From the NCBI RefSeq assembly GCF_002220775.1, contig NZ_CP019685.1, positions 868,001 to 932,000 of the forward strand: DNA of 64,000 bases, given 5' to 3'. Of this stretch, positions 1-64,000 are shown one piece after another. Below the pieces are notes generated by a model. It had not been told where the DNA came from. It made no database searches and saw only the letters and a program-made list of their open reading frames with translations. Within the stretch, counting starts at the first letter, position 1; every line of letters starts with the position of its first letter. Position numbers and translations under genes: made by a program. Source of the DNA: Campylobacter sputorum. Its GTDB lineage: Bacteria > Campylobacterota > Campylobacteria > Campylobacterales > Campylobacteraceae.

Positions 1-378
1 TATACTCTACAAACGATTTCCAACCGTTCTGAACTAACCTTTGTAAGCCTCCGTTACATTTTGGGAGGCGACCGCCCCAGTCAAACTACCCACCAGACAT
101 TGTCCTACATGAGGATAACTCATGCTAGTTAGCTACCCAAATAAAAAAGAGTGGTATCTCAACAATGGCTCACCATAAACCAAAATCTATGGATCAAAGC
201 CTCCCACCTATCCTGCGCATTTTTATCCAAGTAGCAGTGTCAAGCTATAGTAAAGGTCCACGGGGTCTTTCCGTCTTGCCGCGGGTAGGAGGAATTTTCA
301 CCTCCACTACAATTTCACTGGATCCCTCTTTGAGACAGCTCCCATCTCGTTACGCCATTCATGCAGGTCGGTATTTAA

Positions 379-431
<53 letters not shown>

Positions 432-484
432 TCGGGCTTCGATCAAGAGCTTCGCTAATGCTAACCCCATCAATTAACCTTCGA

Positions 485-519
<35 letters not shown>

Positions 520-524
520 ACGTG

Positions 525-557
<33 letters not shown>

Positions 558-1140
558 GGAGGGACTCTTTGTTGTAACCTCTAGGGCTTTAACACCCTGG
601 TAGGCACACCTTATACCGAAGATACGGTGCTATTTTGCAGAGTTCCTTAAAGAGAGTTCTTCCACGCGCCTTAGAATACTCATCCCACCCACCTGTGTCG
701 GTTTACGGTACGGGCTTTGATTACTAAACTTAGAAACTTTTCTTGGCTCTATAGCATCATGGGTTCTTACGCTACTCCGAAGAGTTTTGTAAGCCTTTAA
801 GATTTCAGATAAAGAGTTACGGATTTGCCTATAACTCAACCTACATCCTTAGACTAACTATTCCATCAGTTAGCCCCACTAGCTTTAAGCGTCCTTCCAT
901 CGCACATAATCAAAGGTATTGGAATATTAACCAATTTTCCATCGCATACCCCTTTCGGACTTTGCTTAGGACCCGACTAACCCTACGATGACGAGCATCG
1001 CGTAGGAAACCTTGGGTTTACGGCGTTAATGATTCTCACATTAATTATCGCTACTCATGCCTGCATGCTCACTTGCATCCGCTCCAGCGCTCCTTACCGG
1101 TACACCTTCAACGCTGAATGCAACGCTCTCCTACCAGACG

Positions 1141-1610
1141 GAATACAGATGACAGAATACGGATTACGGAATTTAAAGTTAATTATTTAATACTACTTGT
1201 AAATACAGATAATCTTCTAACTAAGATTTTATACTCTTTTATTAATTTATTAGATATTTTTTCATCAATGTAACCTAAATCTTTTGAAACTCTTATCCAT
1301 AAGATAGTTTCATCTGTACTTCCTATTGAATAAACTAGCATTCTTTTAAACTCATCTTTATAGAATCTATGTTTAGCATAACCTTCTACCATATTAGCAG
1401 TTATACTTTTACTTGATCTTCTTAATTGATCAGCTATACCACCAAATTGTTCTATCTTTGGATAAGATAGTGTTAATTTGTGAATTTCTAACATAAGATT
1501 ATAAGATGATTTATAAATTTCTAAATCAGTTACATCTAGTTTTTTATTATTTGTATTCACTCTGTTTTATTTCTTTAAACTCTGTAATCTGTATTCTGTA
1601 ATCTGTATTC
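1141..1610 (-). other. Intervening sequence in 23S rRNA helix 45
   Basis: About 470 bp interrupts 23S at the tip of helix 45 (about E. coli nt 1170), between the blocks GTCGTAGATTCG and CTGGTAGGAGAGCG. Its ends form a long stem: 1141-1178 pairs with 1573-1610 at about 34 of 38 positions, each arm holding two tandem units like GAATACAGATTACA. The family rule is that RNase III removes such inserts from the transcript without religation, leaving a fragmented 23S rRNA. The insert encodes a four-helix-bundle protein on the same strand as the rRNA. Confidence 0.9.
1183..1560 (-). CDS. 23S rRNA intervening-sequence (four-helix bundle) protein
   Basis: The 125-residue protein belongs to the four-helix-bundle family typically encoded in 23S IVSs. 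Supporting motifs are LEIYKSSYNLMLEIHKLT near residue 13, then FGGIADQLRRSSKSITANMVEGYAK, split here by position (about residues 40-62), where the QLRRSS..I..N..EG pattern is the family hallmark. The length matches the usual 115-130 residues. It lies wholly inside the helix-45 IVS on the rRNA strand, so it can only be transcribed as part of the pre-rRNA. Its molecular role is not established; it is usually regarded as part of the IVS element. Whether it is translated before the insert is cut out cannot be told from sequence. Confidence 0.85.
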   Translation of the reverse strand: MNTNNKKLDVTDLEIYKSSYNLMLEIHKLTLSYPKIEQFGGIADQLRRSSKSITANMVEGYAKHRFYKDEFKRMLVYSIGSTDETILWIRVSKDLGYIDEKISNKLIKEYKILVRRLSVFTSSIK

Positions 1611-1696
1611 CGAATCTACGACTTCGGTACTTATTTTAGCCCCGTTATATTTTCCGCGCAAAATCACTAGACCAGTGAGCTATTACGCTATCTTTA

Positions 1697-1727
<31 letters not shown>

Positions 1728-2296
1728 TTGTTTCAGTAACTTCACATCGTTTTCCACTTAAATAAGATTTGGGGACCTTAGTCGGTAGTCTGGGTTGTTC
1801 CCCTCTTGACGACGGATTTTATCACTCGCCGCCTGACTGCTGTGATTACACTATAAGTATTCGGAGTTTGATAGGGTTTGGTACATTGGTATACGCCCTA
1901 GCCCATTCAGTGCTCTACCCCTTATAGTTACGACACAACGCTATACCTCAATATATTTCGGAGAGAACCAGCTATCACGATGTTTGATTGGCCTTTCACC
2001 CCTATCCACAAGTCATCCGAAAGCTTTTCAACGCTTGCCAGTTCGGTCCTCCGCCGGTTTTTACACCGGTTTCAACCTGCTCATGGATAGATCACATCGT
2101 TTCGGGTCTGCAGCATCTGACTAAACGCCCTATTAAGACTCGCTTTCGCTACGGCTCCGGGTTTCCTTAACCTTGCCAGACACCACAACTCGCAGGCTCA
2201 TTATGCAAAAGGCAGTCCATCACACGTCATAAAGAATCGTGCTCTGAATGATTGTAAGCAAATGGTTTCAGGTTCTATTTCACTCTGATCACCTCA

Positions 2297-2327
<31 letters not shown>

Positions 2328-2640
2328 GCACTATCGGTCTAGTAGTAGTATTTAGGGTTGGAAAGTGGTCTTCCCAGATTCAGACAAGGTTTCACGTGCC
2401 TCGCCCTACTCAGGATACTGCTAAGTAAAAAGATGATTTCGTATACGGGAGTATCACCCTCTATGCTCAATCTTTCCAGATTGTTTTACTATCATGTTTT
2501 AGTCTTTTATGCAGTCCTACAACCCCACTAGTAAACTAGTGGTTTGCCCTCTTACGCGTTCGCTCGCCGCTACTAGCGTAATCTCTTTTGATTTCTTTTC
2601 CTGTGGGTACTAAGATGTTTCAATTCCCCACGTTCGCCTA

Positions 2641-2855
2641 CGGATTACAGACAACAGATAACTATATACAGAAATTTTAGTTTTTAGTTTATTATAATTA
2701 ATCTTTATGAAGTAAAAAATATTTTTATCTATTCTATTTATTACTCTTTTATAGTTATTTCTAAACTATGATTTATAGACTAAGAAATAATTTAAAAGTT
2801 AATCATAATAAATTTAATAATAAAATTTGGTATTTAATCTATTCTCTGTAACCCG
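2641..2855 (-). other. Intervening sequence in 23S rRNA helix 9
   Basis: About 215 bp of AT-rich DNA separates 23S blocks that are adjacent in E. coli at helix 9 (nt 131-148): the stretch after AACCCAGTGTATAG and the stretch GTAGGCGAACGTGGGGAATTG. Its ends are imperfect inverted repeats, 2641-2660 against 2836-2855, matching at about 15 of 20 positions. No ORF of note lies inside. By analogy with helix-9 inserts in other bacteria it should be excised by RNase III, leaving a short 5' 23S fragment of about 150 nt. The exact ends are approximate. Confidence 0.75.
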
Positions 2856-3005
2856 TATAATGTATATTACTATACACTGGGTTGCCCCATTCGGAAATAC
2901 ACGGATCAAAGCTTCTTGACAGCTCCCCGTGTCTTATCGCAGTCTAGTACGTCCTTCATCGCCTCTACCAGCCAAGGCATCCACCATTTGCTCTTAGTAG
3001 CTTAC

Positions 3006-3110
3006 CTTTTTTTAATTCCGCAGACGAATAAAATTCGTCTTTACGGTGGGGAGTGCAAGCACTCTCTCAACCCACCTAAAGTTATAAAGATTTACAACAA
3101 AAACATAAAT
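3006..3110 (-). promoter_or_regulatory. Leader of the 23S rRNA gene, resembling the 16S leader
   Basis: Upstream of 23S on the minus strand are a hairpin (AGACGAAT/ATTCGTCT, 3022-3041), a second hairpin with stem GAGTGC/GCACTC (3051-3064) nested in GGTGGG/CCCACC, and a 15-base block ACCCACCTAAAGTTA (plus strand, 3070-3084) followed by a degenerate ATTTAC. The same 15 bases and the ATTTAC sit in the matching place before 16S (25657-25682). Seen directly: the shared block and hairpins. Inferred: an rRNA leader acting in processing or antitermination. A weak -35/-10 pair (TTAACA, 16 bp, TAGAAT on the minus strand) occurs at 3178-3205, so independent transcription of 23S is possible. Confidence 0.5.
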
Positions 3111-3779
3111 TCACCGATTGTAAGTAAATTTAATTTTATTGTCTTTGGAATTTATTAGAATTGTTTATTATGTTTATATTCTAATTCGCATCACTTCCTT
3201 GTTAAAGATAAATAGTAATAAAAATATTTTAAATAATTAAATATTAATAATTGATATTTAAACTCTATAGCTAATAAAGTTATAAATAAGAACTATATTT
3301 TTATTATTTAATTAATAAAAAGTTACCTTTTAAACTTTTAAATGTCTAAAAAATTCTCTCTTTATTTTTATCTTACTTTATTTACAATGTTTAATTATAT
3401 ATGATTTAAGACGGAAAGAGATTAATAATATATAAAGATAAGTTTTTAACTCTTTATATACCGTGACATAATCTTTAAACTTTTAAATTTAGATAACAGA
3501 TAAATCTAAAAGCTTGCTTTTTTGTAATCAATATAATTAAAGCTTTAACAAGGTCCTGTAAAATTGTTTTATTTTATTAAAACTTGTTTGTGACTTTTAA
3601 CAATAGTAAGTTAAATAACATCGCTTCTACAAAAGCGAAATGGTATTTTACAGAAATAAACTTAAAAATAGATAAAATATAAAGATTTTTTTGAAAAAAT
3701 ATAAATTTAAACAAAAATTTGACTACCTTAATATAGAATTTTGAAAATATAATATTAATTCCATATGAAAGGTTTTTCA
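3111..3779. other. AT-rich spacer between 23S leader and cas6
   Basis: I see no convincing gene here. It presumably holds the upstream end of the 23S leader on the minus strand and the cas6 promoter on the plus strand; TATAAT at 3748-3753 is a possible -10 for cas6 but lacks a well-spaced -35. The open frames in it are low-complexity AT reading and look like chance. Confidence 0.5.
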
Positions 3780-4451
3780 ATGCTTACAATACAAAGCAAA
3801 ATTCCATCAAAAAATTTACAAATTTATAAAGGTTTATCAAAGCTGATTCAGGGATTTTTTTACTCAAATTTACCTGAAATAGAACATATTGGATACAAAC
3901 ATGGTAGTGGAAAGGTTTTCAAAAAAACAAATTTTTGCTTTACTCTTAAAGACGGGCTTTTACATATCAAATTTAGTGCTTTAGAAAAAGAACTAGAAGA
4001 GATAGTAGCTGTTTCTTTACTAAAAAATAGCTTAAGGCTTGGTGAGATTCACTTGGTTGATACAGCGATAAATTTAAGTGAGCACAAAACGGATGAAACG
4101 GATTTAAATTTAAAAGGATATGTTGTTTGCAATATAAAAGGGCTTTTAGATAGAAAAGTCTATCTCGAACCAGCTGATTCAAGGCACTTAGAAATTATGA
4201 CAAATAATTTACTTCAGAAATATGAAACTTTTTATGGTAAAGCTTATGAAGACGAGCTTAAAATAGAGCTTTTATGGCAAGATTTTGAGAGATTTCACAA
4301 ATTTTACTACGGAAATAATAAAAACTATATGAAAGCTTGGCTTGGAAACTGGAATATAAAAGCGAATAACGACTTAATAAATTTAGCCCTTTCTACCGGG
4401 CTTGGAAGTGGTGTTATGAGCTATGGATGTGGCTTTGTAGAAAAAGTTTAG
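3780..4451 (+). CDS. cas6: CRISPR endoribonuclease Cas6
   Basis: A 223-residue Cas6/RAMP protein that cuts pre-crRNA within the repeats. The family signature is the glycine-rich loop near the C-terminus, LSTGLGSGVMSYGCGF (about residues 204-219), and the length fits Cas6b. The start at 3780 was chosen because AAAGG lies seven bases before it; an in-frame ATG at 3765 has no ribosome-binding site. It is the first gene of the cas locus but is separated from cas8b by 170 bp that contain an inverted repeat and a strong promoter, so it may be a separate transcription unit. With this repeat the crRNA 5' handle should be TTTGAAAC, close to the usual I-B ATTGAAAC. Confidence 0.9.
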   Translation: MLTIQSKIPSKNLQIYKGLSKLIQGFFYSNLPEIEHIGYKHGSGKVFKKTNFCFTLKDGLLHIKFSALEKELEEIVAVSLLKNSLRLGEIHLVDTAINLSEHKTDETDLNLKGYVVCNIKGLLDRKVYLEPADSRHLEIMTNNLLQKYETFYGKAYEDELKIELLWQDFERFHKFYYGNNKNYMKAWLGNWNIKANNDLINLALSTGLGSGVMSYGCGFVEKV

Positions 4452-4503
4452 CAAGGCTTTAACTTAATAAAATAAATTTCAAAATCTATAAGATGCCTTG
4501 CTA
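4449..4503 (+). terminator. Inverted repeat after cas6
   Basis: TAGCAAGGC (4449-4457, including the cas6 stop codon) pairs perfectly with GCCTTGCTA (4495-4503) across a 37-base loop. There is no T tract directly after it, so it may weaken or process the transcript rather than act as a classical terminator. Confidence 0.4.
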
Positions 4504-4568
4504 AAAGGTAGAATTATAGCAAAATTTCAATTTATGTCAAAATATATAACTTAATATAATAATAAAAT

Positions 4569-4597
4569 TTGACAAAGAAATTACTTTTTGCTATAAT
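4569..4597 (+). promoter_or_regulatory. Consensus sigma-70 promoter of the cas8b-cas1 operon
   Basis: TTGACA (4569-4574) and TATAAT (4592-4597) are both perfect and separated by exactly 17 bp; the cas8b start codon follows 26 bases later with AAGGAAG as the ribosome-binding site. Such a consensus pair is unusual in Campylobacter, where -35 boxes are usually poor. The interference and adaptation genes are therefore probably well expressed. Confidence 0.8.
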
Positions 4598-4623
4598 TCA
4601 AAAAATACAAAAAGGAAGCAATA

Positions 4624-6381
4624 ATGAGTGATATTATAAAAACTTTTTATGACATAGGAAGTGTTTATAAAAGTGATGAAGCCATTATAAAAAATAATGC
4701 TTATAAATATGGCAAAATCAAAACCTATCTTTTTGACATAGAAACAAAAGAGATAATTCCTAGTCTTAATGTTTTAAAAGATGAATTAATTATCACTCGC
4801 TTTGGCGTTGGATCAAATTCTGGAAATCTTTTTCCAAACCAATTTTTTGATAAAAACACCAATTTAAATTTAGATAAATTTATAAAAGGTATTTTAACTG
4901 CTTGCAAAAATTTATTATCAAAATTCAGTGATGACTTTGGTGATGTAAGTTGCGACCAGCATAAAATTTTAACTATATTAAAAAACATAGATGAAGATTT
5001 TTTTAAAGATAAAATAGATGAAATTTCAAAACTACAAGAAGAAAAAGGCACAAAAACAGCAACCTATTTAGCCTTATCTTATAAAAAAAAGCCGGTTTCT
5101 GCATATTTTCAAGAGACATACATAAAACATATCTCCAAAACCAAAGTTTTAAATGTTTATGGATATGATATGATAGAAAATATCAAAGGAATTGGAGGAG
5201 ATGCAAATTTAGCATTTTGTTCTGTAAATGAACTTCCTGAAAATTTGCAATATATAAAACCTAGACTTTTACCACTTAGTCCAGAAAATGCACAAATCGT
5301 CAAAATCGGCTATGATGCTATGGATAAAAAACTATCTCACAATTTTTATGGTCTTAAAATGGCTATTTTGCCAACATTTTTAACAAATGACAAAGATATC
5401 TCAAAAGAGATTTTAGAAATTTTGGAACAAACTACAAATGGCGATATAAATAGCATTAAAGATGGCGAAGAAATGATTGACTTAACTCTAGAAAATAGTG
5501 GGCTTTATTTAAAAGATTACCCTGTTTTAGCAACTATTTTATTTTATGGAAAAACAAATGCTGCTGTAAATTTATTTTTGGTTATTGATGATATTTTGCC
5601 ATCTTACATAACCAATATTGCAAAAAATCTCGCCAAATATAAAATAAAAGCCTTTAGTTCAAAAAACAATCCAAAAGATATGATTTATTTGCAAAAGCTT
5701 TTTAATAACAACTTAGAGATTATGCAAATTTTACTTACTGATAAAAGAATAAAATTAGATATATTGCTTACTAAAATAGCAAATTTAATAGTTTTTGGTA
5801 GTAATAATAAAGCTTATTTTAACAATGTTGAATGGGATAAATATTTTAATGATTACTACAAAGATAGAACTATAGAAAGTATAGAAAAATATATAAATTT
5901 CTTTAATGATATAGGCAAAATAAAATTTAACCTAAGAAAGGATATAGATGTGAAAAATTTATCACTAGATGAAAAATTAAATTCACTAATAGCAAATAGT
6001 AGCTTTTTGCAAAATCCAAATTTAAAAAGTGCATATCTTATTGGTATGCTATCAGCAGCCACAATAAACTGGCAATTTGGAGTGTCTAAAAAAAGCTCTT
6101 ATGCCAACTGGCTAAATAATATAGGAGTTATAAACAGATCAAATCTTGAAAAAATTTATAAAAAATGCGATGAGACTATTAGAAAAGTTTCATCTACATC
6201 TAGTGCTATAAGCGGCACAGAAAAAATAAATTTAATCAAAGATAAGCTTTTTGAAACGCTAGCAGATACCGTAACAAGTAGCGAAATAGTAAAAAGTTCA
6301 CACATTACAATCGCTTTTGCAATGGGTGGGAGCGATTTTAATAAACATATAAAAGATAAAAAAGGAGAAAATGATGCTTAA
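4624..6381 (+). CDS. cas8b: Type I-B Cascade large subunit Cas8b (Csh1/TM1802 type)
   Basis: A 585-residue protein placed as the Cascade large subunit by its size and its position directly before cas7 (Csh2) and cas5. The N-terminus (KTYLFDIETKEI, then TRFGVGSNSGNLFP around residues 55-70) and overall layout are like Csh1 proteins. In the I-B complex this subunit recognises the PAM and helps recruit Cas3. Large subunits diverge fast, so the family call rests partly on neighbours. It overlaps cas7 by 11 bp, indicating translational coupling. It is preceded by a consensus promoter and a good ribosome-binding site. Confidence 0.82.
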   Translation: MSDIIKTFYDIGSVYKSDEAIIKNNAYKYGKIKTYLFDIETKEIIPSLNVLKDELIITRFGVGSNSGNLFPNQFFDKNTNLNLDKFIKGILTACKNLLSKFSDDFGDVSCDQHKILTILKNIDEDFFKDKIDEISKLQEEKGTKTATYLALSYKKKPVSAYFQETYIKHISKTKVLNVYGYDMIENIKGIGGDANLAFCSVNELPENLQYIKPRLLPLSPENAQIVKIGYDAMDKKLSHNFYGLKMAILPTFLTNDKDISKEILEILEQTTNGDINSIKDGEEMIDLTLENSGLYLKDYPVLATILFYGKTNAAVNLFLVIDDILPSYITNIAKNLAKYKIKAFSSKNNPKDMIYLQKLFNNNLEIMQILLTDKRIKLDILLTKIANLIVFGSNNKAYFNNVEWDKYFNDYYKDRTIESIEKYINFFNDIGKIKFNLRKDIDVKNLSLDEKLNSLIANSSFLQNPNLKSAYLIGMLSAATINWQFGVSKKSSYANWLNNIGVINRSNLEKIYKKCDETIRKVSSTSSAISGTEKINLIKDKLFETLADTVTSSEIVKSSHITIAFAMGGSDFNKHIKDKKGENDA

Positions 6382-7309
6382 AAAAGAGATTTTATTTTTT
6401 TGGGATGGTGAAAATTTTAATCCAAACGGAGATATGTTAAATGATAATGCTCCTAGACTGGATGAAGAAACAAGTTTAGCAGAAGCTACTGATGTTAGAA
6501 TAAAAAGAACAATAAGAGATGAACTAATTAGAGAAAATCCGGATCAGATTTTTATAAAAACATACGAAGATAAAGACGGAAAAATACTAGATGCAAAAAC
6601 AGCAATGAGAGAGGAAACTAAGCTAAATATAGATATCAAAAAAGCAAATAAAGATGAAATCATAGAAGCAATTTTATCAAATTTTATAGATATTCGTGCT
6701 TTTGGTGGAGTATTGCCAATTTCTGATAACAAAGAAAAAGAAGTTAAAACAAAAAGTGTAAGCTTTACTGGTCCAGTTCAGTTTAGAATCTCAAAATCTT
6801 TACATAAAGTTTCAGTAAAATACATAAAAGGTGCTGGTGCATTTGCAAGCGGAAGCGATAAAGATGCAAAAACATTTAGGGAAGAGTCTTTTTTAGACTA
6901 CGCATTTTTTGCAACTTATGGAATTTTTGATAACAATAATGCTAAAAATACAAATTTTAGCGAAGATGATGCTAAAAAAATTCTAAAAGCTCTTTGGAAT
7001 GGAAGCAAAAATTTAACAACTCGCACAAAAATAGGGCAAATACCTAGATTTTTACTAATCATATCTTATAAAAATAATACCTTTACAGGAGATCTAAACA
7101 ACTTAGTTTCAATAATTTCACAAAAAGAAGATGAGGCAATAAGAAGTATAAAAGATTTTAAAATCAATTTTTCAAATTTAAAAGAAAAACTTGAACTATA
7201 TAAAAATGATATAGAAAAGATTGAATTCATCAGCGATTTTAACTTTAAAAATTTAAATGAAGATGAATTTGATAAAAGCTGGGTAGAAATAGATGTTAAT
7301 AGCCTTTGA
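6371..7309 (+). CDS. cas7: Cascade backbone protein Cas7 (Csh2)
   Basis: A 312-residue Cas7/Csh2 protein, which forms the helical backbone on the crRNA. The N-terminal FFWDGENFNPNGD (residues 9-21) is the family's start motif, followed by DVRIKRTIRDEL (about residues 41-52) and the FGGVLP stretch near residue 116. Length is typical (about 290-320). AAAGGAG lies directly before the first of two consecutive ATG codons, so the start could be 6371 or 6374. It overlaps both the preceding cas8b and the following cas5, as expected of a tightly coupled Cascade operon. Confidence 0.93.
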   Translation: MMLKKEILFFWDGENFNPNGDMLNDNAPRLDEETSLAEATDVRIKRTIRDELIRENPDQIFIKTYEDKDGKILDAKTAMREETKLNIDIKKANKDEIIEAILSNFIDIRAFGGVLPISDNKEKEVKTKSVSFTGPVQFRISKSLHKVSVKYIKGAGAFASGSDKDAKTFREESFLDYAFFATYGIFDNNNAKNTNFSEDDAKKILKALWNGSKNLTTRTKIGQIPRFLLIISYKNNTFTGDLNNLVSIISQKEDEAIRSIKDFKINFSNLKEKLELYKNDIEKIEFISDFNFKNLNEDEFDKSWVEIDVNSL

Positions 7310-7997
7310 TTTATGGGGAGATTATGCGCATTTTAGCCATCCTGCGACAATTTATTCATCTCTTACTTATCCAGTGCCGCCAAAAACAGCCATAATGGGA
7401 CTTTTGGGAGCCATAATAGGGCTAAAAGAGTATGAAAAGCTTGGAGATTTAAAATATAGCGTTAAACTAAACGCATCCTTAAAGAAAAAAACTATGATTT
7501 TTAATGGTATAAAAATGGCTCTTAGCTCAAGTATGAAATTAGCTGATGGTTACCAAGATGCATCTCAAAAAAAACAGTTTTATAGAGAGCTAATTTGCGA
7601 GCCAAACTATACCATTTATCTAAATTTAGAAAATTTAGATAAATACTTTCAAGATCAAATTTATAAAAATATTAAAGAGCATAAAAGCGTATATACACCA
7701 TATCTTGGCATAAATTTTTGCCTTGCTGACTTTAAATTTAAAGAGATTAAAAACTTTAACAAAATAGAAGATGAAAAAATCTATGTTTCTAGCTTTGTTT
7801 TAGAAAACGATTTTATCTTTGAAAAAGATAATTTTAGTGCCAAACTCTCATCTTACACTATGCCTTGTGATGTAGAAAACAATAGAATCTTTAAAGAGTT
7901 TAAAAACTTCATCATAGAAATAAACTTAGGCAAACTTCTTGCTAAAAATAGTGGTGAAATTTACGAAATCAATGACGAAAGACTCTATTTTGTTTGA
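7293..7997 (+). CDS. cas5: Cascade subunit Cas5 (type I-B)
   Basis: A 234-residue Cas5h-type RAMP protein that binds the crRNA 5' handle. The N-terminus shows the Cas5 pattern: a hydrophobic beta strand (LIAFDLWGDYAHF), then SLTYPVPPKTAIMGLLGA (about residues 24-41), the conserved segment shared by Cas5 families. The gene overlaps cas7 by 17 bp and cas3 by 26 bp, so expression depends on coupling. Nothing in it looks broken. Confidence 0.92.
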   Translation: MLIAFDLWGDYAHFSHPATIYSSLTYPVPPKTAIMGLLGAIIGLKEYEKLGDLKYSVKLNASLKKKTMIFNGIKMALSSSMKLADGYQDASQKKQFYRELICEPNYTIYLNLENLDKYFQDQIYKNIKEHKSVYTPYLGINFCLADFKFKEIKNFNKIEDEKIYVSSFVLENDFIFEKDNFSAKLSSYTMPCDVENNRIFKEFKNFIIEINLGKLLAKNSGEIYEINDERLYFV

Positions 7998-10176
7998 TGA
8001 ATTTCTATCTCATCCAAATAAAATCTTCATAAATCACATTTTAGGAATGCTTTATGAAAACGATGCCACACTAGAAAAACAGGTTAAAATTTATCACGAT
8101 ATTGCAAAACTTAAAAATAGTTTTCAAATTTACATAAGAGATAAATCAAAAGTAAAAAATAAAGAGCACTCTTTACTAAGCGGATATTTTTTTGTTTCAA
8201 ATAGCGACTTTGATCAGCTAGATACACTTTTTGGATTTTTAGCAATAATTTCTCATCACACAGATGTAAAAGATTTTTATTCCTTAAAAGTTTCAAACAA
8301 AAACTTTGGTGATTACTACCAAAACAGTATAGAGTTTAGCTTTGCAAATGAAGTTATAGAAAATGCAAAAACTTTTAGTGAATTTAAAGATATTAAATTT
8401 GATAATATACACGAAAAAGCTAAAAAATTATCAAGATATTTACTATTATCAGAATTTAAGCATAAATTTAATTACGATGATTTTATAAAATTTAAATCTA
8501 TTTACTCAAATTTAATCTTTAATGACAAATTTGAAGCAATTTTTAGCTCTAAATTTACTCCTTCAAAGCCCATTCAATTAAAACCGCTTGAAAAATATAT
8601 AAAAAATTTAGTAAAAGATGAAGATAGAAATCTACCTGAAAATAAAAAAAGAGAAGATTTTAGACAATTTGTTTTATCTAATTTTGATAAAAACCACTCC
8701 TTATACACATTAACAGCTCCAACAGGCTATGGCAAAACATTAACTGCTCTAAATTTCGCTCTTAAATTTAAAAAAGAAAGAGTTATTTTTACTCTTCCTT
8801 TTACATCCATCATAGATCAAACTTACGACACTTTCTCGAAAATCTATCCTGATTTGGAAGTGCAAAAAATCCACCATAAAACTATAGTCCAAAATGATGA
8901 AAACGAAGATATAGATTTAGATAGTGATAGATATTCAAAAGTTAAATTTATGCTAAACTCATTTAGTGCTGATATAAATATCACAACAATGTATCAACTA
9001 ATTTACGCCATGTTTGGTAACTCAAACAAAGACAATGTCAAATTTCACAGCCTTAAAAATAGTGTTATTATAGTTGATGAAGCTCAAGCTTTGCCATATA
9101 AATTTAGACAAGATTTTATCAAGCTTTGTGAAATTATTTCAGAAAAATTAAACTCTGTTTTCATACTTATGTCAGCAACAATGCCAGTTATCAATAGCCC
9201 TGAATTTAAAGAAATTTCAAACCTAGACTATTTCAAAAAACAAAATAGATATAAAATAAAATATTTAGATAAAGACGAAGATGAACTCATAGAACAAATC
9301 AAAATAGTTGCCAAAGATAAACACACCCTTGTCGTTGTAAATACTATCAAAAAAGCTCAAGAGCTATACTTTAAATTTCAAGATGAATTTAAAACATATT
9401 CAATAAATGGCTACATGACTGACAATCATAAATTGCAAATCATAGGTGATATTAAAAAACGGCTTAAAAATAAAAATGATAAATCTAAAAAAATACTTCT
9501 CATTTCAACCCAGTCTATTGAAGCTGGTGTGGATCTTAGCTTTGAAGTTGGATTTAGAGAAATAAGTCCTATAAGCTCTATTATACAAACAGCAGGTAGG
9601 GTAAATAGAAGCGGGGAATTTGGTGATGGTGTTTTATATGTTTTTAATAACATTAGCAAATTTGAAGCTTTAATATATGGAGATTTGCAAAATATAAGCG
9701 ATAGCATCTTTAAAATCTTAAAACAAAAAGAGATAAAAGAGAGTGAAATTTTAGAATTTTCTAATATTTATTTTAAAAAAATTCATGAAAATTTAGAAAA
9801 TTTATATATAGAAAATGAGATTTCAAAACTTGAATTTGAAACTATAAATAGCAAAATAGATGAAATTATGAAAGAAAATAGATATAAAAAACTTATTATT
9901 ATAGAACCAAAGCCTAATTTTATTTCGGATTTGGAGCAAGTTTTCTTTAATTATAAAAATGATGATGAGTTTAAAATCAAAGAATTTAGAAACAATATCA
10001 TTAAAAAAATTATAAAATACGGCGTCAATATAAGCCAAAATGACATTAAAAATTTTGGCACTCGCCTAGAAAAAGTAAAATTTTGTGATATTTCTTACTT
10101 GCCTTTTAACGCACCAGAATATGATAAAAATGTAGGAATTTTAAAAGCTAACTCCAAAGAAATGGCATTTTCATGA
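7972..10176 (+). CDS. cas3: Cas3 nuclease-helicase (HD domain fused to DExD/H helicase)
   Basis: A 734-residue Cas3, the effector that unwinds and degrades target DNA. The N-terminal HD nuclease has NHILGM, HDIAK (about residues 42-46), an EHSLLSG segment and SHHTD near residue 93. The helicase has Walker A APTGYGKT (about 248-255), DEAQ (about 369-372), MSATMP (about 399-404) and the C-terminal QSIEAGVDLSF and QTAGRVNRSG motifs. All key motifs are present, so it should be active. I chose ATG 7972 over an upstream in-frame TTG at 7939, because the HD domain begins just after it; no strong ribosome-binding site is visible and coupling to cas5 is likely. Confidence 0.93.
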   Translation: MTKDSILFDEFLSHPNKIFINHILGMLYENDATLEKQVKIYHDIAKLKNSFQIYIRDKSKVKNKEHSLLSGYFFVSNSDFDQLDTLFGFLAIISHHTDVKDFYSLKVSNKNFGDYYQNSIEFSFANEVIENAKTFSEFKDIKFDNIHEKAKKLSRYLLLSEFKHKFNYDDFIKFKSIYSNLIFNDKFEAIFSSKFTPSKPIQLKPLEKYIKNLVKDEDRNLPENKKREDFRQFVLSNFDKNHSLYTLTAPTGYGKTLTALNFALKFKKERVIFTLPFTSIIDQTYDTFSKIYPDLEVQKIHHKTIVQNDENEDIDLDSDRYSKVKFMLNSFSADINITTMYQLIYAMFGNSNKDNVKFHSLKNSVIIVDEAQALPYKFRQDFIKLCEIISEKLNSVFILMSATMPVINSPEFKEISNLDYFKKQNRYKIKYLDKDEDELIEQIKIVAKDKHTLVVVNTIKKAQELYFKFQDEFKTYSINGYMTDNHKLQIIGDIKKRLKNKNDKSKKILLISTQSIEAGVDLSFEVGFREISPISSIIQTAGRVNRSGEFGDGVLYVFNNISKFEALIYGDLQNISDSIFKILKQKEIKESEILEFSNIYFKKIHENLENLYIENEISKLEFETINSKIDEIMKENRYKKLIIIEPKPNFISDLEQVFFNYKNDDEFKIKEFRNNIIKKIIKYGVNISQNDIKNFGTRLEKVKFCDISYLPFNAPEYDKNVGILKANSKEMAFS

Positions 10177-10670
10177 TTTTTACAAAAGAAGAGATCACAG
10201 GTACTTTGGTAAATTACTACACAACTTGTAAAAGAGAAGCTTGGCTGTATTCTAGAAAAATTCACGCACGACAAGATGATGAAAATATGCTAATTGGAAA
10301 AGCCTTAGCTGATTTAAGGGAAAATTTGCACGATTTCCCATACTCAAACCTTAAATTTGATAAAATTGCAAAGCAAAGTGGTCACTACATCATAACCGAA
10401 TATAAAAAATCTCTAAAAAACGAAAACGCCGCTAAAATGCAGCTTCTTTTTTATATCTACACTCTTAAAACCGCTCTAAATTTAAAGCAAATTTATGGAA
10501 AAGTAATAAGTGGTAAAAAAGTTATCGCCATTGATGATAGCGATGAGAATTTTAAGCTTATAAGAGAGCTTTTGGATGAAATGAGTGAGTTTTTAAGCCT
10601 TAAAACTCCACCAAAGGCAGCTAAATGTAAATTTTGTAAAAATTGCGCTTACAATGACTATTGTTTTTAA
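10173..10670 (+). CDS. cas4: Cas4 RecB-like nuclease with iron-sulfur cluster
   Basis: A 165-residue Cas4 that, with Cas1-Cas2, trims prespacers and selects PAM and orientation. One cysteine near residue 19 (TCKREAW) and the C-terminal CKFC..C.....C group (about residues 151-164) are the four cluster ligands. ITEYKKS (about residues 74-80) carries the E-x-K nuclease motif. It starts by ATGA overlap with cas3 and is followed directly by cas2 and cas1, the standard I-B adaptation set. Confidence 0.92.
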   Translation: MIFTKEEITGTLVNYYTTCKREAWLYSRKIHARQDDENMLIGKALADLRENLHDFPYSNLKFDKIAKQSGHYIITEYKKSLKNENAAKMQLLFYIYTLKTALNLKQIYGKVISGKKVIAIDDSDENFKLIRELLDEMSEFLSLKTPPKAAKCKFCKNCAYNDYCF

Positions 10671-10679
10671 GGGAAATTT

Positions 10680-10958
10680 ATGTATATTATTTTGTTTTAT
10701 GACATCTCAAATAGCGAAGAAAAAGAGAAAAATAATTCAAACCGCGTAAGAAAACTTGTAGAAAAATATATCCCAAGAGTGCAATTTAGCGTCTATGAAG
10801 GCGAGATTAGAGAAAGTGACTACAAAAAGCTAACCGCCCATCTCAAAAAGCTCATCCACGCCAAATTTGACTCTATAATCATCTATAAATTTGATAAGCA
10901 AAGTTACACTAAACGCGAAGTTATAGGTATAGATAAAAATGAACCACTTTTTAGTTAA
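10680..10958 (+). CDS. cas2: CRISPR adaptation protein Cas2
   Basis: A 92-residue Cas2 that bridges two Cas1 dimers in the spacer integrase. The N-terminal YIILFYDISN gives the ferredoxin-like first strand with the conserved Asp at residue 8, and VQFSVYEGEI (about residues 34-43) is the family's second hallmark. Length is normal. GGGAAATTT precedes the ATG as a ribosome-binding region. It lies nine bases before cas1. Confidence 0.93.
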   Translation: MYIILFYDISNSEEKEKNNSNRVRKLVEKYIPRVQFSVYEGEIRESDYKKLTAHLKKLIHAKFDSIIIYKFDKQSYTKREVIGIDKNEPLFS

Positions 10959-10967
10959 AGGAGATTT

Positions 10968-11960
10968 ATGAAAACAGATAGAACACATTTTTTGCTAAGC
11001 AGTGGAAAACTTTATAGAAAAGATAACAATATTTATTTTGATAAATATGATGAAGATGGCTTGATTTTAAACACAAAAATCCTACCCATAAACGCTATCA
11101 ATGAAATTTATATCCTTGGCAAAGTTGAGTTAGATACCTATACTATGGCGTTTTTAAGCACGAATAATATCTTGCTTCATATATTTAGTCAGCATGGAAG
11201 TTTTCGTGGAAATTTCTATCCAAACTCGCCAAATTCAGTAAATAAAAGCGGCTTTGTGCTTTTAAATCAAGTAAGAACTTTTGACGATGAGATAAAAAGA
11301 GTAGCAATCGCTAAAGAAATAACCAAAGCTAGGATGATAAACTCTATAAATAACTGCACAAAAAGAGGCGTTAAATTTGAAGAAGATGGGCATCTTAAAG
11401 CTCTAAAAAATGCCCAAAATATAGCCCAAATTATGGCGTGCGAAGGGGCTTTTGCAAAGGAATATTTTATAAAATGGAACGAAATCATAAAAAATCAAAA
11501 AAGCTTTAAATTTATCGCTCGCTCAAAACGCCCACCAACTGATAAAATCAACACTTTTATAAGCTATGTAAATACTAGAATTTATAATGTTTGCTTAAGC
11601 GAAATTTATAAAACCGAGCTTGATCCTAGGATTTCGTTTTTACACGAGCCAAATTACAGGTCGCTTAGCTTGCATCTTGATTTGGCTGAGATTTTTAAGC
11701 CTGTTTTAGGGGATAATTTGATTTTTAATATGCTAAATAAAGATGAAATCACAGCAAAAGACTTTAAAACTGATGCCGGAAGGATAAGGTTTACAAACGA
11801 AGCTGTGCAAAAAATAGAGTTAAATATGATAAAAGCCCTTACTTCTCAGGTGAAATTTGAAAATCAGTTTTTAACTTATAGGCAAATAATTAGGCGTGAA
11901 GCAAATCAGATAAAAAAGTGCATTTGTGAGAATTATCCTTATGAAGGGTATGTTGATTAG
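10968..11960 (+). CDS. cas1: CRISPR adaptation endonuclease/integrase Cas1
   Basis: A 330-residue Cas1. The conserved C-terminal active-site region is present: CEGAFAKEYF (Glu ligand, about residues 154-163), then SFLHEPNYRSLSLHLDLAE (about residues 223-241) with the His and Asp ligands. GGAGATTT precedes the start. It is the last gene of the operon, and the array leader begins directly after it, so cas transcription probably runs toward the array. All adaptation residues look intact, so spacer uptake should be possible. Confidence 0.94.
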   Translation: MKTDRTHFLLSSGKLYRKDNNIYFDKYDEDGLILNTKILPINAINEIYILGKVELDTYTMAFLSTNNILLHIFSQHGSFRGNFYPNSPNSVNKSGFVLLNQVRTFDDEIKRVAIAKEITKARMINSINNCTKRGVKFEEDGHLKALKNAQNIAQIMACEGAFAKEYFIKWNEIIKNQKSFKFIARSKRPPTDKINTFISYVNTRIYNVCLSEIYKTELDPRISFLHEPNYRSLSLHLDLAEIFKPVLGDNLIFNMLNKDEITAKDFKTDAGRIRFTNEAVQKIELNMIKALTSQVKFENQFLTYRQIIRREANQIKKCICENYPYEGYVD

Positions 11961-12143
11961 CTTACTTTACAAGAGAGATTTTGTATTTTTTTGGGGATTA
12001 GTTTTTAAAGCTAAGTTTAAGTTTATTTAAATGCCTATATTTAGGGTTTTTTGTTTGCAAAAAAGGCTTTTATAAGCAGCTTTTAAGTCGGATATATTTA
12101 TAATAATTTGCAATGATTGCCGATGTATGATGATTTGGTTGCT
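11961..12143 (+). promoter_or_regulatory. CRISPR leader
   Basis: A 183-bp AT-rich stretch between cas1 and the first repeat, with no ORF. Repeats next to it are perfect while those at the far end (20304, 20370) are degenerate, so this is the leader side where new spacers would be added and where pre-crRNA transcription should begin. Confidence 0.7.
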
Positions 12144-12770
12144 GTTAAAATTTAATCCTATGGATTTTGAAACCTAGGCTACTTTGGAGAGCCATAGAGA
12201 TACTTGGGAAGGTTAAAATTTAATCCTATGGATTTTGAAACCAAAGAAGTAGAAGTAAGCTATATGTTCCTCTTATAGTTAAAATTTAATCCTATGGATT
12301 TTGAAACCTTTTATGTGATCTATTAGTTGAAAATAGCTTTCATTGTTAAAATTTAATCCTATGGATTTTGAAACAAGCTATCAAACACACTATCTGTTTT
12401 TTCTTTTGTGTTAAAATTTAATCCTATGGATTTTGAAACTCAAAAACTGCGTATCAAACCATAATGAATTGGAAAAGGTTAAAATTTAATCCTATGGATT
12501 TTGAAACTGTAGATAGGCTTAAGTTCTATAAAGATAATCCAGAGTTAAAATTTAATCCTATGGATTTTGAAACTGCCAGTTGCTGCGACTTCAGGGCTTT
12601 TTCCAAGACTGTTAAAATTTAATCCTATGGATTTTGAAACAAATGAAAAATATCAACTAAAGGGTAGAGCTTTGTCGTTAAAATTTAATCCTATGGATTT
12701 TGAAACGAGCGGGAGCGGGTTATGAAAAACTGCCTTGAACGTTAAAATTTAATCCTATGGATTTTGAAAC
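12144..12770 (+). CRISPR. CRISPR array, 10 identical 30-bp repeats and 9 normal spacers
   Basis: Repeats begin GTTAAAATTT and end GGATTTTGAAAC. They start at 12144, 12212, 12278, 12345, 12410, 12478, 12544, 12611, 12677 and 12741 and are identical to one another. The nine spacers are 34 to 38 bp. The repeat is of the I-B kind, matching the adjacent cas genes. I found no obvious match of these spacers elsewhere in the window by eye. After the tenth repeat the array does not end: the next repeat comes 7467 bp later, beyond a block of conjugation genes. Confidence 0.97.
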
Positions 12771-13030
12771 GCATTTGTCATATCAACCATTTGCTTTTCT
12801 ATACTCTCATTCTTTAAAAGCTCTCTATGATTAATTAAAAGCCTTTGTTTTAGCTCATCATTCTCAACCACTTTATCTACTTGAGTTTTTCTTATCTGCT
12901 CGTAGTTTGTATGGTCTTTTCGTTTAGCTGTCTAACTCTACTGATTAATGCCGTCTTCGCCACTACTACTCCACACTCCAGCCAAAAGAAATTCTACTGA
13001 AAAAATAAAAACCAAAAGTATCTTTTTCAT
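12771..13030 (-). pseudogene. Broken VirB5/TrbJ-like exported protein gene
   Basis: The minus-strand start at 13030 gives a signal peptide (MKKILLVFIFSVEFLLAG) but the frame stops after about 30 codons. Coding sense continues in a second frame (VVAKTALISRVRQLNEKTIQ) and then a third (NYEQIRKTQVDKVVENDELK, and onward to QMVDMTN), ending in the CRISPR repeat. So there are two frameshifts and the 3' end meets the repeat. A small exported, helical protein at this place in a T4SS cluster suggests a VirB5/TrbJ-like pilus protein, but that is inference from composition and context. Confidence 0.6.
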
Positions 13031-13371
13031 TTTTCAAAGTATCCTTTTTCGTTTTCTTTGGTATTTAATATCCCTTGAAGCTTGTTTATAACATCTTGAT
13101 TAAATACTATTTGTTTTTCTAAAACCGCTTGAAGTACTACTAACTTTTGATTTTGAATAAGTATGTTTTTATTCTCCACTTCTAATTCCTGGTGTGCCTT
13201 ATGAATTTTTGCCACAATCTCATTAATCTTTTCTGCTGTCTGCTTGTCTAGTGCTTCAAATTTTTGCACCGATACTTGTCCTAGCTGTTGCCCTAGTCCT
13301 TGATCACGGCAACCACCACAAGCAAAAACATAGATCGCACTAAAAACCATTAACACAATAATCTTTTTCAC
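13027..13371 (-). CDS. Small exported protein of the T4SS segment
   Basis: A 114-residue protein with an N-terminal signal peptide (MKKIIVLMVFSAIYVFACGG). The cysteine at the cleavage region could be lipidated, though the lipobox is poor. The rest is helical and rich in Gln, Lys and Glu (coiled-coil-like, about residues 35-105). Its stop overlaps the start of the next broken gene (ATGA) and its start overlaps the upstream gene, so it belonged to an operon. The size and position would suit a small VirB7-like or VirB5-like periplasmic factor, but I do not recognise a family. Confidence 0.6.
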   Translation of the reverse strand: MKKIIVLMVFSAIYVFACGGCRDQGLGQQLGQVSVQKFEALDKQTAEKINEIVAKIHKAHQELEVENKNILIQNQKLVVLQAVLEKQIVFNQDVINKLQGILNTKENEKGYFEK

Positions 13372-13856
13372 TGTTTATCTCCTCCTAAATTCTCCTTACA
13401 CTGATCCGCAAATTTTTCAAGTAAATTCTTACAAAACACCATAATATCATCCAATTCACTATTGCAAATTATTTTAAAAGGCAACTCCACCTTAGCAAAT
13501 ATAGATAACTTTATAAGGTCTCTATTCTCTACTTTTAACGCCTCTTCTTCATTGCCATAATGTCCTCCGCCGTAATACTCTATAACCAATAAAGGCTCGG
13601 CTGTTTTTTTGCTAGTTATCAAAAAATCAACGGATAGTTTATTAAAATCCGGATAAGCAATATCACTACTTATAAAAGCCGATAAATTTACTTGAGAATT
13701 TATATTTACAAGTCCACTAATGCCAAGCTCATTAATCGCTTTTATCAAAGCACTATAAACCTTTATTTCTTCTTGATTTAATAGGCTTTTTTTACTAAAT
13801 GTATCCTTTTGAATTCTTACTACTGTAGAGTTTTCAATGTTTTTTTTATCTATCAT
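13368..13856 (-). CDS. DUF2726-type nuclease-like protein
   Basis: A 162-residue cytoplasmic protein. The pattern LLNQEEIKVYSALIKAI (about residues 25-41), then VDFLITSKKTAEPLLVIEYYGG (about 75-96, written in part) and HYG resembles DUF2726, a restriction-endonuclease-like fold in which a D...E core lies on two strands. A catalytic role is not shown. It is embedded in the conjugation operon, overlapping its neighbours by four bases on each side, and could handle DNA or defend the element. Confidence 0.55.
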   Translation of the reverse strand: MIDKKNIENSTVVRIQKDTFSKKSLLNQEEIKVYSALIKAINELGISGLVNINSQVNLSAFISSDIAYPDFNKLSVDFLITSKKTAEPLLVIEYYGGGHYGNEEEALKVENRDLIKLSIFAKVELPFKIICNSELDDIMVFCKNLLEKFADQCKENLGGDKQ

Positions 13857-14224
13857 TCTTTAATCTTTTTTGCCGAATTTAGCTCTAGCATTTCACGCAA
13901 TTTTTTCTCAACTCTAATATTAAAAGCAACCAAGCTCCTAAACACAAATCCGTCAAAATGCTTTCCGTCTTTGGTGTAGTTAAACCAGTATTTGTAGTAA
14001 AAAATAATAGATATGAGATATAGAGTAATTACGATATCCAAGCTATATCCGCTCAGTTTATAAAGTAGGTAGGCAATTATCATAGCAATTAAATTAAAAC
14101 CACTGGTAAAAAGATAAACTATGCCAAGTTTCAATCTATACTGCTCTTTATTGACTATATTTAAAAGTTTCTCTTTGCGTCTTTGTTCCTTAAGAGCCTC
14201 ATCAGTTGAAAAATCATTTGCCAT
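13853..14224 (-). CDS. Two-helix membrane protein of the T4SS segment, unknown function
   Basis: A 123-residue protein with two hydrophobic helices (about residues 34-55, LGIVYLFTSGFNLIAMIIAY, and 62-80) between charged termini. No known domain is recognised. It overlaps the downstream gene by four bases, so it is part of the same operon. Small inner-membrane proteins of this kind are common in T4SS clusters (VirB3-like or mating-pair factors), but a specific assignment is not supported. Confidence 0.55.
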   Translation of the reverse strand: MANDFSTDEALKEQRRKEKLLNIVNKEQYRLKLGIVYLFTSGFNLIAMIIAYLLYKLSGYSLDIVITLYLISIIFYYKYWFNYTKDGKHFDGFVFRSLVAFNIRVEKKLREMLELNSAKKIKE

Positions 14225-14226
14225 AC

Positions 14227-14487
14227 TTATTCCTTGTAGTATTTTTTCTCTGCGTCAATGATAAAATTATTAAAAAGCAAGTGTTTAAATTTGTTTAACT
14301 CAAATATAAAATTTGCCTTGCTAATCAATATATCTTTCATAATTTCTTTTTTATTGATGATAGTAATATACTGATTTTCGTGTGTAGGATATACCTCTGT
14401 ATGTTCTTTTGTAAGACTACTTAAAGCACCTGGAGAATTTGCAAAACAAATACCGCTCATTAGGGCAATAAATATAAGTTTTCTCAT
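14227..14487 (-). CDS. Small exported protein, unknown function
   Basis: An 86-residue protein with a short signal peptide (MRKLIFIALMSGICFAN). The mature part of about 70 residues has no cysteines and no family I recognise. Its start overlaps the stop of the PIN-domain gene (ATGA-type spacing), so it was co-expressed. Likely periplasmic. Confidence 0.5.
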   Translation of the reverse strand: MRKLIFIALMSGICFANSPGALSSLTKEHTEVYPTHENQYITIINKKEIMKDILISKANFIFELNKFKHLLFNNFIIDAEKKYYKE

Positions 14488-15170
14488 TGTTTATCTCTTT
14501 TAATTTCTGCCTTATTTGTATCCACTGGAGTATTTGAAAAAATTTCATTAAACTCTTTTTTTAAATCACTTATACTTTTATCTGCTTTATCTTGCGTGGG
14601 AATATAATCAGGTATGTTAGGGTCAGTTCTTTTTAGTGGTATATCAAGCTTAGGAAATTTCTTATCATTCGTGTAAATAACATCACAGCCATTTTCTTTA
14701 GCTATAAAATACTGCAAAACATCTTCTAAATCATTGCTTGGATTATCTCTGCAATACTTTATAGCCTCTATTGTAGCAATAGACGTGGTAGGCAATAGCT
14801 CAACAACACCATTATTACACATTGAGTATAATGCCTCTATAACTAGCTTTTTGTTATTATCTTGTTTTGGTTCTTTTAAAATTTCATCTATAAAAAACTT
14901 AGCTACTTCAAAAGCATTGTTTTTATTTAGTTTATCATTAAAAACACTGGCTTGATTGCGTAAAGATATCATCTGCTGGATAAAAAACTGATTTTCTTTA
15001 TAAGCATTACTTGCTATGTAATATATAGTTGGTATAGAAGTGGATGAAACTGTCATTGCAACTTTATCTTTAATAAGATTATTGAATTCTTGTATTGATA
15101 GTTTGCTGTATATCCTATCCTCCAACATCAAATCACAAACAAAATTTATATCTAAAAAGACTTTTTACAT
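14484..15170 (-). CDS. PIN-domain (VapC-like) toxin gene with a stop at codon 2, probably inactive
   Basis: Read from ATG at 15170, the protein would begin M-stop-K-V-F-L-D-I-N-F-V-C-D, where VFLDINFVCD is the classic PIN start with the first catalytic Asp. Codon 2 is TAA where AAA would be expected. The open part then continues for over 215 codons, with the second PIN block DLEDVLQYFIAKENGCDVIYTND (about residues 137-159). Translation could only restart at TTG 15131 or ATG 15128, which loses the first Asp. PIN toxins are RNases; this one is probably dead. The C-terminal tail (about 55 residues past the PIN fold) is charged and unusual. Confidence 0.6.
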
Positions 15171-15171
15171 T

Positions 15172-15417
15172 CTAAGCCCTTAACCTAGATAACGCCCTAA
15201 CCTCTTTGATTTGCTCGTTCGTTATATCCACGCCCTTAATAACACCTATAAAATCCTTAGCTTTTTCCAATTTTTCTTCTACTTCATTATCAACATTTTT
15301 TGTATCAACTGAATTTTTTATATTATTAACTTTACTAACCAGCCACCTAGCAAAATCTACCAAATCTTCACGTTCTTTTGGTATATCAAGATGAAAACTT
15401 ATAAATTCTTGCCTCAT
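15172..15417 (-). CDS. Probable antitoxin of the PIN toxin pair
   Basis: An 81-residue, highly charged helical protein ending one base before the toxin start. The start at 15417 is supported by a strong TAGGAGG eight bases upstream; the open frame extends further upstream to 15519 but that part is basic, overlaps the previous gene and has no start signals. Size, order (antitoxin first) and spacing suit a type II toxin-antitoxin pair. No DNA-binding motif is recognised, so the role is by context. Such pairs commonly stabilise plasmids. Confidence 0.5.
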   Translation of the reverse strand: MRQEFISFHLDIPKEREDLVDFARWLVSKVNNIKNSVDTKNVDNEVEEKLEKAKDFIGVIKGVDITNEQIKEVRALSRLRA

Positions 15418-15472
15418 TTTATTCCTCCTAAATCTACGTGAGCCATGTTTAGCTCTAATAATAAGACATCTC

Positions 15473-15883
15473 TTACTTTTCCTTTTTCTCTGCTTCTTTT
15501 TTTCTAGCTTCCAAATCAACTACTTTAGCTTTATAAAGTTCCACATCTCTTTCTTTCTCTTGCAAATTTTCTTTGGCTTTTTCTATTTTTTGAGTGTTTT
15601 TACTTTCGGTTGCTATCTCAAGCTCTTTTTTGGCTTTGTCTAAATCTTTAAGAGACTTATTGTATCTTGCTTTGGCTCTCTTTATCATTCCCTCATCATA
15701 ACCTACATCACGTGGAGTTTTATCAAGAATTCTATTTAAATCTCCCTTTCCGCCTGGCATATCATAAGAGGGTTTAGTAATTTTACAATTAGTCAATGCT
15801 CTCATTTCAGGAGTGCATTCCTCAGCAAATGCAAAATTTGTCAAGATTGCTACAGCTAACCCAATTGAGCTTAACCTCTTCAT
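15473..15883 (-). CDS. Exported coiled-coil protein with a KPSYDMPGGKG motif
   Basis: A 136-residue protein with a signal peptide (about residues 1-20), an early cysteine pair (ECTPEMRALTNC), then KPSYDMPGGKGDLNRI (about residues 37-52) and a long charged coiled coil (about 65-136). The motif KPSYDMPGGKG recurs word for word in the larger exported protein at 18176-19339 of the same cluster. AAGGAGAAATAAA before the ATG is a clear ribosome-binding site. It lies in the T4SS operon, so a periplasmic or mating-pair role is likely; the family is not known to me. Confidence 0.6.
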   Translation of the reverse strand: MKRLSSIGLAVAILTNFAFAEECTPEMRALTNCKITKPSYDMPGGKGDLNRILDKTPRDVGYDEGMIKRAKARYNKSLKDLDKAKKELEIATESKNTQKIEKAKENLQEKERDVELYKAKVVDLEARKKEAEKKEK

Positions 15884-15992
15884 TTTATTTCTCCTTATGC
15901 TTTTAATATCTTAATTATATCATATTCTTTGTCTAAATTGCTATCTTCTTAATATAGAATATAAGAAAATAGCAATCAACTACTATTTTTTA

Positions 15993-18167
15993 TTATAGCT
16001 GGAAGCTATATTTTTCCAGTCTTTGTCCTAACTGCTCTGTTGCAAAACTTGCATTGCTATCATTAAGACCTATCATTTTAAATACCCAAGCTGGAGCGTG
16101 TATTATTAATTTCCACATAATATACACTGACCCTATAGCACCAACTATTTTTAAAAGTATCTCAAAAACACCAATCATAACTGTCATCCAAAATTGATTT
16201 TGAATTTCCATTATCATACTAAGTTGTTCTACTGCATACATCATAAAAATATCATTAAACAAGCCATATATAAACAGTGCAAAATATATAAAAATAACTA
16301 TAAGCACTGGCTTTAAGAATAAGGCTATACCAGTTACAAGAAAATCCGCTACTTTATTTGTCCTGCCAGTAGTTAGCGAAAAAGCCGTAACAAACGGTGC
16401 TATATAAAAATACTTAGTCAACTCTATAATATAACCCAAGAATGCTAAGGCACTTGCAACTATTGATACAGTTAATGGGATGTAGTTTAATATAGATGTA
16501 TATAAAACTACCACTATAACTATTGCCAAAGCTGATGAAGCAAACGAGATAACTTTTTCAATGGCTATTTTACCAAGTGCGGTTTTTCCAAAAGGTATAA
16601 AATTTGCTATTTTTTCAGCTGTCTCTGGTTTTACTGAAAGCATATTGACTACATCTCCAGCACCAGGCAAAATCATATAAGTCATTTTACCCATAATCCA
16701 GCCGACAGTATCTCCAGCTACCACATCCATTTTATCTTTTACATTTGCACCCCAGCTCCACCAACTATCTTTATTACGCTCTATCATATTTTCATCTGCT
16801 CTATCTTTGCTAGACCTCTCAATATTATTTTTATTATCCTCTACAATCTGAGAGGCAACCGAGTTATCTTCTACAACAGATATATTTTCAACCAAGACCG
16901 CAAGTGCTGGAATAATAGTAGAATTTATCCAACCAAGCTCATTATTTCTACTATTGACACCCTCATTAATCTGCTTTAAAGTAGCCTCTAGTTCATTGTT
17001 TCTAATATTTTTCTTAACTGCTCCAAGCATTAAATCATTCTGTCTTTGTAGAGTATAAAAAGCTCTCATTTTATGTTCTATAAACCGACATCCTGAAAAA
17101 TGATACTTCTCGTTTTTCTTATCCAAATTTAACATATCTGTCCCGTCTGAGGGATTTAAAAAACTAGTTATGTTAGGAAACCTCTCTTTACACTCTTTAT
17201 ACCCAAGCTCATAAGCTTTTATGATATTTACATAGTTCTTTTTATTCTCTTCAAGTGCTTTTTCTTTATCTACAGTATAAGCACCTACACTACCGTAAAG
17301 CTTTTGCATATAACTTTCACTTCCAAACACACCAGCTCTATCTGCAAAATCATTACTTAAACTTGCACCAGCCCTCATAATCTTTTGGATAGGCGTTGCA
17401 TTCATTCCACTATCCTCAGGGATAGGGATAAAAAATGTTCCAAACACAATTACTGGCACTAAAAGAGTATTTAAAATTTTCTGATTTTCATTTGCTCTTT
17501 CAATCTTATTGTTAAAATTTTTAACAGCCATAACTGAAAAGAAAAAACCTCCTATAACGACTAAAAGCATATATTGTAAAGCGGAATACACACGGCTCAT
17601 ATTGCTATATATATTGCCATAATATGCCAAGTTAGCCTTATTGAAACTATCCGCCGTTGCTGTAATTTCTTCTCTGTTTTTTACCTCTGCTATATTTGTT
17701 CCATATATTGCCGTAGGATTTTTAAGCTCTATTACTCCAGTTACCTTAGTTCTTTCAAAATCAATTAAACTAGGGTCAAGCGTTACCATTCCAGCTAGAA
17801 ATTTTGTAAGTGTTAGTTGCCCTGGTTGGTATTTTAAATCCGAAGCGTCATATTTTTTATTATAGCTTGATAAACCACTCATAGGAACTGTTTGATTTGT
17901 TTGGTCGATACAAGTTTTATTTTTAGTATTGGCGTTTAACCCTAAAGAGGCTCTTAAATCATCTCTTGGATAAATGCTACATTGAGTAATACCACTTTTA
18001 GGGTCAAACGCTGTAACTAGAGCAACAAATTTATTACTTACTTTTCTACACTGTGGCTTACAAGTAGTGGCGATCGTTTCATCGTTTTCCATAAAAATTT
18101 CAGTCTCGCTAGGGTCTGCAAATACAAAACCCATAAAAACCATTAAAAGTAAAACAACTTTTTTCAT
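15993..18167 (-). CDS. Polytopic T4SS membrane protein (TrbL/VirB6/DotA-like)
   Basis: A 724-residue protein with a signal peptide, a cysteine-containing periplasmic region (about residues 20-195), a hydrophobic helix near residue 200 (LQYMLLVVIGGFFFSVMAV), another near 235, a large soluble loop (about 260-520) and a cluster of five or six membrane helices in the last 200 residues. This layout is that of large T4SS inner-membrane components (VirB6/TrbL, TraG N-terminal, DotA/TraY). The exact family cannot be set by eye. AGGAATTATA precedes the ATG. It appears intact, unlike the genes at the segment ends. Confidence 0.6.
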   Translation of the reverse strand: MKKVVLLLMVFMGFVFADPSETEIFMENDETIATTCKPQCRKVSNKFVALVTAFDPKSGITQCSIYPRDDLRASLGLNANTKNKTCIDQTNQTVPMSGLSSYNKKYDASDLKYQPGQLTLTKFLAGMVTLDPSLIDFERTKVTGVIELKNPTAIYGTNIAEVKNREEITATADSFNKANLAYYGNIYSNMSRVYSALQYMLLVVIGGFFFSVMAVKNFNNKIERANENQKILNTLLVPVIVFGTFFIPIPEDSGMNATPIQKIMRAGASLSNDFADRAGVFGSESYMQKLYGSVGAYTVDKEKALEENKKNYVNIIKAYELGYKECKERFPNITSFLNPSDGTDMLNLDKKNEKYHFSGCRFIEHKMRAFYTLQRQNDLMLGAVKKNIRNNELEATLKQINEGVNSRNNELGWINSTIIPALAVLVENISVVEDNSVASQIVEDNKNNIERSSKDRADENMIERNKDSWWSWGANVKDKMDVVAGDTVGWIMGKMTYMILPGAGDVVNMLSVKPETAEKIANFIPFGKTALGKIAIEKVISFASSALAIVIVVVLYTSILNYIPLTVSIVASALAFLGYIIELTKYFYIAPFVTAFSLTTGRTNKVADFLVTGIALFLKPVLIVIFIYFALFIYGLFNDIFMMYAVEQLSMIMEIQNQFWMTVMIGVFEILLKIVGAIGSVYIMWKLIIHAPAWVFKMIGLNDSNASFATEQLGQRLEKYSFQL

Positions 18168-18175
18168 TATAATTC

Positions 18176-19339
18176 CTATCTTATAAGTGCTTCGACTTCA
18201 GCTCTTGCACTAGCTACATCAAACACCGTATTCATAATAACTACTTTTTCAGCGGTTAAGGAGATAAGGTCTTTTTTCTTTTCAAGATTAGCTTTAATAT
18301 CTTTAACAATATTTGCCTCAGACAACATTTGATTATTTATTTTTTCAACATTTTTAACTTTTATATCTTGCCTTAAAATATCAATATACTCTCTTGTAGG
18401 AGTAGCTAAAAACTCATCATTAAAAGCTCTTGATAGTTCGTTTTTCATTATTTCAATTGTTTCAGTTGTTAAAGCCCTATGAGCCTCATTTACTTCACTA
18501 CTAACAATAGAACTAGGGTCATTACCACTAATTTTTCCTACTTTATTTGATAGCTTTTTAGCAAACCTATAAGGGGAATTTTCTATACTAAATTTTATCT
18601 CTGCATTAACTAAAATATCTCGTTTATTTGTATATTCTTTTATATCTTTAGGGGCGGTTGCCACTACATCTTCTATAGTAACATCTTCTAAATTTTTACC
18701 TTTTGCGTCTCCAACAGTTTTTATTAAATTTAATTTTGACTGGTCGTTTTGCATAAGGGCGGTATTTGCGGAACTTTTAGTTTTGATTATCCTATCAAGG
18801 CTACCCTTTCCGCCTGGCATATCATAAGAGGGTTTTTTATCTTCTGAGCTACCACCAGTAAGTATGCTGGTATCAGTGTTTCCAACTCCACCTATTCCAG
18901 TATATTTTTCTTTGTTTTCACAAAAAGCTTTTAAAGGACTTGTGTCCTGCGACATCCTTTTACTTTTCTTCTGTAGTCCTGGTAAATTTGGTGCTAGACT
19001 ACACACATCAAAACCAGCTTCCATATCAGGGATTAAGCTACAAATATCAAGTTTAGCTTGAGGGATAGTATAACATTGCCCTATTGGGCTTCCTTGCACT
19101 TTATCCAAAACTTTATTTAGCTTATCGAGGTTACTATTAATTCCACTTAAGCTACCTCCTAAAATACTATCCAAAACACCCACAGCCTTACCTATCGTGC
19201 TATCATAAATGCCTTTACCTTGATTGTAAAGGTCTTGCCCTTGCTTTGTAACACCGTCAATAGTATTACCAACTTCATCTAGAGGATTTGCGAATGCCAA
19301 ATTTGCTACAACTAAACTAAATAAAGCCAACCTTTTCAT
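18176..19339 (-). CDS. Large exported protein of the T4SS segment with a KPSYDMPGGKG motif
   Basis: A 387-residue protein starting at ATG 19339, with AAGGAGAAG upstream and a signal peptide (MKRLALFSLVVANLAFAN). It has a Gly-rich region, four cysteines between about residues 90 and 120 and a fifth near 145, the motif KKPSYDMPGGKGSLDRI (about residues 168-184) and a helical C-terminal half. The reading frame is also open upstream into the coupling-protein remnant, but that junction is an A8 tract and the signal peptide marks the real start. The motif is shared with the 15473-15883 protein, so the two may work together in the periplasm. Family not recognised. Confidence 0.6.
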   Translation of the reverse strand: MKRLALFSLVVANLAFANPLDEVGNTIDGVTKQGQDLYNQGKGIYDSTIGKAVGVLDSILGGSLSGINSNLDKLNKVLDKVQGSPIGQCYTIPQAKLDICSLIPDMEAGFDVCSLAPNLPGLQKKSKRMSQDTSPLKAFCENKEKYTGIGGVGNTDTSILTGGSSEDKKPSYDMPGGKGSLDRIIKTKSSANTALMQNDQSKLNLIKTVGDAKGKNLEDVTIEDVVATAPKDIKEYTNKRDILVNAEIKFSIENSPYRFAKKLSNKVGKISGNDPSSIVSSEVNEAHRALTTETIEIMKNELSRAFNDEFLATPTREYIDILRQDIKVKNVEKINNQMLSEANIVKDIKANLEKKKDLISLTAEKVVIMNTVFDVASARAEVEALIR

Positions 19340-20237
19340 ACTCTTCTCCTTATTACAATTTTTTTTAATCTCTATCATCACGCCACCTTTTTTATCCATT
19401 TGCAATTTCTTATAAAGCTTATATGTATCGGCTATAAATTGTTTTTTCGGTATATACTCGGTTATCGGTATAGGTTCTTCCATTTTCTTTAACTCACATG
19501 ATATCTTCTTGCCATATCTTGCCAAACTGCTTTCAGTAGTTGCCGTTGCCCTATACATTTTGCCGTCATTAAATACTAGCATTTCGCCGTTATTCATTCC
19601 GACTACCTGCTCGTGCTTGATAGCTGGTTCTTTTTCAACCTTATACCTATCTTCCGTGCCAATCTGCCCTTTTACGCCCTCTCTTCTATCGGAGTATTCC
19701 ATATCTATAAATTTTTGTTCTTCTACCATTTTTGCATATAGCTCAGTTGCTTCAGGATTAATGTTTTTCATCAAAATATGCGTTCCAGTGGTATCAAAAA
19801 TTTCACGTCTTTCCAAGCTCTCACTACCAACAACCTTTCCAACTGCGTCTATTTGAGACGGAGACTGAAAAAATAGGTATGATTGTGATACCTAAAGCTC
19901 TTGATTTACTCATAAGTCTACCAAAACCCTCGATAATGTAACTTCCTATCTCATCAAACCAACAAATAAAAGGAATTTTTGGCTCGTCCGCATTTTTTGC
20001 TTTTTCGGCAGCAACCCCTTTAATAAGCCCTAGAATTAGCTTTCCTAGCTGTTTTGGAGTTGTATCACTTGCCATAGTAGGAAGTGTTACAAAGATAAAT
20101 TTATTTCTCTGCACTGTCTCCCACATTGATATTGTAGGAGTTTGGGTGTTAAACACTCTTCCATAATCACTTTTTAAACTGGTAATTACTCCGATCCAGG
20201 CGGAGGCTGACATTGTGCTATCATAAGCCCCCTGTTC
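19340..20237 (-). pseudogene. VirD4/TraG-type coupling protein, 5'-truncated and frameshifted
   Basis: The upstream part (20237 to about 19850) reads QGAYDSTMSASAWIGVI then, further on, PFICWFDEIGSY, the Walker B region of T4SS coupling ATPases, and SRALGITIIPIF. The frame breaks at a run of six T (minus strand) near 19870; deleting one T restores IFQSPSQIDAVGKVVGSE, which joins the downstream frame (ERREIFDTTGTHIL and on). The N-terminal half, including Walker A, is missing because the gene runs into the CRISPR repeat at 20238. At its 3' end an A8 tract leaves the frame fused to the next gene. It cannot encode a working coupling ATPase. Confidence 0.75.
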
Positions 20238-20389
20238 GTTAAAATTTAATCCTATGGATTTTGAAATGTATTGAAAAAAAGTAGCAAAAAAAGGTATAAT
20301 CAGATTTAAATTTAATCCTATGGATTTTGAAACTGGGTGTATCGATGGTTTTTACTGGTTTTGCTATGGGTTAAAATTTATTTTGAAAT
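20238..20389 (+). CRISPR. Distal end of the CRISPR array: three decaying repeats, two spacers
   Basis: Repeats at 20238-20267 (last base T instead of C), 20304-20333 (changes at positions 1 and 4) and 20370-20389 (10 bp deleted from the middle, last base T). The two spacers (20268-20303, 20334-20369) are both 36 bp, the same size class as in the main array, and all repeats face the same way. Degenerate repeats mark the trailer end. This is best read as the continuation of the array at 12144-12770, interrupted by the 7.5-kb conjugation segment. Confidence 0.9.
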
Positions 20390-20469
20390 TTAAAGCAGAC
20401 ATTGAAATTAAAAATATAACAAAACAGAACAAAGAGAAGTTGAAAAAAGATAAATCAAAGAGCGTATAA
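20386..20469 (+). pseudogene. C-terminal remnant of a gene cut at the CRISPR repeat
   Basis: From the border of the degenerate repeat a frame reads KFKADIEIKNITKQNKEKL and on to a TAA at 20467-20469. The lysine-rich, helical reading looks like the last 27 or so codons of a gene whose front is missing. It is too short to identify. It shows that the DNA left of fic was also cut at a repeat. Confidence 0.35.
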
Positions 20470-20495
20470 GAAAAAGGTCTTATAAAATCGTAAAT

Positions 20496-20655
20496 ATGAA
20501 ATCAGACTATTTAAACGCTTTAAAAGTTAAATTTAGAGCTAAAAAAATAAGTTAGAGAAATAAGAGAACTAGAAAGACAATATAGAGAGAAAACAACAGC
20601 CAAACTTATGAACGAATGGAAAGAAAAATCAAATCTAAGAAAAAATAGGAGATAA
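20496..20655 (+). pseudogene. Small frameshifted gene directly upstream of fic
   Basis: ATG 20496 gives MKSDYLNALKVKFRAKK and stops; a second frame overlapping it reads REIRELERQYREKTTAKLMN and on to NRR with a TAA at 20655. Together they suggest one small charged helical protein of about 50 residues with a frameshift at the A-run near 20545. It ends three bases before fic. A small gene before fic could be an antitoxin, but the inhibitory S-x-x-x-E-G motif is not here; it is inside Fic itself. Function unknown. Confidence 0.35.
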
Positions 20656-20658
20656 ATA

Positions 20659-21417
20659 ATGAATGAAAATTTGGCATTAAAAATTTTACTTGATGAATAT
20701 AATAACGGCATTAAAAATGGACTTTATCATTATACACAGATAGTATTTGCATATAATTCAAACAGAATAGAGGGCAGTAAATTAAGCAAAGACCAAACTA
20801 GATATATTTATGAAACAAATTCTTTATTATCCCAAAAAGACGAGATTATAAAAATAAATGATATTATAGAAACAAAAAATCATTTTAAAGCATTTGATTT
20901 TATTTTAGATAATTATAATAAACCACTAGACATAGCACTTATCAAAAATATACATTCTATAGTAAAAAAAGATACAAAAGATAGTATTATAGGAGATTTT
21001 AAAAAAAGAGTAAACTTTATAGGAGATACCAAAACAACTAACCCAAAAGATGTAGAAAAAGAGATAGAAAAATTATTAAATTTATATAACTCTTTAGAAA
21101 ATATAGTCATAGAAGATATTATAGATTTTCATTATAAATTTGAGAGTATACACCCTTTTGAAGACGGCAACGGAAGAACAGGCAGATTAATAATGTTTAA
21201 AGAATGTTTGAAAAATAATATAACGCCTTTTATTATTGATGATGAACATAAATTATTTTATTATAGAGGTTTAAAAGAATACGAAAACACAAAAGGTTAT
21301 TTAGTAGATACTTGTTTTAGCTGTCAAGATAAATATCAAGAAATCCTAAACGAGCAAGGAAATCTATTATCTTTAAAATTTGATTATGAAAAAGAATACC
21401 GAAAAGATGATGTTTAA
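20659..21417 (+). CDS. fic: Fic-domain protein (AMP-transferase family, self-inhibited type)
   Basis: A 252-residue Fic protein. The catalytic motif HPFEDGNGRTGR (about residues 171-182) is complete (HPFxxGNGRxxR), so transfer of AMP to target proteins is likely. The N-terminal SNRIEGSKLS (about residues 34-43) matches the class II inhibitory motif S-x-x-x-E-G, so the protein carries its own brake. AGGAGATAAATA precedes the ATG. The TAA stop lies inside the variant CRISPR repeat at 21412-21441, so the last residues may be lost or altered. Fic proteins often travel with T4SS on Campylobacter plasmids and islands, which fits the conjugation genes next door. Confidence 0.92.
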   Translation: MNENLALKILLDEYNNGIKNGLYHYTQIVFAYNSNRIEGSKLSKDQTRYIYETNSLLSQKDEIIKINDIIETKNHFKAFDFILDNYNKPLDIALIKNIHSIVKKDTKDSIIGDFKKRVNFIGDTKTTNPKDVEKEIEKLLNLYNSLENIVIEDIIDFHYKFESIHPFEDGNGRTGRLIMFKECLKNNITPFIIDDEHKLFYYRGLKEYENTKGYLVDTCFSCQDKYQEILNEQGNLLSLKFDYEKEYRKDDV

Positions 21418-21441
21418 ATTTAATCCTATGGATTTTGAAAC
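21412..21441 (+). CRISPR. Solitary CRISPR repeat after fic
   Basis: A full 30-bp copy of the array repeat with one change (position 4 is T). The same position-4 change is in the repeat at 20304, so it belongs to the trailer end of the same array. It begins within the fic coding sequence and supplies its stop codon. The distance from the previous repeat is 1022 bp, so fic occupies what would be a spacer position. Confidence 0.85.
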
Positions 21442-23140
21442 ATAATGCGTTTTGTCAAAACGTATAATCTTTTTATATTTAAAATAAAAGAATTTCTAAT
21501 TAAATAGATATAAAAACAAGAGTGATAAAAAGAAATTTTATATATAAAGAATAAATACTAGCAAGATTTGAAAATAAGCTAAATAAAAAATACTAGCTGA
21601 TATCATACTAATGATAATACGGTTTTTTTGATTGATGATGAGATATATTATAAATACTTGTAGATTTGAATTAAAAATTAAAAAAGATAAAAATTAATTA
21701 AAAACATTTAATAAAAATCAAATGACAGAAGGAGCTATGTCTACAATCTCTCCAACTATAAAACCAACCCATTAATTTCGTTGCAATAATTAATCATCAA
21801 AACCATATTTTAGATTATTCTTGCCTGTATCAAGATTTAAATATCTATATTTTGAAATTTTTATAGAATTTAGCTGCTTATTAAAAATACTTTTTAGTTT
21901 ATAAATTAAGGCAATATCTTTTAATTCATGCAACACTCAATAATTATCTCAAATATTTTATTAATTATTTATGTTATTTTATATAATTTATTGTATATAA
22001 AAAGTCTTCAAATTTATCCATTTCTTGCTATTCATATTTATCTAAAATATAAATTATAAACTCTTTTCTACTAGAAGAAGTTTTACAATCTGAACTTAAA
22101 AATAATAGATTTTTGAAAATCATTGAAAATATTTAGTGCTTTACGCTTTTTAATTGTCTCATCGCTTAGTTTTTTAAAATCATAAATCCATACAATTTAA
22201 CTATTAATAGTTTTAAATTATACAAATAAATTCTCATCATAAGCATTACTCTAAATAGCCCATGTGTTATATCTAAGCAAATATTGAAAATTTCAACTTG
22301 ATTATCTCCATTTTGTCTAAAATTAAAATACTTTTCTAGTTTTATTATTAGCTTAAAATATTATACAAATAATCTCCTATCTTCAAAAACCACTAATCAT
22401 TATAATAATTGGTTACATTATGATTTTTGTTCTATATGAGGTGCATTTTTGTGATGTGATTAATGCTTTTATAGTTTCTGCTTTGTTTATGCTTAGTTTT
22501 GGAATGTTTTAGAGTGGTTAAAAGTTTTTTATTTGCATATCATTCAAATCTCATTTTATCAATGTGTTTTATAGTTTCATCTTTAATTAATGATAAATTG
22601 TTTCTCATCTTTACGCCATTTATATCTTCTTTTCCACCTAAAACAGACACAATCTCTATTCTACAACAAAAATGACAAGATGATAGTCCAAAAAGTTTAA
22701 TGACATCTTATCGCTTCTTCCGTTATATGTTTTATTTTGCCACACTATAGCATTTTTTTATCCAGCATATTTTTATCATTTAATATTTTATTGGCTTAAT
22801 TTTCTAAATGATTTACTGGCATTATGTATCCATGCATAAATCTGCAAATTTAACTTGTTTTTTATCTATCATAGTTAAAACTTTAAATAATATTTACGCA
22901 GTATTAAAACACCATATAAAGATTGCTGTATCACCACTTTTTAATATTTAATCAGTAAAAAATATAAAATTATAAATTAAATTAATTATTTATATAAATA
23001 TCATGAAATTTACTTAAAGGAAATAAATAGAAATATTTTTTATTTGGAATTACAAATTATTCACGAGATAAAATTAAAGCATATAAATATTATAAACATT
23101 TTTATTATAACAATGCACTAAAAACTAATTAATGATATAA
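21442..23140. other. Decayed AT-rich region between lone repeat and tRNA-Ile
   Basis: No intact gene is visible in 1.7 kb. Several short minus-strand stretches still read like protein, for example around 22085-22180 (KLSDETIKKRKALNIFNDF) and 22220-22320 (NFRQNGDNQVEIFNICLDI), in different frames and broken by stops. This looks like dead genes under decay. No tRNA, transposase or long inverted repeat is seen. Confidence 0.5.
22540..22690 (-). pseudogene. Remnant of an unidentified protein gene
   Basis: About 50 codons on the minus strand are open and look coding (SSCHFCCRIEIVSVLGGKED, then DETIKHIDKMRFE and a stop at 22540-22542). Upstream, another frame reads AIVWQNKTYNGRSDKMSLNF. The spacing of His and Cys before a CRIE-like block is faintly like the C-terminus of phage MuF-type head proteins, but this is a weak guess. 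No working gene. Confidence 0.3.
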
Positions 23141-23217
23141 TGGTGGGCCTAATAAGACTTGAACTTATGACCTCACCCTTATCAGGGGTGCACTCTAACC
23201 AGCTGAGCTATAGGCCC
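23141..23217 (-). tRNA. tRNA-Ile (GAT)
   Basis: The minus strand reads GGGCCTATAGCTCAGCTGG, with anticodon loop CTGATAA, then GTTCAAGTC and AGGCCC plus an encoded CCA. Acceptor arms pair perfectly. It follows tRNA-Ala in the usual rrn spacer order, but 23S is 20 kb away instead of directly downstream. Confidence 0.97.
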
Positions 23218-23300
23218 TCTTACCAAATACGGATGTCTGAGTGCAGATAACGGATATTTTCTTTAATCTGTTTTCCATATTCAGTTCTGTATTATCTAAA

Positions 23301-23376
23301 TGGTGGAGAATAGCGGGATCGAACCGCTGACCTCCTGCGTGCAAAGCAGGCGCTCTCCCAGCTGAGCTAATTCCCC
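23301..23376 (-). tRNA. tRNA-Ala (TGC)
   Basis: The minus strand reads GGGGAATTAGCTCAGCTGGG, anticodon loop TTTGCAC (TGC), GGTTCGATCCCGC and TTCTCCACCA. It is intact. The 5' half of the gene, with the DNA before it, has been copied once more upstream (see 23339-23645). Confidence 0.97.
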
Positions 23377-23645
23377 ATATTTATATATTTTCTTATGCAA
23401 ATAAACTCAAATGCACGCAGTATGCTTACTGGTTCGCTTTGCTCACAACAGTAATCAATTAAAAAGCAAAGCAGTTTGCTTTTTATTGTGCAAAGCAGGC
23501 GCTCTCCCAGCTGAGCTAATTCCCCATATTTATATATTTTCTTATGCAAATAAACTCAAATGCACGCAGTATGCTTACTGGTTCGCTTTGCTCACAACAG
23601 TAATCAATTAAAAAGCAAAGCAGTTTGCTTTTTATTGTGCAAAGC
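23339..23645 (-). repeat. 149-bp tandem duplication including the 5' half of tRNA-Ala
   Basis: The sequence from 23339 to 23487 is repeated at 23488-23636 with a period of 149 bp, and a third copy begins (GTGCAAAGC, 23637-23645). Each unit holds the first 38 bases of tRNA-Ala (minus strand) plus 110 bp of upstream spacer with a GCAAAGCAG...TTGCTTTTT hairpin. The second copy therefore has a half tRNA (23488-23525) that cannot fold. The junction uses the short direct repeat GTGCAAAGC. Confidence 0.93.
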
Positions 23646-23787
23646 TCACATATTCTGTTTTAGATAGCTTTAAACAATAAAATAAATTATTTTTTATTTA
23701 AGTAAAATCTAAATTATATAATTTCTTTTTAGCACTATATATCTTTATTAAGATCAATCTCTGAAAACTAAACAAGGATGATTGAGT

Positions 23788-23851
23788 AGATTAGTTTATA
23801 TATACTAATCTAAAATTTTCCTTTGATGAATATTTTGTGAGAAATATTCAT
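23788..23851 (-). other. Two hairpins just downstream of 16S rRNA
   Basis: TAGATTAGT (23788-23796) pairs with ACTAATCTA (23804-23812), and ATGAATATTT (23826-23835) pairs with AAATATTCAT (23842-23851), both perfectly. They lie within 75 bases of the 16S 3' end, where processing stems of the rRNA precursor are expected. Role inferred from position. Confidence 0.45.
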
Positions 23852-23859
23852 TGTACTCT

Positions 23860-25607
<1,748 letters not shown>

Positions 25608-26151
25608 ACTTAAACGAACAAAGTCCGTTCTGCGTGTAGGAGTTTTACTCTCTTACACCCACCTAAAGTTACATACATTTACGAAAAACTTAGTTTTTCA
25701 TATAATGATAAATCTAAGGTGTTTGTATAAATTTCTAAATAACTTAAAGAAATTTAATCACGCTTTTATATGAAGTTTTAATCTAAAAACTTTTTATTTT
25801 TTAATAATTTGATATTTTAATCTTTATTATTAATAATTATATTTTTTACTACTTTTTACTTTCCAAAGAAAGCCTAAAAATAGATGGCTCAATCGATCAC
25901 TTGTTTAGATTTCAAAGATTGACTAAAAATGTTTAACAATATTAATTTAAAAAACACACTTAACAACAAAAAAGATCTTTTTAAAAGGTTTTTCTGCGAA
26001 GCGGAAATTGAATTGTATAGAAATATTGCTTAAAGTGAGCTGAAAAGATGTGAAAGTTATGGGGAAAATTAAAATTTATTTTTTAGGTGAAATAAATTTT
26101 ATTACAATATAATTATATGTTTTTAAATATATTGTTTGTAAGGAATATGTG
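25608..26151. other. 16S leader and intergenic region
   Basis: Upstream of 16S on the minus strand are a hairpin (GTGTAGGAG/CTCTTACAC, 25634-25658, one wobble pair) and the block ACCCACCTAAAGTTA (plus strand, 25657-25671), both mirrored before 23S. A possible -10 (TATAAT on the minus strand, 25836-25841) lies 230 bases before 16S but without a clear -35. The right part, to 26151, is the promoter region of the divergent glutamate-synthase-like gene, with TAAGGA as its ribosome-binding site. Confidence 0.45.
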
Positions 26152-27849
26152 ATGATTATTTTACAAATTTTGTTTTTTGTAATTATTTTATGCATAGTAA
26201 TGCTTTTTGTCTACGATAGATATGTTCAAAGGAAATCGGCTCTACTTATAAATTATCCTGTTATTGCCAGATTTAGATATCTTTTTGAAATTTTAAGAGA
26301 GCCGCTTAGGCAGTATTTTGCCGAAGAAAATTTCTATGAATCTAGAGATAAGATAAATTGGGTCTATAAAGCCGCAAAAGGAGATAATCTACTTATGTCT
26401 TTTAGTGTTTCAAAGGCATATGACGGAAGTAGATTTATGTTAAAACACTCATCAAGCGTTTTAAACAAAAACGAAGTTAGCAATAATTTTAGCATTAATA
26501 TAGGAAACAAAGATTGTAAAATACCATTTACGACAAAATCTGTTATAGTTAGATCAGCCATGAGTGATGGTGCCTTAAGTCCAGAAGCAACAAGAGCTTT
26601 TTCTCTTGGCGCAATAAAAGGAAAATTTCCTATAAATACAGGCGAGGGTTCACTTACTAGTAACTATTTTTTTAAACACAAACTAACACTAGAGAGAGAA
26701 AAATATTTAGAAGTAATAAATCCAGATGAAAGTGCTAAAAAAATCTATCATTTGTATAAAAAGCTATTTAACCACACCGTTGCTTCAAGAAAATATAAAG
26801 ATTTAGCCTTAAAAGGTAAGGCAAAAGATAGCTTTGTTTTAGACAAAGAGAGCCTTAAATTTTATAGAATAAACTGGGATGCTCCTATAGAAGCATTTCC
26901 ACAAAATGTACCAGATGATGTGGCAGATATAATATTTCAAATTGGTTCAGGATTATATGGTGTAAGAGATGAAAATGGCAACTTTGATGAACTTAGATAT
27001 CAAAAAGTAATGAAATTTTGCAAAGCAACTGAAATAAAAATAGCCCAAGGCGCAAAGCAAACAGGAGGAAAACTGCTTGGAACTAAAATTTCACCTGAAA
27101 TTTCTTATTATCGCGGTGTTCCTCAAGGCGTTGATCTTTTTAGCCCAAATAGATTCCCATATGCAAAAACACATGATGAATTGTTTGATTTTATCGAAAA
27201 ACTAAAAAAACTTTCAGATAAGCCAGTTGGCTTTAAGATAGTCGTTTCAGACATTAATGAAATCAAAAAAATGTGCCAAAATTTAGCTAAGCGTAAAAAA
27301 GATGGAAAAATGCTTCCAGATTTTATAACCATTGATGGTGGCGATGGCGGAAGCGGTGCTGCACCACTAGAACTAATGGAGTCTGTTGGGCTAAGCATAG
27401 CACACGCACTATATATAGTAGATAAAGAGTTAAAAGATACTTCATTAAGAGATGATATAAAAATCATAGCTAGTAGCAAAATTCTAACACCAGATGATGT
27501 TGCTATAGTATTGTGTTTAGGAGCTGATTTGGCTGGAATTGCAAGAGGCTTTATGATGAGTGGCGGATGCATTAGAGCTAGAGTTTGTGCAGGTGCTGGA
27601 AAACACACTTGTCCGGTTGGTATGGCAACACAAGATAAGAAAAAAAGATTTTCGTATCTTATAAATGAAAAGTCAGAACACATTGCAAATTATCACAATA
27701 GATTACTAGATAGTTTAAAAACAATAATGGAAATAATGGGTATAAGTAGCGTTGATAAATTTGATAAAAGCATGATTACATATAGAAGCAGAAGTGGCGA
27801 ATATTACTTTAATATAGATGATTATTTTAAAGAAAAAATTCACAATTAA
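26152..27849 (+). CDS. FMN-binding glutamate synthase family protein
   Basis: A 565-residue protein with one N-terminal membrane helix (about residues 1-20) followed by the FMN/central-type domain of glutamate synthase. Visible motifs: GEGSLTSNYF (about 163-172), PQGVDLFSPNRFPY, IDGGDGGSGAAPLELMESVG (about 396-415), and GGCIRARVCAGAGKHTCPVG (about 471-490) with the three iron-sulfur cysteines. There is no glutaminase domain, so it is not a full GOGAT; its reaction is uncertain. ATG 26152 was preferred to GTG 26149 because TAAGGA is better spaced. It is transcribed away from the rRNA genes. Confidence 0.88.
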   Translation: MIILQILFFVIILCIVMLFVYDRYVQRKSALLINYPVIARFRYLFEILREPLRQYFAEENFYESRDKINWVYKAAKGDNLLMSFSVSKAYDGSRFMLKHSSSVLNKNEVSNNFSINIGNKDCKIPFTTKSVIVRSAMSDGALSPEATRAFSLGAIKGKFPINTGEGSLTSNYFFKHKLTLEREKYLEVINPDESAKKIYHLYKKLFNHTVASRKYKDLALKGKAKDSFVLDKESLKFYRINWDAPIEAFPQNVPDDVADIIFQIGSGLYGVRDENGNFDELRYQKVMKFCKATEIKIAQGAKQTGGKLLGTKISPEISYYRGVPQGVDLFSPNRFPYAKTHDELFDFIEKLKKLSDKPVGFKIVVSDINEIKKMCQNLAKRKKDGKMLPDFITIDGGDGGSGAAPLELMESVGLSIAHALYIVDKELKDTSLRDDIKIIASSKILTPDDVAIVLCLGADLAGIARGFMMSGGCIRARVCAGAGKHTCPVGMATQDKKKRFSYLINEKSEHIANYHNRLLDSLKTIMEIMGISSVDKFDKSMITYRSRSGEYYFNIDDYFKEKIHN

Positions 27850-27862
27850 AGAAATATAAAAA

Positions 27863-27888
27863 TTTAGAGTATAAATTTATACTCTAAA
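27863..27888. terminator. Bidirectional terminator between convergent genes
   Basis: TTTAGAGTATA (27863-27873) pairs perfectly with TATACTCTAAA (27878-27888) around a four-base loop, with A/T-rich runs on both sides. It sits between the ends of the glutamate-synthase-like gene and the dedA-like gene. Confidence 0.75.
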
Positions 27889-27895
27889 AAATAAA

Positions 27896-28456
27896 TTATT
27901 TTGATTTAGTAGCTTTTTTAAAATACACAATTATTATAAAAAATATCATAAATATAAAAAGTGGCATTATCCATGGATATTCTTTTAATTTTTCATAAGA
28001 TTGTATCAGATAATCTCCCATAAAATAACTTAGCAATCCCAAACTAATCCCCCATACAATAGAACCAATTATATTAAAAATAGTAAATTTATAAAATGGA
28101 TATTTTGTAAAAGCAATAGCAATAGGTATAATTGTTTTTATACCATAAATATATTTTTTAATAACTATTATAAAACTGCCATATTTTTTAAATAAAATTT
28201 GTGAAAGTGCCACATTTCGCCTTTGCTTTTTTAGGTATGGTAAAAATTCTTTTTTATTGTATCTACTAAGATAAAAAATGATACTATCTCCTATTATATT
28301 TCCAAGAATTGCTATAAATATACTTAAAGTTATATCCATTTTACCAACACTACTAAGCACACCAGCTGCTATAATAGCAACCATACCACCACCAAGAGAG
28401 TAGAAAAATAAAATAAAATATCCATATGTAGATAAAGAAGTTAACATATCTTGCAT
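27896..28456 (-). CDS. DedA-family membrane protein
   Basis: A 186-residue integral membrane protein of the DedA/VTT (SNARE-associated) family, thought to be lipid carriers or transporters. Evidence is the ILGNIIGDSIIFYLSRY segment (about residues 50-66), the KKYGSFIIVIKKYIYGIKTIIP re-entrant region (about 89-110) in the family's R-F-x-P-x-x-R position, here with lysines, and five hydrophobic stretches. Start at ATG 28456. It follows the SYLF gene by nine bases, probably in one operon with rny. Confidence 0.85.
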   Translation of the reverse strand: MQDMLTSLSTYGYFILFFYSLGGGMVAIIAAGVLSSVGKMDITLSIFIAILGNIIGDSIIFYLSRYNKKEFLPYLKKQRRNVALSQILFKKYGSFIIVIKKYIYGIKTIIPIAIAFTKYPFYKFTIFNIIGSIVWGISLGLLSYFMGDYLIQSYEKLKEYPWIMPLFIFMIFFIIIVYFKKATKSK

Positions 28457-28465
28457 TTTTACACC

Positions 28466-29077
28466 TTAGAATTTCAAAAAAGCTTTTATCAAAGATGAGT
28501 ATGCATAAGAATCTTTTGAATAACCGAATTTATCGCCTAAGCTAATAATCGCTCCACTAAAGCTAGCTCCTGCAAAAAATCCACTATTATTAGCGTAAGC
28601 ATAAATATCATTAGTAAATTTAATATCACTAATTCTGCTATATTTTTTCCCAAAATCTCCAAAAGAAACAGAAATATCAGAACTTATTGTAAATTTTGAA
28701 TTTAATATATCATTTACTATACTATCTTTTAAAATAAACAAAACAAGAGAACTACTATCATATCCAATTTGAAGCCCAAGACTTCCACCGCCTATTTTAA
28801 CATTTTTTATATGAGAAATTTCATTACCATTTTTGATAATCATAACACCACTTCCACCCATTCCACCTACTATAAAACCTATTTTGGTAAGCTTTGGAAA
28901 TATAACTATAGCTTGAGCTTGAGCATAAAGCTGTTTTATTGGTGCGTTTTGATTTTCCTTCATTACCAAAACATAAGAATTTGATGCATTTAGCAATAAT
29001 TCATTATTCGCAAAAAGCGGTGTTATAAAAAATAAAAAAAGCAGTATTTTGTTTAGAAAAAATAATTTATTTAGCAT
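28466..29077 (-). CDS. SYLF-domain (YSC84-like) exported protein
   Basis: A 203-residue protein with a signal peptide (about residues 1-23, LLFLFFITPLFAN) and a SYLF lipid-binding domain: AQAIVIFPKLTKIGFIVGGMGG (about 54-75) and the GGGSLGLQIGYDSSSLVLFI stretch (about 96-115) are typical. Likely periplasmic and membrane-associated; function in bacteria is poorly known. Its start overlaps the end of rny by 11 bp. Confidence 0.85.
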   Translation of the reverse strand: MLNKLFFLNKILLFLFFITPLFANNELLLNASNSYVLVMKENQNAPIKQLYAQAQAIVIFPKLTKIGFIVGGMGGSGVMIIKNGNEISHIKNVKIGGGSLGLQIGYDSSSLVLFILKDSIVNDILNSKFTISSDISVSFGDFGKKYSRISDIKFTNDIYAYANNSGFFAGASFSGAIISLGDKFGYSKDSYAYSSLIKAFLKF

Positions 29078-30620
29078 AATTTACAGCCCTAACTTCTCGT
29101 ATAACATTAACTTTTATTTCACCAGGGTATTGGACTTTTTCGTGAATTTCATCAGCTATCTCTTTTGCCACAAGTACTGCTTCATCATCATTGATAAGTT
29201 TGGCGTTTGCTATAACTCTTATTTCACGACCCGCATTTATGGCATAAGCTTGTTTTATACCGTGTTTTCCTTTAGCTATTTCTTCTATAGCTTCAACTCT
29301 TTTTAAGAAAGATTCTAAAACTTCTCTTCTAGCACCTGGTCTTGCTGCACTAAGGACATCTGCTGTACAAACTGCCGCACTTTCAATACTATTTGCTTCC
29401 TCGTGACCATGGTGAGCATAAATAGCATTTATGACAACATCATGCTCTTTGTATCTTTTGCAAATCTCAGCCCCTAAATCAACATGACTCCCCTCATACT
29501 CGTGTGTTAAAGCCTTGCCTATATCATGCAAAAGTCCTGCTCTTTTAGCAAGCTTTTCATCTCCACCTGTTTCAGCAGCTATGATTCCAGCTAAATGTGC
29601 TACTTCTAAACTATGAGAAAGGGCATTTTGTCCATAACTTGCTCTAAATTTAAGCTTACCTATAAGTTTTACTATCTCTGGATGTATGCCATTCAAACCA
29701 AGATCCATAACTATATTTTCGCCCTCTTCTTGCACACTTTGTTCAAATTCATCAAAAACTTTTTTATAAATATCTTCGATTCTAGCAGGCTGAATCCTAC
29801 CATCTTCTACTAAAAGTTCTATAACCTTAGTTGCAATTGCTCTTCTGTATAAATTAAAACTACTTAAAACTATAGCATGAGGCGTATCATCAATGATAAC
29901 ATCAACACCTAAAACCATCTCTAAAGTTTTAATGTTTCTGCCCTCTTTTCCTATGATTCTACCTTTTAGTTCATCATTTTTTATATTTACAACATTTATA
30001 AGTCTCTCAGCAGCAAATTCTCCAGCAAAACGCGTAGTGGCCTGAGCTAATATATAGTTTGCTCTTCTTTTTGACTCTTTTTTAGCCTCTTCTTCATGTT
30101 TTCTTACTATATGAGCGATATCTGCTCTACTTTTTTCTTCAACTTGTTTTAATATATTATATCTTGCTTCCTCTTGAGTCATTCCTGCAGCACGCTCAAG
30201 AATTTGCAAAGATTGAGCTAGTTTTTCTTCATAAATTTTCTTGAGACCTAAATTTTCTTCTTTGAGTTTCTCTAAATTTTGTTTTTCTTTTTCAAAATCA
30301 GATTTGGTATTTTTTAAAATTTGCTGTTCGCTTTGCAAAATACTTTCTTTTTTAGCAATATCATCAAATTTTAGATTGTATTCTTTTTGAAGTTTATAAC
30401 TTTTATCTTCATAATTTTTTCTAGCCTCAAACTCAGCCTTTTGAACCTTAAGATCAGATTCCATTAGCTTTTTTTCAGCTTCTTTTTCTATGGCTTTTGC
30501 TTTTTCTTTAGCTTGAACTACATATATCTCATGACTAGCATCATTTATCTTTTTAGCTACTAAATAACCTCCACCTGCTCCGATTACACCTGCTCCTAAA
30601 CCTATTAAAATATCTATCAT
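29067..30620 (-). CDS. rny: Ribonuclease Y
   Basis: A 517-residue RNase Y, an endoribonuclease that begins mRNA decay at the inner membrane. Order: N-terminal membrane anchor (LIGLGAGVIGAGGGYLVA), coiled coil (about 25-165), KH domain with GRIIGKEGRNIK (about residues 219-230), HD domain with HSLEVAHLAG and LLHDIGKA (about 336-373) and HHGHEEA. All metal ligands are present. The coding start overlaps the end of the formyl-THF ligase gene by 68 bp in another frame. Same gene order as in C. jejuni. Confidence 0.96.
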   Translation of the reverse strand: MIDILIGLGAGVIGAGGGYLVAKKINDASHEIYVVQAKEKAKAIEKEAEKKLMESDLKVQKAEFEARKNYEDKSYKLQKEYNLKFDDIAKKESILQSEQQILKNTKSDFEKEKQNLEKLKEENLGLKKIYEEKLAQSLQILERAAGMTQEEARYNILKQVEEKSRADIAHIVRKHEEEAKKESKRRANYILAQATTRFAGEFAAERLINVVNIKNDELKGRIIGKEGRNIKTLEMVLGVDVIIDDTPHAIVLSSFNLYRRAIATKVIELLVEDGRIQPARIEDIYKKVFDEFEQSVQEEGENIVMDLGLNGIHPEIVKLIGKLKFRASYGQNALSHSLEVAHLAGIIAAETGGDEKLAKRAGLLHDIGKALTHEYEGSHVDLGAEICKRYKEHDVVINAIYAHHGHEEANSIESAAVCTADVLSAARPGARREVLESFLKRVEAIEEIAKGKHGIKQAYAINAGREIRVIANAKLINDDEAVLVAKEIADEIHEKVQYPGEIKVNVIREVRAVNYAK

Positions 30621-31182
30621 TAAATCCTCTTTTAGAATAAATTTTAGTAGGGGTTAAATAAAAATCACATTTTATATCGTGTTTTTCACATACACGGTAA
30701 TTAATAAAATAGTTGCTTATGCTTATAAAAACTATGATTGGGCGATAATTTAAATTTGAAAAAAACATATCGTAAAATCCCTTTCCATGTCCTATTCTAG
30801 CCAAATCCATATCAACCCCAACAACAGGGACTATAGCTAGATCTATTTTTTTTGTATAAGCACCTGAAAAATTCGGTTCTTTGACACCAAAACGCTTAAT
30901 GTGTAATGGCTGTCTTAATTTTACCATTTTTAAACTTTTACTTAACATAAATGGAACATATAATTCATATTTTCTACGCATATATCTCATTATTTTGTAT
31001 AAATTTGGCTCACTTTGTAAAGGTAAAAAAATTAAAATTCGTTTAGCACAGATAAAATTTATTAAATTTAAAAGATTTTCAAGCATTTTATAATGAGTAG
31101 ATTTTGCACTAATTTTAACTCTTTTAGATAAATCTTTTTTTATAGATTTTCTCAAACTATTTTTATCTTTTTTAACACACAT
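30553..31182 (-). CDS. 5-formyltetrahydrofolate cyclo-ligase
   Basis: A 209-residue enzyme converting 5-formyl-THF to methenyl-THF with ATP. Family motifs: LRKSIKKDLSKR at the start, IFLPLQSEPNL (about residues 50-60), VPVVGVDMDLARIGHGKGFYD (about 117-137), the conserved nucleotide-binding block. ATG 31182 was chosen; the frame opens at TTG 31212 without a start signal. The last 20 or so residues (after KIYSKRG) lie inside the rny start in another frame and look like a non-family extension. Confidence 0.88.
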   Translation of the reverse strand: MCVKKDKNSLRKSIKKDLSKRVKISAKSTHYKMLENLLNLINFICAKRILIFLPLQSEPNLYKIMRYMRRKYELYVPFMLSKSLKMVKLRQPLHIKRFGVKEPNFSGAYTKKIDLAIVPVVGVDMDLARIGHGKGFYDMFFSNLNYRPIIVFISISNYFINYRVCEKHDIKCDFYLTPTKIYSKRGFNDRYFNRFRSRCNRSRWRLFSS

Positions 31183-31235
31183 TTTATTTACTTTATAATA
31201 TAATAATTCCAAAAAAATAATAAGGAACTTACTAT

Positions 31236-31802
31236 ATGAAATTAAGATTTTTAATTATAACATTAATTTGTATTATATTTTTTTATGGATGCGATAAAAA
31301 AACACAAGATGATAAGCAAAATTCAAATTTAAAAGAAAGTAACCAAACAGCGATAATAGAACAAGATTATACTGCACCTTTTTTATTAAATTTACAAAAT
31401 AAAAAACTTCTATCAATGCAAAAAAATGAAGATGGATTTAAGATAGAAAATAACGATAAAGCTATACTTTTTACATTTTTTACAACTTGGTGTCCGCCTT
31501 GTAAATCAGAAATTCCTCATCTAAATGAAATACAAAATATGTTTAAAGATAATCTTGTAGTTGTTGGTGTTTTAATGGAGGAAAAAACACAAGAAGAAGT
31601 GAATGAATTTATAAAACAAAACAATATAAATTACGAAATATCAAGCGGTGAGTCAAATTTCTTTTTTGGTAACGCAGTTGGTGGGATAAGCGGTGTTCCA
31701 TACACTATGCTTTATGATAAAAATGGAAAATATATATCAAGATATCTTGGTCTTGTTCCAAGAGAAATGTTGATTTCAGATATAAATAAGGTTTTATTAT
31801 AA
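31236..31802 (+). CDS. TlpA-like thioredoxin-fold lipoprotein
   Basis: A 188-residue protein with a lipoprotein signal (IIFFYGC, cysteine about residue 19) and a thioredoxin fold with the active site TWCPPCKSE (about residues 84-92). FFGNAVGGISGVPYT carries the conserved cis-proline. It is likely anchored in the periplasm as a thiol:disulfide reductant, for example for cytochrome c maturation. The gene is divergent from the formyl-THF ligase gene, with 53 bp between start codons, and overlaps ftsY by one base. Confidence 0.88.
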   Translation: MKLRFLIITLICIIFFYGCDKKTQDDKQNSNLKESNQTAIIEQDYTAPFLLNLQNKKLLSMQKNEDGFKIENNDKAILFTFFTTWCPPCKSEIPHLNEIQNMFKDNLVVVGVLMEEKTQEEVNEFIKQNNINYEISSGESNFFFGNAVGGISGVPYTMLYDKNGKYISRYLGLVPREMLISDINKVLL

Positions 31803-32656
31803 TGCTTGACTTTCTTAAAAAAACACTTAGTGTAATCAATAGTGCAAAACCTAAAAATAAAATAATTTCAAAAGAAGTTTTAGAAGATATGCTACTTGAA
31901 GCAGATGTTAATTACTCAATAGTTGAAGAAATAATCTACTATCTTCCACCAAACGATAATGTAAAAAAAGATGATTTAAAAAGAGTTATGCTTACATATT
32001 TTTTATATCCAAAAAAAGATACATACAACGAAAAACCATTTGTTGAATTAATATTGGGTGTAAATGGAGCTGGTAAAACAACAACTATAGCAAAACTTGC
32101 AAATTTGTATAAAAATAATGGCAAAAAAGTTATGCTTGGAGCTTGCGATACATTTAGAGCAGGAGCAGTTGAGCAATTAAAGTTATGGGCAAATAAAATC
32201 AATACCCCTATAGTATTTTCTGCACAAGGTCACGATCCTGCTGCAGTTGCTTACGATACTATAAGCTCTGCAATAGCAAAAAAAATTGATAATGTTTTAA
32301 TTGATACAGCAGGAAGGCTACAAAATAAGAAAAACCTAGCAAATGAGCTTGAAAAAATTGTTAGAATTAGCTCCAAAGCTATGCAATCAGCACCACATAG
32401 AAAAATTTTAGTTTTAGATGGCACTCAAGGAAATGCTGGTTTTTCTCAAGCAAAATCATTTAATGAGATAATAAAACTTGATGGCGTAATTATAACAAAG
32501 CTCGATGGAACTCCAAAAGGCGGAGCACTTTTTAGCATAGCAAGAGAACTAGAGCTTCCTATACTTTACATAGGAACAGGAGAAAAACAAGACGACATTA
32601 TCGAGTTTAGGGCACAAGATTTTGTTGATTCTATATTAGAAAGTATATTTGAATAA
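31802..32656 (+). CDS. ftsY: Signal recognition particle receptor FtsY
   Basis: A 284-residue SRP GTPase that docks ribosome-SRP complexes at the membrane. GVNGAGKTTTIAKLA (about residues 84-98), CDTFRAGAVEQL (about 116-127), DTAGR and TKLDGTPKGG (about 234-243) are all present. The N-terminal acidic A domain is absent, so it is the short form usual in Campylobacterota. It overlaps the thioredoxin-like gene at its start (TAATG), so both form one unit. Confidence 0.96.
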   Translation: MLDFLKKTLSVINSAKPKNKIISKEVLEDMLLEADVNYSIVEEIIYYLPPNDNVKKDDLKRVMLTYFLYPKKDTYNEKPFVELILGVNGAGKTTTIAKLANLYKNNGKKVMLGACDTFRAGAVEQLKLWANKINTPIVFSAQGHDPAAVAYDTISSAIAKKIDNVLIDTAGRLQNKKNLANELEKIVRISSKAMQSAPHRKILVLDGTQGNAGFSQAKSFNEIIKLDGVIITKLDGTPKGGALFSIARELELPILYIGTGEKQDDIIEFRAQDFVDSILESIFE

Positions 32657-32681
32657 TTCAAGAGAGCATAACTCCCTTGAA
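32657..32681. terminator. Hairpin between ftsY and brnQ
   Basis: TTCAAGAGAG pairs with CTCCCTTGAA (32657-32681) with one mismatch around a five-base loop, between two convergent genes. Only short T runs follow, so it is a moderate terminator candidate. Confidence 0.5.
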
Positions 32682-32685
32682 TTTA

Positions 32686-33999
32686 CTAAATTCCATCTTT
32701 TTTTCTAAAAAGATGCATTATATAAGTTATCATAAGGCATAAAATTTCTGGTATTATCCAACCAAGACCTATATCATAAAAAGGTATTTTTGCAAAAATT
32801 TCAGAAATCAAAGGAATTTTTATACCAGCTGTATCAAATCCATTAAAAACACCTATTATTACTGCAACATAAACACAAGTTCTATAAATAAGTTTAGATG
32901 AGTTTATAAAGTTATTGATCAAACCTAAGATTATTAAAACTATAGTTATTGGATATAGAGCTATTAATACAGGTATGCTATATGTTAAAAGAGCATTTAA
33001 ACCTACATTTGCAACACAAAAACTAATGAAAGACCAAACTATAACCCAAAATTTATAGCTTGTATTTTTAACTAAACCCGAGAAAAATTCACTAGCTGAA
33101 GATATAAGTCCAACTGTTGTAGTTAGACAAGCTAGTAAAAATATAGCTCCCAGAACAAACACTCCAAACCGACCAAAAAGCTGATTTGTGATATTAGAAA
33201 GCAGTGTTGCACCATTTTTTACATCAGGAAACAATGAAGACGCGCTAGCACCAATATATGCAAGCATCATATAAATAGACATTAGTATAGCACCGGCTAA
33301 AATTCCTGATTTTATAGTTGATTTTACTATAACTCTATTGTTTGTTAATCCAAGATTTTTTATAGCATTAATCACAACTATACCAAAAACCAATGAAGCA
33401 AGGGCATCCATAGTCTCATAACCTGCTAAAAACCCAGATGCAATAGGATGCGATGCATATTTTCCAACAGCGGGTCCAAATTCCCCTATTGGATTAATAA
33501 TATTTGATATAAATAGAAAAACAATCAAAATTAACATAAGTGGTGTTAGTATTTTTCCAAGCATTTCAACCATTTTACTAGGATTTATACATATCAAGTA
33601 GTTTATTATAAAATATATAAGAGTATAAATAAAAAGCCCAATTGATTGATTCTCAGTAGATATAAAAGGGGCTATAGTAACTTCAAATGGCATATTTGCA
33701 GCTCTTGGTATCGCAAAAGCTGGTCCTATGGTAATATAAATTAAAATAGTAAAAATCATTGCAAAATAAGGATCTACTCTTCTTACAAGATTATCCATAG
33801 TATGGCTTTTTGCAACAGCTGCTATTCCAAGAACTGGTAAAGCTACCCCAGTAACGCAAAAAAACAAAATTGCTTCATATACATTTATACCAGCTTCTTT
33901 TCCAAGCATTGGCGGAAATATAAAATTTCCTGCTCCAAAAAACATTGAAAATAGCATAAGCGATATAACCAAAAACTGCTTTTTACTAATCTTTGTCAT
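32686..33999 (-). CDS. brnQ: Branched-chain amino acid transporter, BrnQ/LIVCS family
   Basis: A 437-residue polytopic carrier for Leu, Ile and Val with cation symport. The N-terminal FLVISLMLFSMFFGAGNFIF (about residues 9-28) with FFGAGNFIFPP is the family signature, and about 12 membrane helices follow. ATG 33999 was chosen because GGAGAAGCC lies directly upstream; an in-frame ATG four codons earlier at 34011 has no ribosome-binding site. Monocistronic between ftsY (convergent) and a chemoreceptor gene (divergent). Confidence 0.93.
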   Translation of the reverse strand: MTKISKKQFLVISLMLFSMFFGAGNFIFPPMLGKEAGINVYEAILFFCVTGVALPVLGIAAVAKSHTMDNLVRRVDPYFAMIFTILIYITIGPAFAIPRAANMPFEVTIAPFISTENQSIGLFIYTLIYFIINYLICINPSKMVEMLGKILTPLMLILIVFLFISNIINPIGEFGPAVGKYASHPIASGFLAGYETMDALASLVFGIVVINAIKNLGLTNNRVIVKSTIKSGILAGAILMSIYMMLAYIGASASSLFPDVKNGATLLSNITNQLFGRFGVFVLGAIFLLACLTTTVGLISSASEFFSGLVKNTSYKFWVIVWSFISFCVANVGLNALLTYSIPVLIALYPITIVLIILGLINNFINSSKLIYRTCVYVAVIIGVFNGFDTAGIKIPLISEIFAKIPFYDIGLGWIIPEILCLMITYIMHLFRKKDGI

Positions 34000-34194
34000 A
34001 GGCTTCTCCATTTTTGAAAATAATCTGTTATTTTATATTTATTAATATTAAAATTATATTAAATTTAATCAATATTGTTTTTTTTTGATTATTCTTAATA
34101 TTTGATAAAATATAAAATATTAAATTTAAGAATAATATAATTTTAATATAGATATAATTTCATTTTTGTAACTTATTAATAAATTTATATAAAA

Positions 34195-35298
34195 ATGGGG
34201 GGGGGGTCGGACATGTTTGAGAAAAATGTAGTTAAGAAACTAAACCAAGAAATAGAGCTTCTTAATAGTAAAATTAAAGAGTTGTGTGATGAAAATTCTG
34301 CGTTAAAAGCACAAGTAACAGAGCAACGCGATACGCAAAAAATAAACCAAGATGAATCCATAAAAACGCAAATTTCCAAATCGCTTCAAGATATGACATT
34401 TAATAATGTCAAAATTGTTCAAAAAGATATGGAATCAAATTTAGAAAATGCTAAAGAAATTGACCAAAAAAGTAAAGAAATTTCCAGTAACATACATGAG
34501 TTATCAGATGTCTTTGAAGGCGTTGTATCGTCATTAGAACAAATTTCAAGTTCATCAAATGAAGCATATTCTATCGCAGATAAATTACATAAAGTTGTTG
34601 ATGAAATTTCAACAGTTTTAAATTTAATAAAAGATATATCAGATCAAACAAATCTTTTAGCACTTAATGCTGCTATAGAAGCTGCAAGGGCTGGAGAAGC
34701 TGGAAGAGGATTTGCCGTAGTTGCTGATGAAGTTAGAAAACTAGCTGAGAAAACCCAAAAAGCAACAAGCGAGATTGAATTAAACATAAATATTTTAAAA
34801 CAAAATTCGAACGAAATGTTTACACACAGCCAATCTGTCCAAGAAACTGCTATGGAATCAAATTCAAATATGGAAAAATTTTATGATAAATTTAAAGAAT
34901 TAATTAATGATTCAAAAATTGTAAGCAATGATGCTATGGAGATTATGTATAAAATTTTTATTACCCTAGTAAAACTTGATCATGTTTTGTTTAAAGTTGG
35001 CGGATATGGAGAAATTTTATCTGAAAATTTAAATCAATTAAGCGATCATTTACATTGTCGTCTTGGAAAATGGGTTAGTGCAAACGGAAAAGATAACTTT
35101 GGCGATACAAAAGCATTTGAAAAAATAGAAATACCTCATAAAATGGTTCACGAATTAATAAACAAATCTATACAAGATTTTTCAAATAGCGAAAATAAAA
35201 ATCAAATTTTAGACAATTTCAAAGAAGCAGAAAAATATACCATAGAACTTTTTAATATTTTTGATGAAATGCTACAAGAAAAAAGTTCCAAAAAATAA
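34195..35298 (+). CDS. Cytoplasmic chemoreceptor with C-terminal zinc-binding (CZB) domain
   Basis: A 367-residue soluble methyl-accepting chemotaxis protein without membrane helices. The signalling tip [21 protein letters not shown] (about residues 150-170) continues with [16 protein letters not shown]. The C-terminal CZB domain has the His (DHVLFK, about 262-267), the HLHCRLGKW block (about 285-293) and PHKMVHE (about 316-322), giving the 3-His/1-Cys zinc site; TlpD of Helicobacter has the same plan and senses oxidants and acid. The start codon is followed directly by nine more G (G10 tract), so the frame can slip; a second in-frame ATG at 34213 lies just after the tract. Confidence 0.9.
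34197..34206 (+). repeat. G10 homopolymer at the start of the chemoreceptor gene
   Basis: Ten consecutive G, the first being the third base of ATG 34195. In this AT-rich sequence it stands alone. Poly-G tracts of 8 to 12 are the classic slip-strand phase-variation elements of Campylobacter. At G10 the frame from 34195 is on. If translation starts at 34213, the same tract would act as a purine-rich ribosome-binding site. Confidence 0.85.
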
Positions 35299-35303
35299 TT
35301 CAT

Positions 35304-35332
35304 TATATGTGGCTTTTATTTAGCCACATATA
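35304..35332. terminator. Bidirectional terminator between two chemoreceptor genes
   Basis: TATATGTGGCT (35304-35314) pairs perfectly with AGCCACATATA (35322-35332) around a seven-base loop, followed by a T-rich run. The two flanking genes converge on it. Confidence 0.8.
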
Positions 35333-35344
35333 TTTTATATTTTA

Positions 35345-37233
35345 TTACACCCTAAATTTCCCAAGCTCATTATCAAGTTTAGAAGTCATATTTGATAGAT
35401 GTTCACTTGCACTTGCTATCTCTTCAACACTTCTAGCATTTGCACTTGTAATAGAATCAACTTCTTTTACTTTGTTTATGATATTTTTAATATTATTAGA
35501 AACCTCTTTATACTCTTTTACGCTTTGTATATTAGAGTTAATGCTTTCTTGTATTATAAGAGCGTTTTTATTTACTACATCTTCTAAACTTTTTGCATTT
35601 TCGGATAGATCTGTTATGTTTTTTGTAGATTCATCCATTTGAGAACTTGCATCATTAACAGATTGAACTACTAAATTTATAGTTGTGTTTATCTCATCTA
35701 AACTTTTTTGAGTTTTCTCAGCAAGTTTTCTAACTTCATCAGCAACTACAGCAAATCCTCTTCCTGCTTCTCCTGCACGTGCTGCTTCAATAGCAGCATT
35801 TAATGCTAAAAGATTTGTTTGATCTGATATATCATTTATAACAGTTAAAACAGTTTTAACTTCTTCTGTATTTCTACTTGTTTGATTTAGTTTTTTAGAT
35901 AGTTCAATTTCTTTTTGAGCTATATTACTTAATACATAGTTTAGTTTTACCATCTCATTTTTTATAGATTCAAGATTATCATTTGCTTTTGATAACTCTT
36001 TTGAATTCTCTTCAGCATGTTCAACTGAATTATTAATATTATTTAATATCTTTTCACCATCTTTTGTTACACTATTTACAACAGCACTTTCTTCTTCAAC
36101 TTTCTTTCCAACTGCAAGTGATGTTTGAGATAGTTCATTTGCAACAGAAGCGTTTTCAGAACTTGTTGCTTTTGAATTTATTATAAGAGTTTGAATTTTT
36201 TGTATGAATGTATTTACATCTTTACCAATCTTAGCTATCTCATCTTTGCCATTAATCTCAACTCTTTTTGTAAGATCACCTTCTCCAACTGCTAAATCTT
36301 TTATCATAAGTCCTAAACGGTTTAGAGGTTTGAAGAGGATATATAGTAGAAATATAATTATTGCTAAAGATATTACTATGCTAAATATACTTAATATAAG
36401 AGAATTTCTAAATGTAGAATTTATCTCTTCATATGCTATTTCTTCATCTATCTCAGCTGCAACTTTCCAACCTGTTTTGTTAATAGTGTCAAAAATAAGC
36501 ATTTTTGACTTACCATCTAATTTGTATTTTAATACACCTTTTTCTTGTTGATACATCTGATCTATGATTGATTTTATCTCAGGATAAGTTTCTACTAGTT
36601 TTTTACCAACTATTTTTTCATCAGGGTAGCCTAAAATTAAGCCATTTTTATCTAAGAAATACGCTCTACCGCCAGAAATTTCTATTGATTTTGCACGATT
36701 AGTGATTGTATCAAGAGATATATCAGTACTTAAAACACCAATTAATTTTGATGATTTATTAACTGGTGCAGTTACCGATATAACCAATCTTTTAGCTCCA
36801 GCATCTTCATAAACATCTGTAATAACTGACTTTTGAGCATTTTTTGTTGCAACATACCAGCCTCTTTTAGTAGGATTAAAACTAGCTGGTGGTATCCATC
36901 CAGAACTCACTATATAATCTAAATTTTCATAGCCAACAAATGTTCCAATCGCTCTTATTGTATCTTTATTTGTAATAAGATGATCCATTATTACATCCCT
37001 TTGGGATGATTCAAATTTACTTATTGTTTTAGCAGTAACATCTAAAGAATTTTCAATATTATTAAGCCAATTCTGAGCGTAATTTTTGTTGTTTTCTACT
37101 ATTAAAGAAAGATCTGCAAGTTATTTTTCTCTGTATGTTTTTTGGTATTTATATAACTAAATATACTAAATATGCCATACCCCAAAACAAGTAAAATACC
37201 TAAAATTAGGTAAATTTTCTGTTTAAAACCCAT
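35345..37233 (-). pseudogene. Transmembrane chemoreceptor (dCache-type) with a frameshift near the N-terminus
   Basis: From ATG 37233 the frame gives a signal anchor (QKIYLILGILLVLGYGIFSI) and stops after about 44 codons; a one-base deletion near 37119-37124 separates it from the frame that runs [19 protein letters not shown] and on into the 547-codon open part. The joined protein would have a periplasmic double-Cache sensor, a second membrane helix (about residue 200 of the open part), a HAMP domain and the signalling tip [21 protein letters not shown]. As it stands it lacks the first membrane anchor. A sequencing error cannot be excluded. Confidence 0.7.
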
Positions 37234-37386
37234 TTAAATACTCCTTAAATTTTAATAACGAAATTTATTTCTCAATTTTATCAAAAAAAATACAAAATAC
37301 TTAAAAATATTTATATAAAATCTAAATTAATCAAAAAATTAATAAATTTTGATAAAATTTATAAATCAAAAAATAAAGAAATTTAA

Positions 37387-38730
37387 ATGGCAAAAACAAA
37401 AACAACAATATTTGAGTGTGAGCATTGTGGTAATCAACAAAACAGATGGCTTGGAAAATGCCCTGAATGTGGTTCTTTTAATAGTTTTATAGAGTTAAAA
37501 GCAGATCAAATAAAAGCTTTAAAAGAAATTTCTAAAATTCATATTAACACTTCAAAAGCAAAACCTATCAGTGAAGTTGAGATAGAAAAAATTTCAAGAC
37601 TTAGCACAGAAGATGAAGAACTTGATTTAGTTTTAGGAGGAGGTGTTGTAGAGGGGTCTTTGGTGCTTATTGGCGGAAGTCCTGGGATTGGAAAATCGAC
37701 CTTGCTTTTAAAAATAGCTTCAAATTTAAGCAAAAATGATAGAAAAGTTTTATATATAAGTGGCGAAGAAAGCCAGAGTCAAATTAAAATGCGTGCACAA
37801 AGACTAAATGCTATAAATCAAAATCTATTTTTATTAACAGAAATTTGCCTTGAAAATATCAAATCTGAGCTAGCAAATAAAGAGTATAAAATTATAGTAG
37901 TTGATAGCATTCAAACGCTTTATAGCGAAAATATAAGCTCAGCTCCTGGAAGCGTTTCACAAGTAAGAGAAATTACATTTGAGTTAATGCGTATAGCAAA
38001 AGAACAAAACATATGCATTTTTATCATTGGACACATAACAAAAGAAGGTAGTATTGCAGGACCAAGAGTGCTTGAACATATGGTTGATGTTGTGCTATAT
38101 TTCGAAGGAGATGCAAGTAAAGAACTTAGAATATTAAGGGGATTTAAAAACAGATTTGGTTCAACTAGTGAAGTTGGGATTTTTGAGATGGTCAAAAACG
38201 GCTTAATACCAGCAAAAAATATATCTAGTAAATTTTTCACAAAAGGTAAAGCAATAAGTGGAAGTGCTCTAACTGTCATAATGGAGGGCTCTCGTCCATT
38301 AGTAGTAGAAATTCAAGCTTTGGTTTGTGAAAGTTCATACCCAAAAAGAAGCTCAACAGGATATGATAGAAACAGACTTGATATGATATTAGCTTTACTT
38401 GAGAGAAAAATAGAACTTCCTTTGGGACACTATGATGTTTTTATAAATGTTATAGGCGGAGTTAAGATAAACGAAACAGCAGCTGATCTTGCCGTGGTTG
38501 CTGCAATAGTTAGTAGCTTTAAAAATAGACCAATAAGCAAAGAAACTATTTTTATAGGAGAAGTTAGTTTAAATGGAGAAATCAGAGATGTTTATAACTT
38601 AGATATAAGACTAAAAGAAGCAAGCATACAAAAATTTAAAAATGCTATAGCTCCGCTAAAAACAACATCTAATAACACAATAAAAACTTTCATAGCAAAA
38701 GAAATTAATCAAGTTTTAGACTGGATGTAA
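37387..38730 (+). CDS. radA: DNA repair protein RadA
   Basis: A 447-residue RecA-like branch-migration helicase. Order: zinc finger C-x2-C...C-x2-C (CEHCGNQQNRWLGKCPECGS, residues 10-29), Walker A GGSPGIGKST (about 97-106), the RadA-specific KNRFGST (about 255-261) and a C-terminal Lon-like domain. All key residues are present. It lies upstream of mnmG with 51 bp between. Confidence 0.96.
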   Translation: MAKTKTTIFECEHCGNQQNRWLGKCPECGSFNSFIELKADQIKALKEISKIHINTSKAKPISEVEIEKISRLSTEDEELDLVLGGGVVEGSLVLIGGSPGIGKSTLLLKIASNLSKNDRKVLYISGEESQSQIKMRAQRLNAINQNLFLLTEICLENIKSELANKEYKIIVVDSIQTLYSENISSAPGSVSQVREITFELMRIAKEQNICIFIIGHITKEGSIAGPRVLEHMVDVVLYFEGDASKELRILRGFKNRFGSTSEVGIFEMVKNGLIPAKNISSKFFTKGKAISGSALTVIMEGSRPLVVEIQALVCESSYPKRSSTGYDRNRLDMILALLERKIELPLGHYDVFINVIGGVKINETAADLAVVAAIVSSFKNRPISKETIFIGEVSLNGEIRDVYNLDIRLKEASIQKFKNAIAPLKTTSNNTIKTFIAKEINQVLDWM

Positions 38731-38781
38731 ATTTAATAAATTTTGTAGTATAATCTAAGTTTTTTAGAATAAGGGAAATTT

Positions 38782-40647
38782 ATGAATTATGATATAATCG
38801 TTATTGGTGGCGGTCATGCTGGAATAGAAGCTAGTATGGTAGCTGCAAATATGGGTAAAAAAACTCTTCTTATAACTATTTTAGCAGAACAAATAGGTGC
38901 AACAAGCTGTAATCCTGCAATAGGTGGACTTGCAAAAGGACATCTTGTAAAAGAAATTGATGCTCTTGGCGGAGTTATGGGACTTACAACTGATAAATGT
39001 GGTATACAATTTAGAGTATTAAATGAAAGTAAAGGACCAGCTGTTAGAGGCTCAAGAGCTCAAATAGATATGGATAGATATAGAGTTTATATGAGAAATT
39101 TACTTTTAAGTACCCCAAATTTATCAGTAACTCAAGAGATAGCAACCCAAATTTTAACTAAAAATAATGAAATAATAGGCATAAAAACTCATCTTAATAA
39201 TGTTTATAATACAACAAAACTAATCATAACAACAGGAACTTTCTTAAATGGATTAATCCATGTTGGATTTAACAAATTAAAAGCAGGAAGAGTTGGTGAG
39301 CTAGCTTCAACATCACTTTCAGACTCATTAAAATCACTCGGATTAAATATGGGTAGGTTAAAAACAGGAACTTGCCCTAGAGTATTAGCCTCAAGCATAG
39401 ATTTTTCTGTGTTAGAAAAACAATGCGGCGATGAAAAGATAAAACCTTTTAGTTTTAGAACTAAAAATTTTAATCCAACACAACTTCCTTGTTATATAGC
39501 TTATACAAACCAAACCACGCACGATATAATTCGCTCAAATTTTGATAGAGCTCCACTTTTTACCGGTCAAATCGAAGGTGTTGGTCCAAGATATTGTCCT
39601 AGCATAGAAGATAAAATAAATCGTTTTGCAAACAAAGAAAGACACCATCTTTTCATAGAACCACAAACAAAAGAAGCCACAGAATACTACATAAATGGCT
39701 TTTCAACAAGCCTTCCTTATGATGTGCAAGTTTCTATGCTTCACTCTGTTAAAGGCTTCGAAAATGCAGTAATTGTAAGACATGGATATGCTATAGAATA
39801 TGATTATGTAGATCCACTAGAGCTAACACACACGCTTGAGACTAAAAAGATAAAAGGACTTTATCTAGCAGGACAGATAAACGGAACAACTGGATACGAA
39901 GAAGCAGCCGCACAAGGTTTAATGGCTGGAATAAACGCTTCTCTAGCTTTGATGGATAAAGATGCTTTGGTTTTAAGAAGAGATGAGGCATATATAGGTG
40001 TTTTGATTGATGATTTGGTAACAAAAGGCACAAAAGAACCATATAGAATGTTTACAAGTAGAGCAGAATATCGCTTACTTTTAAGGGAAGATAACGCTCA
40101 TCTTAGACTCCATTCATACGGATATGAACTTGGCTTGATAGATGATGAAACATATCAAAAAACATTGCATTTAAAACAAAATTTAGAACAAGGTTTAAAT
40201 ATCCTTACAAATAAAATAATAACACCTACAAATGATGTAAATACATTTTTACAAAGCATAGACGAAGAAAAAATCAGCGATAAAATATCGCTTCAAAAAA
40301 TAGTTGCTAGAAAAACATTTACACTTGAGAAATTAAAAAAATTAGATCAATTTTTTGAAAATTTAGACGAAGAAAGTTTAGAACAAATTTTAACAGAAGC
40401 GAAGTATTATTTTTATATAAATATACAAAAAAAAGAAGTAGAGCGTATGAAAGATATGGTAAATATAAAAATTCCAGATAATTTTGACTTTAGAAGTGTT
40501 TCTGGACTTAGCAATGAAGTCGTTGAAAAACTCGAAAAATTCACTCCTCCTACGCTTTTTGCAGCAAGTGAGATAAGCGGCATTACTCCAGCAGCTATAG
40601 ACATACTTCAAATTTATATAAAGCTTTATAACAAAAGAAAGAAATAA
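38782..40647 (+). CDS. mnmG: tRNA uridine-5-carboxymethylaminomethyl(34) synthesis enzyme MnmG
   Basis: A 621-residue FAD enzyme that with MnmE modifies wobble uridine in tRNA. N-terminal FAD fold [17 protein letters not shown] (about residues 5-21), [14 protein letters not shown] (about 43-56), [10 protein letters not shown] (about 190-199) and [10 protein letters not shown] (about 370-379) are family signatures. GGGAAATTT precedes the ATG. Full length. Confidence 0.97.
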
Positions 40648-40651
40648 AAAT

Positions 40652-40864
40652 ATGGATTATAGAAATTTAAAAAATCCTATTGTAATGAAAATAGTTGAAA
40701 ACGCCATAAAATTTGACAATGATTTGTTAAAAAACGAAGAAGTTGTAAAAATACTTTTAAAAAAAGAAAAAATGGAACTAAATGAAGATGAACAAAAACT
40801 TTTAGAAGAGATATTCGAAAAACTTCATTTAGCCAAAGACAACATACAGCTCAGTAAAAATTAG
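40652..40864 (+). CDS. Small acidic/basic helical protein of unknown function
   Basis: A 70-residue protein four bases downstream of mnmG, with even codon use and a charged helical sequence (LLKKEKMELNEDEQKLLEEI). No domain is recognised. Its stop overlaps the end of the convergent DUF4149 gene. Position suggests co-transcription with mnmG. Confidence 0.6.
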   Translation: MDYRNLKNPIVMKIVENAIKFDNDLLKNEEVVKILLKKEKMELNEDEQKLLEEIFEKLHLAKDNIQLSKN

Positions 40865-41349
40865 CACTTTTTAGATATGCAAGATAAACATGGAAATTTT
40901 ATAAAAAACAATATAACTTGCGCTATCATCATTATTTTCATTACAAGTTCGCTTGCACTATGAATTTGTTTAAACTGCTCATTTTGAGTAGCTTCTACTC
41001 CTATTTTTTGAGCTTGCAAAATATACTCAGTGAAATAAAACACAAAAGCTAAAGCTAAAACTAGTATAATAAAACTAAGTGCAAATGATGATACTTTCTT
41101 ATAAAAACTACTATCAAATTTTAAATTTATAATCTCATAAATAAAACTTATAGCACTAACGGCAAGCAAAACATAGTTGTATTTCACAAAAATATTACTC
41201 ATAAGCTGACCACTTTGAAAATGCGTTAAAACACCCTCGCCTATTATATTTTGTGGGAAAAATATAACTGGAGCTAAAAATGCACCAATTGACACCTCAA
41301 TACCTATAACCATAGCCAATAAAAAAAGATATATATTTAAAAATTTCAT
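40861..41349 (-). CDS. DUF4149-type four-helix membrane protein
   Basis: A 162-residue membrane protein with four hydrophobic helices (about residues 4-28, 56-74, 84-108, 133-152). The pattern FLAPVIFF near residue 24 and the short loop to FQSGQLMSNIF match DUF4149. Function unknown. Its start overlaps the acetyltransferase stop, so it is the last gene of a minus-strand operon (M48 protease, prmC, acetyltransferase, this gene). Confidence 0.75.
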   Translation of the reverse strand: MKFLNIYLFLLAMVIGIEVSIGAFLAPVIFFPQNIIGEGVLTHFQSGQLMSNIFVKYNYVLLAVSAISFIYEIINLKFDSSFYKKVSSFALSFIILVLALAFVFYFTEYILQAQKIGVEATQNEQFKQIHSASELVMKIMMIAQVILFFIKFPCLSCISKKC

Positions 41350-41828
41350 TTTTTTCCTTTGTTTAACAAGTTGTCAAAATCATCTTCACAAAGCCTATAT
41401 TTTCTCCATATTTTCAGATGTTTTGCACCTAATTTTTCATAAAAATTTATGCCAAGTTCATTTGTATTAAGACAGTCCCAATCAATTCTGCCAAATCCAT
41501 TATCTTTACAAATTTGTATAAGTTTAGAAAAAATACTCTTTGCAATTCCTTGATTTCTAAATTTAGGACAAACATATAGATCTTCTAAGAAAATTCCAGC
41601 TTTGCCTAAAAAAGTTGAAAATGTAATAAAATAAAAAGCATAAGCTACCATTTTACCATCTATTATACAAACTAAACACTTTGCATAATTTTTTTCAAAT
41701 ATATTTTTTTTAAACTCAATTTTATTAAATTTTATCTCATCGCTAAGATTTTCATACTCTGCAAGTTCATCTATAAGTATCAACAACTCATCAAATTCAG
41801 CTTCTTTTATCTCTCTTATTTCAAACAT
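41346..41828 (-). CDS. GNAT-family N-acetyltransferase
   Basis: A 160-residue acetyltransferase. LEDLYVCPKFRNQGIAKSIF (about residues 79-98) holds the acetyl-CoA motif (R-N-Q-G-I-A) and NTNELGINFYEKLGAKHLK (about 121-139) the C-terminal family block. Closest in style to spermine/diamine acetyltransferases, but the substrate is not known. ATG 41828 was chosen, with AAGGAGATAAA directly before; the frame opens further upstream without a signal. Confidence 0.88.
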   Translation of the reverse strand: MFEIREIKEAEFDELLILIDELAEYENLSDEIKFNKIEFKKNIFEKNYAKCLVCIIDGKMVAYAFYFITFSTFLGKAGIFLEDLYVCPKFRNQGIAKSIFSKLIQICKDNGFGRIDWDCLNTNELGINFYEKLGAKHLKIWRKYRLCEDDFDNLLNKGKK

Positions 41829-41829
41829 T

Positions 41830-42618
41830 TTATCTCCTTGCAACAAATCCTCTATCAAATCCAGCTAAATCTTTATAAAACTCAGCTTTAAATCCGAATT
41901 TTATTAGTTTTTCTTCTAAAGATTTTTTTTGATCATAGCCCATTTCACAAGCTAAAAAATTTGTCCTATTTGCAGAAATTTCTACAATTTTATGCAAAAT
42001 TTCATCTCCAATTTCGCCTCCAATTAATGCTTCTTTTGGCTCATTTAAAACCCATTTATCAAGTTTGTATGAGTTTGATATATAAGGCGGATTTGATATA
42101 ATAACATCAAAATTTCCGCTAATTCCATCAAGCAAAGATGTATTTACAAACTCAACATTTGCACCATGAGTTTTTGCATTAAAAATAGCAACCTCAAGTG
42201 CTATTTTACTGATATCTGTTGCGATAATACTAGCATTTTTAAGATTTTTTGCAAGGATTATAGATATAATGCCAGATCCAAAACCTATCTCACAAATTCT
42301 AGGTGAGTTTATTTTTGAGAGTAAATTTATAGCTTTTTGTATCAAAATTTCTGTTTCAAATCTAGGTATCAAAACACCTTTTTTAACAAAAAAATTTAAA
42401 CCATAAAACTCACAACTATTAGTTATATATTCTAGTGGTTCGCCGTTAGCATATCTTTTTATGAGTTTTATATAACCATCTTCGTCTTCTATAATTGTAT
42501 TTGAATTTAAAAAAATCTCTTCAAAATTCAATTTTGTATGAAATTTCATAAGTTCTTTTGCTATAAAACTAGAATCTGTTAAATTCTCGCCTATTTTCAA
42601 AAGCTCTGAAATTTTCAA
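41830..42618 (-). CDS. prmC: Peptide chain release factor N5-glutamine methyltransferase
   Basis: A 262-residue SAM enzyme that methylates the GGQ glutamine of RF1/RF2. IGFGSGIISIILA (about residues 112-124) is the SAM motif and ISNPPYI (about 175-181) is the catalytic NPPY signature. The N-terminal helical RF-binding domain is present. ATGA overlap with the M48 gene upstream. Confidence 0.95.
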   Translation of the reverse strand: MKISELLKIGENLTDSSFIAKELMKFHTKLNFEEIFLNSNTIIEDEDGYIKLIKRYANGEPLEYITNSCEFYGLNFFVKKGVLIPRFETEILIQKAINLLSKINSPRICEIGFGSGIISIILAKNLKNASIIATDISKIALEVAIFNAKTHGANVEFVNTSLLDGISGNFDVIISNPPYISNSYKLDKWVLNEPKEALIGGEIGDEILHKIVEISANRTNFLACEMGYDQKKSLEEKLIKFGFKAEFYKDLAGFDRGFVARR

Positions 42619-43835
42619 CTCTCTAGCCTACTTATGCGTTCATAAAGCGTTGGATGAGAGTGATAAATAGCAGAGTAAAGTTTATGTGATATAGGAAAAG
42701 CTTTATTTTCACTACCAAGTTTTTTAAGTGCATTTATCATATCATTTTTACTTTTCATATTTGCACCAAATTCATCTGCATTAAACTCATTATTTCTACT
42801 AAGTTTTGATATGATTGGCTCAAAGATAGCCGATAATACAGGCGAAAAAAGTAAAAATACTATTATAATTCCAACTCCGTCATCAACAATACCAAGTGAG
42901 TTTATAATAGAATTTGGAATATGAGAAAAAACAAAAAACATAACAAAAATCATAAAACAAGAAATTGTAAGCATTTTTAATATATCTTTGTGTTTAAAAT
43001 GTCCAAGTTCGTGTCCTAAAACAGCTAAAATTTCCTCTTTTGATAATTTTGCAATAAGAGTATCAAACAAAACAACTCTTTTTGTAGAACCAAGACCGCC
43101 AAAATATGCATTTAATCTAGCATCCCTTTTGCTAGCATCCAAAACAAAAACGCCCTTACTTTTAAATCCGCAACTTTGTAAAAGTGAGTTTATAGATGAG
43201 CTTAAATTCTCATCTTGCAATGGTTTTATCTTATTAAAAATAGGTGCTATTAAAGTAGGATAAATAAGCTGAATGATGAGTAAAATCACAAAACTAGCCA
43301 CAAATGCCCATATCCACCAAGAAGAGTCAAGTGTTTTAAAACACCATAATATCATAGCAATAAAAAGTCCTCCAAAAACAATAAGTAAAAGAAGTGATTT
43401 TATATTATCTTTTATAAAAAGCATTGGAGTTGTTTTGGAAAATCCTAGTTTTTTGTCTTTTACAAAAGTTCTATAAATTTCAAGTGGTAAAGTAAGTAGA
43501 GTGCTAATTATCAAAAAAGATAAAATATAAAGTGTCCCACCCAAAATAGAAATTTGATCTTTTATGAATATATTTAAGATATTTAGTCCAAAAAAAAGCC
43601 AAAAAATTATCATTGCAAACGAATAAATACTCTCTATTATAGAGAATTTTTGATTTATTATAGCCGTATTTCCAGCTTTTTTATAATCATACTCATTAAG
43701 AACCACTGGATTTTTATTAATATTTTCTTTTATAAAATTTATCTCTAAAGTTGAAAGATAAATTTTATAAATCGTATATGCAGTGTATATAAAAATTAAA
43801 GCAAAAAACACTATTTTTCTCCATTTTTTAGGCAA
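42615..43835 (-). CDS. M48-family membrane metalloprotease (Ste24/HtpX-like)
   Basis: A 406-residue integral membrane zinc protease. VLGHELGHFKHKD (about residues 273-285) has the HExxH site; FNADEFGANM (about 351-360) supplies the third ligand, as in CAAX protease 1. Seven or so membrane helices. The frame begins at TTG 43835, without a strong ribosome-binding site, so the start is uncertain by some codons. Likely role: membrane protein quality control. Confidence 0.88.
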   Translation of the reverse strand: MPKKWRKIVFFALIFIYTAYTIYKIYLSTLEINFIKENINKNPVVLNEYDYKKAGNTAIINQKFSIIESIYSFAMIIFWLFFGLNILNIFIKDQISILGGTLYILSFLIISTLLTLPLEIYRTFVKDKKLGFSKTTPMLFIKDNIKSLLLLIVFGGLFIAMILWCFKTLDSSWWIWAFVASFVILLIIQLIYPTLIAPIFNKIKPLQDENLSSSINSLLQSCGFKSKGVFVLDASKRDARLNAYFGGLGSTKRVVLFDTLIAKLSKEEILAVLGHELGHFKHKDILKMLTISCFMIFVMFFVFSHIPNSIINSLGIVDDGVGIIIVFLLFSPVLSAIFEPIISKLSRNNEFNADEFGANMKSKNDMINALKKLGSENKAFPISHKLYSAIYHSHPTLYERISRLES

Positions 43836-43866
43836 TAGTATCTAAATTTGATAAATAGTTTTAAAA

Positions 43867-45246
43867 TCATTTTAAAAAGTTATCATAAAAACTACTAAAA
43901 AATACAATAATTATCAAAATAGGTATAATAAATTTAATATAAAAAAACCAAATATTAACAACCCTTAAGCTAAATTTTGTACCAAGTAAAACTTCTGCTT
44001 TAGCCTCATCTTTTAAAACCCAACCAACAAAAATAGCACACAAAAGCGATGTTAAAATAAAAAATATCGTAGCACTTATAGTATCAAACGCGTCAAATAT
44101 ATTTTTTCCAAATATACTTATATGATCTAAAATATTTGTAGCCATTAACGATGGCAAATTTCCAAATACAAAAATTCCACCCAAAACTAAAGCAATAGAG
44201 TTATTTCTCGAAATTTTTGTTTTTTCACAAATAGAAGTAATCAAAACCTCATAAATAGGCAAAGATGTAGTAAGTGCTGCTATCATTAAAAGTGAAAAAA
44301 ACGCAACAGCAAAAAAATTACTAAAAATCATATTTGAAAACACAATGGGTAAACTTTTGAAAACCAAACTTGGTCCACTGTCAGGTGAAAGACCAAAACT
44401 AAATAAAGACGGAAATATCATAAAACCAGCAATAACTGCTATAACTGTATTTAAAATACCTGTTGCTACAGATGTTTTTATAAGATCTATGTCTTTTTTT
44501 AGATAACTAGACATTGTTATCATAACACCAAAACCTAAAGAAAGTGCGAAAAATACTTGACCTAAAACATCTACAAAAAGTTTTAGTGTGATTTTTGAAA
44601 AATCAGGTGTTAAATAAAATTTAATGCCATCCATTGCACCATCTAAAGTTATATTTCCTAAAACCATAACAATCATAAGTAAAAACAGAATTGGCATAAG
44701 AATTTTTGCCGCATTTTCTGTACCTCTTACAGCTCCAAATTTAAGTATAAAAAAGTTTATCAAAACAAAAATAGCAGTAGATATAGTTATAGCAAATGGA
44801 TTACTAACTATATTTTTTTCATAAAAATCTATGGTAAGCTCTTTACTAATAACTCCATTTGATAGATTAAAGTCTCCAAAAATTATAGAGTAAATATACT
44901 CTAAAACCCAGCCACCTATAACCATATAGTAAGCCATTATTCCAAATGCACCAAGCAAACCCATATATCCAGCTATCTTCCAAAGCTTAGATATATTTTT
45001 GCCATTTGCTTGACCGCCAAACGCATCAACTGCATTTACACGAAGCCTTCTACCTATGGCGTTTTCAACAAGTATCATTGGGATACCAATTAAAATCATT
45101 GCTATACAAAAAACTAGCACATAAGCTCCACCACCATTTAATCCTGTAAGGTATGGAAAACGCCAAGTACAACCAAAACCAACAGTTGCACCAGCAACTG
45201 CTAAAATATAAGTAAATTGGGAACTCCAAGTTTGTCTATGTTTCAT
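43867..45246 (-). CDS. Sodium-dependent transporter, NSS (SNF) family
   Basis: A 459-residue sodium symporter for amino acids or related solutes. GATVGFGCTWRFPYLTGLNG (about residues 19-38) is the family's sodium-binding first helix with the unwound middle. Ten to twelve helices follow. Substrate cannot be told. It is 18 bp downstream of rpoD on the same strand. Confidence 0.92.
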   Translation of the reverse strand: MKHRQTWSSQFTYILAVAGATVGFGCTWRFPYLTGLNGGGAYVLVFCIAMILIGIPMILVENAIGRRLRVNAVDAFGGQANGKNISKLWKIAGYMGLLGAFGIMAYYMVIGGWVLEYIYSIIFGDFNLSNGVISKELTIDFYEKNIVSNPFAITISTAIFVLINFFILKFGAVRGTENAAKILMPILFLLMIVMVLGNITLDGAMDGIKFYLTPDFSKITLKLFVDVLGQVFFALSLGFGVMITMSSYLKKDIDLIKTSVATGILNTVIAVIAGFMIFPSLFSFGLSPDSGPSLVFKSLPIVFSNMIFSNFFAVAFFSLLMIAALTTSLPIYEVLITSICEKTKISRNNSIALVLGGIFVFGNLPSLMATNILDHISIFGKNIFDAFDTISATIFFILTSLLCAIFVGWVLKDEAKAEVLLGTKFSLRVVNIWFFYIKFIIPILIIIVFFSSFYDNFLK

Positions 45247-45264
45247 ATCATTACTTTTAAATAA

Positions 45265-47148
45265 TTAGCTTTCCATATAGTTTTTAAGTTTTCTACCAAC
45301 TTTTGGATGTTTTAGTTTTTTTATAGCTGAACTTTCTATCTGTCTAACACGCTCTCTTGTTACATTGAGCTCTTTTCCTATTTCTTCAAGAGTTCTATCA
45401 CTCTCATCCTCCATAAGTCCAAAACGCATTCTAATAACAGACCTCTCTCTATCATTTAATTGATCTAAAACTTCATCAATCTGTTCTTGCAAATCACCTT
45501 TTAAAATCTCTTCCATAGGTGAAAGTGAGCCTCTATCTTCTACAAAATCTCCAAATTTACCATCATCTTCATTTCCAATAGGAGCTTCTAAGCTTATTGG
45601 TTCTTTTGTGATTTTTATAACTTGTTTTACTTTATCAACGCTAAGTCCAACTTCTTTGGCTATAGTTTGAACATCTGGTTCCTTTCCTGTTTCTTGTAGA
45701 TATTTTCTATTTATTTTATTTATGCGATTTATAGTTTCTATCATATGTATAGGAATTCTTATAGTTCTTGCTTGATCCGCAATTGCCCTAGAAATTGCTT
45801 GTCTTATCCACCAAGTAGCATAAGTTGAAAATTTATAACCTTTTTTATATTCAAATTTATCAACAGCCTTCATCAGACCGATATTTCCCTCTTGTATAAG
45901 ATCAAGAAACGGAAGGCCGCGGTTTGTATATCTTTTTGCTATACTCACAACAAGACGCAAATTTGACCTAGCCATTCTTCCTTTTGCTTCATCTGATATA
46001 TTTTTACCTCGCTTTATCTGCTCTAAAATTTCTTTAAGAAGCTTTGGATCTAGGTTAAAACCTTGTTTACTAGCCTCTTTTGTTAAAAATAGTTTTTTTA
46101 TCTCAACATAAGTTGAAACCATTGTAGTTTCTGGAACCCTAGCAGCTATATCTTCTTTTGAAAGCTTAGTAATATCTTTTAGTATTGATTTATGATTTTT
46201 TTTAAGTTCTGCACTAAACATAGGAAGTTTGTATTCAAGTCTTTTTAGCTCTTTATCAAACTCATCATCACTCTTTAAAGCTGTTTCCATGGATTTTACA
46301 ATCTCTGTTATAAGTTTACTTGTAGGACCCAAATCCATAAGTTTTTCTTTTAAAATTTTCTTTTTAAAGCTAATAGATAGTTTTGATAATAAATCATCAG
46401 CTTCTTCTACTGTTTTTTCTTGCTTTGCAATTATTTTTAGCCAATCTTTTTTAGCTTTTTCAAGTGCTTTAAAACTTTCTGTTACTTTCAAAGCTCTTTT
46501 ATCAAATTTTTTAGAAAGTTCTTTTTTTACACCTTCTTCTTCATCATCACCATCGAATTCTTCATCATCCTCATCATCTATAACATCTTCTTCGTCATCA
46601 TCTTCTCCTATTTTATCATTATCAAAACTTTTAAAAAGCTCTTTTACTCTTCTTTCTCTATTAATAAGAGGATCTTTATATGCTAAAATAAAATCTATCA
46701 AAAAAGGCACAGAACAAAATGCATCTATGATTATATCTTCTCCAAGTTCTATTTTTTTGCTTATTTCTATCTCTTCTTCTTTACTAAGAAGTGAAATTTG
46801 CCCCATTTCGCGAAGATACATTCTAACAGGACTATCTGATCTGCTCCACTCCAAAAGATCATTTTCATTTGATAGATTAAATTCTTCTTCCAAACTTTCA
46901 CTTTGTATCTTTTGTCTTTGTGCTTCTGCTTTTTTAGCATCTTCTAAATTTTTCATTTTTGCAACTTGAGCTGCACTTATAAGTTTTACTTTATATGTTT
47001 TACTCAAAGATTCTATTTTTTTTGCAATGCTCATATTTGGTGCTTTATTAAAAAGTCTAATTAATTTCTCAAATGTTATATATCCTTCTTTTTCATTTTC
47101 TTTAAACAACTCTTCTAACTGTGAATTCAGTTCTTTTGTAGCACTCAT
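45265..47148 (-). CDS. rpoD: RNA polymerase primary sigma factor (sigma-70)
   Basis: A 627-residue sigma-70. Region 1.2 ([20 protein letters not shown], about 105-124), a very acidic non-conserved insert (about residues 180-210, mostly Asp and Glu), region 2 ([20 protein letters not shown], then [15 protein letters not shown]), region 3 and region 4 ([20 protein letters not shown], about 594-613). Complete and intact. GGAGAGAATATTA lies before the ATG. The NSS transporter gene follows. Confidence 0.97.
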
Positions 47149-47342
47149 TAATATTCTCTCCTATGCAAGAATTAAGACCTAATATTTTATACAAAATTTA
47201 ATAAATATTACATTAAAACGACTAAAAATTCTAATCGAAATAAAATAGAAACAATATTTATGCGATATGTAAGTTAAAAATAAATTTAATATATTTTAGA
47301 TAGAATACTACTTCATTATAAAATTATTTCAAGGGGTTTTTC

Positions 47343-48563
47343 ATGTCAAAAAATATTAAAAAAGTAGTTTTAGCTTATTCTGGAGGACTTGATACTAGCA
47401 TTATTTTAAAATGGCTAGGCGATAATTATGGATGTGAAGTTGTTACTTTTACAGCAGATATAGGGCAAAAAGAGAATTTAGAGCCTATAAAAAATAAAGC
47501 TATGAAACTTGGCATAAAACATGAAAATATTTTTATCGAAGATTTAAGGGAAGAATTTGTAAAAGAATATGTATTTCCAATGTTTAGAGCAAATACAGTT
47601 TATGAGGGCGAATACCTACTTGGAACATCAATTGCTAGACCTCTTATTACAAAAAAACTAATAGAAATAGCAAAAAAAACAGGAGCTGATGCAATAAGTC
47701 ATGGTGCAACTGGAAAAGGAAATGATCAGGTTAGATTTGAACTTGGTGCGTATGCACTAAATCCTGATATCAAAATAATTGCTCCATGGAGAGAGTGGGA
47801 TTTAAATAGTCGTGAAAAGCTTCTTGATTATGCACAAAAAAATGGCATAGATATAAGCAAAAAACCAGGAAAATCTCCATATTCAATGGATGCAAATTTA
47901 CTTCACATATCTTATGAAGGCCTTGTTTTAGAAAATCCTGCTGCAAAACCAGAAGATGATATGTGGAGATGGACAAATAGTCCAAAAGACGCTCCAAATG
48001 AAAGTGAAATTATAACAATAGAATATCAAAATGGCGATCCTATTGCAGTCAATGGCAAAAAAATGAAAGCATATGAAATTTTAGAAACATTAAACGAACT
48101 TGGTGCTAAACATGGAATTGGCAGACTTGATTTAGTTGAAAATAGATATGTTGGCATGAAATCAAGAGGTTGTTACGAAACACCAGGTGGCACAATTATG
48201 CTAAAAGCCCATAGGGCCATTGAAAGTCTTACTTTAGATAGAGGTGCGGCTCATCTAAAAGATGAAATAATGCCAAAATATGCAGAACTTATTTACAATG
48301 GTTATTGGTTTTCACCAGAAAGAAAAATGCTTCAAGCACTTATAAACGAAAGTCAAAAACATGTAAATGGTGTCGTAAAGCTTGAATTATATAAAGGAAA
48401 TGTTACCATAATAGGAAGAGAAAGCAAAAATGATAGCTTATTTAATACAGAATTTTCAACTTTTGAAGAAGATGCTGTTTTTGATCAAAAAGATGCAAAT
48501 GGATTTATAAAACTAAACGCTTTGAGATTTATAATAGCTGGAAAAAACGGAAGACAAATTTAA
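47343..48563 (+). CDS. argG: Argininosuccinate synthase
   Basis: A 406-residue enzyme joining citrulline and aspartate in arginine synthesis. [15 protein letters not shown] (about residues 10-24) is the ATP loop, and [13 protein letters not shown] (about 121-133) is the citrulline/aspartate site. AAGGGG precedes the ATG. First gene of the run argG-rplI-hslV-hslU-era, the same order as in C. jejuni. Confidence 0.97.
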
Positions 48564-48580
48564 CAAAAAAGGATTAATTT

Positions 48581-49027
48581 ATGAAAGTTTTATTGATAAA
48601 AGATGTAAAATCTCTTGGAAAAGCAGGAGAAATAAAAGAAGTAAAAGATGGATATGGTAATAATTTTTTGATAGCAAAAGGTTTTGCAAAAGCTGCAACC
48701 ACAGAAGTTTTAAGAAAATATGAATCTGATCAAAAAAGAAAAGCAGAAGAATTAAGATACGAGATTGAAAGTGCTAACAAACTAAAAGATGAGATTGAAA
48801 AAATCACACTAACTATAAAAAAATCTATTGGAGAAAATGGGTCTTTATTTGGCTCTGTTACAAAAGATGAGATAGCAAATGAACTTTATGAACAACATAA
48901 ATACAAAATAGATAAAAAAAGTTTTGATATAAGTGAGCACATAAAAAGCACTGGAATTTATGATATAAAAGTAAAATTAGGCAATTCTATAAGTGCAAAT
49001 TTAAAAGTAAATGTGGAGGGCGAATAG
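48581..49027 (+). CDS. rplI: Ribosomal protein L9
   Basis: A 148-residue L9. The N-terminal MKVLLIKDVKSLGKAGEIKE and DGYGNNFLIAKGFA (about residues 23-36) are the family signature, followed by the long helix and C-terminal domain. It ends directly before hslV. Confidence 0.97.
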   Translation: MKVLLIKDVKSLGKAGEIKEVKDGYGNNFLIAKGFAKAATTEVLRKYESDQKRKAEELRYEIESANKLKDEIEKITLTIKKSIGENGSLFGSVTKDEIANELYEQHKYKIDKKSFDISEHIKSTGIYDIKVKLGNSISANLKVNVEGE

Positions 49028-49573
49028 GTGTTTCACGCTACAACAATACTTGCTTATAAAGGTAAAAATTGCTCAGTTGTTGGAGGAGATGGGCAAGTTA
49101 CATTTGGAAATACGGTTTTAAAAGGTAGTGCTACAAAAATAAGACAAATAGGCAAAAACAAAAGCGTTCTTGCTGGATTTGCCGGAAGCACTGCTGATGC
49201 TTTTAATCTTTTTGATATGTTTGAACAATGCTTAGACTCAGCAAAAGGTGAACTTGAAAAAGCTGTAATAAATTTTAGTAAAGAGTGGAGAAAAGATAAA
49301 TATCTTAGAAAATTAGAAGCTATGATGCTTGTAGTTGATAGAAAAAACATATTTTTACTAAGTGGAAACGGAGATGTTGTAGTTCCTGATGATGATAAAT
49401 TAGCAGCTATAGGAAGCGGTGGAAATTATGCACTTTCCGCTGCTAGAGCCTTAGATAAATTTGCAAATTTAAGCGAGGAAGAACTTGTAAAAGAAAGCCT
49501 AAAAATAGCTGGAGAAATTTGCATTTATACAAACAATAACATTAAAACTTTTACAATCAAGGATGAAAAATAA
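49028..49573 (+). CDS. hslV: ATP-dependent protease peptidase subunit HslV
   Basis: A 181-residue proteasome-like peptidase. Start is GTG, one base after the rplI stop. ATTILAYKG holds the catalytic Thr (about residue 5 or 6 of the precursor); [15 protein letters not shown] (about 19-33) and [15 protein letters not shown] (about 49-63) are family motifs. Forms a double hexamer with HslU, encoded next with a one-base overlap. Confidence 0.96.
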
Positions 49574-50895
49574 TGATTTACACGCCAAAGCAAACTGTTG
49601 AGTTTTTGGATCAATACATAATCGGACAAAAAAATGCGAAAAAAACCATAGCAGTTGCACTTAGAAACAGATATAGGAGAATGCAACTTCCAAAAGAACT
49701 TCAAGATGATATAATCCCAAAAAATATACTCATGATAGGCTCAACCGGGGTAGGAAAAACCGAAATTGCAAGAAGATTATCAAAAATGTTAGCTCTGCCT
49801 TTTATAAAAATAGAAGCCAGTAAATACACTGAAGTTGGTTTTGTAGGTAGAGATGTGGAATCTATGGTAAGGGATTTAGCAGCCGCAGCAGTAAATTTAG
49901 TAAAACATGAACATATAGAAAAAAATGCCGATAAGATAAGAGAATATATAGAAAATAAAATCATAGAAAAACTTCTTCCGCCACTTCCAAAAGGAGCTAG
50001 CGAAGAAAAACAAAATGATTATAAAATAAGCTATAACAAAATGCTTGAAAAATTTAAAAACGGAAAACTCGATGATTTAGATATACAAATAGAAGTTAGT
50101 GAAAGCACAGTTCAATCAGATGCGTCTCTTCCACCAGAAATGGCATCAATCCAAGAAAATTTTATAAAAGTTATAGGAATAAGCAGTAAAAAAGTTAAAA
50201 AAGATATGAAAGTAAAGGATGCTAAAATAGCTCTTAAAAACGAGGCTAGCGATAAAATACTAGATATGGAAAGCATAAAAATAGAAGCTATAAAAAGAGC
50301 GGCAAACGAAGGCATTATATTTATAGATGAGATAGATAAAGTAGCAGTTTCAAGCTCAAATTCAAATCGTCAAGATCCAAGCAAAGAAGGTGTTCAAAGA
50401 GATTTACTACCTATAGTTGAAGGTTCTAGTGTAAATACCAAATTTGGCGTTTTAAATACTGATCATATACTTTTTATAGCTGCTGGAGCATTTCATATAA
50501 GCAAGCCAAGTGATTTAATACCTGAACTTCAAGGCAGATTTCCGCTTAGAGTAGAACTCGATAGCCTAGATGAAGACGCACTTTATGACATATTAACAAA
50601 ACCAAAAAATTCTCTTTTAAAACAATACATTTCACTTTTAAAAACAGAAGATGTTGAGCTTAAATTTGACGATGATGCCATAAAAGCTATAGCAAAAATA
50701 GCAGCAAATGCAAATAACAAAATAGAAGATATCGGAGCAAGAAGATTACATACTGTTATAGAAAAAGTTCTTGAGGATATAAGCTTTGAAGCTGATGAAT
50801 ACAAAGGGAAATCAGTTATCATAACAAAAGAAATGGTAGAAGAAAAACTGCAAGATATTTGTGAAAATGAAGATTTGGCAAGGTATATACTTTGA
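49573..50895 (+). CDS. hslU: HslUV protease ATPase subunit HslU
   Basis: A 440-residue AAA+ unfoldase. IGQKNAKKTIAVALRNRYRR (about 17-36), Walker A GSTGVGKTEIARRL (about 56-69), VGRDVESMVRDL (about 91-102), Walker B IFIDEIDKV (about 249-257) and the C-terminal ARRLHTVIEKVLEDISFEA. Complete. Starts in overlap with hslV. Confidence 0.97.
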   Translation: MIYTPKQTVEFLDQYIIGQKNAKKTIAVALRNRYRRMQLPKELQDDIIPKNILMIGSTGVGKTEIARRLSKMLALPFIKIEASKYTEVGFVGRDVESMVRDLAAAAVNLVKHEHIEKNADKIREYIENKIIEKLLPPLPKGASEEKQNDYKISYNKMLEKFKNGKLDDLDIQIEVSESTVQSDASLPPEMASIQENFIKVIGISSKKVKKDMKVKDAKIALKNEASDKILDMESIKIEAIKRAANEGIIFIDEIDKVAVSSSNSNRQDPSKEGVQRDLLPIVEGSSVNTKFGVLNTDHILFIAAGAFHISKPSDLIPELQGRFPLRVELDSLDEDALYDILTKPKNSLLKQYISLLKTEDVELKFDDDAIKAIAKIAANANNKIEDIGARRLHTVIEKVLEDISFEADEYKGKSVIITKEMVEEKLQDICENEDLARYIL

Positions 50896-51758
50896 AAAGC
50901 GGTTTTGTAAGCTTAGTTGGCAGAACAAATTCTGGTAAAAGTAGCCTGCTTAACTATCTTTTAAACGAGAAAATCGCTATGGTTTCTCATAAAATAAATG
51001 CAACAAGACGCAAAATAAGTGGAATTGTGATGCACGAAGATAATCAAATCATTTTCACAGACACTCCAGGACTTCATGAAAGCAACAAAACACTAAATTC
51101 TTTTATGATAGATGAAGCTAAAAAAATGATAGGTGATTGTGATTTGATAGTTTTTCTTGCTTGTATTCATGATTCATTGCAAAACTATGAAAAGTTTTTA
51201 TCGCTTGAGAGAAAAAATCCGCATATATTATTATTAACCAAAATAGACGAATCTGATGATAAAAAGATATTGCATAAAATAACAGAATATCAAAAATACC
51301 AAAATGAATTTTTATCTCTAATCCCGATTAATACAAAAAAGCAAATTTTTAAAAAATTGATACTAGATGAGATATGCAAATTTCTGCCAACTCACGAATA
51401 TTATTATGATCCGCAAATAATTAGCACAAATAACCAAAAAGATATTATAAGAGATCTTATTTTAGAAGCTGTGTATGAAAATGTAAGTGATGAAGTGCCT
51501 TATTGTAGCGATGTAAAGATTGATAAGATTATAGAAAAAAACGATATAACTGAAATTTATGCCACCATATACACTGATACAAAAAGCCATAAATCCATAT
51601 TAATTGGTAAAAATGGCGAAACTTCAAAGCGTATAGGAATAACATCAAGAAAGACAATATCTAACTTTTTACAAAAAAAAGTGTTCATAAATATAAAGAT
51701 AGATATCATAAAAAACTGGACAAAAGATTTAAATTTAATAAAAAATTTAAATAATTAG
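50892..51758 (+). CDS. era: GTPase Era
   Basis: A 288-residue GTPase for 16S rRNA maturation and 30S assembly. G1 GRTNSGKSSLLNYLL (about residues 10-24), T-rich switch ATRRKISG, G3 DTPGLHE (about 57-63), G4 TKID (about 116-119), and a C-terminal KH domain (LIGKNGETSKRIG, about 237-249). Start is TTG, overlapping the hslU stop by four bases (TTGA). Interesting in a genome with an insert in 16S, but the protein itself is normal. Confidence 0.95.
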   Translation: MKSGFVSLVGRTNSGKSSLLNYLLNEKIAMVSHKINATRRKISGIVMHEDNQIIFTDTPGLHESNKTLNSFMIDEAKKMIGDCDLIVFLACIHDSLQNYEKFLSLERKNPHILLLTKIDESDDKKILHKITEYQKYQNEFLSLIPINTKKQIFKKLILDEICKFLPTHEYYYDPQIISTNNQKDIIRDLILEAVYENVSDEVPYCSDVKIDKIIEKNDITEIYATIYTDTKSHKSILIGKNGETSKRIGITSRKTISNFLQKKVFINIKIDIIKNWTKDLNLIKNLNN

Positions 51759-51773
51759 ATTTTTTTATGTTTA

Positions 51774-51795
51774 TTTTTTTTTTTTTTGATATAAT
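51774..51795 (+). promoter_or_regulatory. T14 tract and -10 box before the transformation operon
   Basis: A run of fourteen T (51774-51787) is followed by GA and a perfect TATAAT (51790-51795); the gene starts 30 bases on with TTTGGAATA as ribosome-binding region. The tract sits where the spacer between -35 and -10 should be, so changes in its length could alter promoter strength. T-rich DNA before the -10 box is normal for Campylobacter promoters, but fourteen in a row is long. Confidence 0.6.
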
Positions 51796-51825
51796 GCAAA
51801 GTTAATAAAAATAAAGTTTGGAATA

Positions 51826-53340
51826 ATGATAAAAAAACAAAAAACGAATAAATATATAACAACTATTGATGTTGCAGAAAATACTGCGTTTAACTTTAAA
51901 GAAAACAGAGTTAGTATACATGATTTGTTACAGCCACCCGAAAAAAATGATTTTTATATATCTTATTTACCTTATAATGAGGCAAAAGCAAACACTATTA
52001 TAGAAATTCCAAGTTCTACTCCAGAAGAAGATATAGCAAACATTATAACTATAAAAGCATATGAAGAACAAAATTTAGATCCAAATGAAGAGTATAAAAT
52101 TTCCTATATAGAGGTTTTAAACACAAACAGTCAAGATGTTAGAAGTTTTAATATATTTGTCATAGAAAACTCGAAACTAAACACTATATTTTCAAATATC
52201 GTTGATAAAAAGAAATATATAGATTATATCGCATATGCACCACTTTTAGTAAAATCATTATATACTAAAAATATTTTGCCAAGTAGCAGTTGTGATTGTT
52301 TTATAGTTATGATGAAAAACGAAGCCTTTTTAACTATATATAACAACGCAGAATATGTTCACTCTCGATCTTTTAGATATTCTTTAAGATATTTAAGCGA
52401 AAAATATGCGGAATTAAATACAAGCAGAATTAATGAAGAATCTTTTTTTCAAGCTCTTATGCAAGATGGATTAAATAATAGCGATCAAAATTTACATCAA
52501 ATTTTTGAAGATATGATTTATTATATATCAGATCTTACAAAAAATATATCTAGAATGCAAAATATCTCTATTGATAATATCTACATATACACAGATATAG
52601 GAAATATACCAAAATTTAACGAATTGGTAGAAAATATAACAGAAATAAAAACTAACGATTTTTCTTTTGATATAACAATAAATTCAAAAACATTAAAATT
52701 AAACATTTTTCATAATCTTATGTTTTTAACAGCACAAAACTACATCGAATATAAAAATGATGAGTTTAATTTCTCAACATTTTTAAGACCACCTCCTCTT
52801 TTTCAAAGAGACTCAGGAAAACTTATATTAACGATATTAGTAGCTATTTTGCTTTCTACTAGTATTCCTATTTATAATTATATAAATGCTTTTATCTTAA
52901 ATTTACAAACAAAATATATGAAAGAAGAGCTTTTGATAAAAGATGCTAGAAAAAGACAAATAGAAGTACAACTAGCCACAATTAAAAAAGAACAAGAAGC
53001 TGTTGATAAGATAATACAAGCAGAAAATGAAAAACTAGAATTTAGAAAAAAGTTATTAAACGAACTATATAATAAAAAAGAAAATTATCCTATGAAAAGT
53101 ATTGCATTACACAATCTATCAATACTTATCAACAAATACAATACAAAAGTCTATCAGATAAACAACACAGATAATAATCTAACAGTCACTATAAGAAGTG
53201 ATAGCGATACGAAATTAACAGAACTTATAAAAGAAATAAGCAAAACAAAATCATATTCAGTATCTACAAAACAAATTGCATTAGATGAAAACGATACAAG
53301 AACATATGAAAGCAATGTTACTATAAGGATAAATCAGTGA
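51826..53340 (+). CDS. Pilus/transformation assembly protein, PilM-PilN or GspL-like
   Basis: A 504-residue protein with a long cytoplasmic part (about 1-335), one membrane helix (about 340-365, LILTILVAILLSTSIPIYNY), a coiled coil (about 370-425) and a small periplasmic domain. That is the plan of GspL, or of PilM fused to PilN. It heads an operon followed by PilO-like, PilP-like, secretin, ATPase and GspF-like genes, so it is an inner-membrane assembly platform part of a DNA-uptake pseudopilus. Sequence similarity is low and the call is by layout and place. Confidence 0.65.
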   Translation: MIKKQKTNKYITTIDVAENTAFNFKENRVSIHDLLQPPEKNDFYISYLPYNEAKANTIIEIPSSTPEEDIANIITIKAYEEQNLDPNEEYKISYIEVLNTNSQDVRSFNIFVIENSKLNTIFSNIVDKKKYIDYIAYAPLLVKSLYTKNILPSSSCDCFIVMMKNEAFLTIYNNAEYVHSRSFRYSLRYLSEKYAELNTSRINEESFFQALMQDGLNNSDQNLHQIFEDMIYYISDLTKNISRMQNISIDNIYIYTDIGNIPKFNELVENITEIKTNDFSFDITINSKTLKLNIFHNLMFLTAQNYIEYKNDEFNFSTFLRPPPLFQRDSGKLILTILVAILLSTSIPIYNYINAFILNLQTKYMKEELLIKDARKRQIEVQLATIKKEQEAVDKIIQAENEKLEFRKKLLNELYNKKENYPMKSIALHNLSILINKYNTKVYQINNTDNNLTVTIRSDSDTKLTELIKEISKTKSYSVSTKQIALDENDTRTYESNVTIRINQ

Positions 53341-53984
53341 ATAAAATATCATATATAGATAAGATTGATAACTATTTTTCTCTAAAAACAAAAAACGAAA
53401 CTTCTTTGATATTTATGGGAATTTTTTCAATTGTTGCTTTTATTTTTTATATATTGCTTTTCGATCCTTCTATCTATGAAATAGAAGATGCTCAAAAAAA
53501 CTATAATATTACATACAAAAACCTAACAGATACAAATCAATACCTGCAAAGCGTTTCTCAAAACAATGATGATAATTTTTTAGTAAATCAAAAAATAGCG
53601 GCTCTTAATAACTCAAAACAAAATTTGCAAAGCATAAAAGATGCAAACAAATATTTTGACGATAAATTAACACAATTATCTTATCTACTATTTAATGAAC
53701 AAAATTGGGCTATATTTTTAAACACAATCTCAAATTTAGCAAATGAAAACAATATAAAAATACAAAAAATAAAAAATGAATTTAAAATACTAACTCCGCA
53801 AAAAATACAACAAGCTTTAAATATAAGTATAGATTTAGAAGGTAAATTTGATAATATTTTAGAGTTTATAAATTCTATAGAAGAATCAAAACTTATAGTA
53901 GATATTCATAAAATGGATATAGTAGCTACACAAAATAGTCTTATTGGCAAGATAGATATTTCTGTATGGGGAGTAAAATATTAA
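53337..53984 (+). CDS. PilO-like inner-membrane assembly protein
   Basis: A 215-residue protein with a short cytoplasmic N-terminus, one membrane helix (about residues 23-45, LIFMGIFSIVAFIFYILLF), a coiled coil (about 50-105) and a C-terminal alpha/beta domain, as in PilO/GspM. Starts with GTG overlapping the previous stop (GTGA). Role inferred: partner of the 51826 protein in the platform. Confidence 0.65.
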   Translation: MNKISYIDKIDNYFSLKTKNETSLIFMGIFSIVAFIFYILLFDPSIYEIEDAQKNYNITYKNLTDTNQYLQSVSQNNDDNFLVNQKIAALNNSKQNLQSIKDANKYFDDKLTQLSYLLFNEQNWAIFLNTISNLANENNIKIQKIKNEFKILTPQKIQQALNISIDLEGKFDNILEFINSIEESKLIVDIHKMDIVATQNSLIGKIDISVWGVKY

Positions 53985-53985
53985 C

Positions 53986-54420
53986 ATGGAAAAAATAGTA
54001 AATATTTTTATATTTTTAATCCTTGGTTTATCTTTTTCATTTGGTGGTCAAAATAATCAAATATCAGATATGATAAAACATTATGAAGGGCTTTTTAACT
54101 CTTTAGATAAAGCTAGAAAAGGTCTTAGTGATAAAGAGTTAAGCCAATCCGTAGATCCATTTATAAGTATAAAAAATACACCTATAGTTACTTACGACCA
54201 ACCATCTATAAATTTAGAACAAGAGCCGGAATACGCTTTGTATGCCATATTAAACAACAAAGCAAAAATAAATGATACTTGGTATAGCATTGGCGATGAT
54301 GTTAGAGGATACAAATTAAATGCCATACTAAAAAATAGTGTTAAATTAACTAAAAACAACGAAACTTTAACTTTAAATTTAGTAAAAGGAAATGAGAATG
54401 TCATTATATCAGATAATTAA
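53986..54420 (+). CDS. Small exported PilP-like protein
   Basis: A 144-residue protein with a signal peptide (about residues 1-20) and a C-terminal beta domain where NNKAKINDTWYSIGDDVRGY (about 88-107) recalls the PilP/GspC homology region that contacts the secretin. It lies between the PilO-like gene and the secretin gene, overlapping the latter. Probably the periplasmic link to the secretin. Confidence 0.6.
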   Translation: MEKIVNIFIFLILGLSFSFGGQNNQISDMIKHYEGLFNSLDKARKGLSDKELSQSVDPFISIKNTPIVTYDQPSINLEQEPEYALYAILNNKAKINDTWYSIGDDVRGYKLNAILKNSVKLTKNNETLTLNLVKGNENVIISDN

Positions 54421-55999
54421 AAAAAATAAATTGATATATATAGTTTGCGTTTTACTTATGGCAACTTCATTATATGCAAATTGCGAAAATAGACTTTTTA
54501 ACCTAAAGGTAAGTCAAAAAGTAACATTAAATGAAATTTTAAATCAATTTTCAGATATGTGTAATTTTAGCATAATCACAAAAGACCAGAATGCAACTAT
54601 GCTACTAAATAACGAAGTTTCTAGTATAAATATAAAAAATTTAAAACTAGATCAAATTTTTAATTTACTTCTTGCAGAAAAAAACATTAATTATAATTTT
54701 GATAAAAATATTTTAAAAATTTCATCACTAGATACAAAAACATTCAAAATAGACTACATCACCTCAATAAGAGAAGGAACTGCTGTTATAAAAGCTTCTG
54801 TTGACTCAGCTCCAGTTGAAGTTGGAGAAGAAGATAATCTTAATCATAGTAATAATAATAACTTAGAAAACCTAGATAACTCTATAAAAACAACAGAAAA
54901 ATTTGATTTTTGGGCAAATTTACAAGCTGAGCTTTTAGCTGTTTTAAATAATGGATCAGAAAGTATAAAAGCACCAATGCCTATTATAAATCAAAATGCG
55001 GGACTCATAACCGTAACTGGCACAAAATCTCAACTAGATAGAATAGAAGAGTATATAAAACTTATGCAACAAAGACTCAAAAAACAAGTCATATTAGATG
55101 TTAATATTATATCTGTTGAGCTAGAAAATGAGTATAAAAAAGGAGTTGATTGGAGTAAATTTCAAATAGGATTTAATTCATATTTAGGAAATGATCCAAC
55201 AAAACCAAGCGGATACACTTGGGGAAATAGAAATGAAAGATCGGTTATAACAAAAGGACCAAAATATGACAATGGTATATTAAGCGAAGCTGGAACTTGG
55301 GCATGGGACACATTTCCTGGTTTAAAATCTAGTCAATCAAATGGTGCTTGGCGAATAGGTGCAAATGTAAATTTTAACCTTGATGGCGTTTTAAATTTCC
55401 TAGAAACAAAAGGAAGAACAAAAGTAGTATCAAGTCCAAAAGTTATGACTCTAAATAATCAACAAGCTTTGATAACAGTTGGAGATAATATAAATTATAG
55501 AGTTCAAGAAGAATCAACAAACGATAATACTATAGGCGGAAGAACTAATTTTACTTGGAAGCAGTATTCTGTTTTTATAGGAATTTTGTTAAATATTTTA
55601 CCTTCTATTAGCGATGATGATAAAATAATGCTTAGGATAAACCCATCTTTAAGTAACTTTAAATACGACCAAGATAACGCATATCAAGGCAATTTAGAAC
55701 CTAGAGTTATAGCTCCAGATACATTACAAAAAAAGCTTTCTACTGTAGTTCAGGTAAATAATGGCGATACAGTTATCATAGGTGGTCTTATAGGAGAAAC
55801 TAAAGGTAAAGATAATACAAAAGTTCCTTTTTTAGGTGATTTACCATATATAGGAAATCTTTTTAGTAGCACAAGAGATAAAGTTAGCACAACTGAGTTA
55901 ATATTTTTAGTTACACCAAGAATCATAGAAACTACAAGTACTCCAGTTCAAGAAACAGTAAGGGAATTAGGTTTTTCCAAATCTTTAATCAATCAGTAA
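54398..55999 (+). CDS. ctsD: Secretin of the transformation/pseudopilus system (CtsD/PulD/MshL type)
   Basis: A 533-residue outer-membrane secretin through which a pseudopilus or DNA passes. Signal peptide (about residues 10-28), N-terminal short domains, then the C-terminal secretin domain: RTKVVSSPKVMTLNNQQALI (about 343-362), VQVNNGDTVIIGGLIGE (about 449-465), VPFLGDLPYIGNLFSS (about 475-490). ATG 54398 was preferred to 54392 because AAAGGA is better spaced. In C. jejuni the Cts genes are needed for natural transformation; that role is inferred here. Confidence 0.88.
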   Translation: MSLYQIIKKNKLIYIVCVLLMATSLYANCENRLFNLKVSQKVTLNEILNQFSDMCNFSIITKDQNATMLLNNEVSSINIKNLKLDQIFNLLLAEKNINYNFDKNILKISSLDTKTFKIDYITSIREGTAVIKASVDSAPVEVGEEDNLNHSNNNNLENLDNSIKTTEKFDFWANLQAELLAVLNNGSESIKAPMPIINQNAGLITVTGTKSQLDRIEEYIKLMQQRLKKQVILDVNIISVELENEYKKGVDWSKFQIGFNSYLGNDPTKPSGYTWGNRNERSVITKGPKYDNGILSEAGTWAWDTFPGLKSSQSNGAWRIGANVNFNLDGVLNFLETKGRTKVVSSPKVMTLNNQQALITVGDNINYRVQEESTNDNTIGGRTNFTWKQYSVFIGILLNILPSISDDDKIMLRINPSLSNFKYDQDNAYQGNLEPRVIAPDTLQKKLSTVVQVNNGDTVIIGGLIGETKGKDNTKVPFLGDLPYIGNLFSSTRDKVSTTELIFLVTPRIIETTSTPVQETVRELGFSKSLINQ

Positions 56000-56001
56000 T
56001 T

Positions 56002-56033
56002 ATATACAGCTATAATTCATTATAGCTGTATAT
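56002..56033 (+). promoter_or_regulatory. Hairpin directly before the ctsE ribosome-binding site
   Basis: ATATACAGCTATAA (56002-56015) pairs perfectly with TTATAGCTGTATAT (56020-56033) around a four-base loop. AGGAG, the ribosome-binding site of the next gene, follows within four bases. The hairpin could attenuate transcription or control translation inside the operon. Confidence 0.6.
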
Positions 56034-56049
56034 TTAGGAGACTTTTTAA

Positions 56050-57789
56050 ATGAAAGAGAGTTATAAAACATTTATAAATCAACTTATAAAAGACAAAAAA
56101 ATCTCACAATCGCAACAAGAAGAAATTTTTGCAAAACTAGAAAATAACAATAATTTTGAACATATAATAAACGAATATATAAGCAAAGATGGGTTTGCTA
56201 GTACCCTAGTTGATTTATATAGAAGACAAAGGGTAGATATAAGTAGTATCGAAAACGATTTTACTCAAGATATAAAAGAATTTTTAAAACTAGTCTCAAA
56301 TAGGTTTAAATTTACTTTTTATAATCTAGATAGTATTGATATAGATTATAGAATATCAGAAAAAACAAATTTATCTCAGCTAAAAAAATTTGGTGCAATG
56401 CCAATAAAAGAAGATGAGATAAATATCTATGTGGCTTTTAAAAATCCCTTTGATTTAAACTCGCAAGATGCGATACAACATATCTTTAACAGAAAATTGC
56501 TAAAGATAGTTGTAGCCGATCCAGCCCAAATAGATAAATATTTAAGCAAAGTAGAATTAAATGAAAATATAAAAGGTATTATAAATGAAATAAGAAAAGA
56601 GATCTCAAGTTCCGCAAATGATGATAGCACAAATGTTAGCGGCATATTAAGATTGATTGAAATTATATTAAAAACATCAATAACATCAAGGGCAAGTGAT
56701 ATACATATAGAACCAACAGAGACAAATTGCATAGTAAGAAGCCGTATAGACGGGATGCTAACAGAACTTTTCATATTTGATAAAGATATTTATCCTCCAA
56801 TGGTATCTCGCATTAAGTTACTTTCAAATATGGATATAGCAGAAAGAAGAAAGCCACAAGATGGCAGATTTTCAGCTCAAATTTTAGACAAAGAGTATGA
56901 TTTTCGTATCTCAACTTTGCCTGTTTTAAATGGCGAAAGTATAGTTTTAAGGATACTTGATAAATCAAAAGTTATAATTAGTCTAGACAATTTAGGAATG
57001 CACCCTCAAAATTTAGCCAAATTTAATACAGCCATTAAATCTCCTTATGGAATCATACTTGTAACTGGACCAACTGGTAGCGGTAAAACAACTACATTAT
57101 ACGCTGCACTAAATGACCTAAAAAGCATAACAACAAAAATAATCACAGTCGAAGATCCGGTTGAATACCAGCTAAATATGATTCAACAAGTTCATGTAAA
57201 TGAAAAAGTTGGACTATCTTTTTCTTCAGCTCTAAGATCGATATTAAGACAAGATCCTGATATAATAATGATAGGAGAAATTAGAGATCAAGAAACATTA
57301 AGAATAGCTATACAATCAGCACTAACAGGGCACTTAGTCTTTTCTACATTACACACAAATGATGCAATATCGTCCATTACAAGAATGATAGATATGGGAA
57401 TAGAACCTTATCTTATAAGCGGATCCATAGTGTGTATAGAAGCTCAAAGACTTGTTAGAAAATTATGTCCTTATTGCAAACAACCTATAAATTTACCAGA
57501 TGCTACATTGCAAACCATAGAAAAATATCTTCCACAAAATTATCAATTTTATAAAAATGTAGGTTGCGAAAAATGTTCACAAACTGGATATCTTGGCAGA
57601 GAAATGATAAGTGAAATTTTACCAGTAGGCGACAAAATGTCTAGCTTAATAGCATCAAACGCTTCAAAAGATGATTTAAAACATATGGCATACGAAGAAG
57701 GATTTATAGATATGTTTCACGATGGAATTCTAAGAGCAGCTAGAGGAATAACAACATATGAAGAAATTTTAAGGGTTGCTAAAACATGA
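56050..57789 (+). CDS. ctsE: Secretion/transformation traffic ATPase (GspE/CtsE type)
   Basis: A 579-residue hexameric ATPase that powers the pseudopilus. N-terminal GspE domain, then RASDIHIEPTETNCIVRSRI (about residues 215-234), Walker A GPTGSGKTTT (about 340-349), Asp box IGEIRDQETLRIA (about 408-420), His box FSTLHTNDA (about 434-442) and a C4 zinc site (CPYC, then CEKC, about 475-516). All motifs are intact. Confidence 0.93.
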   Translation: MKESYKTFINQLIKDKKISQSQQEEIFAKLENNNNFEHIINEYISKDGFASTLVDLYRRQRVDISSIENDFTQDIKEFLKLVSNRFKFTFYNLDSIDIDYRISEKTNLSQLKKFGAMPIKEDEINIYVAFKNPFDLNSQDAIQHIFNRKLLKIVVADPAQIDKYLSKVELNENIKGIINEIRKEISSSANDDSTNVSGILRLIEIILKTSITSRASDIHIEPTETNCIVRSRIDGMLTELFIFDKDIYPPMVSRIKLLSNMDIAERRKPQDGRFSAQILDKEYDFRISTLPVLNGESIVLRILDKSKVIISLDNLGMHPQNLAKFNTAIKSPYGIILVTGPTGSGKTTTLYAALNDLKSITTKIITVEDPVEYQLNMIQQVHVNEKVGLSFSSALRSILRQDPDIIMIGEIRDQETLRIAIQSALTGHLVFSTLHTNDAISSITRMIDMGIEPYLISGSIVCIEAQRLVRKLCPYCKQPINLPDATLQTIEKYLPQNYQFYKNVGCEKCSQTGYLGREMISEILPVGDKMSSLIASNASKDDLKHMAYEEGFIDMFHDGILRAARGITTYEEILRVAKT

Positions 57790-59027
57790 AAATATATGAA
57801 GTAGAATACATAAGTAACAATAAAAAGCATAAAATGAAACTAAGTGCTGTAAATAAAACTCAAGCTATGAATATAGCTAGAAAAAATGGCACTGTAACCA
57901 AAATAGGCGAAATACAATCGACTTCATTATCTGCCCAATTTGAAGAAGGTAAAGATAAAATACTTAATTTTATATCTGGATCAAAGGTAAAAACACCAAA
58001 TTTAATTTCATGTGTAAGACAACTAGCTGTTATGATAAACGCTGGTATCCCTATAGTAGACTCAATAAAAGAAATAGTAGCTTCTACAGAGGACAAAAAA
58101 TTAAAAAATATTTTCGCATCTGTTAATGAAATGCTAGATAACGGACAAAATTTTGCAGATTCTATGGAAAAATACAAAGATCAAGTTGGAGATATAGTTA
58201 TTGCTATGATAAGGCTTGGTGAAAGTACTGGTAAATTAGCAGAATCTCTAAATAATCTAGCAAATATACTAGATGATGTTTGGAAGAATAAACAAAATGT
58301 CAAAAAAGCCTTAAGATACCCTACTTTTGTTATAGTTTCTATAGCTGGAGCTTTTACTTTTTTAATGTTAGCAATAGTTCCAAAATTTAAAGCTATATTT
58401 GATGAACTTGGTGCAAATTTACCACTTCCAACCATACTTCTCTTAAAAATTGAATATGCCCTTAGTAATTATGGTATTTTCATACTTGCTGGATTATTTT
58501 TAGCTTTTGTATTTGCAAAACACCAATACAAAACAAACGATAAATTTAGAGCATCTTTTGATACATTTATAGTAAATAAAGTTTATCTTATTAAAAATAT
58601 ACTATTTTATTCTAGTATGTATAGATTTAACTTGATTTTTGGGGAGCTTATTAATGCTGGTATTCCTATATCTAAAGCATTAAATACTGCTACTATGACT
58701 ATTCCAAATTTTTATATAAACAAAAGACTATCTTCTGTTAGCACATCTATACAAAATGGTAAGAATTTTACTCAAAGTATAATAGAAACAGAACTATATG
58801 AAAGCATGCTTATTCAAATGATAAAAGCAGGAGAGATGGGCGGTAATTTAGAAGAAATGATGGAAAAAGTAACAGCTTATTATAAAACTAAATTTGATGA
58901 TATTATAGAAAATATATCAAGCTATATAGAACCTATTTTAATATTTGCTATTGCCGGTATGGTAGTTTTATTAGCACTTGGAATTTTTATGCCTATGTGG
59001 GATCTTGGATCAGCTGTAAGAAGTTAA
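57786..59027 (+). CDS. ctsF: Inner-membrane platform protein (GspF/CtsF type)
   Basis: A 413-residue protein with two GspF repeats (VRQLAVMINAGIPIVDSIKE, about residues 78-97, and FGELINAGIPISKALNTAT, about 285-303) and three membrane helices (about 178-202, 230-250 and 384-404). It starts by ATGA overlap with ctsE. The operon has an ATPase, secretin and platform but no clear pseudopilin, so pilins must be encoded elsewhere. Confidence 0.92.
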   Translation: MKIYEVEYISNNKKHKMKLSAVNKTQAMNIARKNGTVTKIGEIQSTSLSAQFEEGKDKILNFISGSKVKTPNLISCVRQLAVMINAGIPIVDSIKEIVASTEDKKLKNIFASVNEMLDNGQNFADSMEKYKDQVGDIVIAMIRLGESTGKLAESLNNLANILDDVWKNKQNVKKALRYPTFVIVSIAGAFTFLMLAIVPKFKAIFDELGANLPLPTILLLKIEYALSNYGIFILAGLFLAFVFAKHQYKTNDKFRASFDTFIVNKVYLIKNILFYSSMYRFNLIFGELINAGIPISKALNTATMTIPNFYINKRLSSVSTSIQNGKNFTQSIIETELYESMLIQMIKAGEMGGNLEEMMEKVTAYYKTKFDDIIENISSYIEPILIFAIAGMVVLLALGIFMPMWDLGSAVRS

Positions 59028-59028
59028 G

Positions 59029-59637
59029 ATGTTTAATGGATTAATAAGAGAAATAGGCAAAGTTACAAGCTATAATCAAAATATATTAACATTAAAATCA
59101 AATTTAAAACCAAATTTGGGAGATAGTATATCTATAAACGGAGCTTGCCTTAGCGTTGTAAAAGCATTTGAGGGCGGATTTAGTGTAGAAATAAGCTCAC
59201 AAAGTAAAAAAATGCTAGCCTTGCAAAATTACAAAGACAGAGTTCATTTAGAACCAGCAATGAAGCTTGGAGATAGTATTGACGGGCATTTATTACAAGG
59301 TCATATAGATGGTATTGGAGAAATTTATGCTATAAATAAAAACTCAAATGGAACAGATTTTTTTATAAAACTTCCTCAAGAGCTGATGAAATTTACCTCT
59401 CCGCAAGGAAGTATAGCCATAGATGGAGTTAGCCTTACTATAGCCCAAACTATGCAAGATTCAATAAGAATATGTGTAATACCCATAACCATGAGAGATA
59501 CTCTGTTTGGCAGTTTTAGTATCGGCAGAAAAGTAAATATAGAAACTGATATGTTTGCAAGATATATTTATAAAATAATATCTAATAAAAATACTACTAC
59601 TTGGGATGATATAGATAAAATAATGAGTATTTATTAA
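59029..59637 (+). CDS. ribE: Riboflavin synthase, alpha subunit
   Basis: A 202-residue enzyme that makes riboflavin from two lumazines. It has the two lumazine-binding repeats: MFNGLIREIGKV...SISINGACLSV and HLLQGHIDGIGEI...IAIDGVSLTIA. Length is typical. The ATG comes two bases after the ctsF stop and the stop overlaps the next start (TAATG), so it is probably read through from the cts operon. Confidence 0.95.
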   Translation: MFNGLIREIGKVTSYNQNILTLKSNLKPNLGDSISINGACLSVVKAFEGGFSVEISSQSKKMLALQNYKDRVHLEPAMKLGDSIDGHLLQGHIDGIGEIYAINKNSNGTDFFIKLPQELMKFTSPQGSIAIDGVSLTIAQTMQDSIRICVIPITMRDTLFGSFSIGRKVNIETDMFARYIYKIISNKNTTTWDDIDKIMSIY

Positions 59638-60311
59638 TGAGTATATTTTACGGCTTTAGCGATACTAAAGGCGGTGTATCAAATGGAAATTATAGTAGTT
59701 TAAATTTAGGACTACATGTAAATGATGACGAAAATTTAGTCATACAAAATAGAGAAATTTTTGCAAATAAATTAGGTTTTAAAAGTGTAAATTTGGTATT
59801 TATGAATCAAATTCACTCAGATAATATCTGCATAATAGATAAAATGCCCTACCAAGCTCCAACTTGCGATGCAATAATCACAAATTTAAAAAACGCAGTT
59901 TTATGTGTTATGGTAGCAGATTGTATGCCAGTGCTACTATTTGATAAATCAAAACAAATTATATCAGCCGTGCATTTAGGAAGAGCTGGAATTTGTGCAA
60001 ATTTACTAACAAAAGTAATTCAAAAAATGATAGCTAAATTTGAATGCAAAATAGATGATTTAAAACTAATAGTTGGTCCACATATTCAAGGAAAATGTTA
60101 TGAAATAGGAAATTTAAATCTTGAAACATTTAATAAATTTAAAAAAGATGGAAATTTTTATATGAATAAAGCGCTACTTAGTGAGATAAACGAAATCGGG
60201 CTAAAAGATTATAAGATAAGTAAGACTTGCACACATTGTGATAAAAATTATTTTTCATATAGAAGAGATAAAATAACAGGAAGATTTTGTGGGTATATTT
60301 ATATAAAATAA
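59637..60311 (+). CDS. pgeF: Laccase-domain protein PgeF (YfiH type)
   Basis: A 224-residue protein of the peptidoglycan editing factor/polyphenol oxidase family. NLVFMNQIHSDN (about residues 53-64) and VLCVMVADCMPVLLFDKS (about 88-105) carry the conserved His and Cys, AVHLGRAG (about 114-121) the second His block. Overlaps the riboflavin synthase gene. Substrate in this organism is not known. Confidence 0.9.
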   Translation: MSIFYGFSDTKGGVSNGNYSSLNLGLHVNDDENLVIQNREIFANKLGFKSVNLVFMNQIHSDNICIIDKMPYQAPTCDAIITNLKNAVLCVMVADCMPVLLFDKSKQIISAVHLGRAGICANLLTKVIQKMIAKFECKIDDLKLIVGPHIQGKCYEIGNLNLETFNKFKKDGNFYMNKALLSEINEIGLKDYKISKTCTHCDKNYFSYRRDKITGRFCGYIYIK

Positions 60312-60327
60312 CCCCGTAAAAACGGGG
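60312..60327. terminator. GC-rich hairpin between pgeF and rpsO
   Basis: CCCCGT (60312-60317) pairs with ACGGGG (60322-60327) around AAAA. It starts one base after the pgeF stop and lies just past the convergent rpsO stop. The short T-run on the minus side fits termination of rpsO. Confidence 0.75.
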
Positions 60328-60331
60328 GAAA

Positions 60332-60604
60332 TTATTTGTCTTTTAAACCTAATTCTTCAATAAGTTTAATATAAGCATTATAATCTTTACTTTTAAAATA
60401 TTTCATAAGACGCTTTCTTTGTCCTACCATTTTTAAAAGACCAAGGCGAGAACTGAAATCTTTTTTATAAATTTTCAAATGCTCGGTTAAATCACTTATC
60501 CTTTTTGTAAGAAGTGCGATTTGAACTTCTGGTGAACCTGTATCACCACTTTTTCTAGCAAATTTTGCAACTATTTCTGCTTTTGTAGCCGAATCCAAAG
60601 CCAT
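60332..60604 (-). CDS. rpsO: Ribosomal protein S15
   Basis: A 90-residue S15. [20 protein letters not shown] (about residues 20-39) and the [16 protein letters not shown] block (about 54-69) are the family signature. AGGAGGTCTAAA lies before the ATG. Same neighbours (rrf2-like and flhA) as in C. jejuni. Confidence 0.97.
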
Positions 60605-60751
60605 TTTAGACCTCCTGATTGGTAAAATTAAACTTTGATTATATCCAAAGAACTTAAAATTATGCTGAATTATGTAAAATACAGAGCCGTTTAATATAAA
60701 TTATAGTAAAAACAAGCTAAAATACTTCCTTGAAGATTTTAAAGGAGTATC

Positions 60752-61156
60752 ATGCTTTTTACAAAGGCTAGCGAATATGCACTTTTATCTTTGATTTTAC
60801 TTGCAAAATCAAATAATCCAAAAGATGTAGAAAATATATCAAAAGAATTAAATATATCAAAAAGTTTTTTAGCAAAAATTTTACAAAATCTTGCAAAAAA
60901 TGGTGTTTTAAAATCTACTCGTGGAATAAATGGCGGTTTTTCACTAGCTAAAGATCCAAAACAAATAACAATAGCAAGCATTATAGAGTATGTGGAAAAA
61001 CGCCCTACAAATGTTTTTGAATGTTCTGGAGATATAGAAAATTGTCATAATCAAAATGGTGATATTTGCACTATTTGGCCTATTTTTAGCAAACTTCAAA
61101 ACATTGTAGATGATTTTTTAAAAAAAATAACATTAAAAGATATTATGCAAAAGTAG
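60752..61156 (+). CDS. Rrf2-family transcription regulator
   Basis: A 134-residue winged-helix protein. FTKASEYALLSLILLAK and LNISKSFLAKILQNLAKNGV (about residues 32-51) form the DNA-binding part, STRGINGGFSLAK (about 54-66) the wing. Three cysteines (C-x6-C-x7-C, about residues 92-107) could hold an iron-sulfur cluster, as in IscR and NsrR, so it probably senses redox or iron. Target genes are unknown. AAGGAG precedes the ATG. Divergent from rpsO. Confidence 0.9.
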   Translation: MLFTKASEYALLSLILLAKSNNPKDVENISKELNISKSFLAKILQNLAKNGVLKSTRGINGGFSLAKDPKQITIASIIEYVEKRPTNVFECSGDIENCHNQNGDICTIWPIFSKLQNIVDDFLKKITLKDIMQK

Positions 61157-61162
61157 ATAAAC

Positions 61163-63322
61163 TTGGCTAAATCAAAAAATAATATAATAACCCTCATAGC
61201 TCCTTTTTTAGAGCCGATTGTAAAAATGAAAAGCCTTTCTATAGTTGCTTTAATCATATCAATTATAGCAATCATCATAGTTCCACTTCCAAGTATAGTG
61301 CTTGATTTTTTCCTAGCACTTTCCATATCTTTATCAGTTTTGATTATATTTATTTCGATTTATATACCAAAACCAACCGATCTTACTACATTTCCAACAC
61401 TTATACTTCTTATAACACTTTTTAGACTCTCTTTGAATATCGCTACAACTAGAATGATATTAAGTGAGGGGCATAAGGGTCCAGATACCGTAAGCGAGAT
61501 TATCTCGAGTTTTGGACAATTTGTAGTTGGTGGAAATTATGTAATTGGTATCATAGTTTTTACGATACTTGTGCTTATAAATTTTATGGTTGTAACAAAA
61601 GGATCGACCAGGGTTAGTGAAGTTCAAGCAAGATTTACACTTGATGCAATGCCTGGAAAACAGATGGCAATAGATGCAGATCTAAATGCCGGTTTGATAG
61701 ACGAACAAACAGCTAGAAAAAGAAGACAAGAAATTATAGGGGAAGCAAACTTTTATGGAGCAATGGATGGTTCTAGTAAATTTATAAAAGGCGATGCAGT
61801 TGCTGGTATCATCATCACTATAGTAAATATAGTTGGTGGTTTTTTGATAGGAACTTTTCAACATGACTTAACTATGGCTGATGCTGCATCAACATATACG
61901 ATACTAACAATAGGAGATGGACTAGTAAGCCAAATTCCTGGTCTTATCACTTCAACGGCTACTGCTATTATCATAACAAGAGCCAGCAAAGATGATGATA
62001 ATTTTGCAGAAGGTGTTTTAAAACAACTTCTTGGCGAGTATAGAACTATGTTTATAGTTGGCTTTATACTAGTCATTTTTGCACTAGTTCCAGGACTTCC
62101 AACATTTTCTTTGGGTTTCATTGGGTGTATTTTCCTTGGAATGGGATATTTGATGAGAAGATCAAAAGGCGAAGCTCCACTTTTGCTAACACCTAAGAAA
62201 AAAGAAGAAATGAAGCAAAAAGCACAACAAGAAGAAGCAACTACAAAACCACCTAAAAAAAGCGAAGAAGAGATAGCAAAAGAAGAAGAAAAACGCATAA
62301 ACGATATACTAAAATTAGAAATTTTAGAACTTGATTTAGGATATGGACTACTTAAATTAGCAGATAGCGATCTTATAGAAAGAATTAGATCTATGAGAAG
62401 AAATATAGCAAATGATCTTGGATTTTTGATGCCGAAAATCCGTATCAGAGATAATTTACAACTTCCGCCAAATGTTTATAATTTCAAATTAAAAGGTATA
62501 GTTATAGGAAGTAGCGAAGTTTATCCTGATAAATTTATGGCAATGAGCGATGGGATGGTAAGCGAAGAAATAGAAGGAATTCCTACAAAAGAACCTGCTT
62601 TTGGATATGACGCGCTTTGGATAGATGCTAGTGCTAAAGAAGATGCAATGGTAAAAGGATATATACCAATAGAACCAGCAGCAGTTATATCAACCCATAT
62701 GAGCGAACTTGTAAGACAAAACGCATCTGAGCTTTTAACAAGGCAAGAAACTCAAAATATCTTAGATAAATTAAAAGAAGATTATCCAGTTCTTGTAGAT
62801 GATACACTAAGGGTTGCAAGTGTTGGATTGATACAAAAAATCCTAAAAGCTCTTTTAAAAGACAATATTCCTATAAAAGATATGTTAAGTATACTTGAAG
62901 CTATCGGAGATATGGCAGAATACACTAAAAATCTCGATATGTTAATAGAATATGTTAGAAAATCTCTTTCAAGAGTTATAACATCAATGTATAGCGATGA
63001 AAACGGGCAGCTAAATTTCTACATACTAAACTCTGCAGATCAACAAAAACTTATAGATGCTCTTCAGCTAAAAGACGGAAGTTATAATCTAATGCTAAAT
63101 GTAGCACAAACTAGTGCCGTAGTAACAGCTCTTAGAGATCAAAGAGATAAAAAACCTATAACCCAAAACAATATGGTACTTTGTGTAGAATCTTCTATAA
63201 GAAAATTTATCTCAGATATCTGTTCTCAGTTTGGCATAGATATAGTTGTGCTTAGCTTTGCCGAAATTTCGCCAAATACACCTTTTGAAACTCTTGGTGT
63301 GATAAATATAGAAAACTTATAA
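61163..63322 (+). CDS. flhA: Flagellar export gate protein FlhA
   Basis: A 719-residue core of the flagellar type III export gate. Eight membrane helices in the first 330 residues, the FHIPEP-family block FRLSLNIATTRMIL (about residues 89-102) and VVTKGSTRVSEVQARFTLDA (about 144-163), then a cytoplasmic domain with YDALWIDASAKEDA (about 480-493). Starts with TTG, six bases after the rrf2-like stop. Complete. In Campylobacter FlhA also feeds into FlgSR control of sigma-54 flagellar genes. Confidence 0.97.
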   Translation: MAKSKNNIITLIAPFLEPIVKMKSLSIVALIISIIAIIIVPLPSIVLDFFLALSISLSVLIIFISIYIPKPTDLTTFPTLILLITLFRLSLNIATTRMILSEGHKGPDTVSEIISSFGQFVVGGNYVIGIIVFTILVLINFMVVTKGSTRVSEVQARFTLDAMPGKQMAIDADLNAGLIDEQTARKRRQEIIGEANFYGAMDGSSKFIKGDAVAGIIITIVNIVGGFLIGTFQHDLTMADAASTYTILTIGDGLVSQIPGLITSTATAIIITRASKDDDNFAEGVLKQLLGEYRTMFIVGFILVIFALVPGLPTFSLGFIGCIFLGMGYLMRRSKGEAPLLLTPKKKEEMKQKAQQEEATTKPPKKSEEEIAKEEEKRINDILKLEILELDLGYGLLKLADSDLIERIRSMRRNIANDLGFLMPKIRIRDNLQLPPNVYNFKLKGIVIGSSEVYPDKFMAMSDGMVSEEIEGIPTKEPAFGYDALWIDASAKEDAMVKGYIPIEPAAVISTHMSELVRQNASELLTRQETQNILDKLKEDYPVLVDDTLRVASVGLIQKILKALLKDNIPIKDMLSILEAIGDMAEYTKNLDMLIEYVRKSLSRVITSMYSDENGQLNFYILNSADQQKLIDALQLKDGSYNLMLNVAQTSAVVTALRDQRDKKPITQNNMVLCVESSIRKFISDICSQFGIDIVVLSFAEISPNTPFETLGVINIENL

Positions 63323-63330
63323 GGATAATA

Positions 63331-64000
63331 ATGAAATTTTTTCACCTCTCACATACAGATTTAGATGGCTACTCAGCACAAATTGTAACAAAAGCTTACT
63401 TTGATAATATTACATTTTTTAACTCAAATTATGGAAAAGAAATAGATGAGAAATTTAATCAAATTGTAAATTTACTTGATGATGAAAAATCTATAATTTT
63501 AATTACTGATTTAAATTTAACGCCTAAACAATGCGAAGATTTTGAAAATTTAATAAAAGATAAAAATACAAAGCTTTTTTTACTAGATCATCATCAAAGT
63601 GGTTTAGAATGCTCGCAGAAATTTAAGTGGTATTATCTTGACAACTCCAGATGTGCAACTCTTATAACATATGATTTTTTTGCATCTATATATGGACAAA
63701 AAGAAAACTTACGCGAGTATTGCAAAATGGTAAATGCAGTTGATATATGGTTAAAAGATGATAAATATTTTGAGTTTGGAAAAGTATGTTTAAACCTTGT
63801 AGCAAATTCAAAAGAGATAAATAAAGTTATGTTTCAAGACAAATCAAACGAATATATATTTTTCTTACTACGAAAAGCAAATGAATATATGTGGTCACAA
63901 AATGCACATATAAATTTAGATGATGATACACACAAAATAAAAAAAGAGTATTTTTTTGATACAACAAATGATACTCTTAGCAATATGATTTCAAATTTCA
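63331..64000 (+). CDS. DHH-family phosphoesterase, cut by the window edge
   Basis: The first 223 residues of a DHH protein. SHTDLDGYSA (about residues 6-15), ILITDLNL (about 53-60) and LLDHHQSG (about 82-89) are the metal-binding DHH motifs. Related proteins split oligonucleotides or cyclic dinucleotides; the exact substrate is not clear. AAGGATAATA precedes the ATG, eight bases after the flhA stop, so it is co-transcribed with flhA. Confidence 0.88.
   Translation, partial: MKFFHLSHTDLDGYSAQIVTKAYFDNITFFNSNYGKEIDEKFNQIVNLLDDEKSIILITDLNLTPKQCEDFENLIKDKNTKLFLLDHHQSGLECSQKFKWYYLDNSRCATLITYDFFASIYGQKENLREYCKMVNAVDIWLKDDKYFEFGKVCLNLVANSKEINKVMFQDKSNEYIFFLLRKANEYMWSQNAHINLDDDTHKIKKEYFFDTTNDTLSNMISNF

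What the first reader, a model, noticed from the sequence alone, without database searches (positions are those of the whole stretch)
20390..21441. A fic gene bracketed by CRISPR repeats, ending inside one
A second oversized interval (1022 bp) in the same array holds the tail of a cut gene, a small frameshifted gene and fic. The stop codon of fic is in the repeat at 21412, which shares a position-4 change with the repeat at 20304. So capture at spacer positions may have happened twice, and the cargo here is an intact-looking AMP-transferase with a self-inhibition motif. Fic and T4SS genes travel together in Campylobacter mobile DNA, so both pieces may come from one plasmid type.
Basis: partly seen in the sequence, partly recalled or inferred. 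Interest (0 to 1): 0.8.

Follow-up and report, generated by a model that had tools for sequence, protein, structure and literature searches.

The report
Plasmid fic gene inside CRISPR array
A bacterial immune-memory array (CRISPR) in a Campylobacter-type genome carries, at two places where short memory 'spacers' should be, large pieces of conjugative-plasmid DNA, one with a complete-looking fic enzyme gene whose stop codon lies in the CRISPR repeat; most likely the array recombined with the plasmid it had memorised.

Summary
A type I-B array (repeat GTTAAAATTTAATCCTATGGATTTTGAAAC) has two oversized intervals: 12771-20237 (7,467 bp) and 20390-21411 (1,022 bp). The second is bounded by a repeat with a 10-bp internal deletion (20370-20389) and the repeat at 21412, whose first bases supply the last codon and stop of fic. 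The 'cut tail' and 'small frameshifted gene' are one broken 3' gene end, homologous to a gene of Campylobacter T4SS plasmids pCORI-1/pCCORG; the 7.5-kb interval is collinear with the same plasmids, flush with the repeat at its right end. Fic is a class II, CdFic-like protein with intact catalytic and inhibitory motifs; its fold is complete by about residue 230, so the repeat replaced only an unconserved tail. A sister species' closely related system holds consecutive spacers against one T4SS plasmid (PAM TTA/TTC). Best explanation: recombination between pairs of plasmid-derived spacers and the plasmid replaced one array unit by the plasmid segment between the protospacers, twice. The PAM test is split: passed at the fic right end (about 22% by chance), failed at the T4SS right end. 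Cas1-Cas2-linked capture of long DNA remains a rival. New variant of a known kind (spacer-target recombination).

The parts
3765..11960 (+). type I-B cas operon: cas6, cas8b (TM1802 family), cas7 (Csh2), cas5b, cas3, cas4, cas2, cas1b
   Evidence: NCBIfam/Pfam matches; sister species G001 carries close homologues in the same order
12144..12770 (+). leader-proximal array: 10 perfect 30-nt repeats, 9 spacers of 34-38 nt
12771..20237 (-). first oversized interval: fragment of a T4SS plasmid (genes on - strand, incl. 724-aa VirB6/TrbL-like protein and the cut TraM-recognition gene)
   Evidence: collinear with pCORI-1 (6003-14336) and pCCORG; last base before the repeat at 20238 still inside TraM homology (28/29 nt in pCORI-1); left end resolved only to within about 21 nt; the VirB6/TrbL label is by plasmid position and membrane-protein look, not a family hit
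20238..20267 (+). repeat (last base T)
20268..20303 (+). ordinary 36-nt spacer
20304..20333 (+). repeat with A1 and T4
20334..20369 (+). ordinary 36-nt spacer
   Evidence: sequence
20370..20389 (+). degenerate repeat lacking ATCCTATGGA (the palindromic centre), last base T
   Evidence: exact match of the remaining 20 nt
20390..20658 (+).
   Evidence: tblastn, C-terminal block 33-53% identity, E down to 1e-10
20659..21417 (+). fic, 252 aa, class II CdFic-like; S34-NRI-E38-G39 inhibitory motif, H165PFEDGNGRTGR catalytic motif; last codon and stop in the repeat
   Evidence: Pfam PF02661 E=2e-18; key motif columns invariant or nearly so among 30 relatives; model pLDDT 90, best PDB matches 4x2c/d/e; dN/dS about 0.08 against nearest relatives
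21376..21411 (+). last 36 nt of the fic interval: putative former spacer, preceded by the PAM-like TTA (21373-21375)
   Evidence: PAM TTA/TTC from sister-species protospacers; chance of TTA at one of five offsets about 22%
21412..21441 (+). last repeat of the array (T4), holding the fic stop

Best explanation
The fic interval is a fragment of a conjugative (T4SS) plasmid captured at a spacer position of a chromosomal type I-B array, the second such capture in this array. Most likely mechanism: primed adaptation had stored several spacers from one plasmid type side by side; the plasmid later recombined with two of them (double crossover, or integration at one spacer followed by deletion through the other). 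This replaces 'spacer-repeat-spacer' by 'spacer end ... plasmid segment ... spacer end', so plasmid DNA abuts the two outer repeats and any gene crossing the border is cut there. The product loses the middle repeat and cannot make the second guide, and the first guide's target abuts a repeat instead of a PAM, so it escapes self-targeting. fic was carried in with the broken end of the gene upstream of it and stops in the neighbouring repeat. SHOWN: array, degenerate repeat, plasmid homology, exact flush border at the right end of the T4SS interval, complete Fic core, plasmid-matching adjacent spacers in the sister array. INFERRED: the recombination steps, that the interval ends were spacers, and any present role of Fic.
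For: Plasmid homology runs to the base before the repeat at 20238 and to within about 21-22 nt of the left borders of both intervals, so no intact spacer remains beside the inserts there. Both intervals are sub-fragments cut inside genes, not whole plasmids. No sequence of 12 nt or more is shared between the interval ends. Sister species G001 (cas genes in the same order, repeat one base different) has consecutive spacers s25, s26 (exact), s27 (3 mismatches) and also s35 (1-2 mismatches there, exact on another plasmid) on the same C. fetus T4SS plasmid, next to TTA/TTC for three of the four: several neighbouring spacers against one T4SS plasmid do occur in this system. TTA lies exactly 36 nt from the right end of the fic interval. 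Precedent for spacer-target recombination is cited in PMC8616872.
Against: The right end of the T4SS interval has no TTA/TTC 34-38 nt inside it, against a canonical spacer there. The fic-side PAM could be chance (about 22%). No relative with the predicted precursor spacers was found; none of the window's own spacers matches the plasmids fetched. Flushness is proven at only one of four ends; the others lie in variable regions. Single assembly, no reads seen.
Confidence: 0.48

Rival explanations
1. Cas1-Cas2-linked capture: long plasmid DNA was joined to the repeat ends, either as an overlong prespacer or by repair of a half-site integration or break at a repeat border, duplicating a repeat as in normal spacer acquisition.
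For: Gives the same flush borders without needing spacer pairs; cas1, cas2 and cas4 are present; does not need a PAM inside the right end, which the T4SS interval lacks.
Against: Spacer length is tightly set elsewhere in this and sister arrays (34-38 nt); both inserts are internal, not leader-proximal; a 7.5-kb prespacer has no precedent known to me.
Confidence: 0.22
2. Illegitimate recombination put plasmid DNA into the old, decaying end of the array, and the borders look flush partly because homology cannot be read closely there.
For: The distal repeats are degenerate; three of four borders are resolved only to 20-58 nt; another decayed remnant of a related plasmid lies elsewhere in the genome (C1:1315737-1318302).
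Against: One border is exact; the outer repeats keep their full length apart from the internal 10-bp deletion; two inserts leave no spacer remnant long enough to be recognised.
Confidence: 0.2
3. Integration by homologous recombination between the array and a CRISPR repeat or mini-array carried on the plasmid, or an integrase that targets repeats (as with prophages in CRISPR repeats).
For: Would give repeat-flanked inserts.
Against: Would insert a whole circle, but both inserts are sub-segments cut inside genes; no copy of the repeat core in viral contigs nor elsewhere in the genome; no integrase recognised among the ORFs of the intervals.
Confidence: 0.07
4. The locus is an assembly artefact.
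For: Reads not available.
Against: Single-contig genome of 99.98% completeness; the plasmid genes have diverged 10-40% from known plasmids and sit between repeats of this array only.
Confidence: 0.03

Closest known systems
[quoted passage not shown] 2019, cited in PMC8616872)
   Same: Homology between a spacer and its target serves for recombination between array and mobile element
   Different: There phages pick up CRISPR loci; here, if the model is right, the chromosome keeps plasmid segments between two spacer positions, twice in one array. Original paper not held; taken from the review and memory
Prophage integration into CRISPR loci (Varble et al. 2021; title seen only through citation searches, content from memory)
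   Same: Mobile DNA flanked by CRISPR repeats
   Different: Integrase-driven whole prophage; here cut plasmid fragments without a recognised integrase
CdFic, class II Fic of Clostridium difficile (PDB 4x2c, 4x2d, 4x2e)
   Same: Same fold (TM about 0.9 by target length), N-terminal inhibitory motif, catalytic motif
   Different: About 27% identity in the structural alignment; substrate unknown
fic genes on Campylobacter and Helicobacter plasmids (pHELV-1, H. cinaedi T36_P1; C. fetus fic1-4)
   Same: Plasmid-borne fic, next to T4SS genes in pHELV-1 and C. fetus elements (PMC5651007, PMC3887049)
   Different: Nearest plasmid homologues are 63-68% identical; none seen is bracketed by CRISPR repeats
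T4SS plasmids pCORI-1 and pCCORG
   Same: Source family of the T4SS interval and of the broken gene upstream of fic
   Different: pCCORG has a different Fic at that place; pCORI-1 lists none

Membership tests
Type I-B CRISPR-Cas | cas8b with Cas7/Csh2 and Cas5b | tested here: met
   (cas8b below NCBIfam cut-off but above the Pfam one; Csh2 above; Cas5b slightly below)
Type I-B CRISPR-Cas | cas1/2/4 and an array with regular spacers next to them | tested here: met
Class II Fic AMP-transferase | HxFx(D/E)GNGRxxR catalytic motif | tested here: met
   H165PFEDGNGRTGR; invariant columns
Class II Fic AMP-transferase | N-terminal (S/T)xxxE(G/N) inhibitory helix (definition as in PMC5651007) | tested here: met
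   S34NRIE38G39 at the end of model helix 22-37; E38 and G39 invariant
Class II Fic AMP-transferase | AMP transfer activity | not testable with these tools
   needs biochemistry
Spacer-target recombination product | Insert ends flush with repeats | tested here: inconclusive
   exact at one end; other three unresolved within 21-58 nt
Spacer-target recombination product | System stores spacers against the donor plasmid type | tested here: inconclusive
   shown in the sister species against C. fetus T4SS plasmids, not in this array
Spacer-target recombination product | PAM one spacer length inside the distal end of each insert | tested here: inconclusive
   met for fic (TTA at 36 nt), not met for the T4SS interval
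Integrase-mediated prophage or plasmid insertion in a repeat | Whole element with integrase | tested here: not met
   fragments cut inside genes; no integrase recognised among the ORFs
Casposon | Cas1 inside the mobile unit, terminal inverted repeats | tested here: not met
   no cas1 within the intervals; no shared or inverted 12-mers between the interval ends

The most novel reading that the evidence does not exclude
Adjacent spacers from one plasmid act as paired homology arms: the array repeatedly swaps a repeat for the plasmid segment lying between the two protospacers, so a CRISPR array works as a gene-capture site for the elements it targets, and the recombinant is favoured because it disarms self-targeting.
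Probability: 0.42. Interest if true: 0.75.

Novelty: new variant of a known kind. Interest (0 to 1): 0.52.

Why it matters
CRISPR arrays are normally seen as barriers to plasmids. If paired spacers serve as homology arms, the barrier is also a door: immune memory itself directs where plasmid genes, here a possible toxin-type fic, enter the chromosome. Priming, which places several spacers from one plasmid side by side, would make this recur and predict which segments are caught. It can be tested in laboratory strains and by scanning arrays for oversized, repeat-flush intervals.

Tried and rejected
Protospacers for the window's nine leader-proximal spacers in plasmids and phages: only chance-level hits. 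DNA search with the region upstream of fic in plasmids: AT-rich chance hits only; solved by a 34-aa protein query and then by homologous gene ends. Search for the repeat or for close relatives of the T4SS protein and Fic in viral contigs: nothing. Direct-repeat evidence for simple single-crossover integration: no shared end sequence, so rejected as a final state. The idea that the G004 fic also ends in a CRISPR-like repeat was dropped after reading the sequence. The idea that the CRISPR locus split an rRNA operon was dropped: no 16S homology precedes the other two 23S genes of this genome either. The window's own spacers show no match in the sister arrays beyond short words, the longest 13 nt. 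Papers: nothing found describing kilobase plasmid fragments at spacer positions, in an openly licensed library only.

Full report
WHAT IS THERE. The window (G000:C1:868001-932000, a 1.68-Mb single-contig Campylobacter-family genome) holds a type I-B cas operon (cas6-cas8b-cas7-cas5-cas3-cas4-cas2-cas1) followed by an array with the 30-nt repeat GTTAAAATTTAATCCTATGGATTTTGAAAC. The 25-nt core occurs 13 times, all here and nowhere else in the genome; shuffles give none. Ten perfect repeats (12144-12770) are followed by a 7,467-bp interval, repeats at 20238 and 20304, a degenerate repeat at 20370-20389, the 1,022-bp fic interval and a last repeat at 21412.

THE STOP CODON. fic runs 20659-21417; its last codon GTT and its stop TAA are the first six bases of the repeat. 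This is not special: read from its first base the repeat gives GTT AAA ATT TAA (or GTT TAA with the position-4 change), another frame also stops at once and the third is open. Any gene running into the repeat has a two-in-three chance of stopping there.

IS FIC TRUNCATED? Relatives lose similarity at residues 226-238 and then carry unrelated tails of different length. The AlphaFold2 model (30-sequence alignment of the window's protein and fetched loci) is confident to about residue 230 and poor after it (mean pLDDT 90.4; last blocks 68, 52, 45). So the core is complete and only an unconserved tail was replaced or cut. The protein matches CdFic (PDB 4x2c/d/e) best by profile and by fold, has the inhibitory motif S34NRIE38G39 and the catalytic motif H165PFEDGNGRTGR. 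Pairwise dN/dS to the nearest relatives is about 0.08; on the window branch 3 amino-acid changes could be polarised against 6 on the other branch, so there is no sign of relaxed selection, but the numbers are small. It is a class II Fic by sequence; activity and target are not known.

WHAT LIES UPSTREAM OF FIC. The segment 20390-20658 contains, in broken frames, the 3' end of one gene: its last 34 residues match a gene of G003 (53%), pCCORG (52%) and pCORI-1; an earlier block (MKSDYLNALKVKFR) matches the same homologues in another frame. In pCCORG this gene also overlaps the start of a fic gene, though of a different Fic. The public annotation calls it hypothetical.

THE 7.5-KB INTERVAL. It is collinear with pCORI-1 (6003-14336) and with pCCORG. 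At its right end homology to the TraM-recognition gene continues to the last base before the repeat (28 of 29 nt in pCORI-1). At its left end homology ends 21 nt before the repeat, in a region where all homologues differ. Both intervals are thus sub-fragments of conjugative plasmids, cut inside genes, with no recognisable spacer remnant at their edges. In pHELV-1 a 65% identical fic sits just upstream of a TraM-recognition gene, so fic and T4SS genes do share plasmids. That the two intervals came from one plasmid is plausible but not shown: on the pCCORG map they lie in opposite orientations, and their G+C differs (0.23-0.25 vs 0.33).

DOES THE SYSTEM STORE SPACERS AGAINST SUCH PLASMIDS? The one other species of the genus held here (G001) has closely related cas genes in the same order, a one-base repeat variant and a regular 40-repeat array without oversized intervals. 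Four of its 39 spacers match C. fetus T4SS plasmids; three are consecutive (s25, s26 exact; s27 with 3 mismatches) and all four occur on one plasmid, NZ_CP059438. The bases 5' of the protospacers are TTA, TTA, TTA/TTC and, for s27, ATG. This gives a provisional PAM and shows that adjacent spacers against one T4SS plasmid are real in this system.

MECHANISM. Recombination at two spacers from the same plasmid replaces spacer-repeat-spacer with the plasmid segment between the protospacers, flush with the outer repeats. It also removes the guide made from the second spacer and leaves the first target beside a repeat, which should spare the cell self-targeting. The model predicts a PAM one spacer length inside the distal end. 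The fic interval passes (TTA at 36 nt; about 22% by chance), the T4SS interval fails. I therefore put it at about 0.48, with Cas1-Cas2-linked capture (0.22) and unspecific recombination in a decaying array end (0.20) as rivals. A plasmid-borne repeat or a repeat-targeting integrase is unlikely because the inserts are fragments and no such repeat or integrase was seen.

KNOWN OR NEW. Spacer-target recombination between phages and CRISPR loci is published (cited in PMC8616872), and prophage insertion into CRISPR loci is known from citations. I found no account of kilobase plasmid fragments sitting at spacer positions, but the library holds openly licensed papers only. C. fetus reports describe CRISPR arrays, T4SS islands and fic toxin-antitoxin genes; the passages read do not describe the combination seen here.

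LIMITS. One assembly; no strain series; no donor plasmid closer than 60-90% protein identity; three of four borders not resolved to the base; PAM from four protospacers only.

Noticed in passing
window 1-3007, 3008-3627, 23141-25603: The CRISPR locus lies between a 23S rRNA unit and a 16S-tRNA-Ala-tRNA-Ile unit. The two other 23S genes share only about 620 bp of upstream DNA with this one and show no 16S homology in the 2.8-3 kb taken upstream of them, so 16S and 23S appear unlinked in this genome.
   Followed up: partly
window 1183-1560: An ORF inside the 23S gene looks like the four-helix-bundle protein often found in 23S intervening sequences (recalled, not tested).
   Followed up: no
window 23339-23636: Perfect 149-bp tandem duplication that includes the edge of tRNA-Ala.
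   Followed up: no
G000:C1:1315737-1318302 (L151): Second, decayed remnant of a related T4SS plasmid (TraM tail, and the N-terminal part of the gene whose 3' end precedes fic), not next to any CRISPR repeat.
   Followed up: partly
L010 and L034: Two other Campylobacter-family genomes carry an 81-83% identical fic in one chromosomal place, downstream of a short cut gene tail: apparently another landing of the same plasmid fic, without CRISPR repeats.
   Followed up: partly
L129 (G001 array): Spacers s15-s16 are repeated as s17-s18 (tandem duplication of two units); spacers s25-s27 and s35 target C. fetus T4SS plasmids with PAM TTA/TTC for three of four. An earlier C. fetus report had found no targets for its own CRISPR spacers (PMC3887049).
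   Followed up: yes
window 20238-21441: The four distal repeats alternate between two variants: A4 with final T (20238, 20370) and T4 with final C (20304, 21412); unexplained.
   Followed up: no
window 21442-23140: 1.7 kb of very A+T-rich DNA (G+C 0.21) between the array end and the tRNAs with almost no open frames; origin unknown, no match among fetched loci.
   Followed up: partly
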